Positions 1 through 64,000 of a stretch of DNA of 64,000 nt are shown here, piece by piece. Every line of letters begins with the position of its first letter. Position 1 is the first letter of the stretch. The notes beneath the pieces are model-generated. The model saw only the letters and a program-made list of their open reading frames with translations, had not been told where the DNA came from and made no database searches. This DNA is from Rhizophagus irregularis (lineage: Eukaryota > Glomeromycota > Glomeromycetes > Glomerales > Glomeraceae): positions 3,617,501-3,681,500 of the forward strand of contig NC_089438.1 of NCBI RefSeq assembly GCF_026210795.1, given 5' to 3'. The translations under genes and the position numbers were made by a program.

Positions 1-1480
1 AATTTTAATATTAATACCTTTAAACAATTATTTATTTAAATATTCTTTTTCATATTTTGGATTTAAATTATTGATTTTACCGTTATATTTATAATTTTGG
101 GTATAACATAAAATTCATTTTGTTAATGATTTTTTATATAAAAAACTATTATAATTATAAACTATCAGTCGCCTGTTAGGATCAATACATATAAATAAGC
201 GGAGATATGAATAAAAAATCTTTATTTAGAATATTGACCATGAAAAAAATTTTTTATTTTACAATTAAAAATATTTGTTTATATAATAAAAATGATAAAA
301 ATAATTTCTATTTTGTACTTAAAAGTATAAACATCGGAAATAGCGCGTGGTTTTTTAAACTTGTATAACTCTGCTACAGAAACAATCATGTACAGTAATA
401 ATGTGATCATATGATTCACGGATTTAATTTTTTATATATTGCAAAAAAAAAAAAATTTTCCAGGAAATGAAATTCTTTTAAATATATTATATTTTTTTTA
501 ACGTGAATACAAATTAGGGATAAAGTTTTAGGAGGAAATTTAATAAAATATTTTTTCATTATTTTTAAAAGTAAATCACTTTTCTGGAAAAAAGTAACAA
601 AATGTTAATTATTATATATGTTTTTGACGTTAAGTGAAATTTATTACAGCCGTTTTCAAAATGGTTGATGCTATTTATTCATGATTAAATATTCAAATAC
701 CAATATTCGTCCGGTTTTCGTCCATTATTTTTCTGGGTTTTCATCCGGTTTTCGGTTCTCATTTTTTTTCATCCAAACATAACAGCATCAACCATTTTCA
801 AAATGACGATAATATTAATTACACTTGTGAAAGGAATATTATTTTCTTTTTCATTTTGTTTTCTAAATCATGAGTTGATTAGATAATCGCATAATATTAA
901 TACAAAAAAAAAAGAAAGAAATTGAATAGTAAAAGCCATTAATTTATTCGTGACTTTATTAGTAAACGCGTTTAATATAAATAGTATCCTCAGTATTTAG
1001 TACTTCCTGCTAAATTATTCTATTTTTTTTTAAATTTCAACATATTAAATATTAATACGTTAAAATAAAACTTAATTATCTGTTATATATATAATAAGTG
1101 AACTAATGTTAAACTTGATGGTCGAACTCAACACAAATTTCACTCCTAGCCTTGAGTATACGGAAAGTGAGTAAAGTAGATTGACTATGTGAGTAACTTA
1201 AATCACATGCTTATCTACGTACTCACTAAAAATATAACGATAAGGTACATAACGTAATCCCTCATCAACTAATTCAAGACTCGTCATTTAAATCATTTCC
1301 TTCTTGATTAATTTCAATAAGATCTATTATTAAATAATTTATAAAATTAAGCGAGAATATTATTAATAAAGAAATAATTTCCTACAAATAAATTATTTTA
1401 CCTAATTCGCTAATTTGAACATCAAAGACATTCTTGAAATTATAAATTAAACAATATAGAGATAAAATAAAATTTGAACT
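1..1480. other. Noncoding AT-rich stretch with a fragment of a dispersed repeat
   Basis: No gene is visible. The part from about 166 to 310 matches the left end of the element at about 21908 (shared stretches: an ATAAATAAG...GAGATAT block and a TTTTACAATTAAAAA...TTTATATAATAAAA block), so it is probably a copy of the same dispersed repeat family. The remainder is low-complexity AT sequence. Confidence 0.5.
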
Positions 1481-1562
1481 ATAATTACAATAGTACAGCA
1501 ACCGTTTTTATTAATAATGTAAAATAATAAATATTAAAAGTCATAATTAACATCAAACATTT

Positions 1563-2986
1563 ACCTGAATTAAATTGAAATGATGAAAAATCTGAAGAAT
1601 TTATTGGTTCCGGAAGATTTTTGAAATTTAAAAGTCTACTGGCATAAATTGCTTGAGTATAAGTTTTAATACCTTCAGACTTATTTCCATTTGATCTATT
1701 TTTCAATTTTCTTTTTCTGATTTTATCTTATTCTTCCATTTGAGAACGGATTTCATCATCTTTATGTTCTTTTTCTTCCAGTTTCTTTAATATATGATAT
1801 AACTCCTTAGCATTTGGTCTATTTTTTGCTTCAGCATCCCAACATTTCATAATTAAATCCACAAGAAATTTTTGGAATATCTTTAGAAATTTTCGGTCTA
1901 AATCCTTTACATATTTCAACAGCTAAAGTATAATCATGGGGAATATTATTAAAAGGAATTTCTTCAGAACGAAACTCATTCATAATTATTTCAAATGAAT
2001 AAATATCAGCTGCTTTTACATATTGATATCCACGTAAAACTTCAGGTTCATATAAGGTAATACTCCATAAACTCCTTTTTTATCTGATCTTTCTTCGTTA
2101 TTTGATAGTTGACACATTCCTAAATCACTTATGAATATAGCTGACATATTAAATAAAATATTATCTGAATGAAAGCCTTTATGAACTTTTTTCAGCATTA
2201 TGGATATCTAACAGATCGCTTGCAATTTTTAACAATTTATTAATTTTGTTGTTAATATCATTTTCATTTTTCAGGCTTATTTAGATAAAAAGTTCTCAAA
2301 TTTCCATATATACTTGAGTTATTCCATAGCAGAAAACAATATCCCAAACATAAATCGGTAGATGAGATTTGATCTAATTATAAAAATTTTTTGAAAAGAA
2401 ATAAAATTTATTAAAAAATAAAATAACCAATTAAAATGTATTACAAAATAAATTAATTTTTTATTTGATTACCTATTATTTAAAAAATCTGTACTAATAT
2501 CCAAAGAATTATCCAAACTTTTTAATGCTAATTTTTATCCTGTAAATCTGTACCATTTTTGATTTTCATTATTCCAATAACTAATAAATCCTTCAGGCCA
2601 TTCAGCTGAATAAATTTTACCGAAGCCTCCTCTGTAAATATAAGTAACATTTGTAACATTTTGAAATTTCCCAAAATGTATAAAAGGTATCCATTCAAGA
2701 CATTTTATATTATGTAGAGCATTGAGTTGTGAATGTTGTATTAATTCATCAATATCTTTATTTCCACTAGTCCAATTTTTAAATTTCTTTAAAATCTTTG
2801 TGCATCACAAGGTTGACACCAATAACTTCCTGTGCCAGGTTCATTACATACTCCACATATACCATGTACTTTTTTTCTTTTTTCCAAGTCTTCCATATAA
2901 ATTACTTTATCATCAATCTCTTCTGATAGGGTACTAATTGAATCAACAGAAGAAATTTTAACATGTACATTTGAATAAAAGAACAA
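1563..2986 (-). pseudogene. Broken TKL-like protein kinase gene
   Basis: Read on the minus strand, the pieces follow the same order as the intact kinases here. They are a Cys-rich segment (CGVCNEPGTGSYWCQPC), the WTSGN motif, a glycine loop (RGGFGKIYSAEW), a preserved LALKSL lysine strand, HSDN and ISDLG in the catalytic region, a C-lobe ending in MKCWDAEAKNRPNAKEL, and the family tail YASRLLNFKNLPEP. They cannot be joined in one frame. There is a stop (TGA on the sense strand read as TG-stop) just before the lysine strand near 2545, a frameshift before the HxDN segment near 2195, another after GVLPYM near 2045, and further breaks near 1870 and 1730. HSDN also lacks the usual HRDLHSGN spacing. 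This is a decayed copy; the pieces are too diverged for an assembly error to be the simplest explanation. Confidence 0.85.
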
Positions 2987-3168
2987 AAAAATATATTCTT
3001 TATTTATTAAACAGTTAAATCATATTATTTGTAATAAATTATAAAGTGAAATTACATTTACCTGATATTTATTAAGATTGACATTTTTCAATAAATTTCT
3101 TTTCTTTATATAATTTATTTGACACTACTAGCGTCTCTTGACCTGAATATTTTTTTCAACAATTCCAT

Positions 3169-3386
3169 ACTAAACCCCGAGCTAAGCGAGCTATACATAA
3201 AGAGGTAGGGTAAGGGTTTGCGTAGAATTGACCGAAATAATCATGTAGATCTTTCCTTTTATAGATAATACCGGCCAGACCTGACTGGCATTATCATAAT
3301 TCCGGCCCTGAAAAAATGCGTAGAGCTAATAGTAATTTTTTTTTTGGCAGCACCTTACCTCTATATATAAAGCTTGGGGTCCTAGT
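3169..3386. repeat. MITE-like inverted-repeat element
   Basis: About 218 bp with imperfect terminal inverted repeats: the left end ACTAAACCCCGAGCT pairs with the right end AGCTTGGGGTCCTAGT, and an inner ATA-AAGAGGTA block pairs with its complement on the right. Its interior shares two blocks with 27184-27343 (an AATAATCATGTA.ATCTTTCC block and ATAATTCCGGCCCTGAAAAA), so it belongs to a dispersed non-autonomous family. No coding capacity. Confidence 0.6.
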
Positions 3387-6235
3387 TAACTACTAATAAC
3401 AATAATTTTAAATATATAATATATACTATATTTTATAATGTATATACCTTAGAATTTATAAAATTTACTTTTATTAACGGAATTCACGGAAATAAATTAT
3501 ATTTATGCATGACAGATGTATTATGTAAATCCCATGTTTACACAATTTTGTCAGGCGTTGTTAATTGATTTCATATTTTGATACTCAAAACATTAATATT
3601 TTGTGTTACATGATGGCTGAATAAATATTTTCTGTTAAAAAAAAATAATAATGTGGCGCGTAAAGAGTACAGTGACTGCATTGTATAAAAAATAATTTAC
3701 AATATTTAAACTTAATATAAATAAAATGTATATAAATTTAATTTCCAGATTATTGTGCATATAATTTTTGCTATTTCATAAAAAATAAAAAATTTTTTTT
3801 TAGGTGGCTTCGTAAATAAATCGTAATGCAAATAATTTAATTTATTATTTTAAGATCCGAATATCAGTTATCCGATTTGAATAAATATAGAGATCTGGAT
3901 GATAGCTGAACAGATCGTAACATTAATTTTTTTTTAAAAAATAAACTTAAAACATAAAGCAAATCTTTTCTATTAATCTATTATTGATCATAATTTGAAA
4001 ATGTGACTCTTCCGAAGGAAGATACTATATCTAAATAATACGGGTAATACTAATACGGTACACAAAATATTTTGTATATCTAATACTATACAAGTTAGTA
4101 ATAACGGGGTTCTAAATAGTGCAATATCTATTGATACAAATATTATATGAGCGGGTATTTTTATCAAAAAGTTTAAAATAAATATAAAAATTTGTTCATC
4201 CAATCTCAAAGACATAATACAGTAATATAAATAATATCTATTGTATGTACAACAATAATCAAATGATCAAATGATGAAAATCATTCATCGGAATCTCAAA
4301 TTGTGATTATGATCAATAGATAGGCTTGTGTTTAATACTTTGTGCGCGCCGCGACCATAACAATAACTCAAAACAAATTTTCCCATGAAATATTTTCTAT
4401 AAAAGCATAAAAAATTATTTTTTCCTACACAAAATTTCTTTTACACGTATTTTTTTTTTAAATACTTATAGTTTTGTATCTTAGTCTCTAACATTTATCA
4501 ATAACTTGTAGCTTTTTTATTAACTCTCCGTTAAGAAACATAAATATCTTATGCTTTCGGAAACTCCTAGTCAAGCTGTTTTTGCCTATTAAGTTCTATT
4601 TAGAGATAAAAATTATTAAAATAACATATCCTAAGCAACTTCTAGTTAAAAGTGTCGTGAGTTGTGGATAGTTACCAGACGGTTATTCAGCATTTTTCTA
4701 AAAACCGAAAAAAACGTCAAGCCTGAAACGTCAAGCCTGAATAGTAGTTATTTTTAATATTTTGGTAAGTGGAAATGGCTAAGCTGGGATGTATAAGGGA
4801 CAAGTGCACCTAGAGTGTTTTGGTTATCCTCCTCTTCTAGAAGTTTGGTTACCTTCAATGAGAATAAAAATATCTCAAGCTATGTCGCAGACTTCTGTAT
4901 GTGGGGCCCGTCCCTTTGGTGGTTGGTCTCATGTCTTATTATCAATGTGACAGTACCTCTGCACGAGTTTGATCACTCACGATATTCGTTAATGTCAGTT
5001 GATAGTAGGCATGGGGGCTTGAATCTGTCTTTTCTGCAAAGCTTACTTAGAGTACTCGAGTCTTCTAACCTATTTTATTATATATTTTATATATTTTAGA
5101 TTTCATTCTCTCCTGTTAGATTTAGCTTTTACTAGTAAGAATTGATATATTGTAAGTTTTTTTTGTAATAATTATAGTAAAATCCAAACTGTTTATTATT
5201 ATAATAGTATTTGCTTATACATTGGTGACTTAAATTACAAAAAATTGTGATATAATAAGTTAATGTTGTTTGATTGAAATTATTATAAGTTTACTAAAAT
5301 TTATATACATAAATATCTATTATATTCCTCACTCATGATTATATTGATCATATGATCACACATAAAATTAAGAGTATGTCAATTTTTACATGTATTATAT
5401 ACATAATTAATTTATTAATAATAATCTTATTAATAAAAATTTTTTAAAATATGGCACATTTTTATTGGATAGTGCGGTTTTTAATTTACAGTATGTGACG
5501 TTTACAACTAACTTGATAAATCACAAATTTTTCGTCCTGAATTTTTTTTATTTCTTAATACAATAAGAAATACTAATTTAAAATTTTTGTTGATGACTCA
5601 CTTACAGAAATAAAAAATCTGAAGCAAAATAATATTAACTACTGTAGATATGATACATGAATTTATATATAATTTACAGTTAACTGCATACTATATGGAT
5701 ATTTTATATAAAAAATTATGTACCATTTAAATTTACGTATAATTTATTTATACTAGACAAATAAACATTATCATTATGCAAATAATTTTATATACTAATT
5801 AAATATATATAAAATTCTTTACTACATATTTTATTTAAAATTTTCATATAAACTCATATAGATTTATGTATTTTGTTTAATTTTAAATAAGTGTAAAAAT
5901 GTTTCTTAGATATAACTTTGCACTAACATATTTGTATATTTTGGTTAGTCAATTTCATATAAAGTATACATTAAAATAATTAAAAAGTAAATTCCATTAA
6001 GAGAAACAAATGGATATTTGTATATTAAATTGCATGATATATCATTTCGATCAAAAAAAAAAATCCAATAATTAAAGAAAGAGCAAAAAGTCGTTGTTAA
6101 AAAAATTCTAAGAAAATAATCAATTATAAAATTAGCAAAATTGATGTTCAACTACAAAAATCAATAACTGAAATACCGCAATACATTTCATCAAAGTATA
6201 CGAATTTACTAAATTAGTTCAAATATTGATGATAT
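3387..6235. other. Noncoding stretch; possible unidentified repeat at 4660-5060
   Basis: No gene can be supported. A block from about 4660 to 5060 is less AT-rich than its surroundings and contains a perfect 14-bp tandem duplication (4712-4725 and 4726-4739). It has an open frame of 94 codons (4815-5099) without recognisable domains, so I regard it as a fragment of an unidentified repeat and not as a gene. Confidence 0.4.
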
Positions 6236-6261
6236 TAATTGGCTTATTGTTAGTCAATTAC

Positions 6262-6378
6262 AATAATGTGTGACAATATCGGAATCACCACTCCAAAAAC
6301 GAGATATAAATTTATACTCAATTTGGCCAAAGATACGCCACGCCTTTATTTTTTTTTTTCCTTCTTTTCGTTTACAAT
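6262..6378 (+). promoter_or_regulatory. Conserved upstream block of F-box gene 1
   Basis: It contains GTGTGACAATATC, a TATAAATTTA box at 6305 (74 bp before the ATG), GATACGCCAC, then a T-rich pyrimidine tract ending CCTTCTTTTCGTTTACAAT directly before the ATG. The same ordered blocks precede all four F-box paralogues, which are otherwise separated by unrelated DNA. That argues for a retained core promoter and 5' leader. Confidence 0.65.
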
Positions 6379-7911
6379 ATGTCATGTTCAAAAATATTTT
6401 CAGGAGATTTACCTGAATTAATATATGAAATCATCAAAAATTTTCAGAATGATTATTCAACCTTACATTCATGTGTTTTAGTTAATAGATTATGGTGTCG
6501 TTTAGCGATTCCATTATTATGGGAAAATCCATTTTCAATTACTACCGGAAATTATAATTTTATTGAAGTTTACTTATATAATTTGAATGATTATTTAAAA
6601 ACAAAAATTAATAATTATCAAATTATTAATAATTTATTACCTTCGAATACACTTTTCAATTATCCTAGTTTTATAAAATATTTGAACATGTGTAATATTA
6701 CTCTTTCTATTGAGAGGTGGTTAGAAGCTAACAATAAAACTTCAAATGCAGCAGTATCCGAATTTAAAAGATTAATTAATATGTCACTAGTTAAATTATT
6801 TATTGAAAATGAAGTAAATTTACATACTTTTAAAATTGAGATAAACAACATACATTACTATGATACCATTTATGACATTTTGGAGATAATTTTACAAAAT
6901 TTTAATTTCATTCATAATATTAGAAATTTAAACCTTTCTATTGTAAATAATCATTGTAAAAGTATGTTAATTAAAAATCGTATATCACAAATAATTAACT
7001 TACATCAAAATCTTAAAAGAATTTTATTTGGTAATAATACTAACTTATCTTTATATCAATCATTATTATTATCAAAAGAATTTAATTGTTCAAATACTTT
7101 AAATACAATCATTTTTTATTATGTCAATTTTAAAGATATAAATAATTTAGTTAAAGTATTTGAAAATTTAAATGTTTTAGAATCTGTTCATATTATTTAT
7201 TGTAATTCTTTAGGTAGTTTTATTCAACAAATTACTAACTTAACCAAACCACTTAAACTAAAATCTTTATTTATGCTCATGGCTTTACAAATCGATTTAT
7301 TACAATCATTATTACAAAAATATGGGAATTATTTAGAAAATTTCAAATGCGGGAGTTACGGATTTGTTCAACAACGGCACTTAGAATTAATTATGAAATA
7401 TTGCAAAAATATCAAATTTCTTGACTTATGTGGAATTGAAAGACACATTACTTCTCTAATATTTGATTTGATTGAAAATATTAACCAAAATCTTAATTAT
7501 CTTTCAATCAATGTAGGAGATTGTCAAAATGAGCTAATATTACGAAATTTAGGATTAATACTCCCTTCTAAACTTGAATATTTAAGTTTGGCTCTTCGCA
7601 TGATTAATACAAATGATTTTGAAGTATTCCTAAAAGATTCTCAAGATACTTTCTTTAAAAAATTGTTAATTAATAATTTGATAGGAGGATATAGTGATGA
7701 TATTGATATTTTACCCTATATAAAAGAATATATTATGAAGAAGAAAAGAGTCCAATATTTGGCAATTAAGAATACTTTATACAATAGGGTAGATGTAGAT
7801 TTGTCTAATTTTAAAGATGAAGTGAATGAATTTAAGTTACATAATATTAAAGTTCTAAAATATGATAATTTATCTACTGATATTTATAGATTTGTAAATG
7901 AAATTGATTAA
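6379..7911 (+). CDS. F-box protein, paralogue 1 of 4
   Basis: Single-exon gene of 510 residues. An F-box lies at about residues 8-50 (GDLPELIYEIIKNF, then LHSCVLVNRLWCRLAIPLLW), in the form usual for F-box proteins of this fungal group. The rest is a Leu/Ile/Asn-rich region with LRR-like periodicity, e.g. ENLNVLESVHIIYC and KYCKNIKFLDLCGI, ending in IYRFVNEID. By family knowledge it should bind Skp1 and act as the substrate receptor of an SCF ubiquitin ligase; the substrate is unknown. The ATG is fixed by identity of the N-terminus and leader in all four copies. Compared with paralogues 2 and 4 it lacks a roughly 10-residue insertion near residue 125. It shares long blocks with paralogue 4, its closest relative here. 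Confidence 0.85.
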   Translation: MSCSKIFSGDLPELIYEIIKNFQNDYSTLHSCVLVNRLWCRLAIPLLWENPFSITTGNYNFIEVYLYNLNDYLKTKINNYQIINNLLPSNTLFNYPSFIKYLNMCNITLSIERWLEANNKTSNAAVSEFKRLINMSLVKLFIENEVNLHTFKIEINNIHYYDTIYDILEIILQNFNFIHNIRNLNLSIVNNHCKSMLIKNRISQIINLHQNLKRILFGNNTNLSLYQSLLLSKEFNCSNTLNTIIFYYVNFKDINNLVKVFENLNVLESVHIIYCNSLGSFIQQITNLTKPLKLKSLFMLMALQIDLLQSLLQKYGNYLENFKCGSYGFVQQRHLELIMKYCKNIKFLDLCGIERHITSLIFDLIENINQNLNYLSINVGDCQNELILRNLGLILPSKLEYLSLALRMINTNDFEVFLKDSQDTFFKKLLINNLIGGYSDDIDILPYIKEYIMKKKRVQYLAIKNTLYNRVDVDLSNFKDEVNEFKLHNIKVLKYDNLSTDIYRFVNEID

Positions 7912-8765
7912 TTATTTAGTTATTTAAAATATCAGATAGACATATTATTTTCAATTTTATAAATGAAAGTTGTTTTATAAATTATTACTTATCATAAAAT
8001 AAATATTCATTATTAATAATAATATTTTTATTAATGACAATTTTATAAATCATTAATGTACTAGAAGGAGATTAAAATTAACTTGAGCTTTTGTATATTC
8101 TATTTTTATGCAACTACTAGAAAAAACTTTATATAAATCAATAAATAATTTTTAGTTAAAACTTTTATTGTAAAGTTATTAACTAACGGAATATCTTCAG
8201 CACTTGAATTAATTTAGTAAACTACTAGGCGTAACCCATCGCGTTGCGGCGGGGATGATACTTGCTCATCAAGTAAGGGAGTAATAAATAATAAATACTT
8301 ATATTTGATTTGCCATGCAGTGTGAATAGGTCTAGTTTTTTACTATTATTATGATGGTATTAATAGGAAATAAGTGTAGTAACAATTTATATGATTATAT
8401 AAATTGTGTGCGAGTGTTATACAGTATATGAAATATTACTATTAAATGCAAATTTTTATTTATCACACGAAACAAATGCTGTGAAATTTAGTATTATTTA
8501 TTTATATATTTACAAATTCATTACAAAGACAATTTTGCATAGTAATTTATTGTTACATTGTTACAAAAAAATCATTTTTTTTATCTTAAAAAAAAATTTC
8601 CATTGTAGCATTAAAAATAATTACATCCTCTGTTGAAAAAAAAATACATATATATTGTTACCATATCTCAAAGAAATTCATTATAGCAATCTATTGTTAT
8701 AGAAAAAAAAATATCTCACTATTTATATTTAAAAAAATTCCCAGAAAAACTAATTATAACGATCT
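7912..8765. other. 3' flank of F-box gene 1 and AT-rich spacer with short repeats
   Basis: The first roughly 200 bp are homologous to the 3' flanks of the other F-box genes (TATCAGATAGA, later GTACTAGAAG...ATTAACTTGAGCTTT). At 8686-8765 starts a repeat unit with CAATCTATTGTTAT, an A run, TTCCCAGAAA and ATTATAACGATCT. The unit recurs at 9600-9672, on the far side of an insertion. No gene seen. Confidence 0.5.
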
Positions 8766-9598
8766 CAGCAAAAATTTTAGCATGCGGATGGAATCTTAGA
8801 ATCTAAAAGTAGTAACGGAAGATTCAGTGAGGAACCAATTGGATGGTCTGTGATTTACTGTGGGACAAATTGCGGCAACAAATTTATCCGAGGAAGGGAT
8901 CAGCCATATGGGGATCAGTCATATCCGCAGTAATCACGTGAGAGAAGAGATGATGATTCTAGTTTCGACGGTAGCAATGTAAATAAATGTAGACAAACAT
9001 TTGTTTTGTTCAAAGAAATACAAAAAGCTAACGTCGGGCAAGTGTTGTGAATGGACAAGATAATTATGGAGAACGCGCTTTTCGGGAAGATGTACGGGGC
9101 CTAGCCAACTATACGGGGAAAACGCTCTTTTCGGGAAGATGGACGTTTCACTGCGAAGCCTAGCCAACTCTACGGTGATTGTTTGTATGTTTTGAGAGAG
9201 AGGGTTTGGAATAGATAGGGTGTTAGGAAGACGTTTTAGTTTTGTCTAGAATTAGTGTAGTTTTTGTTGTTTCGTTTTTCTTTTGAGAAGTGTGAAATGC
9301 GTAAGGAAGGGTGTTTGTGATTAATAAAGTATCTATGTGTGGGGAGTTCGATGGAGTTTAGCATTGGCGCAAACGCTTGGTTAAAAAATTTGTTAAACCA
9401 GGAGTATAAATAGCTAGTGTTAAATTTCGTGTTTTTTTTTTGTTGTTGGGTTTAGTTTTAGTTTTCTTTTTGTATGTTTTTGTTTTGTTTTTGTTTGTAG
9501 TAGATAGATACTTTATTAGCAGATGCACGTCGTCTAGAACATGTTGCGTTGTTTCAGCGATCATCATGTTATTAATAAAGTTTTTTTTTAAAAAAAAA
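8766..9598 (+). mobile_element. Poly(A)-tailed retro-insertion (retrocopy or truncated LINE end)
   Basis: A block markedly richer in G+C than its flanks interrupts the AT-rich repeat described at 8686-8765 and 9600-9672. It ends with AATAAA followed by a T run and then about ten A residues, as expected for a reverse-transcribed 3' end. The 8-mer AACGATCT stands on both sides and may be the target duplication, although it is also part of the interrupted repeat. Internally, a block with CTTTTCGGGAAGATG and GCCTAGCCAACT occurs twice (about 9074-9117 and 9121-9172). A short open frame at the 5' end (about 8778-8930) could be the C-terminus of a truncated source gene; I do not recognise it. Confidence 0.5.
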
Positions 9599-9719
9599 AA
9601 TTAGAACGATCTATTGACATGAAAAAAAAACAATTCCCCAGAAATATTAATTATAACGATCTATTGTTACAAAAATAATTAACTAATTATGTTAGTCTAT
9701 TATTGAGCTTGATACAGCC

Positions 9720-10380
9720 TAAAAAATAATATTACTATTAATAGTAAGAATCGGGAAAAAAGGCAATTGCCGAAGCGGCGCAGCATCGATACAAACCAAA
9801 ATGGTGAAAGAATGTATTCGGGAAAAAAAAATTCGGTTTGAAAAAAAAGCCAAACCGAAAAAGGAAAAGGGGAAAAATTTTCGGATTGGAAAGAAAGCCA
9901 ACCGGAAAAAAAAATAAAAAAAGAATAAAAACGAAAAAAAAATTTGTGGGGGGACAAAGAGAAAATCGGGTTGAAAAAAAAGAAACTGAAAAGGAAAAGG
10001 AAAGAAAAAATAATAAAAAATTCGAAAGAAAAAGAAAAAAAATTTTTGGGGAAAAGAATAAGGATGAATAAGGATAAAGAAAGAAATTGGTCTAAAAAAA
10101 AAGATCAAAAAAAATAATATAAGTCTTAAAAGACCGAACAATAGGATTATTTAATAAAAAAAAAATAATAACAATTTTCGGTTTTGGAAAAAAAACCAAA
10201 TCTAAATGGAGAAAGAATGAAAAAAAAAACAAAAAAAAAGAAAGAGGAAAAAAAACGAAAAAGAAAAAAAAAGGAAAAGAAAAAGGTATTTCGACGAAAT
10301 TTGAAAAAAAGAAAAAAAAATAATTCTGATTAAAATTTCATTAACCGGAATTGGATTAGATGTACAACATGACTTACCGA
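9720..10380 (+). repeat. Purine-rich tract (A/G strand bias) with dispersed repeat head
   Basis: It begins with a short head (about 9747-9790, GGCAATTGCCG within AAGAATCGG...CGGCGC) that recurs at about 10530 and, diverged, at about 22196. For some 550 bp afterwards the plus strand is almost only A and G, with recurring AAAAGCCAACCG- and GAAAAAGGAAAAGG-like units. A second tract of the same composition follows at 22860-23560. The open frames across it are Phe/Ser- or Lys/Arg-rich artefacts of composition. Confidence 0.6.
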
Positions 10381-11010
10381 TCAAGCGGGTCTTAACTATA
10401 AAAAATACGAATCAGCAATTTATACAGGCTAATCTAAACGTTAGTCGCACCATTTTTTAATTATATAGATATATATAGATAAGTGAATTATGTCAGTCTA
10501 TTATTGTAATAATAATATTATTATTAATAAGAATGGAAAAAAGGCAATTGCCGTGGCGCCGGCCCTCGGTTGATCTCAACCCAGACCTAGTGATCTACAA
10601 AGAATGAAAGATTTTTTTTTTTATAAATAATTTGGTTTTATTATAAAATAAATTTTATTTTTTATATAGTAATAATAATTTATTTTTAAAAAAAAAATTC
10701 AAAAAAGAATTACATTATTTATTCATATTTTTAAATGGTTTCAAAAAGTTGTTAATTAAAAAAATAATTTTAAAAATAAATCAAAAAATCATTATCAGTT
10801 ATAATAAAAAATTTATGTAAAAAAACAACAAAAAAAGTAGCTGATTCGACCTTTCTTACCGATGATCTAACAAAAAAAGAATATAATTTTTTATTAATTA
10901 TATAATTAAAATTAGTAATCGACAAATCGATCGTTATAAGTAAAATGTTAAATCTAATGATCTGCACATTTTTTACCGAATGCGCGCGGTAATTTTAAAA
11001 AAAAACTGCG
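10381..11010. other. AT-rich spacer upstream of F-box gene 2
   Basis: No gene. It includes another copy of the GGCAATTGCCG repeat head near 10545. From about 10957, ATGATCTGCACA...TTTTTACCG..TGC and ACTGCGCCTAA also occur upstream of F-box gene 3 (about 20151-20200), so the homology between those two copies extends at least 170 bp upstream of the ATG. Confidence 0.5.
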
Positions 11011-11019
11011 CCTAAATGT

Positions 11020-11125
11020 TACACACAATTAATTGACATTAGTTGTGTGACAATGGACTATAAATTTGCCTACAATTAAATGATACGCCACGTCGTATTT
11101 TTTTTTCCTTCTTTTCGTTTACAAC
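11020..11125 (+). promoter_or_regulatory. Conserved upstream block of F-box gene 2
   Basis: Same order of elements as before the other copies: TTGTGTGACAAT, a TATAAATTT box at 11059 (67 bp before the ATG), ATGATACGCCAC, and a pyrimidine tract with CCTTCTTTTCGTTTACAA next to the ATG. Confidence 0.65.
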
Positions 11126-12712
11126 ATGTCATGTTCAAAAATATTATCAGGAGATTTACATGAATTAGTATATGAAATCATCAAAAATTTTCAGAATGAT
11201 TATTCAACCTTACATTCATGTGTTTTAGTAAATAGATTATGGTGTCGTTTAGCGATTCCATTACTATGGGAAAATCCATTTTCAATTACTACCGGAAATT
11301 ATAATTTTATTGAAGTTTACTTATATAATTTGGATGATTATTTAAAAACAAAAATAAATGATTATCAAATTATTAATTATTTATTACCTTCGAATACACT
11401 TTTCAATTATCCTAGTTTTATAAGATATTTGAACATATGTAATGTTACTTTTTCTATTGAGAAGTGGTTAGAAGCTAATGATAAAACTTCAAATTCAGCA
11501 ATAGATTTGGTACATAATATAATTTTAACATCAGTATCCGAATTTAAAAAATTAATTAATATGTCAATAGTCAAATTATTTATTGAAAATGAAGTAAATT
11601 TACATACTTTTAAAATTGAGATAAACAACAAACATTTTGATTATTTCATTTATAATGACATTTTAGAGATAATTTTACAAAATCCAAATTTCATTCATAA
11701 TATTAGAAATTTAAACCTTTCTGTTGTAAAGAATCATTGTAAAAGTATGTTACTAATTAAAAATCAAATATCACAAATAATTAATTTACATCAAAATCTT
11801 AAATTAATTTTATTTGGTTATAATAACTTAACTTTATATCAATCATTACTATTATCAAAAGAATTTAATTGTTCAAATACTTTAAATACAATCATTTTTT
11901 ATTATGTCAATTTTAATGGTATAAATAATTTAGTTAAAGCATTTGAAAATTTAAATGTTTTAGAATCTGTTCATATCATTTATTGTTCTTCTTTAGATGG
12001 TTTTATTCAACAAATTATTAACTTAACCAAACCATTTAAACTAAAATCTCTATTTATGAGTATGAATTTGCAAATTGATTATTTACAATCATTATTACAA
12101 AAATATGGGAATTATTTAGAAAATTTCAGATATGAGAGTTACAGATTTGGAGTTCAACAACAATACTTAGAATTAATTATAAAATATTGCAGAAATATCA
12201 AATTTCTCGGCTTAAATAGAATTGAAAGTCACGTTAATTATCTAATGTTTAGATTAATTGAAAATATTAAACAAAATCTTAATCATCTTTCAATTAATGT
12301 AGTGCATTATCAAGATGATTTAATATTACGAAATTTAGGACAAATACTCCCATCTAAACTTGAATCTTTAAGTTTGGTTCTTTACATGATTAAAACAAAT
12401 GATTTTGAAGTATTCCTAAAAAATTCTCAAGATACTTTCTTTAAGAAATTGTCAATTAATAATTTGGTGCAAGGATATAGTGATGATATTGATATTTTAC
12501 CTTATATAAAAAAATATATTATGAAGAAGAAAAGGGTCAAATATTTAGCTATTAAGAATACTTCATCTACTTTTAGTATTAGTAAAGGTAAAGATGTAGA
12601 TTTGTCTAATTTAAAAGATGAAGTGAATGAATTTAAGTTATATAATATTAAAGTTCTAAAATATGTTAATATATGTACTGATATTTATAGATTTGTAAAT
12701 GAAATTGATTAA
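11126..12712 (+). CDS. F-box protein, paralogue 2 of 4
   Basis: Single-exon gene of 528 residues, the longest of the four copies. The N-terminal F-box (residues about 8-50) is nearly identical to paralogue 1, with Leu to His at one position (GDLHELVYEIIKNF). The LRR-like body follows the same order of blocks (ENLNVLESVHIIYC, KYCRNIKFLGLNRI, YIKKYIMKKKRVKYLAIKNT) and ends IYRFVNEID. It carries an extra segment near residue 125 (DLVHNIILTS) that paralogue 1 lacks, and a longer Ser/Thr stretch near residue 485. The presumed role is SCF substrate receptor, by family. Reading frame, promoter and 3' flank are all retained, so it is likely expressed. Confidence 0.85.
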   Translation: MSCSKILSGDLHELVYEIIKNFQNDYSTLHSCVLVNRLWCRLAIPLLWENPFSITTGNYNFIEVYLYNLDDYLKTKINDYQIINYLLPSNTLFNYPSFIRYLNICNVTFSIEKWLEANDKTSNSAIDLVHNIILTSVSEFKKLINMSIVKLFIENEVNLHTFKIEINNKHFDYFIYNDILEIILQNPNFIHNIRNLNLSVVKNHCKSMLLIKNQISQIINLHQNLKLILFGYNNLTLYQSLLLSKEFNCSNTLNTIIFYYVNFNGINNLVKAFENLNVLESVHIIYCSSLDGFIQQIINLTKPFKLKSLFMSMNLQIDYLQSLLQKYGNYLENFRYESYRFGVQQQYLELIIKYCRNIKFLGLNRIESHVNYLMFRLIENIKQNLNHLSINVVHYQDDLILRNLGQILPSKLESLSLVLYMIKTNDFEVFLKNSQDTFFKKLSINNLVQGYSDDIDILPYIKKYIMKKKRVKYLAIKNTSSTFSISKGKDVDLSNLKDEVNEFKLYNIKVLKYVNICTDIYRFVNEID

Positions 12713-13791
12713 TTATTTAGTTATTTAAATTATCAGATAGAAATATTATTTTCAATTTTATAAATGGAAGTTGTTTTATAATAAATATTCATTTATTAAT
12801 AATTGATATTTTTAATAATGACAATTTATAAATTTTAAATCATTAATGTACTAGAAGAAATTAAAATTAACTTGAGCTTTGTATGTCTCAAATTACCAAC
12901 TAAACATTGTTTATTTTCTCTTCTAAAAGGTAACCATTTGTGCACTTCCCATTTATCATGTAAATGATATTTTCTTCCCTTAAATTTTCTAACCAGCAAT
13001 TAGTTAACCTTAGCTAAATTTCTTATATATGTGTTGTGCGTCAAATGCCGATTTGCGTCAGATGAGCTGTCGCACTTCAGATGTCTATCGGCGCTTGACA
13101 GTTGACGCCGCGTCAGTTAATAATTGGCAATTGAAGTGTGTTAGCTGTCTTTTACATTTTTTATTTTTTTTACACTCGCCAATTTTTTTACATTATCATT
13201 TAGTTTTTTAATTTTCATAAATATACGTTAATTAAATTATTAAATATTCCTTAAGATTTTATATTTAAGAATCCTTTGGGATCTATAATTTTATAATTTC
13301 CTTGAAGATATTTAAATGAGTTACAAGGATTTTTTAAGGAATTTACAAAATTATGGATCCTTAAGGATTCTACACAAATTGAGAGAATTCTTATAGATAC
13401 CAATGCCAAATATTTTACTGATGAATGAAAAGGTTTAGTTAAAAAAATTTGTCAAAGTTTTAGCAATTCACCTTCATCTTAAGCCATACTCATCTTTCAG
13501 TATGGGTTAATATTCGTCTTCAGCAACGAGTTTTGTCCTTGGATATATATCTATACTAGTTTCTTATTTGACTTCAAGTTCAGTAGCATCGTTACATTCA
13601 TCTTCTGAATAATTGTCTTTGCTTTTTCTCATTGTAATTTATACACATATTGAGATGGTTGGAAGTTCGCGTATGTGCTTAAGTAAGAAATAATGAAATA
13701 TTTAATCAACAAAACGTGTGATTTAAATTGGCAAAGAATTTAAATTAGAAATTGGGATCAGGGATTGTAACTGGAGTTACAATCATAGTAA
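12713..13791. other. 3' flank of F-box gene 2 and noncoding spacer
   Basis: The first 300 bp align with the 3' flank of F-box gene 4 (ACCATTTGTGCACTTCC, AACCAGCAATTAG, GCTAAATTTCTT), so the duplicated genomic unit reaches at least 300 bp past the stop codon. The remainder contains no supportable gene; a short G+C-richer patch lies at 13030-13140. Confidence 0.5.
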
Positions 13792-13800
13792 TAACAAAAC

Positions 13801-14806
13801 GGTTACAGTACGATTTCCTGAATGCCTTTTTCCTGAATATATCTTTTCCCGAAGTCATTTGCCTGAATGCCATTTCCTGAAGTCTAATTTCCCGAATCCT
13901 AAATCCCAATATCCTGAATCCCAATATCCCGAATTCAAATATCCTTGATTCTAATATTCCGAATTCTAATATTCTGAATGGACAATTTCTTGAATTATAT
14001 AATAAATTGTATATTTTCTCATATGATTTATAAATAAACTATATAATAAATTTAAAAAATAAGAACTATTGATAAAGACTGATTTCTACCATTTTATATA
14101 AAACAATTGAATATGAATTTTATTTGTCATAATTATGTAATTTGGGGAGTGGCTATTTCAAGCATCCCTTGCCTGTACAAGTATTACGATCAATTGAAGT
14201 AAATATGAAGTAAACAATTAGGAAATATTGCATTTTTAGCTAATAAAATTTTTCTCGGACCCATTGAGTTGATAATATTTTCTTAAACATCAAGTAAATA
14301 TAATTAATTTACATTTTAGGAGAAAAAGATTTGGTACAGGTACAAATTTTAAACAGATACTTTGACTGAATAATAAAATCTGCTCGCTTTTGCATTATTT
14401 ATTTTGAGTATTTGTTTTAATACAAGTTAGTTTATTACATATTATATTTATATACATTATATATAATTTATTGATTAGTATACTAAATAAAATAAAGGTT
14501 GAGTCTATGAAATTAATAATTCTAATTTAATGATGTAAAATTATACAAAATAATATTAAATTCAGTAAAATGTCCATTCAGAATATCAAGGTTCATGATA
14601 TTGGAATTTGGGATAAAATAATTCAGGATAAAGAATTCGGGAAATTGGATGTTTCATATAATTCCAGAAATTGAGATTCAGGAAATTGGCATTCAGTAAA
14701 ATAAAATTTCAGGAAATGATCAATTTCTGGAAATAGGCATTCAGAAAATTGGATTCGGGAAAAGGTATATTCAGGAAATTGGTATTCAGAAAATGGTCCG
14801 ACAAGG
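13801..14806. mobile_element. Fold-back (modular inverted-repeat) transposable element
   Basis: About 1 kb bounded by the 9-bp direct repeat TAACAAAAC (13792-13800 and 14807-14815). The left arm (about 13810-13990) is an array of degenerate 10-15 bp units of the type CCTGAATNCCAATTT. The right arm (about 14568-14800) carries the same units in reverse complement. The inner edges also pair: ATTCTGAATGGACAATTT at about 13970 against AAATGTCCATTCAGAAT at about 14566. The middle is AT-rich without an open frame. A 9-bp duplication and long modular inverted repeats suggest a non-autonomous Mutator-like or fold-back element; the class assignment is inference. Confidence 0.65.
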
Positions 14807-14815
14807 TAACAAAAC

Positions 14816-15533
14816 ATTTTGTAGAACTCCGCCATTTTAAAAAGTTTTATATAACTTTATTATAAATAAAATCATTTCGAAAATTTGGAATTAAATCCAA
14901 AATAGAAATAGATGAGCACAAAATTTAGGCTCATTTTTATTGTATACAAAAAAATCAAACGATCAGTCCTGGTCCGGACCAGTTAGACCGAAGACCGTGA
15001 AGATCGGTTTCAAGACCAATGCAGGAGTGCAGGACCGGTCTTTGTTGAGACCAATCCAACCCTATAATTAAATTACTTATAATACAAAAGAAATAAATCA
15101 TACAGATAACTAATTACTAATGCTTTAAATAGTATTGGATATTTTATTTATTAATACATCATTTTTTAATTTCTCTTAAATAAAAAATTAAGTTATTATT
15201 TTTTTTTCCATTGTCATCTAAAAGATTCAAATAATAAACATACAGTATATGTTTTTAGTTTTATCATAAAAAGAATTTTTATTAAATATTGAAATTTTAA
15301 TTTGTCAGTTATAATTATACGATAATGCGATAAGTATTTAGTGTTATCTTTGTAATTTGCTATTTAAAAGAAAACGATATTTTTCAAATATATTAAATAA
15401 AAAAAAAATGATGTTTTATAAAAAATGTAATAAATTTTATTTATTTACTTAACATAATCGCAAACAAAATTTTTCTTAACATATGACATACTATCTTAAT
15501 TTGAATATCATTACCTTATCTGAAGAGGCCGTC
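14816..15533. other. Noncoding spacer with a short G+C-rich repeat
   Basis: No gene. A patch at about 14965-15060 repeats GGACCGGTC/GACCGG-type words on both strands (CCTGGTCCGGACCAG is a near-perfect palindrome), probably a fragment of a dispersed repeat. The rest is AT-rich 3' flank of the kinase locus. Confidence 0.4.
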
Positions 15534-17064
15534 TCACAAAAATCTAAATTTAAAGATATAAATCAATAATATTTTACTTAAAAAGTGCATATTATAATTA
15601 TATAATATTACCTCTTAAAATCTAAATCAGCTAATTGAGAATCATGATAGGTTGCTAAATAAAAAAAATAATAGGTTAATTATCAATAAATTTATAATAA
15701 ACTTTAAATCAATAGTACCTTCATTAATTTTGTCCTCTTGAAGATATGAACTAATAATAGAGGAATTAATGGGTTTTGATAGGTTATTAAAAGTGAGTTC
15801 TCGGCTGGTATATATAGCATCAGGATCTTTTTCGTAAAAGGTTGAAATATTTGGTATTTCTATATCAGCCTCTTCAAGTATGGCTTTAATTTCTTTTCCA
15901 TTATAACTAAAATTTTCTCCAAAGATAATAGATCTATGCCAGAGTTCCATTATATCGAATAATTCATCAGCTGTTGGTCTTTTAATTGAATTAGCATTTG
16001 TACATCTATATGCTAATTTCTTATAAACCTCAGGTGTTCCTTTCCCAAATTCAGGTCTGAGTCCATCACATATAGCTAATGCTAAGTGTAAGTCATGTTT
16101 TCTATTGTAAAATGGTGGTTTTCCAAATGATAACTCGATCATAATTATACCAAAACTATAAATATCAGATGACGAAGTGTATGGCTCTTTGTTTAAAACT
16201 TCTGGGGCAATATATGGCAATACACCATACACTTTATTATCTGATTTTTGTTCATTTGCTGGCACAGATAATCCAAAATCTGAAATATATGATAATCTAT
16301 CTTTTAGCAATATATTTCCACTATGTAGATCTTTATGAAAATATCCCAATTTATGCATATTGCTAAGATCAACAACCAAATCATATAACAACAAAATTTT
16401 ATCTTTCCATAAAATACTATTAAATTTATATGAGAGAGCATTTCTCAAATTTCCATTATTTGCAAATTCTAAAATCATTGCAAATTCATTAGTCGTTGGA
16501 TCTCTGGTTATTCCATAAAAATCTAAATAATTAAAGCTTTCTAAATAAAAATTCCAATATATTTCAAGCTGTTATTTAATATAAGAATTAAATAAAAATA
16601 ATTAATTGTCATTAGATATTGAAATATATATAGTATATGTACATATATATACAGCATGTATATAAATACCTCATTTAAATATTTAGATGATATATTCTGT
16701 GATCCATTTAACTTTTTCAAAGCAACTTTTGTAGGCTTAGATTCTAATTTTTTCCAGCTCCCATCATTTAGTTTTTCATATTTTGATTTACCATCAATCC
16801 ATATTGCAGAATATACTTTGGCAAATCCACCCTTGCCAATTTGGTCTATATCTGTAAATCTATTAAATGATACCCACTCAAGAAACTTAGAATTTGAACT
16901 TTGTCTTGCATTATAAATTGAACCTTTAATAAATTTATCAATGCTTAAATTTCCACTAGTCCATCCTTCTATCATACAGTATGGGTCACATTCTTTGCAC
17001 CATAATTTTTCAATAAATAGTTTATGACAATAAGAACATATCTTATTATCAGCCTGATTATTTT
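15534..17064 (-). other. Kinase module 3 (catalytic motifs complete)
   Basis: Glycine loop GKGGFAKVY, lysine strand VALKKL, catalytic loop HKDLHSGN, magnesium motif DFG, APE motif (YIAPEVLNKEPYT), and the C-lobe Arg (KRPTADEL) are all present. It is the only module of the three predicted to be active. Its Cys-rich head is CSYCHKLFIEKLWCKEC. The last two small exons (43 and 10 nt) give a tail with YHDSQLADLDFKRFL and the stop. Confidence 0.75.
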
Positions 17065-19855
17065 CTGATATATGACAAAAGTAACAAAGAAATATTAATA
17101 TTAATATAAATTAAATAAATAAAATATGATATAATACCTTTATTATTTGTTCCTTTAAGATATGAAATAACAATAGATGAATTAACAGGTTTTGGCAAAT
17201 TGCTAAATGTAAATACTTGACTAGTATATTTAGCATCTGGATTCTTTTCATATAAAGTTGAAATATTTGGTATTTCTTTATCAGCATTCTCAAACATAAC
17301 TTCGATTTCTTTTCCTATATATCCTAAAACTTTACCATTAAGAATATCATTCCAAAAGTCTAAAATTTGATATAATTCATCAGTTTTTGGTCTTTCAATT
17401 GAATTAGCATTCATACATTTATATGCTAATTCCTTATAAATTTCTGGAGTTCCTTTTTCAAATTCTGGTCTAAGTCCAATACATATATCTGTTGCTAAAT
17501 TTGAGTCATGACTTCTATTATAATATGGCGGCTTTCCAGATGATAATTCAGTCATAACTATACCAAAACTATAAATATCAGAAAAAAATGTATATGGATC
17601 TCCATTTAAAACTTCTGGAGCGATATATGGTAAAAGACCTAATTTTTGTTCATTTGCCTGCTCAAACAATTCAAAATTTAAAATCCAAGAATAATCACCA
17701 CAATGGAGAACTTTACAAAAATAGTTTAGTTCATGTAAATATTTAAGATAAAATGCCAAATTCTGCAATAAACAAATTTTATCCTTCCATAAAATGTTCT
17801 TAAAATCATTTGTAAGAACATTTCTCAAACTTTTTAAATTTGTCAATTCTATTACTATCATAATTTCTTTAGTTTTTGGATTTTTAGTAATTCCATAAAA
17901 TTTAAATGTAGTATTCACTTTATACTTTTTACTTAAATTCCAGTAAAATTTAAGCTAAAATCATAAAAAGTGTTATAAGAGCTGAAGTAACCAAAATTGA
18001 AAAGTACATATAAATTTAATGAAACATACCTCATTTAAACATTTAGGTGACATATTCTGTGATTCATCTAAACTTTTCAAAATAATTTCCATAGATTTAA
18101 ATTCATATTTTTTCCAACTTTCATTATTAAATTCTGATTTACCATCTATCCATGTTGCAGTATACACTTTTGCTAATTCGTCTTCACAAATTTGTTTTAT
18201 ACCTGTAAATCTATCAAATACTATCCATTCAAGAAAGCAATAATTATAATTTCTTGCGTTGTACATTGTATCTTTTATAAACTTATCAATATCAGGAATT
18301 CCACTGGTCCATCCACCAATCATATAATGAGGATCGCATTCATTACACCATAATTCTTCAGTAATTGATTTATTACAATAAGAACAATTTTCATACTTGT
18401 CTGATATACCTTTACAGCGTGATATAACAAAAAATATTAATTATCATTTTAACTATAAGATTAACATTCAATTTTTAACTAACCTTCATTGTTCATATTT
18501 TCTTCAAAATAGGAATTAGTAATAGATGAATTACTAGGATTTGGTAATTTGCTAAATGAAAATTCTTGACTAATATATATATTAGAATGATTCTTTCCAT
18601 ATGTAGATGGAATCTCTCGTAGTTCTTTATTATCTTCTTCAAATATAGCTTCAACTTTACTTCCTTTATAACTAAACATTTCACCATTAATAGAATGATA
18701 CCAAAATATTAAAATTTTACTTAATTCATCTGCTTTTGGTCTTTGTTTAGGATTAGAATTCATACATCTATAAGCTAGATTCTTATAAATTTCAGGAGTT
18801 CCTTTTTCAAATTCTGGTCTGAGTCCATTACATATATCTAATGCCAAATTCGAATCGTATTCTCTATCATAAAAAGGTGGTTTTCCAGATGATAATTCGG
18901 ACATAATTATACCAAAACTATAAATATCTGAAAATAGTGTGTATGGTTTTCCATTTAAAACTTCAGGAGCAATATATGGTAATACACCATATATTTTATT
19001 ATCAGATTTTTGTTTATTTGCTGGTCCATTTAATTCAAAATCCGAAATATAAGTATTAAAACATTTAAAATAATCATCATAACGGAATAAAATATTTCCA
19101 CTATGAAGATTTTTGTGGGAATATCCTAATTTGTGTAAGTTATTAAGCCCCAAAATTAAATGACCTAAAATTCTAATTTTATCATCCCAAAGAATCATAA
19201 ATTCATTTAAAAAAATACTTTTCAGATTTCCTCCACTTGCAAATTCAATAATCATCATAAATTCTTTAGTTACTGGATCTTTAGTCATTCCATAAAATCC
19301 CAAAGAAAAATTTTCTTTTAAATAAACATTCCAATGTATTTTAAGCTATAAAAATTTTTAAGTAAAATTGACGAAAAATAATTTAAATTTTAAAATAAAA
19401 AAAAATAATAAACATACCTCATTTAAATATTCAATTGACAATTCATGTGAACCATTCAATCTTTTCAAAGCAACTTTAATTGGCTTAGGATCTAATTTTT
19501 TCCAATTTCCATATTCATATTTGTAATCTGCCTTACCATCTATCCATGTTGCAGAATAAACTTTGGAAAATCCGCCTTCGCCAATTTGTTCTACATTTAT
19601 AAACCTATCAAATGGTACCCATTCAAGCCATGTTCCATATTTTCTTGAGTACATCGTATCTTTAATGAATTTATCAATATCAAGATTTTCGCTTGTCCAT
19701 CCTTCAATTATTTTGTATGGGTCACATTTTTTACACCATAATTCTTCAATAAAAGGTTGATTACAGCAAGAACAATATTTATGGCTGGAGTCTATGTCTG
19801 AGACACTTAATTTTGACTCTATTGAAACCTGAGTTTTATTATTTAATATGCTCAT
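15534..19855 (-). CDS. Protein with three tandem TKL-like kinase modules (one gene model)
   Basis: Proposed exons, in transcript order: 19418-19855, 18484-19345, 18030-18409, 17138-17954, 16670-17064, 15719-16568, 15612-15654 and 15534-15543. All have GT-AG borders and join without a stop into 1264 residues. Each module has a Cys-rich head (such as CSCCNQPFIEELWCKKC), the GWTSGN/DIDKFIK motif, a kinase domain and a tail ending NEG or NKG. The gaps between modules are 74 and 73 bp, too short for a terminator plus promoter, and the heads of modules 2 and 3 have no start codon of their own before the Cys motif. Both inter-module introns are phase 1 and in frame. Module 3 keeps all catalytic motifs; modules 1 and 2 do not. 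The role is presumably signalling; the substrate is unknown. A conventional annotation might split this into three genes. Confidence 0.7.
17138..18409 (-). other. Kinase module 2 (degenerate pseudokinase)
   Basis: The glycine loop is lost (ICEDELAKVY), and the lysine strand is altered but keeps the Lys (IILKSL). The catalytic loop is replaced by CKVLHCGD, the DFG position reads NFE, and the activation segment is shortened. The C-lobe is nevertheless intact and open (YIAPEVLNGDPYT, SDIYSFGIVMTEL, ERPKTDEL). Loss is confined to catalytic motifs while the frame stays open over two exons. This suggests selection for a non-catalytic role, or a recent loss. Confidence 0.75.
18484..19855 (-). other. 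Kinase module 1 (probable pseudokinase)
   Basis: The glycine loop (GEGGFSKVY) and the lysine strand (VALKRL) are intact. The catalytic loop reads HKNLHSGN, with Asn in place of the proton-accepting Asp of HRD, and the magnesium motif reads DFE in place of DFG. ATP may still bind, but phosphotransfer should be weak or absent. The C-lobe (YIAPEVLNGKPYT, SDIYSFGIIMSEL, RPKADEL) is well preserved, which fits a scaffold or allosteric partner better than a decaying gene. Confidence 0.75.
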
Positions 19856-19859
19856 TTTT

Positions 19860-20205
19860 TTTAAATGGATTTATTTTTACGGGTAATCGGGTAGTGAAAC
19901 AAAAAAGGTTACCAGAATTTAAAAAAATGATCATCGTGATTTACACGCCATTTAGGGCTGAATTTTGTACTCTGCTGTACAAATCAAATTCGGTTATGCT
20001 AATTTTCGCCCGGTTCCCATTGGATCCGACGTAGAATTAGCTCGGAATTCTTAATAATAACGGCAGAAGACACGCTTTATTGATTTATATAAAATTTTAA
20101 TTTTTTTCTAGTTGCATAAACAAAGGTAGTAAAGGTAAAATAAAAATCTAGTGATCTGCACAATACATTTTTACCGGATGCAGTTATTTAATAAAACTGC
20201 GCCTA
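19860..20205. other. Spacer between the kinase locus (minus) and F-box gene 3 (plus)
   Basis: A divergent intergenic region, about 480 bp from start codon to start codon. No gene. It contains a GGGTAATCGGGTA motif near 19880, and from about 20151 the extended upstream homology to F-box gene 2 (TGATCTGCACA, ACTGCGCCTAA). Confidence 0.45.
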
Positions 20206-20221
20206 ATTATTAAAAAATGTT

Positions 20222-20338
20222 ACACAATTAATTGGCATTAATTGTGCGACGATATCACTAAAAATGGAATATAAATTTACTCCTTTTGACCTTACAATAA
20301 AATGACACACCACTATTTTTCGTCCTTTCATTTACAAT
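20222..20338 (+). promoter_or_regulatory. Conserved upstream block of F-box gene 3
   Basis: It has ATTAATTGTGCGACGATATC, AATGGAATATAAATTTA with the TATA box at 20270 (69 bp before the ATG), TTACAATAAAATGACACACCAC, and a shorter pyrimidine leader ending TTTCATTTACAAT. This is the most diverged of the four leaders. Confidence 0.6.
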
Positions 20339-21895
20339 ATGTCATGTTCAAAAATATTTTTAGGAGATTTACCTGAATTAGTATATGGAATCATCAAAAA
20401 TTTTCAGAATGATTATTCAACCTTACACTCATGTGTTTTAGTTAATAGATTATGGTGTCGTTTGGCAATTCCATTATTATGGGAAAATCCATTTTTAACT
20501 CCTACCGGAAATTATAATTTTATTGAAGTTTACTTGTATAATTTGAATGATTGTTTAAAAACTAAAATAAATGATTATCAAATTATTGATCATTTATTAC
20601 CTTCGAATACACTTTTCAATTATCCTAGTTTTATAAGATATTTGGACGTATTTAAAATTACTCATTATATTGAAATGTGGTTAGAAACTAATGATAAAAC
20701 TTCAAATTTAGTTTTTCAATCAGTATATGAATTTAAAGAATTAATTAGTATGTCATTAATTAAATTATTTATTGATAATGAAATAAATTTACATACTCTT
20801 AAAATTACTATTAGTACTTATTTTATTGCATATATTAATAATATTCTTGAGATAATTTTGAAAAATCCAAACTTAATTAACAATATTAAGAATTTTGAAT
20901 TTTCTATTTTAACTTCTAATACGCTAATTGAATATCGTATATCACAAATAATTAATTCACATCAAAATCTTAAAAGAATTTTATTAGGTCATGATAGTTT
21001 ATCTTTATATCAATCATTATTATTATCAAAAGAATCTAATTGTTCAAATACCTTAAGCACAATCATTTTCTATTATGTCAATTTTAATGATAGAATTAAT
21101 AATTTAGTTAAAGTAATTGAAAATTTAAATGTTTTAGAATCTGTTCATATCATTTATTGTTTTTCTTTAGATAGTTTTATTCAACAAATTATTAACTTAA
21201 GCAAACCATTTAAACTAAAATCTTTATTTATAACCGGGAATTTTCAAATTGATTTATTACAATCATTATTACAAAAATATGGGAATTATTTAGAAAATTT
21301 TGGATACGGGGATTATTTAGAAGATATCTGTTATGAATTTGATCGGTCATTAACACAACAATCATTAGAATTAACTATAAAATATTGCAGAAATATCAAA
21401 TTTCTTGATTTATATAGAATTGGAAGCCAAATTACTTCTCAAGTGTTCGGTTTAATTGAAAATATCAAACAAAATCTTAATCATCTTTCAATCAATGTAG
21501 GGAATGGTAATAACGAGTTAATATTACAAAATTTAGGACAAATACTTCCTTCTAGGCTTGAATATTTAAGTTTGGTTCTTCACATTAAAACAAGTGATTT
21601 TGAAGTATTCTTAAAAAATTCTCAAAATACTTTGGTTGAGAAATTGGTAATTAATAATATGGTGGAAGGATTAATAAATATTTTACCTTATATAAAAGAA
21701 CATATTATGAAGAAGAAAAGAGTCAAATATTTGGCTATTAAGACTACTTTATCCATTATTGATTTTAATAGGAACGATGAAGATTTGTTTGATTCGAAAG
21801 AACAAGTGAAGGAATTTAAGTTACATAATATTAAAGTTCTAAAATATGCTAATTTATCTACTGGTATTTACAGATTTGTAAATGAAATTGATTAA
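20339..21895 (+). CDS. F-box protein, paralogue 3 of 4
   Basis: Single-exon gene of 518 residues, the most diverged copy. The F-box (GDLPELVYGIIKNF, LHSCVLVNRLWCRLAIPLLW) is kept almost unchanged, whereas the body differs from the others by many substitutions and by an insertion near residue 325 (GDYLEDICYEFDRS). Shared blocks include KSLFITGNFQIDLLQSLL, KYCRNIKFLDLYRI and the end IYRFVNEID. Conservation of the F-box against a variable LRR-like body is the pattern expected for substrate receptors that diversify in what they recognise. The stop is followed after about a dozen bases by an inserted repeat element that separates the gene from its ancestral 3' flank. Confidence 0.85.
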   Translation: MSCSKIFLGDLPELVYGIIKNFQNDYSTLHSCVLVNRLWCRLAIPLLWENPFLTPTGNYNFIEVYLYNLNDCLKTKINDYQIIDHLLPSNTLFNYPSFIRYLDVFKITHYIEMWLETNDKTSNLVFQSVYEFKELISMSLIKLFIDNEINLHTLKITISTYFIAYINNILEIILKNPNLINNIKNFEFSILTSNTLIEYRISQIINSHQNLKRILLGHDSLSLYQSLLLSKESNCSNTLSTIIFYYVNFNDRINNLVKVIENLNVLESVHIIYCFSLDSFIQQIINLSKPFKLKSLFITGNFQIDLLQSLLQKYGNYLENFGYGDYLEDICYEFDRSLTQQSLELTIKYCRNIKFLDLYRIGSQITSQVFGLIENIKQNLNHLSINVGNGNNELILQNLGQILPSRLEYLSLVLHIKTSDFEVFLKNSQNTLVEKLVINNMVEGLINILPYIKEHIMKKKRVKYLAIKTTLSIIDFNRNDEDLFDSKEQVKEFKLHNIKVLKYANLSTGIYRFVNEID

Positions 21896-21907
21896 TTATT
21901 TAGTTAT

Positions 21908-23645
21908 TATTAGCAGTCACCCGTTGCTTCGCACTGGGATTTACGTTATATATAACAGATAATAAATTATGCACATAAAAATAATATATAAATAAGTAGA
22001 GATATATATATAAAATCTATAAATTTTTTAGTGATTAAATGGATAGTCATTGGGTTGAATAGTTTTTTTTTTTATTTACAATTAAAAAAATATTGGTTTA
22101 TATAATAAAATAATTATATTACTGTGCTTGAAAAAATAAAAAAAATTTTAGCAAAAAAATACGGTAATTAGGAAAAATAATTATTATTAAAAATAAGAAT
22201 CGGAAAAAAAGGCGTGACCGTAACGGCGAAATGCCATAGCGTTAATCCGATCACTGATCTAGATTCAAGTCTAAAAAAATAAAATAAACAATAATATACT
22301 TATATAACAATAATTAAAAAAAAATATATGGAAAAAATTATATAAAAAAAATAGTATGGATTATAAAGGAAAATTAAAAATATTTGAAAAATAATTTTCA
22401 GTTTTAGAAATAACAAACCAAAAAAGGAAAGGGTGAGTCGGAAAACTATGGCCCGCCGTAAGCACGGAAAGGTTTGCTTTTAAAAGAAAAAAGAAAAAAA
22501 TTAAAAAAAATAACTTTAAAAAAAACTGTAAAAAATATCAAAAAAAAAATTGGTTTAAAAAAAAAAACAAAAAAAATGGGTTGAAAAAAAACAAATAAAA
22601 AAAATGGGTTGAAAAAAATTTTTTTTTTAAAGATCGAAAGAGGACCGGAAATGAAATTTATATAAAGTAATTTTAGTAATTACAAGTTTCAAGTAGGTTT
22701 CAATATAATTTTAATAGAAAATAGATACTTTGTTGACATACTACATGTACTGTGTATGATTTAATTACAATGTAATTGGTTCAGTACTAATGAAAAAAAA
22801 AATATTAAGGGTAAAAAGTATTAGTAAAAAAAAATCCTAAATTTATCAATAAGAAAAAAAGATGAAAAATTCGGTTTGAAAAAAAAAGCCAACCCGAAAA
22901 AAGAAAAGGTAAAAAAAATTTTTCAGATTGGAAAAAAAGCCAAAGCCAACTTGAAAAAAGAAAAAGGTTTAAAGAATTCGAAAAAAAACTGAAAAAAAAA
23001 TTGGGAAGAGGGACAAAGAGAAAAATCGGGTTAAAAAAAGAAACCGAAAAGGAAAAAGAAAAAAAAATTGATAGAAAAAGAAAAAAAAAGTGAAACAAAA
23101 ATTTGGGGAAAGAAAAAAGATAAAGAAAGAAATCGCTTAAAAAAAGGGAAATTTTCGAAAAAAAAGGAATCCAAAAAAAAAATAAGTACTGAAAAACATT
23201 CTGATCCAAAAAGACTGAAAAAAAAAATTTTTTAAAAAATAATAATACGGTCTAAAAAAAGATCGATAAAAAATAATACAAAAAAATCGGTCTTAAAAGA
23301 CCAATAAAATAGGATTATTTAATTTAATAAAAAGAAATAATTTTTTAGTTTAGGAAAAAAATTTAAACCTAAACGGGAAAAGAATGAGAAAAAACAAATT
23401 TTTTCGATTTGAAAAAAAAACCAGAATTTTTTTGGTTCCTTTTTTTTTAAATTTTTCAAACCGAAAAAAAATTTTTCTTCCTTTTCTCCTTTCAGTTTGA
23501 TAAAAAAAATTAATAATCAAAAAAAAATTCCGATTATAAAATTTCATTAACCGAAATTGGATTAGTTGATTGGAATGCACACGGATCGAATAGTTTTTGA
23601 CCATAGACGGATTCAAATTATTTATACGGGGACTATCAAACAAAT
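21908..23645. mobile_element. Repeat element inserted in the 3' flank of F-box gene 3
   Basis: F-box gene flanks elsewhere read TTAGTTATTTAAAATATCAGATAGA without interruption. Here the flank stops at TTTAGTTATT (about 21907) and resumes with TTTAGTTATAAAAATTTAAAATATCAG at about 23650, leaving about 1.74 kb of foreign sequence between two copies of TTTAGTTAT (possible target duplication). The insert starts with CAGTCACCCGTTGCTTCGCA, holds a copy of the repeat head seen at 9747, and is mostly purine-rich from 22860 to 23560. Its left end matches 166-310. It has no credible coding frame. Confidence 0.6.
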
Positions 23646-25075
23646 TTTTTAGTTATAAAAATTTAAAATATCAGATAGAAATATTTTTTCTAAAAATAAA
23701 TATTCATTTATTATTAATTAAGTATTTTTATTATTCATGACAGTAATGTACTAGTAGAAGGGGACTAAAATTAACTTGAGCTTTTGTATTAACTATTTTT
23801 ATTATCTCTTAAAGCTTATTTAAAATAAATTATATTTTTACAGTATATATTAATTGAATGATCCTTAAAACTATATAGAATAGTTATAGGTAACTTTCAC
23901 ATAGATTTTTTCATATAAATCTATATAAAAGTAGTGTAATTTAGGTACAGTTAGTGAAAAATTATTCACTTCATTTTTTTTCTTTAGGTTCGGCCAGGGA
24001 TTTGCATATGATAATAGAAGCAACCTGAGCGTGCTCAGCAGATACCGAAATTTTACCATCTTTTTTTTTAAGCAATAATTGATTACCAATCAGTTTTATT
24101 TTGTTAATCTTTCAATTAATATTTCAAATTTTATTTTTTTCAGAACATTTAAATCTAATTATAATAAAATTTTGTTAAAGTTTACTGTCATATATAACAT
24201 TTACTTGTTTTAGTTATTTTAAAAGTTACTTTGTTCACATGTCCATATTTGGAAATACTGACTGCCTCCCATTTTTATCCGCTTATAATATTTTCAAATA
24301 ACTTCCTTTCTTATTTTATTTATTACAATAATAATAATTTTTTGTAATAATTTTCCATAGATAATGATAACTAAAGTATTAAACAGCGCAGTCATTATTT
24401 TAAAGTCAACTTTCTGATTTACTAAAATAATTTATAGTATCTTTAAGAATAACTACTTTTGACATTATTAAATTAGTTATTATATTTTTGAATTTTGAGA
24501 AAACATTTATGTCATTTAATACCAATTTGTTTTAACAATAAAATTTCAAGTTATTAGAAAAAAATGTTGTTAAAATAGATGAAAATTTTAAGTCATAATT
24601 AATTATCTTTATTTACAAGTTATATTCGTTAATAATATGAATTTCCTTCACATAATAATGGCAAAATATTCCTTTTGGTTTTATACTACTTTATTGTACA
24701 TAACTAAACTGATTGGATAATACATTTTTTAATCTATCATGATTTTTAATGCATATAATGATATTGATTGAATGTATTTTTCAAAAAATAAAGTATATAA
24801 TAATGAAATAATTTGGTGTGGTGTTAGATGATCGACAAAGCTTTTTTTTTTTTGTGATTTTTTGAAAAAGGAAATTTCTTACTTTAATAATCTGTGATTT
24901 CTGTGATCATCAGCTGACTTCTTGAACGCTTTATTGTTTTAAAAATGGGTTTTGTCAATCAGCTGTTGTGCAACTGTATTACGTTTTAAAAGACCACCTT
25001 TTCTTTTAAAAAAATTAAATAATCTTTTTTACTCTATTTAAACATAAAATTGAAGTCACATTTATTAATCCCAAT
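23646..25075. other. Resumed 3' flank of F-box gene 3 and upstream region of the kinase gene
   Basis: The flank homology runs to about 23790 (GTACTAGTAG...ATTAACTTGAGCTTTTGTATT). Beyond it the region is AT-rich with no gene that can be supported. A TATTTAAA sequence at 25035-25045 lies about 35 bp before the kinase start codon and may be part of its promoter. Confidence 0.45.
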
Positions 25076-26770
25076 ATGGAAGAATTTATGCTCACTGATG
25101 ATGTATTTGAGCAAATAAAAGATTTTGTCTATAATAGTCTAACTGAAGAACAAAGTTTGCTAATTGATAAGCTGATATTAAATGAAGAATTAAAATTACG
25201 TTATAAAGGAAATGGTTTATGCAAAGATTGTAAGCAACCTAGAGCTTCTTATTATTGGTGTCAATGTAAATTTCAACAAAATTTCAAAAACTGGACCAGT
25301 GGAAATTATAAAGTTGATAAGTTTATTCAAAAAACACAACTTAAAGCTAAAGATTATAATTGTGTTTTAGAATGGATTGAATATGATAGATTTGAAAATG
25401 TTGAATACTTGGCAAAAGGAGGGTTTGGAACTATTTATAAAGCAATTTGGAAGGATGGATGGATATACAGTTGGGATTTTGAAAATAATAAATGGAGAAG
25501 AAGTAAAAATTATTGTAGGGATTATGAGAATTTTCCTGTTGTGTTAAAATGCTTACATAATTCTCAAGATATTACATCCGATTTTTTAGGAGAAGTAAGT
25601 TATTTATTATTATATAATTTACAAGATATTATTATAAATGTTAAACTGTCCATTAATTATTGTTATTATGGATTCTTTTTTTTTTTTTAGATTGAAGCCC
25701 ATATTATGTTTTTTTCAAAAAGTGTATTTAATATAACACCCTGTTATGGCATTACTAAGGATCCAGAATCTAAAAATTTTATGTTAGTAATGGGATATGT
25801 AATAAATGGTAGTTTAAGACAACATTTAAATAATAGTTTTAATTCAACAAAATGGGTTGAAAAATTGGAAACTTTACAAGATATTGCACAAGGCCTCGTT
25901 TATATTCATGAAAATGGATCAATTCATCGTGATTTTCATTGTGGTAATATATTAAAAGATAGCCGCTATACTTTCATTACTGATTTTGGATTATGTCGAC
26001 CAGTAAATGTAAAACCATCTCAAAATGAATGTAAAGAATTATATGGGGTATTACCCTATGTAGCACCAGAAGTTTTAAGAGGAAAAGAATATACTCAAGA
26101 AAGTGATATATATGGATTTGGAATTATTGCATATGAAGTCTGTACAGGGCTTCCTCCTTATCATGATATTGTTCATGATAAATTCTTAGCTATTAGTATT
26201 TGTCAAGGACTTAGGCCAAAATCAAATTATAAAATTCCTCAATTAATTCTAAACATAATTAAACAATGTTGGGATGCTGATCCTTTAAAACGACCTAAAG
26301 CAAAAGAAATAAAAGATTTATTATATGAATTACATTTTTCAAGTAAATTTCGGAGTGATCGTGAAATCAATAAGCAAATTGAAGACGCAGATAAAATTAA
26401 TGAGAAGTTAACATCATCATCATCATTATATACTGGTCCTACTCTTTCATATACTACAAATCCTCAAGCAGTTTACACAAGTAGACTTTTGGATTTTAAA
26501 AATCTTCCAAAACCAAAAAATTCTATTGATAACAAGGATGATGATGATTCATTTGGAGAATATTCAGGTAATTAATTTCCCAATTTATTTACAAAAGAAA
26601 ATTCTTCAAATACTTCATTGATATATATAATTATTTTTTTTATTATAGAATCAATAGAAGTGATAGATTTTACTAAACTAAACCTAGGTATTAACTAATT
26701 ACATGATTTATTTTATTAATAATATTATTATTTAATAATTTATTTTTTACTTATAGATAAAAGTAACTGA
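25076..26770 (+). CDS. TKL-like protein kinase, complete and apparently active
   Basis: Four exons: 25076-25594, 25691-26567, 26649-26687 and 26757-26770 (GT-AG introns), giving 482 residues. In order there is a short helical N-terminus, a Cys-rich head (CKDCKQPRASYYWCQC, about 58-73), NWTSGN/KVDKFIQ, a glycine loop AKGGFGTIY (about 115), the lysine strand VVLKCL, the catalytic loop HRDFHCGN, DFGL, YVAPEVLRGKEYT and the C-lobe QCWDADPLKRPKAKEI. The tail contains YTSRLLDFKNLPKPKNS and ends SIEVIDFTKLNLDKSN. All residues needed for catalysis are visible. The Cys-rich head plus WTSGN plus kinase layout matches the other kinases of this window. Exon 1 ends exactly before the alpha-C region, as in the minus-strand modules, so gene structure is conserved. 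Confidence 0.88.
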
Positions 26771-27905
26771 ATGAAAGATAAAGGAACTTGGGTATAAATT
26801 CTTTACATTTACTATTTATTTTCTTTTACATTACTATAGTATGATATCTTATTGTATATTTTGATTAAAATCTTATAAATAAAGTATTTATAAACTATAT
26901 GAAAAATAAATAGATGATTTGTATGTAGTATGTTATAAAATTATGACAAAGTAAAATATTACATTGTTATATACTGTATGTTAATCTTATTATAAAGTTA
27001 CCCAGCTCAAAGGGAGGTCAAAAATCTATTACGATTTAGCCCATCGTTTGAGTTTGATCCAATTTGGAGCTCTAATTACAAAGGGCGGCCAAAATTATCC
27101 GGACACTTTGTTTTGCCAAAATCATCACATGTTGATGTGATATAAAAGACATAATTTTGTCGTATTAATCACGATAGGTCAAAATAATCATGTAAATCTT
27201 TCCTTTTTTAGACAATTTTTGATAATGTTGGCCAGAATCCTATTTCCTGTTTTAGTAACAGTCTGACACTATAATAATTCCGGCCCTGAAAAAATGTGTA
27301 CGGCCTAATCAGCCAATAGCAACATTTTTTGGCTGGACCTTATTTTTGGGTCCTTGTATAATGTTTGTTTCTGTTAATACTATATATTGAAATTATTTAA
27401 CTCAAGATCCGGCCATAAATCAGTGAAATTTATTATTTTTGCGCCAACAGAAGGAAAAAAGCTATTATAAGCTTTCTTAATTATTTGCAGAAGCAATAAT
27501 TCTTTCAAGTAAGATCTTGAAAGTCAAAAAAAAATTATAAAAAAAAAGTTATAATGCATTGTTATAATATTTTTATAAAGAAATCTAGGTTAAATTGTGG
27601 ATTAGTTACATCCCCTATAGAAAATTTTCTGGGAAAAATTCCGATAAATGATCATTTTTTTAAAAACTCCGATATGTGATTAATTTTCTAAAAATTTAAA
27701 AATTTTTATAGGGACCATGAGTTTCGCTCGTTAGTTTTTCGCTATAGCCTTGTAATATATTATTAATGGCAGATACTGTAATTACTTTATTGTCAATATT
27801 AATTAATCTTAGCAGTAATTAATAATTATGAGGAAAAAAAGAAAAAAAGATGGGATTATCAATTAATTATTCATATTATACAAGTATACATACGAAATGA
27901 TCAGC
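26771..27905. other. Spacer with a dispersed repeat
   Basis: No gene. The first 230 bp are the 3' flank of the kinase gene. A repeat occupies about 26998-27360 and is listed separately. The remainder is AT-rich, with a small direct repeat in TTCTGGGAAAAATTCCGATAAATGAT / AAACTCCGATATGTGAT near 27620-27680. Confidence 0.4.
26998..27360. repeat. Dispersed repeat related to the element at 3169-3386
   Basis: Shares AATAATCATGTA.ATCTTTCC (27184), GGCCAG (27229) and ATAATTCCGGCCCTGAAAAA (27274) with the interior of the 3169-3386 element, in the same order and similar spacing. It also has extra sequence on the left (AATTATCCGGACACTTTG). It is noticeably richer in G+C than its surroundings. Non-coding; probably a DNA-transposon remnant. 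Confidence 0.5.
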
Positions 27906-27924
27906 GCGCCTAATTATTAAAACA

Positions 27925-28042
27925 TGTCGCACGAAATTAATTGTGTGACAATATCTGAATCAAAAATGGAATATAAATTTATACTCTTACAATAAAATGA
28001 TACGCCACACCCCTATTTTTTTTCCTTCTTTTCGTTTACAAT
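27925..28042 (+). promoter_or_regulatory. Conserved upstream block of F-box gene 4
   Basis: It contains ATTAATTGTGTGACAATATC, AATGGAATATAAATTTA with the TATA box at 27972 (71 bp before the ATG), TTACAATAAAATGATACGCCAC, and CCTTCTTTTCGTTTACAAT adjoining the ATG. Confidence 0.65.
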
Positions 28043-29614
28043 ATGTCATGTTCAAAAATATTTTCAGGAGATTTACCTGAATTAATATATGAAATCATCA
28101 AAAATTTTCAGAATGATTATTCAACCTTACATTCATGTATTTTAGTTAATAGATTATGGTGTCGTCTAGCGATCCCATTATTATGGGAAAATCCATTTTC
28201 AATTACTACCGGAAATTATAATTTTATTGAAGTTTACTTATATAATTTAAATGATTATTTAAAAACAAAAATAAATGATTATCAAATTATTAATTATTTA
28301 TTACCTTCAAATACACTTTTTAATTATCCTAGTTTTATAAAATATTTGAACATATATAAAATTGCTCTTTCTATTGAGAGGTGGTTAAAAGCTAATTATA
28401 AAGCTTCAAATTCAGTAAATTTGGTAACATATAATTCAATTTTAGCATCGGTATTTGAATTTGAAAAATTAATTAATATGTCACTAATTAAATTATTTAT
28501 TGAAAATGAAGTAAATTTACATACTTTGGAAATTGGGATAAGCGCAGCTTTCTACAAATATTATAATGTTTATGTTGATATTTCTGAGATAATTTTACAA
28601 AATCCTAATTTCATTCATAATATTAGAAATTTAAGCCTTTCTGCTGAAAATAATCATTGTAAAAATGCGTTAATTAAAAATTATATATCACAAATAATTG
28701 GCTTACATCAAAATCTTAAAAGAATTTTATTTGGTCATAAGAGTTTATCTTTGTATCAATCATTAGTATTATCAAAAGAATTTAATTGCTCAAATACCTT
28801 AAATACAATCATTTTTTGTCGAGTCAGTTTTAATGGTATAAATAATTTAGTTAATGTATTTGAAAATTTAAATGTTTTAGAATCTGTTCATATCATTTAT
28901 TGTTCTACTTTAGATAATTTTATTCAACAAATTACTAACTTAACCAAACCACTTAAACTAAAATCTTTATTTATAAGGGTGAATCTGCCAACTGATTCAT
29001 TACAATCATTATTACAAAAATATGGGAATTATTTAGAAAATTTCAAATGCGGGAGTTACGAATTTGAAGTTCAACAACGGCACTTAGAATTAATTATGAA
29101 ATATTGCATAAATATCAAATTTCTTGACTTATATGGAATTGAAAGTCACATTACTTCTAAAATGTTTGGTTTGATTGAAAATATTAACCAAAGTCTTAAT
29201 TATCTTTCAATCAATGTAGGAAATTGTCAAAATGAGCTAATATTACAAAATTTAGGACAAATACTCCCTTCTAAACTTGAATATTTAAGTTTGGCTCTTC
29301 GCTTGATTAAAGTAAATGATTTTGAAGTATTCTTAAAAAATTCTCAAGATACTTTCTTTAAAAAATTTTTAATTAGTAATTTGGTACGAGAATATAGTGA
29401 TGATATTGATATTTTACCTTATATAAAAGAATATATTATGAAGAAGAAAAGAGTCCAATATTTGGCAATTAAGAATACTATACGCAATAGGGCAGATGTA
29501 AATTTGTCTAATTTTAAAGATGAAGTGAAGGAATTTAAGTTACATAATATTATAGTTCTAAAATATATTGATTTATTTACTGATGTTAATAGATTTATAA
29601 ATGAAATTGATTAA
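28043..29614 (+). CDS. F-box protein, paralogue 4 of 4
   Basis: Single-exon gene of 523 residues. The F-box is identical or nearly identical to paralogue 1 (GDLPELIYEIIKNF, NRLWCRLAIPLLWENPF). The body keeps ENLNVLESVHIIYC, KYCINIKFLDLYGI and the long block around YIKEYIMKKKRVQYLAIKNT; the C-terminus changes to VNRFINEID. It has a roughly 10-residue segment (LVTYNSILAS) near residue 128, like paralogue 2 and unlike paralogue 1, although elsewhere it is closest to paralogue 1. That mosaic pattern suggests recombination or gene conversion among copies. The presumed function is SCF substrate receptor. Confidence 0.85.
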   Translation: MSCSKIFSGDLPELIYEIIKNFQNDYSTLHSCILVNRLWCRLAIPLLWENPFSITTGNYNFIEVYLYNLNDYLKTKINDYQIINYLLPSNTLFNYPSFIKYLNIYKIALSIERWLKANYKASNSVNLVTYNSILASVFEFEKLINMSLIKLFIENEVNLHTLEIGISAAFYKYYNVYVDISEIILQNPNFIHNIRNLSLSAENNHCKNALIKNYISQIIGLHQNLKRILFGHKSLSLYQSLVLSKEFNCSNTLNTIIFCRVSFNGINNLVNVFENLNVLESVHIIYCSTLDNFIQQITNLTKPLKLKSLFIRVNLPTDSLQSLLQKYGNYLENFKCGSYEFEVQQRHLELIMKYCINIKFLDLYGIESHITSKMFGLIENINQSLNYLSINVGNCQNELILQNLGQILPSKLEYLSLALRLIKVNDFEVFLKNSQDTFFKKFLISNLVREYSDDIDILPYIKEYIMKKKRVQYLAIKNTIRNRADVNLSNFKDEVKEFKLHNIIVLKYIDLFTDVNRFINEID

Positions 29615-31858
29615 TTATTTAGTTGTTATTTAAAATATCAGATATCAATTTTATAAATGGATGTTGTTTTATAAATTAGTACTTATCCTAAAAATAAATA
29701 TTATTTATTAATAATCAATATTGTTATTAATGACAATTTTATAATTTAAAATCGTTAATGTACTAGGAGGAGATTAAAATTAACTTGAGCTTTAGTACGT
29801 CTCAAATTACCAATTAACCATTGTTTATTTTCTCTTCTAAATAGATAACCATTTGTGCACTTCCGATTTAACTTCATTATAAATGATATTTTCAATATAT
29901 TATTTCCCTTAAATTTTTCTAACCAACAATTAGAAACTTTGGCTAAATTTCTTGTAAATATAAATGTTTTGGCATTAATAAATCTATTAACTAAATTCTT
30001 TATTTAAAAATTATTTAATAATATAGCACGTAGGTTATTTATTTAATTCCGTTATTACTTATATATATAATATCAAAATAATTCAAATTATATTGTCTTA
30101 CTTAGAGATTTTAATTATTTAGGAATCGGAATCAGTGTTAATAAACAAAAGCATTTGATAGTTGATACTAGATCAAAAAGCAAGCAGACTAAACGGGAAC
30201 TTTTAAATGATTTAATGATTTACATTAATCAATAAAAAAATTTAATCAACAAACAAGGACTATACAGGTGACCCGACGGGTAATCTGCCAGATTGACCTG
30301 ACGGTTGACCCACCTGCCTCCACCCGGGTGAAAATTATTACCACCCGGATACCCGCCCATCACGGGTAAGTTAACACTATTGATTAACATTAGGTTTTGA
30401 CCATTATTGTAATCAAATTTTTTTATTTTCAGCATTTAATGGCATGCCTAGCAATGAGAGTTCATCCTACGATATGAAAAATACTGTTTTTTATTTTACT
30501 ACAAATTCTTAATTTGTTATTATAAAAATAACTGATTAATCGTTTTAAATATGATTGGTAAAACAATTCTAACCTAAATTTGTAAAAATATAACTTTTTT
30601 TATATCTTACCTATAAAGGTACTACAGAATTCAATTAGCACTAATACATATATAATAAATTACCACAAAACTTCCATAATATATTTCTAAAAAAAAAACA
30701 GTTCTTGATTTTTAATAAAATAACCTTTTTTCATTTTATTTAAAAGGTGTATTAGAAATCTTTTAATAAAAAAATCTGTTAATTTTCGTTTTTTATTTAA
30801 AAAAGATGAATTCCCTGTAAAAAATCTGATCCGTGTTTTATCTTTCCATGTTTTTTCCGTGAATGTATCATTTTCATGGAATTAATAGCCTTAAATCATG
30901 GAAATTTTCATCTCGCTAACACGGATATCCGTGAATGTATCATTTTCACGGAATTTTTACGAAAGACATGGAGAAATAATGGAAATATTCGGATAAAAAT
31001 TTTTTATAGGGATTCCAGACTTTTTTTGATAAAATAAATATTTTTTGTTTTCATTTAAAAAAAAAATTTTCGGTTTTTCAAATGTAAATGGCCAAGTATT
31101 GTCATTTTTGTTTTTTTTTAAAAAAAAACGACTGTTAAATTTTTTTAACCTGAAAATTAAGAATTTTTCATTTGATTTTAATAAATAAACGCATAAAATC
31201 AATCCAAGAAATTTACCATAAAGGGAAATTATAAAAAGAAGTTTTGAAAAATCAATTTTAAAATTTTAAAATTTCGATTTTTACAATTTTGTCCAATATT
31301 CTGTAATTTATTAATAAAAAATAATTATGTATTAATAATATTATAATGGCTATATATTATACTGTTTACTATACTGACAAAGTATGAGACAAATGGCAAA
31401 AAAATGAGATAATATTTTTTATTGCCATCATTCCTTATCATAACTTAATAATTTTATTAAATATGTCACTAATTAATTGACCGTTTAATCAATAAATATG
31501 AATTTTTTAAAATCAGCTACTAGACTTTCTTAACAAGTTTAATTGGTCCTTAAATTCGTATAAATAATCAAATATTGCATAAATTTTCTTTCTTTTTAAA
31601 AATTAATGAAAAAATAGTAAATTATTTGTAAAATACTAATAGATAAAATAAATTTCAAGCATAAATTATAGTATATACTGTTAAAATATAATGCAATAAT
31701 TAAAAGGTTATAAAGAACGAGTACAATATACGCCAAAAGTTCTTGCATTAAGTAGCTATTTATAAACCCTTAAAAAACTAAATTTTCATTGAAATATATA
31801 ATAAATGGTAAGAAAATAATAAATTTTGTGAATTACAGTTTATGGGTATTAGATATTT
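29615..31858. other. 3' flank of F-box gene 4 and noncoding spacer
   Basis: Flank homology to gene 2 runs to about 29960. A G+C-rich island at 30265-30380 has repeated ACCCG/CGGGT words (for example GACCCGACGGGT, CACCCGGGTG), probably a repeat fragment. At 30857-30885 and 30928-30956 the nearly identical 28-mers with CCGTGAATGTATCATTTTCA form a direct repeat, and the right copy is itself partly palindromic. No gene seen. Confidence 0.45.
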
Positions 31859-33299
31859 CTATTTAAAAATTTGAAATACTTCATAATCTTCTATTGAAAA
31901 TGAAGATTCTGTTCTAATCTTTTTTTCATAATAATGTTGTTTACACCAACAACGGTCATATAAATCACCACTCGCAAACACAATATTAATATCATTACCA
32001 AATGTAGAGCCACATTCAACATGATAAAATAATGCATAATTTAACTTAAAATTGGGTCTTTAAAATTATACTTACTTTAAAAGAAAATATAAAACTATCT
32101 TTAGTTTCACCCATTTATTATTTTGTGACTCCCATTTCAAAGGATTATATCCCCAATAATTTCTTTATTTTAATAAATATTACAGTATGAGGTATATTAT
32201 CACATAATTCATGAAATTTCTTAGGAGTAAATCCATCTCTACTTCCTCTTAACAATAGTTTGAATTCATATTATAGATATAATTCTTTTGTACAAGTGTA
32301 TCTGCTTTTAATATCTAACTTATCAATCCATCTTGAAATTAAAGAAGCAATATTTAAATTTACAATTTTTGAATTAATAATTCCATCAATATTTTTATTT
32401 CTGGGAAGTAAAATATTATCATTTGATTTTCTATTCGGATTTAAATAGGAATTTAAAAGTTGTTATATGGATGAACTTTTTGAATTCTTCAGAAGATAAA
32501 CTAAAAAATCTAATTAAGGGTAAACAATGTTGCAAAGTATGTTCCATCATTTTGAAATCATCATCTGACAAGTTGTGGAATCTGGAAGGAGTGTAGGATT
32601 TTTTTCAAGTCCCCATCTTAATACATGTTCCCAAATTTCTGCTTCTTTCATTTGTAAATCATCTCTTTTAATGAGTGAAATCAAAGACTTTTCAGAAATT
32701 GAGATAAAATCAAACGAATTAAATATTTTATGAGATTTAGATATACAATCTGTACAGAAATTTGTAGATTTAATAAAGAATTGGGTTGAAAACTTAGTTG
32801 CTCGATAAATTAATCCAAAATGTTGTTCCATCCATACAACTTTATTTTTAATTAAATACTCTTATAAATAATCAACTAGTTCTCGAATATGAAGTTGATC
32901 AGCAGCAACCAATATTCTTAAAAAATTTCTGAAGGTACTTGCTCGTTTAAAGAAATTATTCCGCCATAAATATATCTAAACATAAAAAAAATTATATTAT
33001 AAAAGTTATTTAGGCGCAAGTATAAATTAGAATGTAAAACTTTAAAATAATTTGAAAAATTTCTGGTGAGATATTTGGCAACTTTATGTGAGCTAAAACA
33101 TTATTATCATTCATTTTATTGGAAGACAGAGATCGTCGTAGAAATGGAGAACGATGACGTAGGATTATCATGTGAACGGAATATTTTCACGTTTGGATCA
33201 GTGGATCTTCCCAACTTCAATAGTAATATCATAATTTTCATCATCTTCCAAAATTTCCATATAACTTTGACTTAAATTTGGGAAAAATTGTTTAGACAT
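31859..33299 (-). pseudogene. Degenerate BTB-BACK-TLDc gene
   Basis: Minus-strand pieces in the right order: the N-terminus MSKQFFPNLSQSYMEIL with DDENYDITIEVG, typical of BTB proteins of this fungal group; FRYIYGGIISLNEQ from the end of the BTB fold; a BACK domain (ISLIKRDDLQMKEAEIWEHV, WGLEKNPTLLPDS); a linker; and a TLDc-like domain (LLLRGSRDGFTPKKFHELCD, GYNPLKWES) to the last exon with SSFSIEDYEVFQIFK. Stops and frame changes interrupt the BTB part (near 33200 and 33100), the linker and the TLDc part (near 32160), so no single product is possible. By family it would have been a cullin-3 adaptor with a TLDc domain. Every domain is still recognisable, so loss is fairly recent. Confidence 0.8.
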
Positions 33300-33366
33300 C
33301 TTTTTCTGTTTAAATTAATAAATAAAAAAAAAAGAGTAAATGAATTTTCTTCCTTTTTTTTTGTTT

Positions 33367-34193
33367 AAATGAATTTCAATTTTTTTTTAAAAAAAAAACA
33401 GTAACGCGTTTTTTATTTATGAACAAATCAAAAGAAATAGTTACATAAAATTCAAAAACACCTAGAAAGAGCAGATAAGACCTACTTCCCTCTATAACTG
33501 AGTCAAATCTAGTCTAAAAAATAACTAAGACAAATCTAAAAATTAATATTTGCTAATTCTAAAATCTATCTATTGTGTAAACGCTACTACTTTATATATA
33601 TATTTTTTAAATTTTTTTTTTGATTTTTTAATATTATCCTATGTTTTCTCAATTTCTTAATTTTTCAAAAACTAAAACACTACGATATTGACCTTTAAAA
33701 TTTAAATTCACTCATAATTGTATAAAATCTAAAAAACAAAATAAAACAAAACAAAAATTGAAATTAAATATAAAGTATTAAGAAATAAAATCCCTAAATC
33801 AACGCTCTTGATAGAGATGTATCCAAAAATCGGCCGGAATTCTATATTCGACCGCGCTAATCTTCAACCAAATCTGAACGCAAATCCAAAGACCTTAAAC
33901 TTCTTAAAAATTATTCATTCATTAAGGACGAATTTGTTTATTTTAAGACTTAAGTTTATTCGCTATCGGAATCGTCTTCTCTTCGTCCCTGTGTTGTCAC
34001 AACACGTTTTTTGTTTTCGTTAAATTTGTCTTTTTCTTCACTCGTCGTCACTTCTTTTGAAATGTAATCTTCTTTATCCTTCATTTTGTCTAATCTCTCG
34101 CTAAATTTATTATTTAATTCATCAAGTTCTTCATGTTCTTCTTTACTTCTGGGAATCGTCGAAATGAATTTCAATTTTTTTAAAAAAAAAAAT
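33367..34193 (-). mobile_element. Probable 5'-truncated retrocopy between direct repeats
   Basis: A copy of AATGAATTTCAATTTTTTT followed by an A run stands at each end (about 33367-33402 and 34163-34193), forming a direct repeat of about 30 bp. On the minus strand the interior starts straight from the repeat in an open frame of about 70 codons, acidic and charged (KEEHEELDELNNKF, EEKDKFNENKKRVV, end GRREDDSDSE). About 600 bp of 3'-UTR-like sequence follows, closing with ATAAATAAAA near 33410. This looks like the 3' end of a processed transcript. There is no clear added poly(A) tail, so a simple duplication event remains possible. The source gene is not recognised. Confidence 0.45.
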
Positions 34194-34204
34194 TTGCAAA
34201 TCAA

Positions 34205-35279
34205 TTAATGTATAATGATCAGCTGACAAATTGATATTGTTCCACCATTCATACTGTATGTTACATAAGCATAATTTATTAAAAAGATTTACAACAAAAA
34301 AATATATATATATATTTTCGTTAAAAGCAACTTTAGAGTCATTTCCATTTGAAATTTAAAGAGTGAATTCAATGATCATAAAAATACCCATTGCAATATA
34401 AAACTTGTTTAAATTTTAAATTTAACAAAATCGAAAAATTAGTCAATCAAAAAATTCTGTAAAATCACGTGCTCATACCTATATCATGATGAATAAATTT
34501 TCCCAAAAATTCTGTTTCAATAAAATTTTATGAGAAAGTATTCCCTATGAGAATTATTATTTGAGCAGCAATAATTACTAATAGTTATGAAAATAGTATT
34601 TTGATGAGACTTTTTTTCTCGTTTAGGTAATGCACTTTTTGATTTACAATATGTCATTAAGATGTACGACTAACTTGAGTTATGCGTTATTCTCCTAATT
34701 TTTTTTTGTTTCCAAATTTATTTCTTAATAAAATATAAGCATGCCTGATATTCGTGAAGAATTATTTATGCTGCTATTAACAGAGAATTTGCTTTAATAG
34801 ATTATGGTATGTACAATAATGTGCACAACAAATATGAATTTCAAAAACAAACAATTCTTAATGTACTAGAAATGAAAAATCTGAAGCAATAAGAATATTG
34901 ATTAAGTTTATGAAGATAAAATTAGGCTTAATGAAGGGACAATTAGAATTGTGAAAATTGTAGCCAAGAACATTGTGTTCGAAGTTATTTAAAAACAAGT
35001 TTTCCAAATGAACATCTGGATTGATAATTTAATACAAGAATGTCAGATGAAAGCAATAAGCTCATATAAAACACCGGAATGAATTTCATATAATAATAAT
35101 TTTAATAAAATTGTTCTTTATTTTATTAATTAAAAACAAATAAAAGAAATAGAATATGAGAGCTATTAAATATAAATAAACATAATAGTTGTAGTATAAA
35201 TTTTTTGTGCTGTATAAAATCTCGGAAATTAAGCATCATCATATGAAAATAAATAATTTCTACAAAATTATTGTGTATA
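34205..35279. other. Noncoding spacer
   Basis: AT-rich. No open frame, repeat or RNA gene that I can support; it contains the 3' flank of the large minus-strand gene. Confidence 0.4.
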
Positions 35280-38200
35280 TTATACTTTCTTTAATAAAGA
35301 TGGTTTGTGTTTTCTTAAGCTTTCTGCTATTTCATTAAAATGGTCAATTAATTTAATCTCATTAATAGTATGAGTAAATTGACACTGTAGTACATCTGAT
35401 GAAGTATTTGTAAGATGATAAGATTGTGCAATATTTGCCATTTTTTTTAAAGAACCACTATTATTATCACTGCCAAATAATACCGTATAAAGGTATAATG
35501 GAGATCTGAAATTTCAAATATTTTTTAAATCAAAAAATAGGGTTATTAAAGAATTTCACTTAAAAAAAAGCCAATACCCTTTTGCTTTGTTTTGTTCACA
35601 AATAGCACGAAGTTGTTTCATTGGAGCACCACATTCTCCATCGGATAAGAATATAATGATATTTACTCTAAAAGAAAATTATGAAATAAATAAATTTATA
35701 TCGATAATTACATTTTAAATTATTCAAAAGGTCATACTTTGTGGGATCAAAGTGAGTTTCAATTAAAGATCCAGCTTTCTGAATTGCAAGATCGTAGCTT
35801 GTTCCACCATATGCATTTTGTTTAAGCATTATATCCAACAAAACTGTCAGATCAGTTAAATCTCGATTTTCAAATGGAATGATAACCTGTATTTATTTCA
35901 GTATCAGGTATCATAATTAGATAAATATGAGTTCAAATTCAAATATTAATACGAACCTTTGTGTTAAATAAGATTAATGAAATATTATCGCGCATAGCTA
36001 ATGACATTTGATTATGATTTGTTCTGACAGAATTTATGCGTGTTTCCACAAAATAGTATACCTACATTAATAGTAATTTTTTTTAATAAAAACTAAGATG
36101 GGATAATTAAATATTATTTAATATTACCGCCTGATAAACTGCACCAATTCTATTATCATGCTCTTTTATTAAGTCATTATAAATTGGATATCTTGAAATC
36201 GGTTTCTTATCTTGCGCTCTCATAGAATCTGAACGATCTAGAACAAAGATAATGTGAAAAGCAGCATTTGGATCTTCACAATTGAAATGATGTCCATCCA
36301 AGGATACATATCCATTATCACTTGGGGGTTTTAATTTTGGGTTGAGTAAAGTATGAAAAAGTTGTAATTCACAGAATGATTTGGTTGGAGGAACACTTGT
36401 AGATTCAGATTTATGATGCTTTTCGTCGGGACATTCATAATCACATTTTGTAAATTCTTGTTGTTCTTGAACAGAATAAGGATCTAATATTAAGGAAAAA
36501 TATCATATAGTTAAAATAATATAAGTTAATTGAAGTAGCGTATAGGAATTAAGTTGTATACGTTGTACCTTTGAAACCTGTTCGCTCCCAATAAAGTTTA
36601 TGAGAAATGAAATCTTTTGATCTATCAGGATTGGGTGAAACTTTTTCTAAAAAAATAAATAAAAAATGAATAAAGTAAAATAAAATTTGTTAAATACATA
36701 TTTTCATTTAGGAAATAAAAGAATTACCATTAATGTGTTGTATATTTTGATTTTCAATTTTGCAAATTTCTTCATTTTGGCAATAATCAATATGACGATG
36801 TCTACCTAACTCTTTACAAAACTAACACAGAGAAAGAAAAATTAAAAAAATTAAAAAAATAGGCAATTATAAATTTATACTTATATAATACTTACTAAAT
36901 TGCAAAGAACAAATGTTCCTTGATCACCAACTCTTAATTTATGTCTAACAATTAAATATTATAATTAAAATAAAGCATCGTATTTATAAGATTTTTCTTC
37001 GATGATTATTGTACAATACCCTAAATATTCAAATTCATTATCTTCTCCCGTGAATTCAGTTTGTGTCATATTTCCATGTCTTGTATCGTGGTCTTTTTGT
37101 TTGTGTTTATAAGATAATGTACACTATTTTTAAATAATTAATACAATAATTAACCAAAAAAAATAAATTATATTAATTAAATAAAATATTTTATTAATAC
37201 ATACATAATATTCGCACCGACACTTTGCATCACGATAATGGAAACCATTTTCATTGTGAGTGTGTTTTCCAGTATGCTTAAATTCATTCGGAGGAATCTT
37301 TTTATTACATTTTAATGTTTCACTTAATTGAATATACTATTATAAATAATTATATTTTCAAGAGTCAATATATTTTTATATTTTAATTTACATGCATTAA
37401 CTTATACAATCAATACCTTTGTACAGAAAAAGCATGAAAATTATCATCACTTTGACACCTTTCCTTGCAATTTGGAACTGGACATTGAATTGGACAACCT
37501 ATATTTTCACAACGATGCAAATCATGTTCTTCTTCATATGGTTTAATACATTTATTTGGGCAATGATAATTTCCTTTTGTGATATGTTTTGATAATGAAC
37601 AATCCTCTCCGCAATAATGATTACGTGATTGACATAAATGTTCATCGTCATTATGTCCAATTTTCTTAGAACAAACTTTTTGACAATTACGCTTATCAAT
37701 AAGGATACATGGTTCACCACATGAATGGCTTATTTTATCACAAACGTGCTTTCCTTCATGTCCAGCTTTGTGACTACATTCTGGGATTAAATTTCCGTTG
37801 TGAGCTTCAACAAAGTGACAAGGAAAATGACACTTATGATCGGTTAAACATTCATGATCCTCTTTGTGATTACGACTTTTGACACATTTCAAACTACATA
37901 GATGACATATTGATCCACACAAGGTCCATAGAAGTGTGAGTTTGCTTATTTCTTGCTCCATTACATACTTTCCATTAACAATATCACTATTATCTTGGTG
38001 GAATTTAGCAGTATTTTGCTCATACCAATCTCGAACACGTGATTTTCGCCGTTCAATAATACCCTCAAAGAACTTATTAAGGTTAGAAACCCATTTATTA
38101 TCATCAGATGATTCTCTTCGCGGTTGTACAATTTCCTCGAAATCACATCTTAATTTTTCAGAAAGTCGTTTAAAAGACGTGTGTTCATCATATAACAGAA

Positions 38201-40035
38201 TATCAGAATCGGGATACATTTTGGAAGAATTTTTGAAGTCTTTTAAGATATCACATAAGTCAATTATTGAATCATTAATTTGTTCTCCAGAATCATAATT
38301 CTATTGGAATAAATAAATTAGATAGATTAAAAATATATCCTTCTCATAAGACAACAAATAAAATTTAATTTACCATAAGACATTCAATGTTGGGATCTTT
38401 TTGTTCTAAACCATAAGATACAGCGATTGGAAATAATCTTTTTAACATTGCAACGCGGATTTGTATGAGGTTTTCGTTCAATGAACCCCAATCACATATC
38501 TAAGTTTCAGAATATGAAATTAATGAAAAAAATTCTCGAATTATACTTACCAATTACTCTTTGGTTAGTAACCAGATTAGGCATCAGTTAAGATATTGTA
38601 AAATAAGAAGGTATAATGTTTACAAACCTTCAATTTAGCCATAATTACTTTTGTGTTTTGCAAGAAAGTTTTAGCATTTTCATATTTTGTTTTTTGTTTA
38701 TCCAGACTTTTTTTAATTTTTGCCAGATTTTTAAACCATGCAATATCATTAAATACAGGCCAAGGTGTAATATTCATTCCACCTTTATACATTCTTGTAA
38801 TAAAATTATCTTCGCCTTCCTATAACATTAAATTAGTTTTTATAAAAAACAAAATTAAACAAATAGAATCATTTTATTTACCGCCTTAACTAATTGAGAA
38901 AGTTTTAATTGAAATTCTCTCTTAATATCATTTTCATCTACTTGAGGCACGTCTTTAATGATAATCCAAAGTCTCGCCTGAAAAATTCAATAATAATTAA
39001 TGTAGGCAATGTTTTTTTTCGTATTATGGTTAAACATTAATTTTCATGATTTACTTGAAATATCTCCGGATCTGACTCAAATAACTTTGCACCATCTTGA
39101 AATTTTTGGAACATTGTTGATACATCTCTATTTATGGTAAATTGATTCTTTTGAAATTAATTATACATATTAGTAAAACATTTTAAGCAAAAAGCAACAG
39201 TAATATAATATAAATAATATACAGTATATAGAAATTTACTTTAAAAAGAATAAGACTTGAGACAACCGTATTAAAGAGCATTAAAAACATATCTAAGAAT
39301 AGAACATGTTTATTAATCGACATAATTTATAATTTATAGTTAGATCATGATAAATAAAAAGGAAAATTAAAGCATAACATATATACCTTCTTGTGGAGTT
39401 CTCTCAAGAGATTTTAATCCTTCAAAGTCAAGCGCAACATAGATATATTCTCGTGTATTCACCATAAAATAAAGTTAATAGAATTTATCTTTAATGTAAT
39501 AAAAAATTTTAAGAATTACCTAATGACATCCACACGCCTTCAGTACAGCGCTAAAGACAAGTTAGTTAATCTGTTTCAGAATTAATCAAAAAATTTAAAA
39601 AGATATACTATATATATATCATACCATTGCTGATCCATCAAATGTAGTTCCAACAAGATGATTTAACATAAATGATTTCCCAAAAAAACTCTTCCTTCAA
39701 AAATTAAAAAACATAACAATTCCGCAGTAAAATTTTAATTTTATTTTACTCAGTTTTTTATTAAAATGGAAGATACAAGAAAAATACAAATAGCCGAAAA
39801 TAAGTTTCCTATGCTTATTATGGGTGATGAAAATAGGTTTTTAAAAACTACATATTTCCAATATATACAGTATTGTGAAAGTCTTAGTGCTTCATTTTTT
39901 AAGGGACGTTCAACAGAAGTTCAAAATAATATTTTAAAAGCAAATTTTGGATTAACAAATGAAGACATACTCAGTTGGGAGAATAGAGCCTCTCGTTACC
40001 AAATGACTCCTCAAAGTTTCTCATTTTTTTTACAT

Positions 40036-40315
40036 ACACTGGTAAAAAAATGATTTATCCTACATATATCTTACACATATTGGGTACTCAAAATGTAGAA
40101 AATCATACACAAATAATACACATATCATACACATATCGGGTACTAATATATATATCATACATATATCAGGTACCTGATAGGTATACTATATATATAAGTA
40201 CCCGATATGTGTATGATATGTGTATTATTTGTGTATGATTTTCTACATTTTGAGTACCCGATATATATAAGATATGTGTAGGATATGTGTAGGATAGACC
40301 ATTTTTTTACCAGTG
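40036..40315. mobile_element. Fold-back MITE nested in ORF1
   Basis: 280 bp, almost completely self-complementary. It begins CACTGGTAAAAAAATG and ends CATTTTTTTACCAGTG, and internal blocks (TCGGGTACT..., AATCATACACAAATAATACA) pair across a centre near 40175. The trinucleotide CAT flanks it on both sides (40033-40035 and 40316-40318). Removing the element and one CAT rejoins the ORF1 frame exactly (Leu-His | Val-Ala-Met). The transposon superfamily is uncertain. Confidence 0.75.
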
Positions 40316-40583
40316 CATGTTGCTATGTACTCTGCTTCTCATGGTTTTAACGCAGTATATAATGGGATACAACAGAGATATGCTGAAAGAAAGCAAATAA
40401 TGAATGTTGTGAGAAAACATGAGGATAAGTCTAAAAAAAGAAAGGCTAAAAAGAATAAAAAGAAAAACCACCAATCTGTTGATTCTGATTCTGATCCATT
40501 AACAAATGATGAATCAGATGATTATATGCAAAATACTGTTGATGATGATGATCAAATAGGTGATGATCAAGATGTTAATATAA

Positions 40584-40783
40584 CACAGGTCGAAATGCTA
40601 AAAATCGGCAAAAAAAATGGCGCGAAAAGCAGTGGCTATTCTTGGCTATTCTTGGCTATTCTTGGCTGTTTTTGGCTATTTACGAATTAACCTATACTAT
40701 TTGTAAATAGTTTATACAAATTTGCGAATAGTTTATGCGATTTGCGCCATTTTTTTTGCCTATTTTTGGTCATTTGACGTGTG
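40584..40783. mobile_element. PIF/Harbinger-like MITE nested in ORF1
   Basis: 200 bp with terminal inverted repeats of about 37 bp (left CACAGGTCGAAATG, inner GGCAAAAAAAATGGCGC; right end the imperfect complement). TAA lies on both sides (40581-40583 and 40784-40786). A 3-bp TAA/TTA duplication is typical of the PIF/Harbinger superfamily. Removing the element plus one TAA restores the ORF1 frame (Val-Asn-Ile | Asn-Arg-Leu-Ile). The interior has three tandem TTGGCTATTC units (40636-40670). Confidence 0.75.
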
Positions 40784-43700
40784 TAAATCGGTTGATTGCG
40801 GATGCCTCTGGATCTCAATCACATGTTGATCAACCTTTTGATATGGAAGTCACACCAGTAGAACCAGTATCTAATCTGGATATTACAATGCCTCAGCCGC
40901 AGCTATTACAACAACCAGATAATAATTTATCTAATTTGACAAAATCTTCGAATAAAAAAAAGAAGTCAAATAAAAATATAATTCAGCAAGTTATTACAGG
41001 TCATAAACCAGGTGATGATGGTACATCACAAGTCAGAGACATTTTGGTTTATAATATCCCAGTATCCTGGACGCCAGAAGAAATTCTGCAAAAGTTAACA
41101 TTTTGGGGGAATACTATCTCATTACAAATGAAACAACAAAAGAAATACCAAACAGTTCGTTTGAAGATAGAATTAAATTCTTTGCGTCTTACTCAGTTCG
41201 AAGGTAATGATAATCCTGTTTGGACTACGGATTTAGGGGGGATACCGGTTTGATGGTTTCCAGCAAGGTGGATACTCAAAGAAAGAAAACAACGTGAGAA
41301 GTTCCAAGCTACGATTCGAAAAATTCCAGAATTGATGACGATAGCAGCCTTATGGAAAGACCATTGCCCACATTCATTCCTTTTTGCGATTAAGGGTTTG
41401 AAAAGCTTTAAAATTATACAGACTGCAAAGGGGGATCATAAACTTATTAGTTATTTTGAAAAGTGGGTTGATATGCGTACAGCATTAGATAATCAATTTG
41501 ATTGGGAGCGATTGCACCTGTCTTGGAATCAACATGATTCTCCATTGCAATGAACAAGGTCATTTGGTAATAATACCAACAAGGACCGGCAACGAACTTC
41601 AGGAAGTCGACAGACTGATAAAAGTAAACAGAATTCTAAGAATTCTAAAAAGAAACCACAAGAGGCAAAATCTGAGAAGCATAAAAAGCAAAAGAAAGAT
41701 AAGTCCCATAAAACATCATGATCAAAGGTCTTAGTGGAAATTTTAGATGTTTTACGTAAATTAATTTAGGATATACTAGATTTTTTTAGGTTTTAGAATA
41801 ATTTTCTTTTTGTTTTATAGTGTGTTTTTTTTTTTAGAAAAATATTTTTGATCTAGTCACCAAAGGATGTACGAATACTGGTAGGGTGCTTATGCATGTG
41901 AAAGTATTTGGGCAGGCATGACGGTAGATAGTTCTTTTGAACATATATTCTTAAGTCACCATTACTTTTATTAGTTTTTATTCGATCTTGTATTTAAACT
42001 AGATTAGTTCAATTTTGTATATTTTTCTTTTATAATAAATATTGTCCTTTGTTAAAAAAAAAAAAAAAAAACATAAATGATTTCCCGCATGATTGTTCAC
42101 CCATACTCGAAACAACTTTTACTTTTTTGTAACCAAAATGCTTGAAAATTCCCTCATACCATCCAAATGATATGTTTTTTGCTATATTATCTACATGATG
42201 ACCATCTTCAATAAAATAATTTTCATCCGAAGATAATCCATCTTTAAGTGGTTGAAATAAATTATTTCTTGTTACAGCAATTTGCATAGGAATTAGACAA
42301 CAAATATTTTTCAAATTTCTTGTCGTATTCTTTAATATTATTATCATTAGTATCAAGAACTACTTTTAAACTAAGAGGACAATTTTGTTTAGGATCGATA
42401 CAGCTATCTATTGGATATTTTTCAAACATTAATTTATATGTATTAATAAAATCATTTAGGTTTGTTCTCTGAAGTGTAAGTGATTTTTTTCCGCGTGCAT
42501 TTCTGGAAATTAAATTGAGTTTTTTCAAGAGTAATTGTGACTAATAAAGAATTCAAGCATCCATTCTGTAAATCGAGTGAGATCAAATGGGTTTGTCGGT
42601 TATCGATACAGGAAATTTGAAGAAATTCCAAGGTTAAAATTTAATGGTAAATCAATAACTGAAAAAAAAAATATTATTATTAAATTTAACATAAAATTTT
42701 ATATTGCAAACCTTTACTAAAAGAATCTCCAAAATTTTCGAAAAAATAAACGTAAACACGATTAATTTCTTTAAAATCATTTTTATAACCGTGTTGTTCT
42801 TTATTACCAGTAAAAATAATTGGATTATCTTCATCAGGTTTATTTTTCAATTTTTCTTTCGTAAATGCCATAATACAAGAACCATCCGGAGAACTTAAAA
42901 CATTTACTAAATCTAAATTATACGGAAAATTACAAACTGCTGGTCGGAATTGCAGATTTACGAGTTTAAAAATACGTGCTTGTCCACTATTCTCAACAAA
43001 GCATAGTTCCTCAGTATCTTTGATGAATAGAAAATATTTAATGTTCGGTATTTTTTCATCATACCATTTTAATAATTGAATATTCGCATTACGTCCATGT
43101 AACCTTGAACGACTGTCGTCAAAAGAAAATACATTAAGCTATTTTTTTAAAAAAAAGAAAGAAGAAAGAAAAGAAAAGAAATGGAAATGATTTTTAAGCC
43201 ATAAAGTGCGATTAAAAAAAAATTAATAAAACTAGGGAAATTTTTAAAATACCTTAGCTTCTTTCGTATTATATATAGCGAGCAAGCCTTTTGGCTCATT
43301 AATTGCAATAAGAAAATTTTCATCTGCATTCAACGTCTTGATCGAACGAGAATTACTAGAATTAAAATCATGTGCTAATCGTTGCGCAGTATCAAAGAAT
43401 ATTTCAATTCTTAGCCTTTCTTTATTGTAAAGTACGAGAAGAAATTTACGACTGTCGAACTGAGATATTTTTCTGTAATTATAAAAATGATATTAGATAG
43501 TATTTCTCCTAAAAAACTTTATTAAGTTATAAAAATTATCAATTTTCTTACTTAAAATCATATTTTTGAGGATCAATGAGAAATGATGTGCCAGATTGAT
43601 TCCTAAGAGTTGGATATGGAATATAAGACTCATTTTCTTGAATCCGTAACTTATCGTCTTCTTTTAATGATACTTCATAAATAGTTATCTGCAGCTTATT

Positions 43701-45357
43701 TGGTTGTAACACTTCAATATTATATATCGCTTTAATGTCATAGTTTGGCGTGAAAAGTGATTCTATATTTCAGAATAAAAAGTTCTAACCCATCAAAAAG
43801 TTATTTGGATAAAATAAATAATAGACAAATGACTTACCCTTTACACTTAATACATTTAATACCATAGTACTGCAAATGAATAATATCGTAATTGTTAGTA
43901 AATAAGGAATAATTAAAAAAATATATATATATATTAAGATACTTGCCCATCTTTATTTATATTTTCTATTTCATCACATATCTTTTCAAACATATATTTC
44001 TCGGTTTCTTCCTTCTCTTTTTCAAATTCTCGTCTCAAATTATCTTCTAGTTGTTTATTATGCTGAGTATTTGGAAAAATTACTTGAAGTTTATTAGGAA
44101 TTCCTTTTTTCCATTCATGGTATTCTTTAATAAAAGTATTTATAATATTTTCTTTAATATTATCATGCCCTTCAAATAATTTAAAATTTACAAGTTCTCG
44201 AATAAATTCTACATCTGACTTGTCATTGGTCTTTTGTTTTGCCTTCTTGATGTCAGAATCACCGAATATCAAATGCTTTGCATCAGATACCCAGTTGAGT
44301 TTCGATTGTTGTGTTTTTTGTTTATATTTTTCAAGTAATTTCTTTGAGCTGATTTCATCATTAAACATATCTTGAAAGGTTTTTATTGCAGATTTTGTCA
44401 TTTCATCGTTATTTTCTGTTTCATTGATTTTTTCCAACATATTTTTAATAACGATACATGTTAAATTATATCTTTTTTTCATTTTTTTCCATTTTTTTGA
44501 ATCGATTTTAATTTTTTCTTCAATTTGATTTTCTATTCCGGAATATTTTACTTGGATTCTTTTAAGATCTACACAATTAAAGATGCACTAATCATTAATA
44601 GTTTTTAATGATTAATTTAATAATATGTTTTACCTTCATTGTTTATATTTATTTGGATTGGATTTTCCTGCACAATATATTTGCCAAAATAACTAGTATA
44701 AATAGTACGAAAAACATAATTAATTACAATGTAAATAATTTTTAAAAAAATATTAAACAATATATACAATATATGCACCTCTCAAAAGCACGTAGTTTTA
44801 TTGATGCCATTTGTTTAATGATTTCGATATCCTCAACTATAACATCATATTCTCGATTCTTTCTCGTATCATTTCGCTTTTTAGCAGCAGTTATTGCTTC
44901 TTGCAACGGATCTAAAAGATTTTCCATTTTTAATCCATATTTAATAAATAATCTTAATGCTTTCATATCCATTTTTTTACGATCAATACGTAAATAATGA
45001 TCTTTCAATTTATTTTTGAGATCGGTTGGAAATTCTTCTTTAAAAACGAATAAAGCGCTTGGCTCAAATGAATTTTTCTTTATCAGTCGTCGGGTGACAA
45101 ATGATTGATTTGTAGTAGATTCCACGACTAAATAAGATAGGTTTTCTCAAGTTTAATAATAAGATAATCCCAATTTAAGTCAATGAAAAAATTTTATAAT
45201 ACCAAACCTATTGGATGTAATGGGATATCATCTTTTATTTGATTATTAATTTCGGTCTTGATTTGATCAGACAAATTCACCTTTATATCATGAAAAATTA
45301 TTAAATAAATTATTGGCTTTTAATTTTTATCTAAATGAAATAAATAAAATAAAGAAA

Positions 45358-45506
45358 ATTGCTAAAGCTCACCAGCGGTGATGGTCACCATACCAGCATT
45401 ATGATGTACTTTTGGCCAGGATTAAAAATCTAATAAGAAAACACTGGCCGGCATTACATCATAAATTAATCACTGGTGACCGTCACTACTGGTGATATTT
45501 AGCAAT
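45358..45506. repeat. MITE-like inverted repeat inside an intron
   Basis: About 149 bp. The left arm ATTGCTAAAGCTCACCAG followed by CGGTGATGGTCACCA is matched by the right arm in reverse complement with about four mismatches. Shorter arms (TGATGTA, CTGGCC) pair further in. It lies in an intron of the large GTPase gene between the acidic linker exon and the next N-terminal exon, so it does not disturb coding sequence. Confidence 0.65.
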
Positions 45507-47193
45507 ATCTTAAAATCAAACCTTAAAACCATCATTAATCTTGAAATCTTCTTGTTCTTCTTGGCATATTTTTACTTCATATTCGTCATCCGTATCATCA
45601 TCATCGTCTGTGTTAGTATCAGAATTCTCAAGATTAAAATCAAAGTTTTCTAAATCTTTGTCGTTCATAAAACACATCTGGTGATCGGTAAGTTTTGTTA
45701 AGTATCTAAAAAAAAAAATTTAAGAATGAGAAATTAATTATAAATCCTAAATTTTAACGCAAAAAAAAACTTAAAAACGATACCTGTGTAAATTAACCAT
45801 ATTCCTCTTAATTTGAGAAGCAGCACTTAAAGAATTTACATAGCATTCAATTTCGGGCCAATGAATAATTAAACCCAAATTAGAATTCACTTTTAATAAG
45901 TAAATTCCTGGACGTAACGAAGGCTTATTTATATCATTAATTGATGCTGTAACTGTAAGCAAATCATATCTGTAAGAAAAAATATAGATTAATTATTTTC
46001 GTATATAATGGCATAGCATTATTACCAAAAAAAAAACAAAATAATAATAATAATAAATAAATAAAAAAAATACGCTTTATTTACATTTGTTGATTAATTA
46101 AATTTCTATTCAACAAGAGCTTCGCGATTAAATTGCGATTTCCATAACATCCAATAAGACGAAATGAGACTGAATTCAATTTCGTATAATTAATTTCAGA
46201 AATAGATTTGAAACTCGACGGGACCATATCATTGCATAGCTTCCTTAATTGTTCCTTGGAGATAATTATCTTGTCCACTTCAAGAATTTAACATAATGAA
46301 AAATTAATATTACTTTACAGAATGTACCAGCATTTTAATTTCACAACTAAATTTACCAATGCCGTTTGAACCATCATCATTGCATAAGTCCAACAATCGA
46401 TATAATCCAATAATATCAACAGCTAAATCACTAGAAATCTCATTATGTTTAACTTGCTGTAAAGACGTCGTTAAAGGATCGCTATGAATGTAAGATTCAT
46501 CCATGTCTTCCTGAATTTCTAAAGAAAGAATTATAATACTATATTAAAGAAAGTACTGATTTGTTATTGTGAATAATTCGAATTAATTTTACATTGTGAC
46601 TATTGGATATATTATTAGGAATGCAGAAAATTTTAATTAAAAAGCATATAATAAATAAATAAAAATATTCATGTACCATAAGAATCGTTTACAAAAATTT
46701 AAAAAATTTTAAACGATAAATAATTTTAAATTCTGTATATAAATGAGCATTGAAATATTGAAATCGTTTTTGGAAACAATCGGCTAAATAATGTGCCGAC
46801 ATATCATTAATTATGTTCCTAATAAGTAATTCTTTTTGAAAAATTCTGGTTTAAAACTTGCGGTTGTATTTATTAAGTTACATTGTTGTGTTACGATCGA
46901 CTTTTTCACACGCTGCATTTGGCCAAGGCGTAAATAAATTTCACATGCGTATTTTTTTTTGGAATAAAAATCAGGAAAAAGAAAATGTGAAGATAGTAAT
47001 TATTTTTGGGAATATTACCAACATTCTCTTTTTTTTTATGGTTTCGGGATAGGCTTAAAGACTTAAATTGATTCCAGAACTCTTGGAAAAGATTATGTGA
47101 AAATGCACATCCGGGATTTGGCTGACATTCTTATAATATCACCACATTACTGATCATTTTGTTCAATCTCATCACAAAAAAAAAGACCATTTA

Positions 47194-47306
47194 CCGTACC
47201 ATTCCGAAATTAAACAACCGGCCAATTAGTCATAATTCTGGTCAAAATTACCATAATGCGGGCCAGGTTGCTTATTTACGGGTTGTTTGATTTCGGAATG
47301 GTACGG
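47194..47306. mobile_element. Tc1/mariner-like MITE with TA target duplication
   Basis: 113 bp, starting CCGTACCATTCCGAAATTAA and ending in the complement TTTCGGAATGGTACGG. The terminal inverted repeats of about 27 bp have a single mismatch (CCGAAAT[T/C]AAACAACC). It is flanked by TA on both sides (47192-47193 and 47307-47308). A TA duplication and the short size point to a mariner-type non-autonomous element. The repeats are nearly identical, so the insertion is probably young. Confidence 0.8.
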
Positions 47307-48318
47307 TATAAGTTATTTTTTCATATTTTAATTTTACTTCGGAATTATGTTACTCAAAATTGGAATATTAATAAACACTTTTAATAATGGTGACTTTTAC
47401 TATTTGATGAAAATAAATTTATGATTTAATTGTGTTAATTCTCAATTAGTAAAAACCTGTATTATGGATGATGATCCAAATCATCCAATTAATCGCAAAT
47501 TTTTAGGTTCCCCATATTCACCTCCGCTCATCAATTGTTGCTGTATTATCACATATTATAACAATATCAAAAATCAAATAGTATATTATAAATTACATTA
47601 TTAAAATATTTAATAGTATTACATATTAGGCGACTGTTATTTGTACCGTGTAATAATTCAATCACGTTAAGATCGTTAAGCGGTCTATTAATTCTACTGC
47701 GCCATTGTTTGAAAATGAAAGTTAAATGATAAACCAGCTCGACCAGAAGAGATCCTCTTGTATTCGAGTTAGTGGATCAAAGTGTGGGAAATGTCATATA
47801 AAAAGTATTGGCTCTATAATATATATAGTATACTGTATATAGGACAAGTACGGTACGGATTTTTGGAATTTTCGGAAATTTAATCAATTGATCAACCGTT
47901 GATAATTTTGATGCAATGACCTTAAACTATTGGCTGACTGATTTTATTTAGGGGATCAAAAATACCAATTATAATTTATTTACTTTTATTTTGCGGGAAT
48001 TATTATTTTAATTGGTTCTTTAGTTTCTTTAAATATATTACGTGAAGTTTAGTGAAATAATAGACTTAAAAATTCTTTTCTTTCTTGAATTTTTCATTTT
48101 CATATTTATTTTTATTTTCATTAAGAAACTCGGGAAATGTTATAATTTTATTCCTAATAATAAAGAATTACTTTTGTACTGTAGTTTGATGTGGCAAACT
48201 CTTAGTATTGTAATATAGTATGTAGTTTGCGTTTTTTGTTAGTACGTATGATTTTAAATCGTACTACTTTGATTGCTAAATATAGAAAAATTGTGAAAAA
48301 AAAATCATACATACATAC

Positions 48319-48382
48319 TTTTTACCAGCCTCGCCATACACTTTCAATCCCTTGAAGTCCTATGCAATGGCGCTCGCTCTTT
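48319..48382 (-). pseudogene. Possible relic of a GTPase G3 exon
   Basis: On the minus strand the segment reads AIA-stop-DFKGLKVYGEAGKK after an AAAG acceptor-like site. This resembles VALDFEGLKSLERTPQE of the large GTPase gene at about 39420. Only one exon of about 20 codons is recognisable, with a stop in it. The match is short and could be chance. Confidence 0.3.
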
Positions 48383-51300
48383 AAAATATGAAAATAAAAA
48401 TTTAAATAAATATTTTTATTTGTTATACTAGCATGTCATTATTTATATGCATTAATCTTTAAATAAATAAATTATAAACACAATAATATTTAAGCTTTTT
48501 CATGTTCTTTATTAAATTTTTAATTTTTTTAATTTTTTTAATATTCTCGCAGATCTTAAGTGAAAAAATTGAAGCTGAAACCCTATAACTAATATTTCTA
48601 TAATAAAACTTCGATAGTTTCCCCTTATTGTCACTAATCCCAATAAATCATTAATTAAAATAATTAATGAGGCACTTTTTCATCATAAGAAAAAGGCAAA
48701 AAGAATCGAAAATTAAAGGGTAAAAATTCTTATGTTCAAGTAGGTCTGATTTAAGGTATATTTATAATAATTATATTCTATCTACCCTTACTTTAAATAT
48801 CCCCATTAAAATAATTATTTCTATTTTTAAATTCCTGATAAAATAATTGGTTGTCATACTTAACCATTTTGATCCCCTTGACCATCTTAATCCCCTAACG
48901 AGTAACAATACAAGTACCCCTAACACCATAATTCATGATAGTTTAAGGTCAATTCCGGACCGCAGTAAATGTTAAACACTTCAACACTTAATTTAAATAT
49001 AATACTGCGCCCCTTAATTAGTAAATTCACTACCAGTTGATACAAAAGTGACGCAAAAATTATCACGTGGATTATTTGATTATGGATTTTTTTTGGAATT
49101 GATCGCCGTCGAAAATTTTTCGTTCCAAAAAGTTTCGATCACATGGAATTATGGAAGATGAACGACCATTTTAAAGTGAAGAATTTTTGGAATTTGGACC
49201 TGGGGAAGAGTTTTAGGCGTGTGAATAGATGAGCCATTGCTGTTCAAGGTCGATAACGCTTTCTAGGAGGATTCAATTTGTGGAAATTTCTTCACCTTCG
49301 GTTTTTTGGAATATTAGATTCTTGTGTGACGTTCGGAACTGTCATGTTTTACGACCCGATACAGAAGTGTTCGTAGACTGTATTAGGACCTGATGCTTCG
49401 AAGAATTTGAGGATTGATTTATTGGATGGAGAGTAGGCAAAAACATAAAGGGAATTTATTATATGCCAAAAATACATAACTGTGCAAAGTCTGTTTTCAG
49501 AGTCGGATCCACGTTAGCCACAATCAACGACCGGCCTAAATTTTCGGCCCACCTTTATAATGCCTTAAGAATTTTCTAGCATTACTTTTGACATATAGTA
49601 ATTATCGATGATTAATCGTCAATTTGGGGCATATTGAGATTTCGGGCACAACATTTATATGCTCTATTTATAAATACTATTTACGATTTAAACATGAAGT
49701 ATAAAATTTGCATTACGTGATTGAAATATGAAATTGATTAAAAAAAAATTTCTTTCAAACTTTCAAAATTTAATTCTATGCTGTATCATCTGAAAGATAG
49801 TGAGAAATTTGGGAGTTTTCAAATATTCGTGACTATAATTAAGAAATCTATCGAGAAAAAATTTCAAATTTATAATTTCGGTTACATATAATTATTTTAT
49901 ATCGATATTTCAATCATTATTAAAAAGAATTTTCCATCGAAAGGAAATGGATTTATAGGAAATTTTTTCAAAATTCATGAAAAAAATCGACAAATATTAA
50001 AATAATGATGCACTTTCAAAGTCAACCAACACAGGTTATAGCGCAAACACATTTAAATTACTGTATGTATGAAAAATTTGGAAAAATTATTAAAAAAAAA
50101 ATACGCTCATATTTTTATTACTTTTATTGAAGTTTAATGGTGTGTAAAAACATAATCAAAACTTGTTATTTCTAGCTTTTTATATTGTGGCCAGAACCCG
50201 AAGATCACAATTTTGTTCTTTAGCCAATCATCTTTGTTAAATGTGTGTAACTTATAGACTATTTCATTTATTTTGATGATACATTTCAATATTTTAAAAA
50301 TTTCCGTTGATAATTAATTTTATTTACATACTTTTCACTTTTCGTTAAAAATCTTGATTCATTTAATAAACCATAAAATATTACAAATGATCAACTTTAC
50401 TTATTACACAAAAGACATAATTTTATATAGAAGGATAATTTTCGTAACGATTATTGTAATTTACGGATATTCACTGACTTTTTTCTGGGTAGTGTATGTG
50501 ATATTTAATCCAAATGATGTAAATGCGTCAAAAATATTTATGCGATAGTTTGTACTCTGACTGCGTGACTGCGTGATCCTATTTGGCTGCATAATAAAAG
50601 GAGTTTATAATTCCGATTGCGTAATAATTGATTGTCATGAGTCTTGATTGGAGGTGCAGCAGCGTCGAAAATATCGTCAGAATGAAAATTTTTTTTATTG
50701 TATTTATTCTTTTTCTAGATTTTTTTAGGAACAGAAATATTCTTTTATTCGTCTTCTAGAGATGAAGATTTACCATAACACAACAGATAAATACGGGGTA
50801 CATTATGGTATAAAGGGTGTTTGATTTTTAAATATTATACTGAGTAACTGATTAAGTGTAACAGTTTTAATATTCTATTACTAAAGGAGTGAGCAAAACA
50901 ATCAAAATAAAATGTGCCATGCGTATGAAATTTTTAAAAAAGAAATTCTGTCCACAAAAGGAAACTTGTATGGAAACAATATCAAAATGTATGTATTGAC
51001 TTACGGTATAGAATTATTTTATCATAAGACCTATTTTTCAGTCATACGCCAAAAAATACAACTGATAGAAATGAACAAGGCCAATATATATTTTAAAGTT
51101 CACATTTTATTTTTTCATATCATTTAATTTGCATAAATTATCTGAATATTAATTAAATTAAAAAATAATAATATATATTATATAATAATATTAAATATAT
51201 TTAATATATTTAATTTGTCAATTTCATTACTTTTGTAACTTTATTAGTCTTGGACTAGAATACTAGATGTATTATTTATTATTATTTTGAATTTTTACGT

Positions 51301-52236
51301 TTGATTAAATAATGTGGGGTTTAGATTAATTCGGTCTAGTCCAAAAAAAAATCATCCTTTAAAACCCTAAAATAGTTTAAATTATAAATATCATAATTTA
51401 AGTTTAAAAAAAAAAATAATAAATAAATTATAAATATCACAAAATGATATAAATTAAAAATACCATAAAATGATATGAAACTAACCAAATAGAGTTAATC
51501 ATTTTTATTTTTAAAATGTTATGTCGATCAATCGGTTAGACAGATAAACAAACTCATTATCTTACGCCTCGACGCATAAATGTCATTGAAGTATTACGGT
51601 TACAAAGCCAAACTAAACCACACAGCCCACACTGATAATTTTATTATTATTGTATATATATTATTAAAGTATAAATCATGAAACATTCGATATATTAATG
51701 GATTCTTAAAAAAAAAATTAAAAAAAAAATACGATTTTTACATATTTATTAAACCAAATAAATAAAATAATATCTGGACCGTTCTCCGTTCTCGGATATG
51801 GAAAAATTAATTAATGGTTATAAACTTCTCATAAATGATTGCCAAAATAAACACCAAAAACTTTTTTAGTTTACTAGAACTGTTTAAACAATAATAATAT
51901 CTTGTATCACCTGTAGAATGTAGATTATAATAGAATTTTAACACGTGTAAAATACAAGTTCAGAACATGGTACAGTAGATCATTAGATCATCGATTTATA
52001 AATAGCAGTTTTCCACATCGAAGATACATATTCTAGAAACCTGTCTATTTATTCATTATTTAACAGTAAAGATTATTACAAATAACAATATAGGATTTAT
52101 TCAGTTTACTATATAAAGTTCAATAATGATTATCAATGATCAATAAATATCAACCAGTTTAGATGTTTCTTTTTTAAAAAAAATTCATTTCCTTAACGTT
52201 AATTTCATCTTTTAATATTTATCATAATATTTCATA

Positions 52237-55200
52237 ATGTCTTTGGACAGTGTTAGAAATCACATCCTTTCAAACTCTAGTGAGGGACGTGTCGAAGTCA
52301 ATCAAAGAGATTTAATTTATAAAATTTTAGCTAGGTATGTCGTTAACTATGATGTGTTCATTATTGTTTATTAAAAAATATATATATTTATAATTTTTTT
52401 TATTCTTTAGATACTCTTGTAAATTTGTAATATTTCGAGAGTTAATGCAAAATTCTGGTAAAATTTTTATTTTATACCTTCTTATATATATTTAACCTAT
52501 AATTTTATAACAAAAGATTTAATTATCATTTTATATATTTAATTAAAGATGATGCGGAATCTTCAAGCGTTAAAATTTTATTTGAAACAGATGGTAATAA
52601 AATCACAAAAATAATATTCAAAAATAATGGATTCATTTTTAGAGCTGAAGATTGGAATCGATTAGTGAAAATTGCCGAAGGAAATCCTGATGAGCAAAAG
52701 GTAAGGAAGAAATCTTAAAAATAATTTCATCATTTTTTTTAAAGTTAAAATCATCGTGTAACATTTCTTTTTATGCCATTAATAGATAGGCGCTTTTGGC
52801 GTAGGATTTTATTCAGTATTTTCTGTTACTGAAACTCCATTGTAAGTAATTATAAAGGCTTTAATTATTTTTTTTTTTCTTACTCAAAACGAACTATTTA
52901 TTAATCTATATACGTATTCACATAGTGTTTCTTCCGGCGGACAAGGAATGGCTTTCTATTGGCGCGGAAATCAGTTGTATACGAAACAAGGACCAACTGA
53001 TGATGATGATAAAGATTGGACAACATTTTTTATGGACACTAGAGAACCTTTAGATGTAAATATTTCTTGATCAAATTATATACGTGTCATTATATTCGTA
53101 CCTTGACGCTCCTTTTTTTCTCGTTAATTAGATACCAAATATTGAGGAATTCACTCGGTTCTTGGTTAATTCATTGGTTAGTTTATTTATATAAAGTTCG
53201 CTATTTTAATCTTTATAATTAATATTATATTCCTTCGTTTTTTTTTTTACAATAATAGGGATCTACAGAAAATCTTCAAGACGTTTCATTGTATATTGAC
53301 GATACATTAATAGCACAACTATCAAAGAAAGTGCACAAGCCTAAACTTATAGATATTGCATCTGGTTTTAACACATTTTCTCCAAAAAAAATGTTTCATC
53401 TTACATCAGTAGATTTTAGAAGAGTTAAACTAGACGTTATGAGATTACTTATACCAACGAAAATTAATATAAAACAATTGCGTTCAAATATGTATCAAAA
53501 GGAAGTATCGACTATTGTATTTAGAATTGCAAATGGTCATTTGGATGTTAATGTTAACGATGAATTTTCTACAAAAATGGAACGCGTTACTAAGAAAAAA
53601 TCACCAAATAAAACTTCCATCCAAATGATTTTTACTGAATTTAACGAGCTTGATTCACCTATAGATTATATCAAAAATCTTTCTCCTATATATAAAGATT
53701 TAATTTCATATCCTGAACAAGGAAAAGTATATATTGGTTTCCCAACTAATCAAACAACCGGTTCTTGTTCTCATTTGGCAGCTCGTGTAATTCCTACTGT
53801 AAGTATATTTTAACTTATTATATAATATTTTATTATTGATATCATTATCTTATTAATATAATTATTACATATATATCCTTCTAGATGGAACGAGAGTTGA
53901 TTGATTTTGCTGAACCAACATTAGCAGAATATAACAATGAAATGTTATGTCTAGCAGGGACATTGAGCAGAATTTTATACGAAAATGAAATGGTTCAAAT
54001 GTTGCATCAATATAATGGGAATATCAGTTTAGATGTTGAAGATAATGAAGAAACGAACCGCCCTAAAAAGCGTGCATCCAAGAAAAAGTCGTTATATAAA
54101 TGGCTTGTAAAACGTTTTAAATCCAGTAATCGCACGCCAATCGTGCAATCAGCACCTCCCTACCGTGAATGGCTGGAAAAATGGGCAGTATACGCTATAT
54201 CACATTTTACATACAATACAAGTACTCCGAATACGCAAGTTAGCACAATAGCAGAAACCCAATTTTCAAATTGCTTGAAGCAGAACATGCTTATTTTATC
54301 AACAAACGGTATCCTTCCAATATCTGATGTTCGCTTACCTAATCCGGAAATGGTAGAATTCATAAAGACAGTCCCACTCGTTCCAGAAAATTTGTTGGAA
54401 CAATGTAACACATTTTTTGCTAAAGCTAAAGATACAAAACTAATAGAAGAGTTAGGCTTTAAAGATATTCTAGTTGAACTTAAAAGTCGAGCATTTTCTG
54501 AAAATGAAATAATTAAACTTTTGAAATGGTGGATTTCTTATCTATCAAAAGGAAATACCTTTGACACACAGCTTTTGAAGTTTGCACGAATTGGTGATAG
54601 TTCTCAAACTCTCAGTGCGATTAAATTTTATTTGAATCCAGACAAAATTCCCTTAGATATAAGTATCCCATTTAAAGTTTTACCATATAATATTTCCAGA
54701 AATTTCACTGATCATGAGCTTAAGAACAGCTTGAAATGGACCGAATTATCATTGGTTGATTGGGCAAAGTTTATTGTTAACCATCCTGAATTAGAATCAG
54801 ATCCCGAATTTGCTGAAAAAGTTCACCATGTTTTGGCAAAAAATTTGGCTAGTATTTCACCACAAGATAAAGAAACTATTCGACAATTATTTGTTAAAAA
54901 GAGATGCATACCAACTAAATTTGGAATGAAAGCTCCTAAAAAAACTTATTTCCATGGGGTTGATATATTTCCTAGCTTGCCAACGATAAAGTTTCAAAAC
55001 TTCACATCGAGTATTCAACTTTTGATGGAACACTTTGGAGTTCATAAGGCAAGGATATTTTTTTATAATTTACCATTAATAATTTTAGAGTATATTAATA
55101 ATTAATTGCTTATATAGGTTATAAAATTAAAACTCATTCTTGAACGACTCGTTAGTCAAGAAGATTGTGATTATATTCAAGTCTTACAATATCTTGCTTC

Positions 55201-58200
55201 AGTATCTGATGATCTCAAGGAGAGCGATATGAATAAATTGAAGAATAATCCCATCTGGCCTAGAGAAAATTTATTAGGTACACAGTCAAATGGAAAAATT
55301 CAACGTTTTGTCGCCAATGACTTACATATACCTTCAAGATTATACCGTGAGCTTGGTTTACCTATAATTGATTGGAAAGTAGGATGGTCTAATAAATCAA
55401 TCGAAGGTATATTCATTCATTTAATTTGTTTGTTAATTTATCAAGTTATATATATATTTAATTAATCCAAATTTATAGGAAAATTTTTAATCAGTTTGGG
55501 TTTGCAAGAATATCCCAAACTCGATACAATTCTCAGACTGGCAGCGCCTCCAACTAATCCTGAAATTCGGGAATTGGCTCTCCAATATTTTATTGATAAA
55601 TTTGATAAATATTCTGAAGTATTTTACGTACCGGAAAATATCGATATTGCATTTTTGCCTTGCTCAAATTCCAACACTTACGCAACGCCTTCGGAGTGCT
55701 TTACTAATGATAAGTGCATGATAATGGATTTCCAAATTATACGTAAAGATTTAATTCCTGAAGCGAAAAAACTTGGTGTTCGTCAACAACCTAATCGTGA
55801 AGAATTCATAAAGATGTTAACTGAGAATCCACCAAAAACTGAAAGTAAGGCAAAAGAAGTTTTTGAATATTTGAATGCAAAAAAAGAACTTTTTACTGAT
55901 GCCGATTGGAAGACTCTCAATAATTCCAACATTATTCCAATTCGAGTTGAAAGTCAACATGACGTAATTACTGACGAGCTTTTAAAACCACGTGACTGTT
56001 TCCTTAAACTTAAAGAAGAAAGGTATGTACTTTTTGAACACAAATCTTTTTTTAATGAATATTTTTTGTTTTTTTTAAAAGAAAATTATTTTTTGTTTTT
56101 TTTGTTTTTTTTAGCTTGAATAATTTCTTTCCATATGTTGATTTTGGAACAAAGGCCAATGAATTTTTGGCCAAATGTGGTGCTAAAGAACCATCCTCAG
56201 CTGATTTTGCCGAAATATCAATTGATTCATCACATGAATTGTGGAATTTATATTTAGACAATTATTTGGAAATTTTAAGAAGAATTGATCCCGACCTTGG
56301 AACAATTCTCAACCTGATAACAAATCCAATTTATCCTGAAATTCGAGAAATGTCCCTCAAGTACTTTGCTAATTGCTTTCATAGTAAATATTCACAACAT
56401 TATAAACCAGAAGAAATCGATATTGCATTTTTACCTTGCTCAAATTCTGATTATTATGCAAGGTATTGGGAATGCTTTATTAATGAAGAATGCGAGATAT
56501 TGGGATTCAAAATTATACGTGAAGATTTACGTTCCAAAGCAAAAGATTTTGGTGTTCGTCAAAATCCTTATCATACAAATCTTTTAAAGAGGTTAACTGA
56601 GAATCCACCAAAAGATGAAAATAAAGCAAAAAAAATTTTTGAATATTTATATACACAAAAAGGAAGTTTCACTGATTCTGATTGGAAGAAGCTTGAAGAT
56701 TTCGAATTTATTCCAATTCAATATGAAATTCGTCCTGATGAATTTATTAACAAACTTATCAGGCCACGTGACTGTTTCTTTGAACTAAAGGATTGGTACG
56801 TATTCTTAACTTTTTTTTAATAAACATTTTGTTAAGCATGTTCTAAAAAATAATAAAATAAATGCATATTTTTTTTTTTTTAGCTTAAATAATTTCTTTG
56901 TCAGTATTGATTTTGGAAAAAAAGCTAATGATTTTTTAGCCAAGTGTGGTGTTAAAAATGAGCCATCCTCACAAGATTTTGTTAATTTGTTAGTTAATTT
57001 TTCACATGAATTGTGGCATTTATATAAGGATGATGTAAAAGAATACCTGAACATTTTGAAAAAAATTAACGATGATCTTGATGAAATAACCCCAGGAAAA
57101 ATGAATGAACTCGATGTTTTAATTGCTAATAAACTTGGTCTTAATAGCGAAGAGAAGAATAATTATTATCTGGCATCAGCGAAAGAAATTTACGTAAATG
57201 ATAATAAAATATATCAGCAAGCTTTTGATCCATTATTAGCTCCTAAAAAATTGGAACCTTTATATATGGTATGTATATTAAAATTTTTTTTAACCTTTAA
57301 TAAAGGATTATTTCATATTCTTTTTTTTTCTTTTTTTTTAAAAAAAAAATTAGAAATTGGGAAGTAAATCGTTGCATAATTCTGTACTAAAATCCGTGAT
57401 TCCAACTGGTCCAATTCAAAAAACTCGGTATTCTCAACAATTACAAAAAATAATTAATGAACGAGCGAGCTTGTTCTATCTTAACCACCCGAAAGAAGTA
57501 TTTAAGTACAATGAAAAATGGCTTAAAAAACTAAAAGTTAGAGAGATCGAATATATGGAAACAAGTTATAAGTTAGGATCCATTACTATAAATGAAAAAA
57601 ATAATATTACCACCAATATTTTTCAAGAAAGCAAGAATTCATGTATTCTTTATGTTACTCCTAACTCTAATTTAATCGATGTTTCACAACAAATAGCAAA
57701 TCATATCTTGACATCATTTAATTCGAAGGATATTTCTTATTTCAACACGGTTTTATCCGCACCTTTATCAAGTTTAACGAATATAGGAATATTCGAACCT
57801 AAATTGCCTAAGTTTTCTTTCCTGAACAATGATGAGCAATCTCAAGATTATGATAATGAAGATATTAATTTGATCAAATCTCTTAAAAATAAGGAACCAA
57901 TTACCATAACTTCTGAAAATACACAAGATTTAAGAAACTTTTTACAAGATTCCATAAAATCTTGTTATTCTAATTCAGGAAATATTAAAAGTTCTAATAC
58001 AAAACATAACACAAAAACTTGTATAAGCGAAAGCCAAGTGAATTATTGTGACGTAATGCCTGGTAATAAGTAACATACGATATTGTTTTTTAATTTGATT
58101 ATGTTTATTATCTTTCTTTTTTGTTAATTTTGATTTATTTAATTGTAGGTTATTCAATACACTGTGTTGGAAACTTACAAAAGATTGAACTCTACGTTCC

Positions 58201-58749
58201 TAATGAGGTTGATCATTCAGAAATCTTATCTCAATCACGTACTGCTCCATTGAGCCAGTTCATAAATATGATAAAAGATCTTGCAGATATTTTTGAAATT
58301 ACATCAAAAGTCATTCGTATATTTTATGATGATAGTGTAAACTCAATTGCATTTAATCGTGATGGAGCGTTATTTTTTAATTTAAAATTTTACCTTGAAT
58401 TACACGAACAAGAATGCAAAACTAAACCAACAATTGATGCTATGACTTATTGGTTCATGATATTTTGTCATATATTGGCACATAATTTTGTTCAACTCCA
58501 TAATTCAGAATTTGAAGTAAGCATAATTTTTTTTTAAAAAAAGTTTTTTTTTTATAGTTTTATATTTGATTCTAATTTTTATATTATTACTCTTTTTTTC
58601 TTTTTTTTTAATAGTATTATTCTTCATCACTCGCAAAAACATATATGCCAATTTTCTTGGAATTAATGAATAAACGTGAAATCTCAGTTAAAACTTTTAG
58701 CACTAAAACTTTTTGGAAAAGTTTTAATCGATTTTTAACTCGAAATTAA
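52237..58749 (+). CDS. Sacsin-like / DUF3684-type GHKL-ATPase protein
   Basis: Fifteen exons: 52237-52334, 52411-52457, 52549-52700, 52786-52841, 52926-53055, 53132-53176, 53259-53798, 53885-55048, 55118-55406, 55479-56022, 56115-56795, 56884-57268, 57354-58062, 58149-58516 and 58615-58749. Together they give 1780 residues. The N-terminal HSP90-like ATPase fold has the N-box ELMQNSDDA (about residue 45) and a glycine motif IGAFGVGFYSVFSVTE (about 100). A middle region of about 550 residues follows, with a basic insert (RPKKRASKKKSLYKW). A duplicated module of about 259 residues spans exons 10-12. The C-terminal domain ends FNRFLTRN. Sacsin-type proteins are chaperone-like; members with this fungal layout (PF12449, from memory) have no established function. 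All introns are GT-AG except intron 8 (GC-AG). The frame is open throughout, so the gene is probably functional. Confidence 0.85.
55526..57079 (+). repeat. Internal tandem duplication spanning exons 10-12 of the GHKL gene
   Basis: Two units of about 776 bp (55526-56301 and 56302-57079). Each runs from TIL[R/N]L through IDIAFLPCSNS, ENPPK...KAK and RPRDCF-like words, crosses a phase-2 intron, and continues with LNNFF...DFG.KAN.FLAKCG and SHELW.LY to the next start. Exon 11 therefore consists of the second half of one module and the first half of the next. Both introns inside the units (56023-56114 and 56796-56883) sit at the same position and phase, so genomic DNA was duplicated, intron included. 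Confidence 0.85.
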
Positions 58750-60791
58750 AATATAAAATCTTGAATAGATAAATATATTATACCAATAGATATTCAATGA
58801 ATAATGTTAATTATATGTATATTATTATTTTTTAAATTTATTATTATTATTATTATGTTTTTTTTAATTCCTATTACTTCAATGATTTTAGTTAGTATTC
58901 ATAACAATATTTTAGTATAGGTTTATATATAAATGTACTATATTTATATCTCATTTTATTTTGTTTATTATTTTATATATTAGTTATTCATAAATAACAA
59001 TTTGATCATGGTTGAAAGAAGTTTTTTTTTTGAATGAAATGATAAACTTTAATGTATTGTTATATTGTACTATACATAGGGTCCGAATATTAATACCATC
59101 TTAATATATATATATATGTTTTGCTATAAATTACCTAAAATAATTACACTCTCATATTGCTCATTAAGGAATTTGACTTTATGGCTTTCATGAGACTATA
59201 AATTGAAATGTACCAGAAAAATAGATAAATTGACAGCAAAAATAATGCGTATACAATCAGTATGCATAATCTTCGTAAAGGCGCATTCTGATCCAATCTC
59301 ACGTTTATATGATTTCTAATTAATTAATTTATTCACTATAAAGGCACATCATCAAAGTTAAAATGTAATTTCACATAGAACGTAAAGACTATAATGCTGG
59401 TCGGAATTACAATTAGTGTCGGCCGGCGCTATCAATCATCTTTTTTTCCTTAATATAAACAAAGGTGTAATATTTATTTATTTCGTAATAAAATAGAAAG
59501 AATAAATATTTTAGAATTAATCATTTTAACGAACTTAATTTGGAATATCGTTAACAAATATAATTTATAATCGAGATTACATTTATGGATATTTTTACTC
59601 TTTTATTATTTTGAAAATCATAAACAAACATGTCGCGATCAAACTTTTTTTTTTTATATTTATTTATTCATTATTCTATTAATATAACAATGATAAATAA
59701 TTGAGTATCAACGTCAAATTATTCATAAAATTTTCATAAAAGAATATACTTAATCAATTTTCCTAAAAATACAGTATTTTTATTTCTTCTTTTTTTTTTT
59801 ATTTTTAAAAGTCCCCTTTCGTTTTTTTTTTCTTAAAAATTCCCATGGTTTTGGATTTATAAGGTTTTATAAATGATATGATTGAACATAAAAAAAAATA
59901 TTAAATGATGGGCTTCAACCATTACACAACATTACGCCACGACGGCACGACGTCGCCACGTATTAGTTATTTACTGATCTAGTAGTATATAAATTTTGGT
60001 TTATCATCAGAATATTCTACAATGCAAAATATTTTGATGTTTTTTTAATCGTCTTTTGGATTTTCTCCAAACTTATGCATAGACAAAAAAACAAAATTTA
60101 TAAAATTTTTGCGCATGACTAAATCGCACATTGTGGTAAAATTTTTAAATGATAAAAATTTTTGTACAATACATAAAAGTTTGTGATTATTTATTGTCAA
60201 CTACAATATTTACCTAAAAAGTCGTATACGACTATACGCGATCAATTTATTAATAATGATCTTAATTACAGTAAGAATCTATTTCTCAAATGTTTCAGTT
60301 CATAATAACAACCTTCTGAAAATAAAAATATTTACATACTAGTTAATATACAAGACATTTGTCCTGTAAAAAAAAAAAAATAATAATTAAACTTAAAAGC
60401 AAGAAACGTTCATTACTCGCTTTAATCAAATTTAATATCTTATATTTCTTTGCTAAATTGCTTTGTATAAAATAAATTTTGATCGAATTATTTATAGAGT
60501 TTATATTATGATAACTTACTGTTACATACAATGTATAAAAATAAAATTAATCCAAGAATGAAGTAAAATATTTAGAAATTTAAAATTATTTATAAAAATC
60601 TAAAAATTATTATTTTTTCAAATGTAAATAAAATTTTTTAAGATTTTCCTTATGAAAATTATTACTTAGTTTGAACAATAATCATTAAAAATTTTATTAT
60701 TTTATACCGGAAATAACCGTTCCATTATAATTTATTATAATGTAATTTCTAATTTAATAAAACTCTTTGATTTTCTAAAATAAAACCTACA
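58750..60791. other. Noncoding spacer
   Basis: AT-rich, no gene. Poly-T tracts near 59650 and 59790. A short G+C-rich patch at 59395-59440 (CTGGTCGGAATTAC...GTCGGCCGGCGC) resembles words in other repeats here (GGCCGG near 45440) and may be a repeat fragment. Confidence 0.4.
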
Positions 60792-60859
60792 TTGACTCGT
60801 GTAGTACCTACGATCATTGGGTTACACACAATTAACTTTGATAAGTTAGTCCAACAGGG

Positions 60860-61005
60860 CGGACATCCTCATATTAAGCCTGAAGGAACTCCTTTAGAAT
60901 ATAAAAATTTAATGAAACAAAGCTGGAATGCTGGTCCATCAAAAAGACCTGATATACACCCACTTTTAGATGAAATGGATAAGCTTAATCTAATTATCAA
61001 ACTAA
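60860..61005 (+). pseudogene. Kinase C-lobe relic
   Basis: The plus strand encodes HIKPEGTPLEYKNLMKQSWN followed by AGPSKRPDIHPLLDEMDKLN. This is the last helices of a TKL-like kinase domain and is close to GTPSEYKNLMKQCWDADPSKRPD in the gene at 61987-64000. Nothing of the N-lobe or catalytic loop precedes it, and the frame runs into unrelated sequence on both sides. The Cys-to-Ser and Asp-to-Gly changes (SWNAG for CWDAD) show decay. Confidence 0.75.
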
Positions 61006-61064
61006 TGAATTGGAACGTCCTGGTGGTAAGATTTTTTTTCTATAAGAGTCGAAATTTTATTTAA

Positions 61065-61986
61065 CTTTTAAAGGTTATTAAATTATTATATTTTTAAATA
61101 AAAACATTTGGATATCTAGGCACAAATTATTAGGAACCTGGGTAAAGTTACCGGTAAGGAATTAACGTTAATGCTGGTAATGGTTTGACTTGGAATTATG
61201 TAATTCTGCCCATCGGTTAATTTCCCGGTTAAATGTAGTTGTTTTCATATTATTGTGGTCGAAGTTTTCCTTACTTAGCACTTTATCTAATTCCTATTTT
61301 AATTTTAGATCAAATCAGAAATCAAAAGTCTGTATATATATCATATACTATTATAATCATTATATAAAAATTTTATTAATAAAATTTTTTCGTGGTAATC
61401 GGGTAATCGGTAATAGAAGTGGTGTGATAATGTAGTTTTTTTTTTATTAATCATATTCTTTAGATTGCCAAACATTTTTTTTTCGTCATTTTCTAATTTC
61501 TTCAATATTATGTTACATTACGTTACTATATTTTCTTGTTTAATATATACTAAATTGATTTATACATCTGTATAAAGGACTATATTATGAAAATATCTGC
61601 TCATGTTTAATCAATAAAGTATTTTAAAAAAAAAGGATAACGAGAAAAAAGAAATTTTTTAAATATATATTATATGATATATATGACGTATGTATTCCCT
61701 TTTTTTAACCACATATCCACAATAGTGGATGCATGAAAAGTTATAGACATTTAAAAATATAAAATTTATTTAATAAAAACATATTCAGTTTGCACATATG
61801 ATATTTTACTAATATAAATAACATAAAGATAAAAAAAAAAATAAAAAATAAAAAAATAAACTATTCAAATTACAAATTAAGAATCTTGTAGAAATCTCAT
61901 CAAGTCATAGTGTTTAAATAATTTATGATAAGAAAAAAAAATCAGGTGTAATAATGTCGGTTATCTAATTTGTAATTCTTCTGTAT
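61065..61986. other. Noncoding spacer between the kinase relic and the kinase gene tail
   Basis: AT-rich. A GGTAA/TTACC-rich patch at 61135-61230 (GTTACCGGTAAGG, GGTTAATTTCCCGG), with GGTAATCGGGTAATCGG near 61395, may be a repeat fragment; a similar GGGTAATCGGGTA word stands near 19880. No gene seen. Confidence 0.35.
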
Positions 61987-64000
61987 TTAAATATCTAAAA
62001 TAAAGAAAAAAAATATATTACGTTAAATTTGGTAATTTAAGAGGTAAATTTTAAACATTTTAAAAAATAATTCTTACTTTCAGGAAGTTCCAATTCATCT
62101 TGTTCTTCTGAATGAAGATTTGGATTATTATGTGCTTCAACTTCATCTATCAAATATAAATTAAAATTTAAAATCAAATAATTATTTTAAGAATTTAAAT
62201 AATTGTTTTATCATACCATTATCATTAATATGAAGTTTCTTTATTCGCTTTCGCATTGATTCAACCTTATAATCATCATCTAAATAATAAATCATGTTCA
62301 ATATTGTAATAAAATTAACATATTTAAATTATTTTACTTGCCATTTTTTGAGGTTATTTTAAATACATTGGATAACTTTTTGTTGCTAACTAAATAATCA
62401 TCAATATAAGTTATTCATTTATTTGATTATTTTAAAACAAAATGTAATTCAATTACCTTTAAATATGCTATTTACTTTTGAAGTACTATTTTTCTTACTA
62501 CTTGATTTATTAAAATCATCAACTAAAAAAAGCAAAATAAGTCAATAAACAACACTTCATTATATAGTAATATTTAACATAAATGTAATTGCACTTACTA
62601 TTATTAGGAATATAAAAAACATAAGATTTATTACTATGAAATGCTTTAAAAAAAAATTAACCCTTATTACCATAAATATTTATAGATTAAAATTATAAAT
62701 TTTATTTAATTTGTACCTTCTTGTTCTTCTATTATTATTTAAATAAAAAAATAAACATTATTAATTAAATATATTAATACACTTTTAAAGAAATTAAACA
62801 AAAAGGTTAATAAATCGATAAATACCTTCTGTCGCATTTCTTGGTTCAGGAAGATTATCAAATTGATGAAGTTTACTTGTAAATAGTTTGCTACTGCTGG
62901 TACAATTTTCCATATCAAAATTATTATTTTCTTCTAGTTGGGTTAATGATTCATTTGATTTACTTTGATAAAATAAATTAATATCTTTAATTTTATTTTC
63001 AAGTGTAATAGTATCAGGTCTTTTTGATGGATCAGCATCCCAACATTGCTTCATTAAATTTTTATATTCTGAAGGAGTTCCTGGTACAATTTTTGGTCTT
63101 ATGCCATTAACAACATTCATTGCTAGATCATAATCATGTTCATAATTATTAAATGGTGGTTGTCCTGATGAAACTTCCCACATAAGCATTGCAATACTAT
63201 AAATATCGGATTTAAAAGTCTGTTCTTTTCCAATAATAACCTCAGTTGCCATATAAGGAAGATTTCCATATATACTTTTTAATGGTTTATCTGCAGGTCC
63301 ACAAAATCCAAGATCACTAATAAAAAATCTATCTTTAAATAATATATTTCCAGAATGCAAATCTCTATGAATTGCATTTTCATCGTGAATCCTTCTAAGT
63401 GCACTTATTATATCAGTAATAATTTGGATTCTTTCTTTCCATGTAAGTTTTTTATGATTTTGTTGTAAATATTTTCTTAAGTCTATATAAAATTTATTCA
63501 TTACAAGCATATAATCTCTATTTGATGGATCTTGTGTTAATCCATAACATTGGGCAATATCACTCCATTTATTGCTTATATTTAAATGTGATTTAGCCTA
63601 TAAAATAAACCATTATAAAATTTTCAAATTAATTTGTCAACTGTTTTAATATTCAGATTACAAACCTCTTCAATCCAATTTTGATTTGCATTTTCAACAT
63701 TTTCTAATCTTTTAAGTACTACAATTTGGCTTCCAAATCTCTTTAATTGTTGCCCTTCAGAATCCCATTCAGCAAAATTCCCATTAATCCGTATTGCCGT
63801 ATAAATTTCTGAAAATCCACCTTTTGTTAAGTATTCAATATTTTGTAGATTATTATATGGAATCCATTCTGGTATTAGTCTTGGATAAATTGTCTTCATT
63901 TGACATTCTTGTATTAAATTATCAATAATAACATTTCCAGATGTCCAATTTGAAAATTTTACTTTTAAATAATTTCGAACACAAATTTCACAATATGTTG
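61987..64000 (-). CDS. TKL-like protein kinase, 5' end beyond the window
   Basis: Exons visible: 63666 to the window edge, 62826-63597, 62717-62728, 62599-62643, 62457-62522, 62342-62389, 62217-62279, 62078-62146 and about 61987-61994. The first has the end of the Cys-rich head (CEICVRNYLKVKF), NWTSGN, the glycine loop TKGGFSEIY and VVLKRL. The second has the catalytic loop HRDLHSGN, DLGF in place of DFG, YMATEV in place of APE, and QCWDADPSKRPD, then the tail FTSKLHQFDNLPEPRNATEG. With HRD and the Asp of DLG kept, activity is plausible. The six tail exons encode a polar, charged stretch (SSSKKNSTSKVNS, MRKRIKKLHIND, HSEEQDELELPE). One of their introns has a GC donor. The final exon and stop are less certain. 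Confidence 0.75.

Follow-up and report, generated by a model that had tools for sequence, protein, structure and literature searches.

A predicted pseudokinase-pseudokinase-kinase gene and its fused relatives in the genome of Rhizophagus irregularis

What is known of how a kinase turns into a regulatory pseudokinase within its own polypeptide comes mostly from ancient, completed examples such as JAK and GCN2. In HER3/ErbB3, which acts as a receptor partner in trans, the catalytic Asp is an Asn. According to the portions of the literature available to us, the JH2 domain of JAK carries HGN at the catalytic site, HER3 binds ATP at a nucleotide site resembling that of JAK JH2, and both JAK2 JH2 and HER3 retain weak activity in vitro. 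Plant tandem kinase-pseudokinases (TKPs; WTK1/Yr15, RPG1) are described, in the accessible part of one report, as polyphyletic tandem kinases derived from duplication or fusion, in which one domain is dead, D166 is among the least conserved sites of that domain and no further conserved domain is present; in WTK1 the first domain is the intact one (PMC6170490). For Rhizophagus irregularis, the accessible parts of two reports give a total of 2,533 kinases (PMC10234402) and note a tyrosine-kinase-like expansion (PMC4219462), and fused multi-module genes go unmentioned in those parts. A literature search, with most subscription journals outside its coverage, returned no report of tandem kinase genes in Rhizophagus or other fungi among the matches listed.

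We have analysed a 64,000-nucleotide stretch of R. irregularis DNA, referred to as the window, in which the minus-strand span 19855-15534 is described by one 8-exon gene model of 3,795 nt and 1,264 aa, based on predicted splicing. The reading frame of the model is unbroken, with a single stop codon at its end, and encodes three modules in series, each consisting of a Cys head and a kinase, with phase-1 introns between modules. This open model, together with the same module order at two loci on contig C28, supports the earlier proposal that the three modules lie head to tail in one gene. The predicted features, in window coordinates, are as follows.

19418..19855, minus strand: exon 1, ATG, module 1 Cys head and N-lobe with intact Gly-loop and VALK
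19724..19774, minus strand: Cys head 1, CSCCNQPFIEELWCKKC
18484..19345, minus strand: exon 2, remaining module 1 kinase (HKN, DFE); Pfam PF00069, 1.1e-25
19094..19117 (C10:3636594-3636617), minus strand: module 1 catalytic loop, HKNLHSGN, Asp to Asn
18410..18483, minus strand: inter-module intron 1, 74 bp, phase 1, GTTAGT...AAAG
18030..18409, minus strand: exon 3, module 2 Cys head and N-lobe, Gly-loop lost (ICEDELAK), without in-frame ATG before the Cys head
18336..18386, minus strand: Cys head 2, CSYCNKSITEELWCNEC
17138..17954, minus strand: exon 4, remaining module 2 pseudokinase (CKV, NFE); Pfam PF07714, 2.9e-19
17694..17717, minus strand: module 2 catalytic loop, CKVLHCGD
17065..17137, minus strand: inter-module intron 2, 73 bp, phase 1, GTATTA...TCAG
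16670..17064, minus strand: exon 5, module 3 Cys head and N-lobe, intact Gly-loop, without in-frame ATG before the Cys head
16988..17038, minus strand: Cys head 3, CSYCHKLFIEKLWCKEC
15719..16568, minus strand: exon 6, remaining module 3 kinase with HKD, DFG and the full catalytic motif set; Pfam PF00069, 7.7e-30
16314..16337, minus strand: module 3 catalytic loop, HKDLHSGN
15612..15654, minus strand: exon 7, terminal exon DSQLADLDFKR, one copy, behind the last module only
15534..15543, minus strand: exon 8, final codons and stop (FL*)

The initial annotation had read the gaps of 74 and 73 bp as phase-1 introns with GT...AG borders and no stop. Length, phase and borders stand, but gap 1 is stop-free only if spliced, as in the unspliced form a TAG follows directly on the codon that straddles the exon boundary. 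Two acceptors are candidates in gap 1. The AAAG acceptor (exon from 18409), which was the original choice, is usable in the window and in both paralogous three-module loci, L001 and L002, while the alternative is missing in L002.

The genome searched comprises 146.7 Mb in 32 contigs and represents one genome of the lineage. At least seven fused loci were detected: the window, two three-module loci on C28 and four more with two to four modules. This count is a lower bound because each genome search scored no more than its top candidates (137, 136 and 134); spacing was computed from the 137-candidate set, and the other two sets were judged by eye. Of the seven loci, the window, L001 and L002 were modelled as complete genes. 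L001 (C28:1549 kb) is open and encodes 1,291 aa, and L002 (C28:1561 kb) carries one stop in module 3. The identical module order and matching intron borders at these two loci indicate that the layout in the window is beyond chance. That the pattern recurs at further fused loci elsewhere in this genome goes beyond what had originally been noted.

The catalytic motifs in the window read as first reported: IGEGGFSKV, VALK, HKN and DFE in module 1, ICEDELAKV, IILK, CKV and NFE in module 2, and IGKGGFAKV, VALK, HKD and DFG in module 3. If a pseudokinase is defined by loss of at least one of the VAIK Lys, HRD Asp and DFG Asp, module 1 lacks the HRD Asp, module 2 lacks both the HRD Asp and the DFG Asp, and module 3 has lost none. 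DFE in module 1 is unique to the window, as L001, L002 and L011 have DFG at this position. The C-lobe exons of all three modules score above the Pfam kinase gathering cut-offs (PF07714/PF00069), and the three N-lobe exons taken alone gave no Pfam match. Scanned against Pfam at E 0.01, the six large exons matched kinases plus one sub-threshold ABC1, with no match to FERM or SH2, and the Cys head likewise has no Pfam match. In an AlphaFold model of a single-gene relative, block means are mostly >80 in the kinase core and pLDDT is <60 in the Cys head, for which no fold is claimed. The best sequence match is RSK2. Foldseek places a JAK2 structure first, and its top matches comprise JAK structures and also LIMK1, FGFR2 and SYK, with TMq ∼0.45. 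JAK membership by fold was set aside, as the query was the single-gene model with an intron read through and other kinases score similarly. Of the likeness to JAK suggested at the outset, the layout is retained, a pseudokinase, with an Asn as in the HGN of JH2, preceding a kinase, but family membership is not supported, there being no FERM or SH2 match.

Loss of the catalytic Asp recurs across the fused loci. In the seven loci, Asn occupies the catalytic position in 10 of 12 full upstream modules, the other two being altered otherwise, and the Asp is kept in all seven last modules (Asn in 0/7). Module 1 has HKN in the window as well as in L001, L002 and L011; the module 2 catalytic loop differs among loci (CKV in the window, HEN and YKD elsewhere), a variation which fits drift at that site. 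Genome-wide, the motif has Asn at 48 of 1,279 sites, the ten fused-locus upstream sites included; the Asp form was counted at 1,231 sites, 100 of which are among the matches listed. Fisher tests gave p ∼1e-13 and 7e-11, values which overstate the case because related modules are each counted singly. The idea that catalytic Asn is confined to fused genes proved false, as 38 HxN sites lie outside fused loci. Each of these was inspected from 0.9 kb ahead of the site to 2.3 kb past it, and no second module was present within ∼2.3 kb behind any, and at the one site checked further upstream, L060 (C28:1116070), no other module was found.

Selection was estimated as dN/dS with a pairwise codon-model script written for this analysis. 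For the window-L001, window-L002 and L001-L002 pairs, respectively, values were 0.15, 0.19 and 0.24 in module 1, 0.24, 0.23 and 0.42 in module 2, and 0.18, 0.19 and 0.52 in module 3, the L001-L002 comparison thus being looser (0.24-0.52). Module 1 copies from five loci, compared in ten pairs, gave 0.15-0.24. As dN/dS of the dead modules (0.15-0.24, window versus C28) resembles that of the active module (0.18-0.19), the dead modules are constrained, in agreement with the earlier suggestion that they are not decaying. The values for modules 1 and 2 lie far below 1, the level named at the outset as one that would refute this suggestion. We consider it likely that the window gene encodes a tandem pseudokinase-pseudokinase-kinase in which the dead upstream modules are kept under selection and most probably regulate or scaffold the last kinase. 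Splicing across the modules and inactivity of the upstream modules are predictions, and some activity may persist in module 1 because JAK2 JH2, which has the same Asp to Asn change, and HER3 retain weak activity in vitro.

The strongest competing explanation, which we nevertheless regard as unlikely, accepts fusion but gives the upstream copies no part in regulation: a single active site would suffice for the chain, catalysis elsewhere would drift, and the fold would be kept only since misfolding harms the chain. Asp to Asn needs a single base change, the module 2 catalytic loop varies among loci and three of the seven fused loci are visibly damaged, all as expected under such redundancy. Any module could then survive, yet the survivor is the last one in 7/7 loci. 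These represent three to four independent fusions, for which the chance of such polarity is ∼1/54, or 1/18 if L003 shares the origin of the window lineage. The similar dN/dS of dead and live modules also argues against redundancy.

A single origin of all upstream modules was rejected (AU p 0.001) in a tree that requires six state changes and whose single genes are mostly the closest matches to the live module 3. The second module of L011 is placed beside the dead second modules with support of 91/95. dS at this module is 2.1-2.6, versus 0.6-0.7 for module 1 of L011 against other loci, and windowed comparison indicates a mosaic, the head being closest to module 2 and the kinase core closest to module 3. 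The tree is thus blurred by exchange of sequence among modules through recombination. The proposal that a module dead in the three-module loci lives where it is last, in L011, was dropped in view of the high dS and the mosaic structure, which also slightly lowered our confidence in the broader family proposal given below.

Fusion itself is predicted from sequence, and HxN kinases with no second module within ∼2.3 kb behind them exist at the 38 sites outside fused loci, so that an alternative of three separate but tightly spaced genes, of which two would encode pseudokinases, has to be weighed; we judge this very improbable. Modules 2 and 3 of the window have no in-frame ATG of their own, the terminal exons of the family occur behind module 3 and not behind modules 1 or 2, and the gaps are 73-74 bp. 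Across the seven fused loci, an in-frame Met precedes the Cys head in 7/7 first modules, as in 12/12 single genes inspected, and is missing in 10 of 13 downstream modules, the remaining three being accounted for. The terminal-exon motif follows 11 of 12 single genes and the last modules (5/7 by pattern, two by eye: L003, and L011 behind its insertion) but 0/13 non-last modules, two chance matches within the next module excluded. In L003, module 1 runs into module 2 in a single 407-aa frame with no break. A frame-keeping phase-1 intron is possible at 11/11 junctions examined, a count made with no shuffled control and with more than one solution at seven of them. Among the 137 scored relatives, spacing is 510-808 bp inside fused loci (1,204 with a half module) and at least 1,421 bp elsewhere. 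In two adjacent-gene controls, separate neighbours lie ∼0.9-1.0 kb apart and all four genes have their own in-frame Met and catalytic Asp, but the terminal-exon pattern was found in only one of the four, which weakens this marker. The distribution of Met codons and terminal exons, the conserved layout and the unbroken L003 frame thus point to fusion into one gene, as originally proposed.

A decaying tandem array, with the gene or at least its upstream modules caught early as pseudogenes, is scarcely credible: damage does occur (a stop in the last module of L002, a one-base frame shift within the first exon of module 2 in L010, an insertion in the last module of L011), as does an orphan module-1 copy on C16, L066, which ends abruptly after its kinase exon, but the window and L001 are open over ∼1,270 codons at dS of 0.59-0.73 per module, and for the window versus either C28 locus dN/dS is 0.15-0.24 and omega=1 is rejected (2dlnL 43-89).

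Under the regulatory reading, a single-kinase gene would have duplicated and its copies fused head to tail. The anatomy of the modules shows that upstream copies have lost their terminal exons and downstream copies their start codon, and the former phase-1 donor that closed the kinase exon would now splice into the next module. In the sequence pattern, purifying selection preserves the fold of upstream modules although their catalytic residues have gone, most often by catalytic Asp to Asn, and the last module alone keeps these residues. The upstream pseudokinases most probably contact the last kinase, or the partners of that kinase, by way of kinase-kinase contacts and of the three Cys heads, and thereby set its activity or target, as JAK JH2 does for JH1.

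One genome thus holds seven fused loci, as a lower bound, and at least three independent fusions, beside single-gene relatives that are still live. The Asp to Asn step has been taken again and again among these loci, one of which, L011, resembles a recombinant between modules. Occurring together, these make the order of events and its polarity testable. More tentatively, and with considerable doubt, we suggest a fungal tandem pseudokinase-kinase family which evolved apart from JAKs and plant TKPs by a route that can be repeated, in which after each fusion the non-last modules lose the catalytic Asp and turn into cis-acting regulators or decoys of the last. With modules also reshuffled between loci, the genome would then display the birth of pseudokinases as a natural series, possibly for partner or non-self recognition in this mycorrhizal fungus. 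With the fused loci described here, fungi would join animals and plants as users of the tandem kinase-pseudokinase layout.

Of the described systems, HER3/ErbB3 differs from the fungal gene in not being a tandem kinase. Like plant TKPs, the fungal gene has tandem kinase domains, at least one of them dead, and no other known domain, the Cys head being unnamed in Pfam; it differs in occurring in a fungal genome, in having two to four modules per locus and in that the intact module is the last, whereas in WTK1 it is the first. As in the Janus kinases (JH2-JH1), the gene model and motifs place a pseudokinase upstream of a predicted active kinase in one chain, with the catalytic Asp replaced by Asn (HGN in JAK; the window has HKN in its module 1). 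Unlike Janus kinases, the fungal gene has no FERM or SH2 match, the fungal loci have as many as three modules ahead of the last, every one of them bearing a Cys head, and the modules belong to one family which also occurs as single genes, the close relatives of the window modules being single kinases of the same genome and the module 3 kinase exon sharing ∼60-69% identity with the kinase exon of close single genes.

The gene at 19855-15534 on the reverse strand of the window, described in the initial annotation as a single locus, is one member of a predicted fungal tandem pseudokinase-kinase family that is larger than that locus and whose upstream modules have been inactivated recurrently. It consists of one module present three times, in each case a Cys head (CxxC-x9-CxxC) ahead of a kinase domain that one phase-0 intron interrupts. 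Translation of its eight exons yields 1,264 aa with a sole stop at the end, and the C-lobe exons have kinase matches in Pfam. Translation and motif comparison agree with the coordinates and motif calls made earlier for the modules, numbered from the 5' end:

Module 1: glycine loop intact, VALK, HKN, DFE
Module 2: ICEDELAK, IILK, CKV, NFE
Module 3: glycine loop intact, VALK, HKD, DFG

HKN and DFE are both confirmed in module 1, although DFE is private to the window copy. The first inter-module gap had been called stop-free, which is correct if it is spliced but not in the unspliced reading, where a TAG directly follows the codon spanning the exon end. A 25-bp stretch at 19941-19965, ~90-110 bp upstream of the ATG, has a pattern occurring only twice in the genome, the other match lying at the corresponding place upstream of the paralogous locus L001; it may be a conserved promoter piece or the trace of a copied segment. 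Other frames in the window are:

6379-7911, forward: MSCSKI frame
11126-12712, forward: MSCSKI frame
20339-21895, forward: MSCSKI frame
28043-29614, forward: MSCSKI frame
25706-26575, forward: kinase frame
62794-63510, reverse: kinase frame

The four MSCSKI frames, named for their start, are similar (510-528 aa); the single frame tested has an F-box-like match that is weak and below threshold. Both kinase frames carry HRD, with DFG in one and DLG in the other.

A genome search revealed two more loci with the identical three-module order, L001 and L002, both on contig C28 and 82 and 85% identical, respectively, to the window across module 2 and its preceding intron. The borders of all seven introns match in the three-way alignment, except for one alternative acceptor lost in L002, and similarity fades beyond the gene limits in the part of the alignment shown. 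The L001 frame is open (1,291 aa) and L002 has one stop, located in module 3. Fused loci were recognised by kinase-exon spacing among 137 scored relatives, in which the 12 shortest gaps (510-1,204 bp) all fall within seven loci and the remaining gaps are 1,421 bp or more:

Window gene: three modules
L001, C28, 1549-1553 kb: three modules, order as in the window
L002, C28, 1561-1565 kb: three modules, order as in the window
L003: three modules
L010: three full modules and one N-lobe fragment
L011: two modules
L005: two modules

All seven first modules have an in-frame Met ahead of the Cys head, as do 12 of 12 single genes examined, a set without L017, whose start falls at the locus edge; among downstream modules this Met is missing in 10 of 13. 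The exceptions are module 2 of L002, with its Met within the putative intron, module 2 of L003, reached by an unbroken frame, and module 4 of L010, behind the open frame of the N-lobe fragment. By pattern, a short terminal exon of the DSQL type is present behind 11 of 12 single genes and five of seven last modules; in the remaining two it is visible in diverged form (L003) or lies behind an insertion (L011). It follows none of the 13 non-last modules once two matches by chance within the exon of the following module are discounted. A phase-1 intron keeping the frame open is possible at all 11 module junctions examined, in a search with no shuffled control alongside that gave more than one solution at seven of them; in nine the donor falls exactly at the normal kinase-exon end, and in L010 it lies 3 and 12 bases beyond that end. 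This set leaves out module 3-4 of L010 and module 1-2 of L003, the latter because its 407-aa frame needs no intron. In two pairs of separate neighbours used as controls (L062, L063), ~0.9-1.0 kb apart, all four genes carry the catalytic Asp and an in-frame Met of their own, and only one shows the terminal-exon pattern. Combined with the paralogous loci, the Met, terminal-exon and junction-intron patterns are strong sequence evidence for fused genes and support the proposal of three modules in one gene.

The catalytic Asp is changed to Asn in 10 of the 12 full upstream modules of the seven loci; the other two have CKV (window) and YKD with the glycine loop lost and DFK (L002). Asp and DFG are kept in every last module (7/7). 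Genome-wide, the pattern HxN[LF]H(S/T/C)GN occurs at 48 sites, 10 of them upstream modules of fused loci, and its Asp form at 1,231. No second module is found within about 2.3 kb downstream of any of the other 38, all examined. These 38 (L024-L061) represent about 3% of motif sites in the genome, and a stop is visible in three of them in excerpts around the site. Outside the fused loci the HxN motif is present in 3 of 118 scored relatives, and L066 is one more, its HKN lying in a variant loop missed by the pattern. Inactive modules are in excess in fused genes, well above the genome rate even counting independent fusions only: HxN marks about 4% of motif sites, whereas every one of the three to four fusions includes one or more such modules. 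Some upstream modules retain all the remaining motifs, as in module 1 of both L011 and L005, where glycine loop, A-L-K and DFG are intact. For four independent fusions, the sole survivor would be last every time with a chance of 1/3 x 1/3 x 1/3 x 1/2 = 1/54, or of 1/18 in case L003 and the window's lineage have a common origin (82/84); this polarity, the last module as survivor, is suggestive.

Decay of the inactive modules, which the initial annotation had doubted, would be expressed as dN/dS near 1, and this was looked for and not seen. In the comparison of the window with L001 and L002, respectively, module 1 has dN/dS of 0.15 and 0.19, module 2 of 0.24 and 0.23, and module 3 (HKD/DFG) of 0.18 and 0.19; dS is 0.44-0.73 and omega = 1 is rejected (2dlnL 43-89). 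The younger pair, L001-L002, is looser (0.24, 0.42 and 0.52 for modules 1, 2 and 3; 2dlnL 34, 11.5 and 4.9), most so in module 3, where the L002 stop sits. Values are 0.15-0.24 for module 1 copies of five loci (ten pairs), 0.13-0.20 for the L010 modules (three pairs), 0.19-0.27 for L005 with its neighbour L004 (three pairs), 0.10-0.11 for module 2 versus L011, at saturated dS, and 0.22-0.34 for three single relatives active by motif. HKN is common to module 1 of the window, L001, L002, L011 and the orphan copy L066; most simply, therefore, the substitutions among these copies postdate Asp loss.

Damage, seen in three of the seven loci (L002, L010, L011), counts against maintenance of the inactive modules; no break is seen in the pieces used of L003 and L005. 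Damaged and isolated pieces are:

L011 ~835-1347 (G000:C28:1630.3-1630.8 kb): insertion splitting the C-terminal tail of the second module
L010 ~2950-3478 and 4533-4869: reduced module and module 2 frame change
L066 (G000:C16:3230000-3236200), 898-2077: orphan module 1 copy

The insertion, roughly 510 bp with inverted ends, resembles a small non-autonomous DNA transposon, and the kinase tail and terminal exon of L011 continue beyond it. The frame change in L010 is of one base inside the first exon of module 2 (matches in two frames); between the inactive and active modules of L010 sits the fragment, a Cys head and N-lobe that has lost the VALK Lys and the glycine loop. L066, which also has HKN, is 77-78% identical to window module 1 and ends abruptly after the kinase exon, joined to unrelated DNA, with no second module within 4 kb.

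A tree was built from 33 modules, leaving out the HRD and DFG columns and the L010 fragment. In it, modules 1, 2 and 3 of the window, L001 and L002 form three separate clades with full support, the module 1 clade including that of L011. The three-module gene therefore predates its copying between C10, the contig of the window, and C28. The AU test rejects a single clade of all upstream modules (p 0.001), and six changes are required to account for the Asp/Asn/other states. Both inactive modules of L010 are sister to its own active one (97/94), and the inactive module of L005 is placed among active single genes (96/83). The tree also places the second module of L011 as an active counterpart of inactive module 2 (91/95), a reading dropped on dS and mosaic evidence: dS is 2.1-2.6 against module 2 elsewhere, compared with 0.6-0.7 between L011 module 1 and the others, and residues 1-80 are closest to module 2 or single genes, residues 81-240 to module 3. 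The most fitting reading of this module (L011 1342-2517) is recombination that joined a module 2 head to a module 3-like core. The mosaic appears as if recombination within a three-module gene took out the inactive core.

Asp to Asn at the catalytic position removes the catalytic base, and ATP binding can remain. PMC6287396 and PMC4718504 give HGN as the motif of JAK JH2 domains, which bind ATP, and describe the HER3 nucleotide site as similar to JH2. Module 1 may bind nucleotide, because it retains its glycine loop, the VALK motif and HSGN with its Asn; module 2 probably does not, because the glycine loop and DFG Asp are lost. Modules 1 and 2 would exert their effect by contacting module 3 or partners, and the Cys heads may provide additional binding parts; the Cys head has pLDDT under 60 in the predicted model of a single-gene relative. 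Among solved-structure sequences module 3 matches RSK2 first, with CaMKII, MLT/ZAK, BRAF and EphA2 lower, and module 1 matches MAP3K12 first.

The window gene shares with JAKs the pseudokinase-before-kinase order and the Asp to Asn change. JAKs have FERM and SH2 domains, whereas neither is found in the window gene by Pfam. The accessible portions of the open-access literature describe a large kinase repertoire in R. irregularis and relatives and homologues of the MLKL pseudokinase family in Glomeromycotina, and fused kinases are unmentioned there. Plant TKPs are described, in the source portions available, as having multiple origins through duplication or fusion (PMC6170490; also PMC10260399); the fungal fused loci fit the loose definition, likewise having several origins by duplication or fusion. 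In WTK1, a plant TKP, the active domain is described as first, whereas in the fungal loci the last module is intact.
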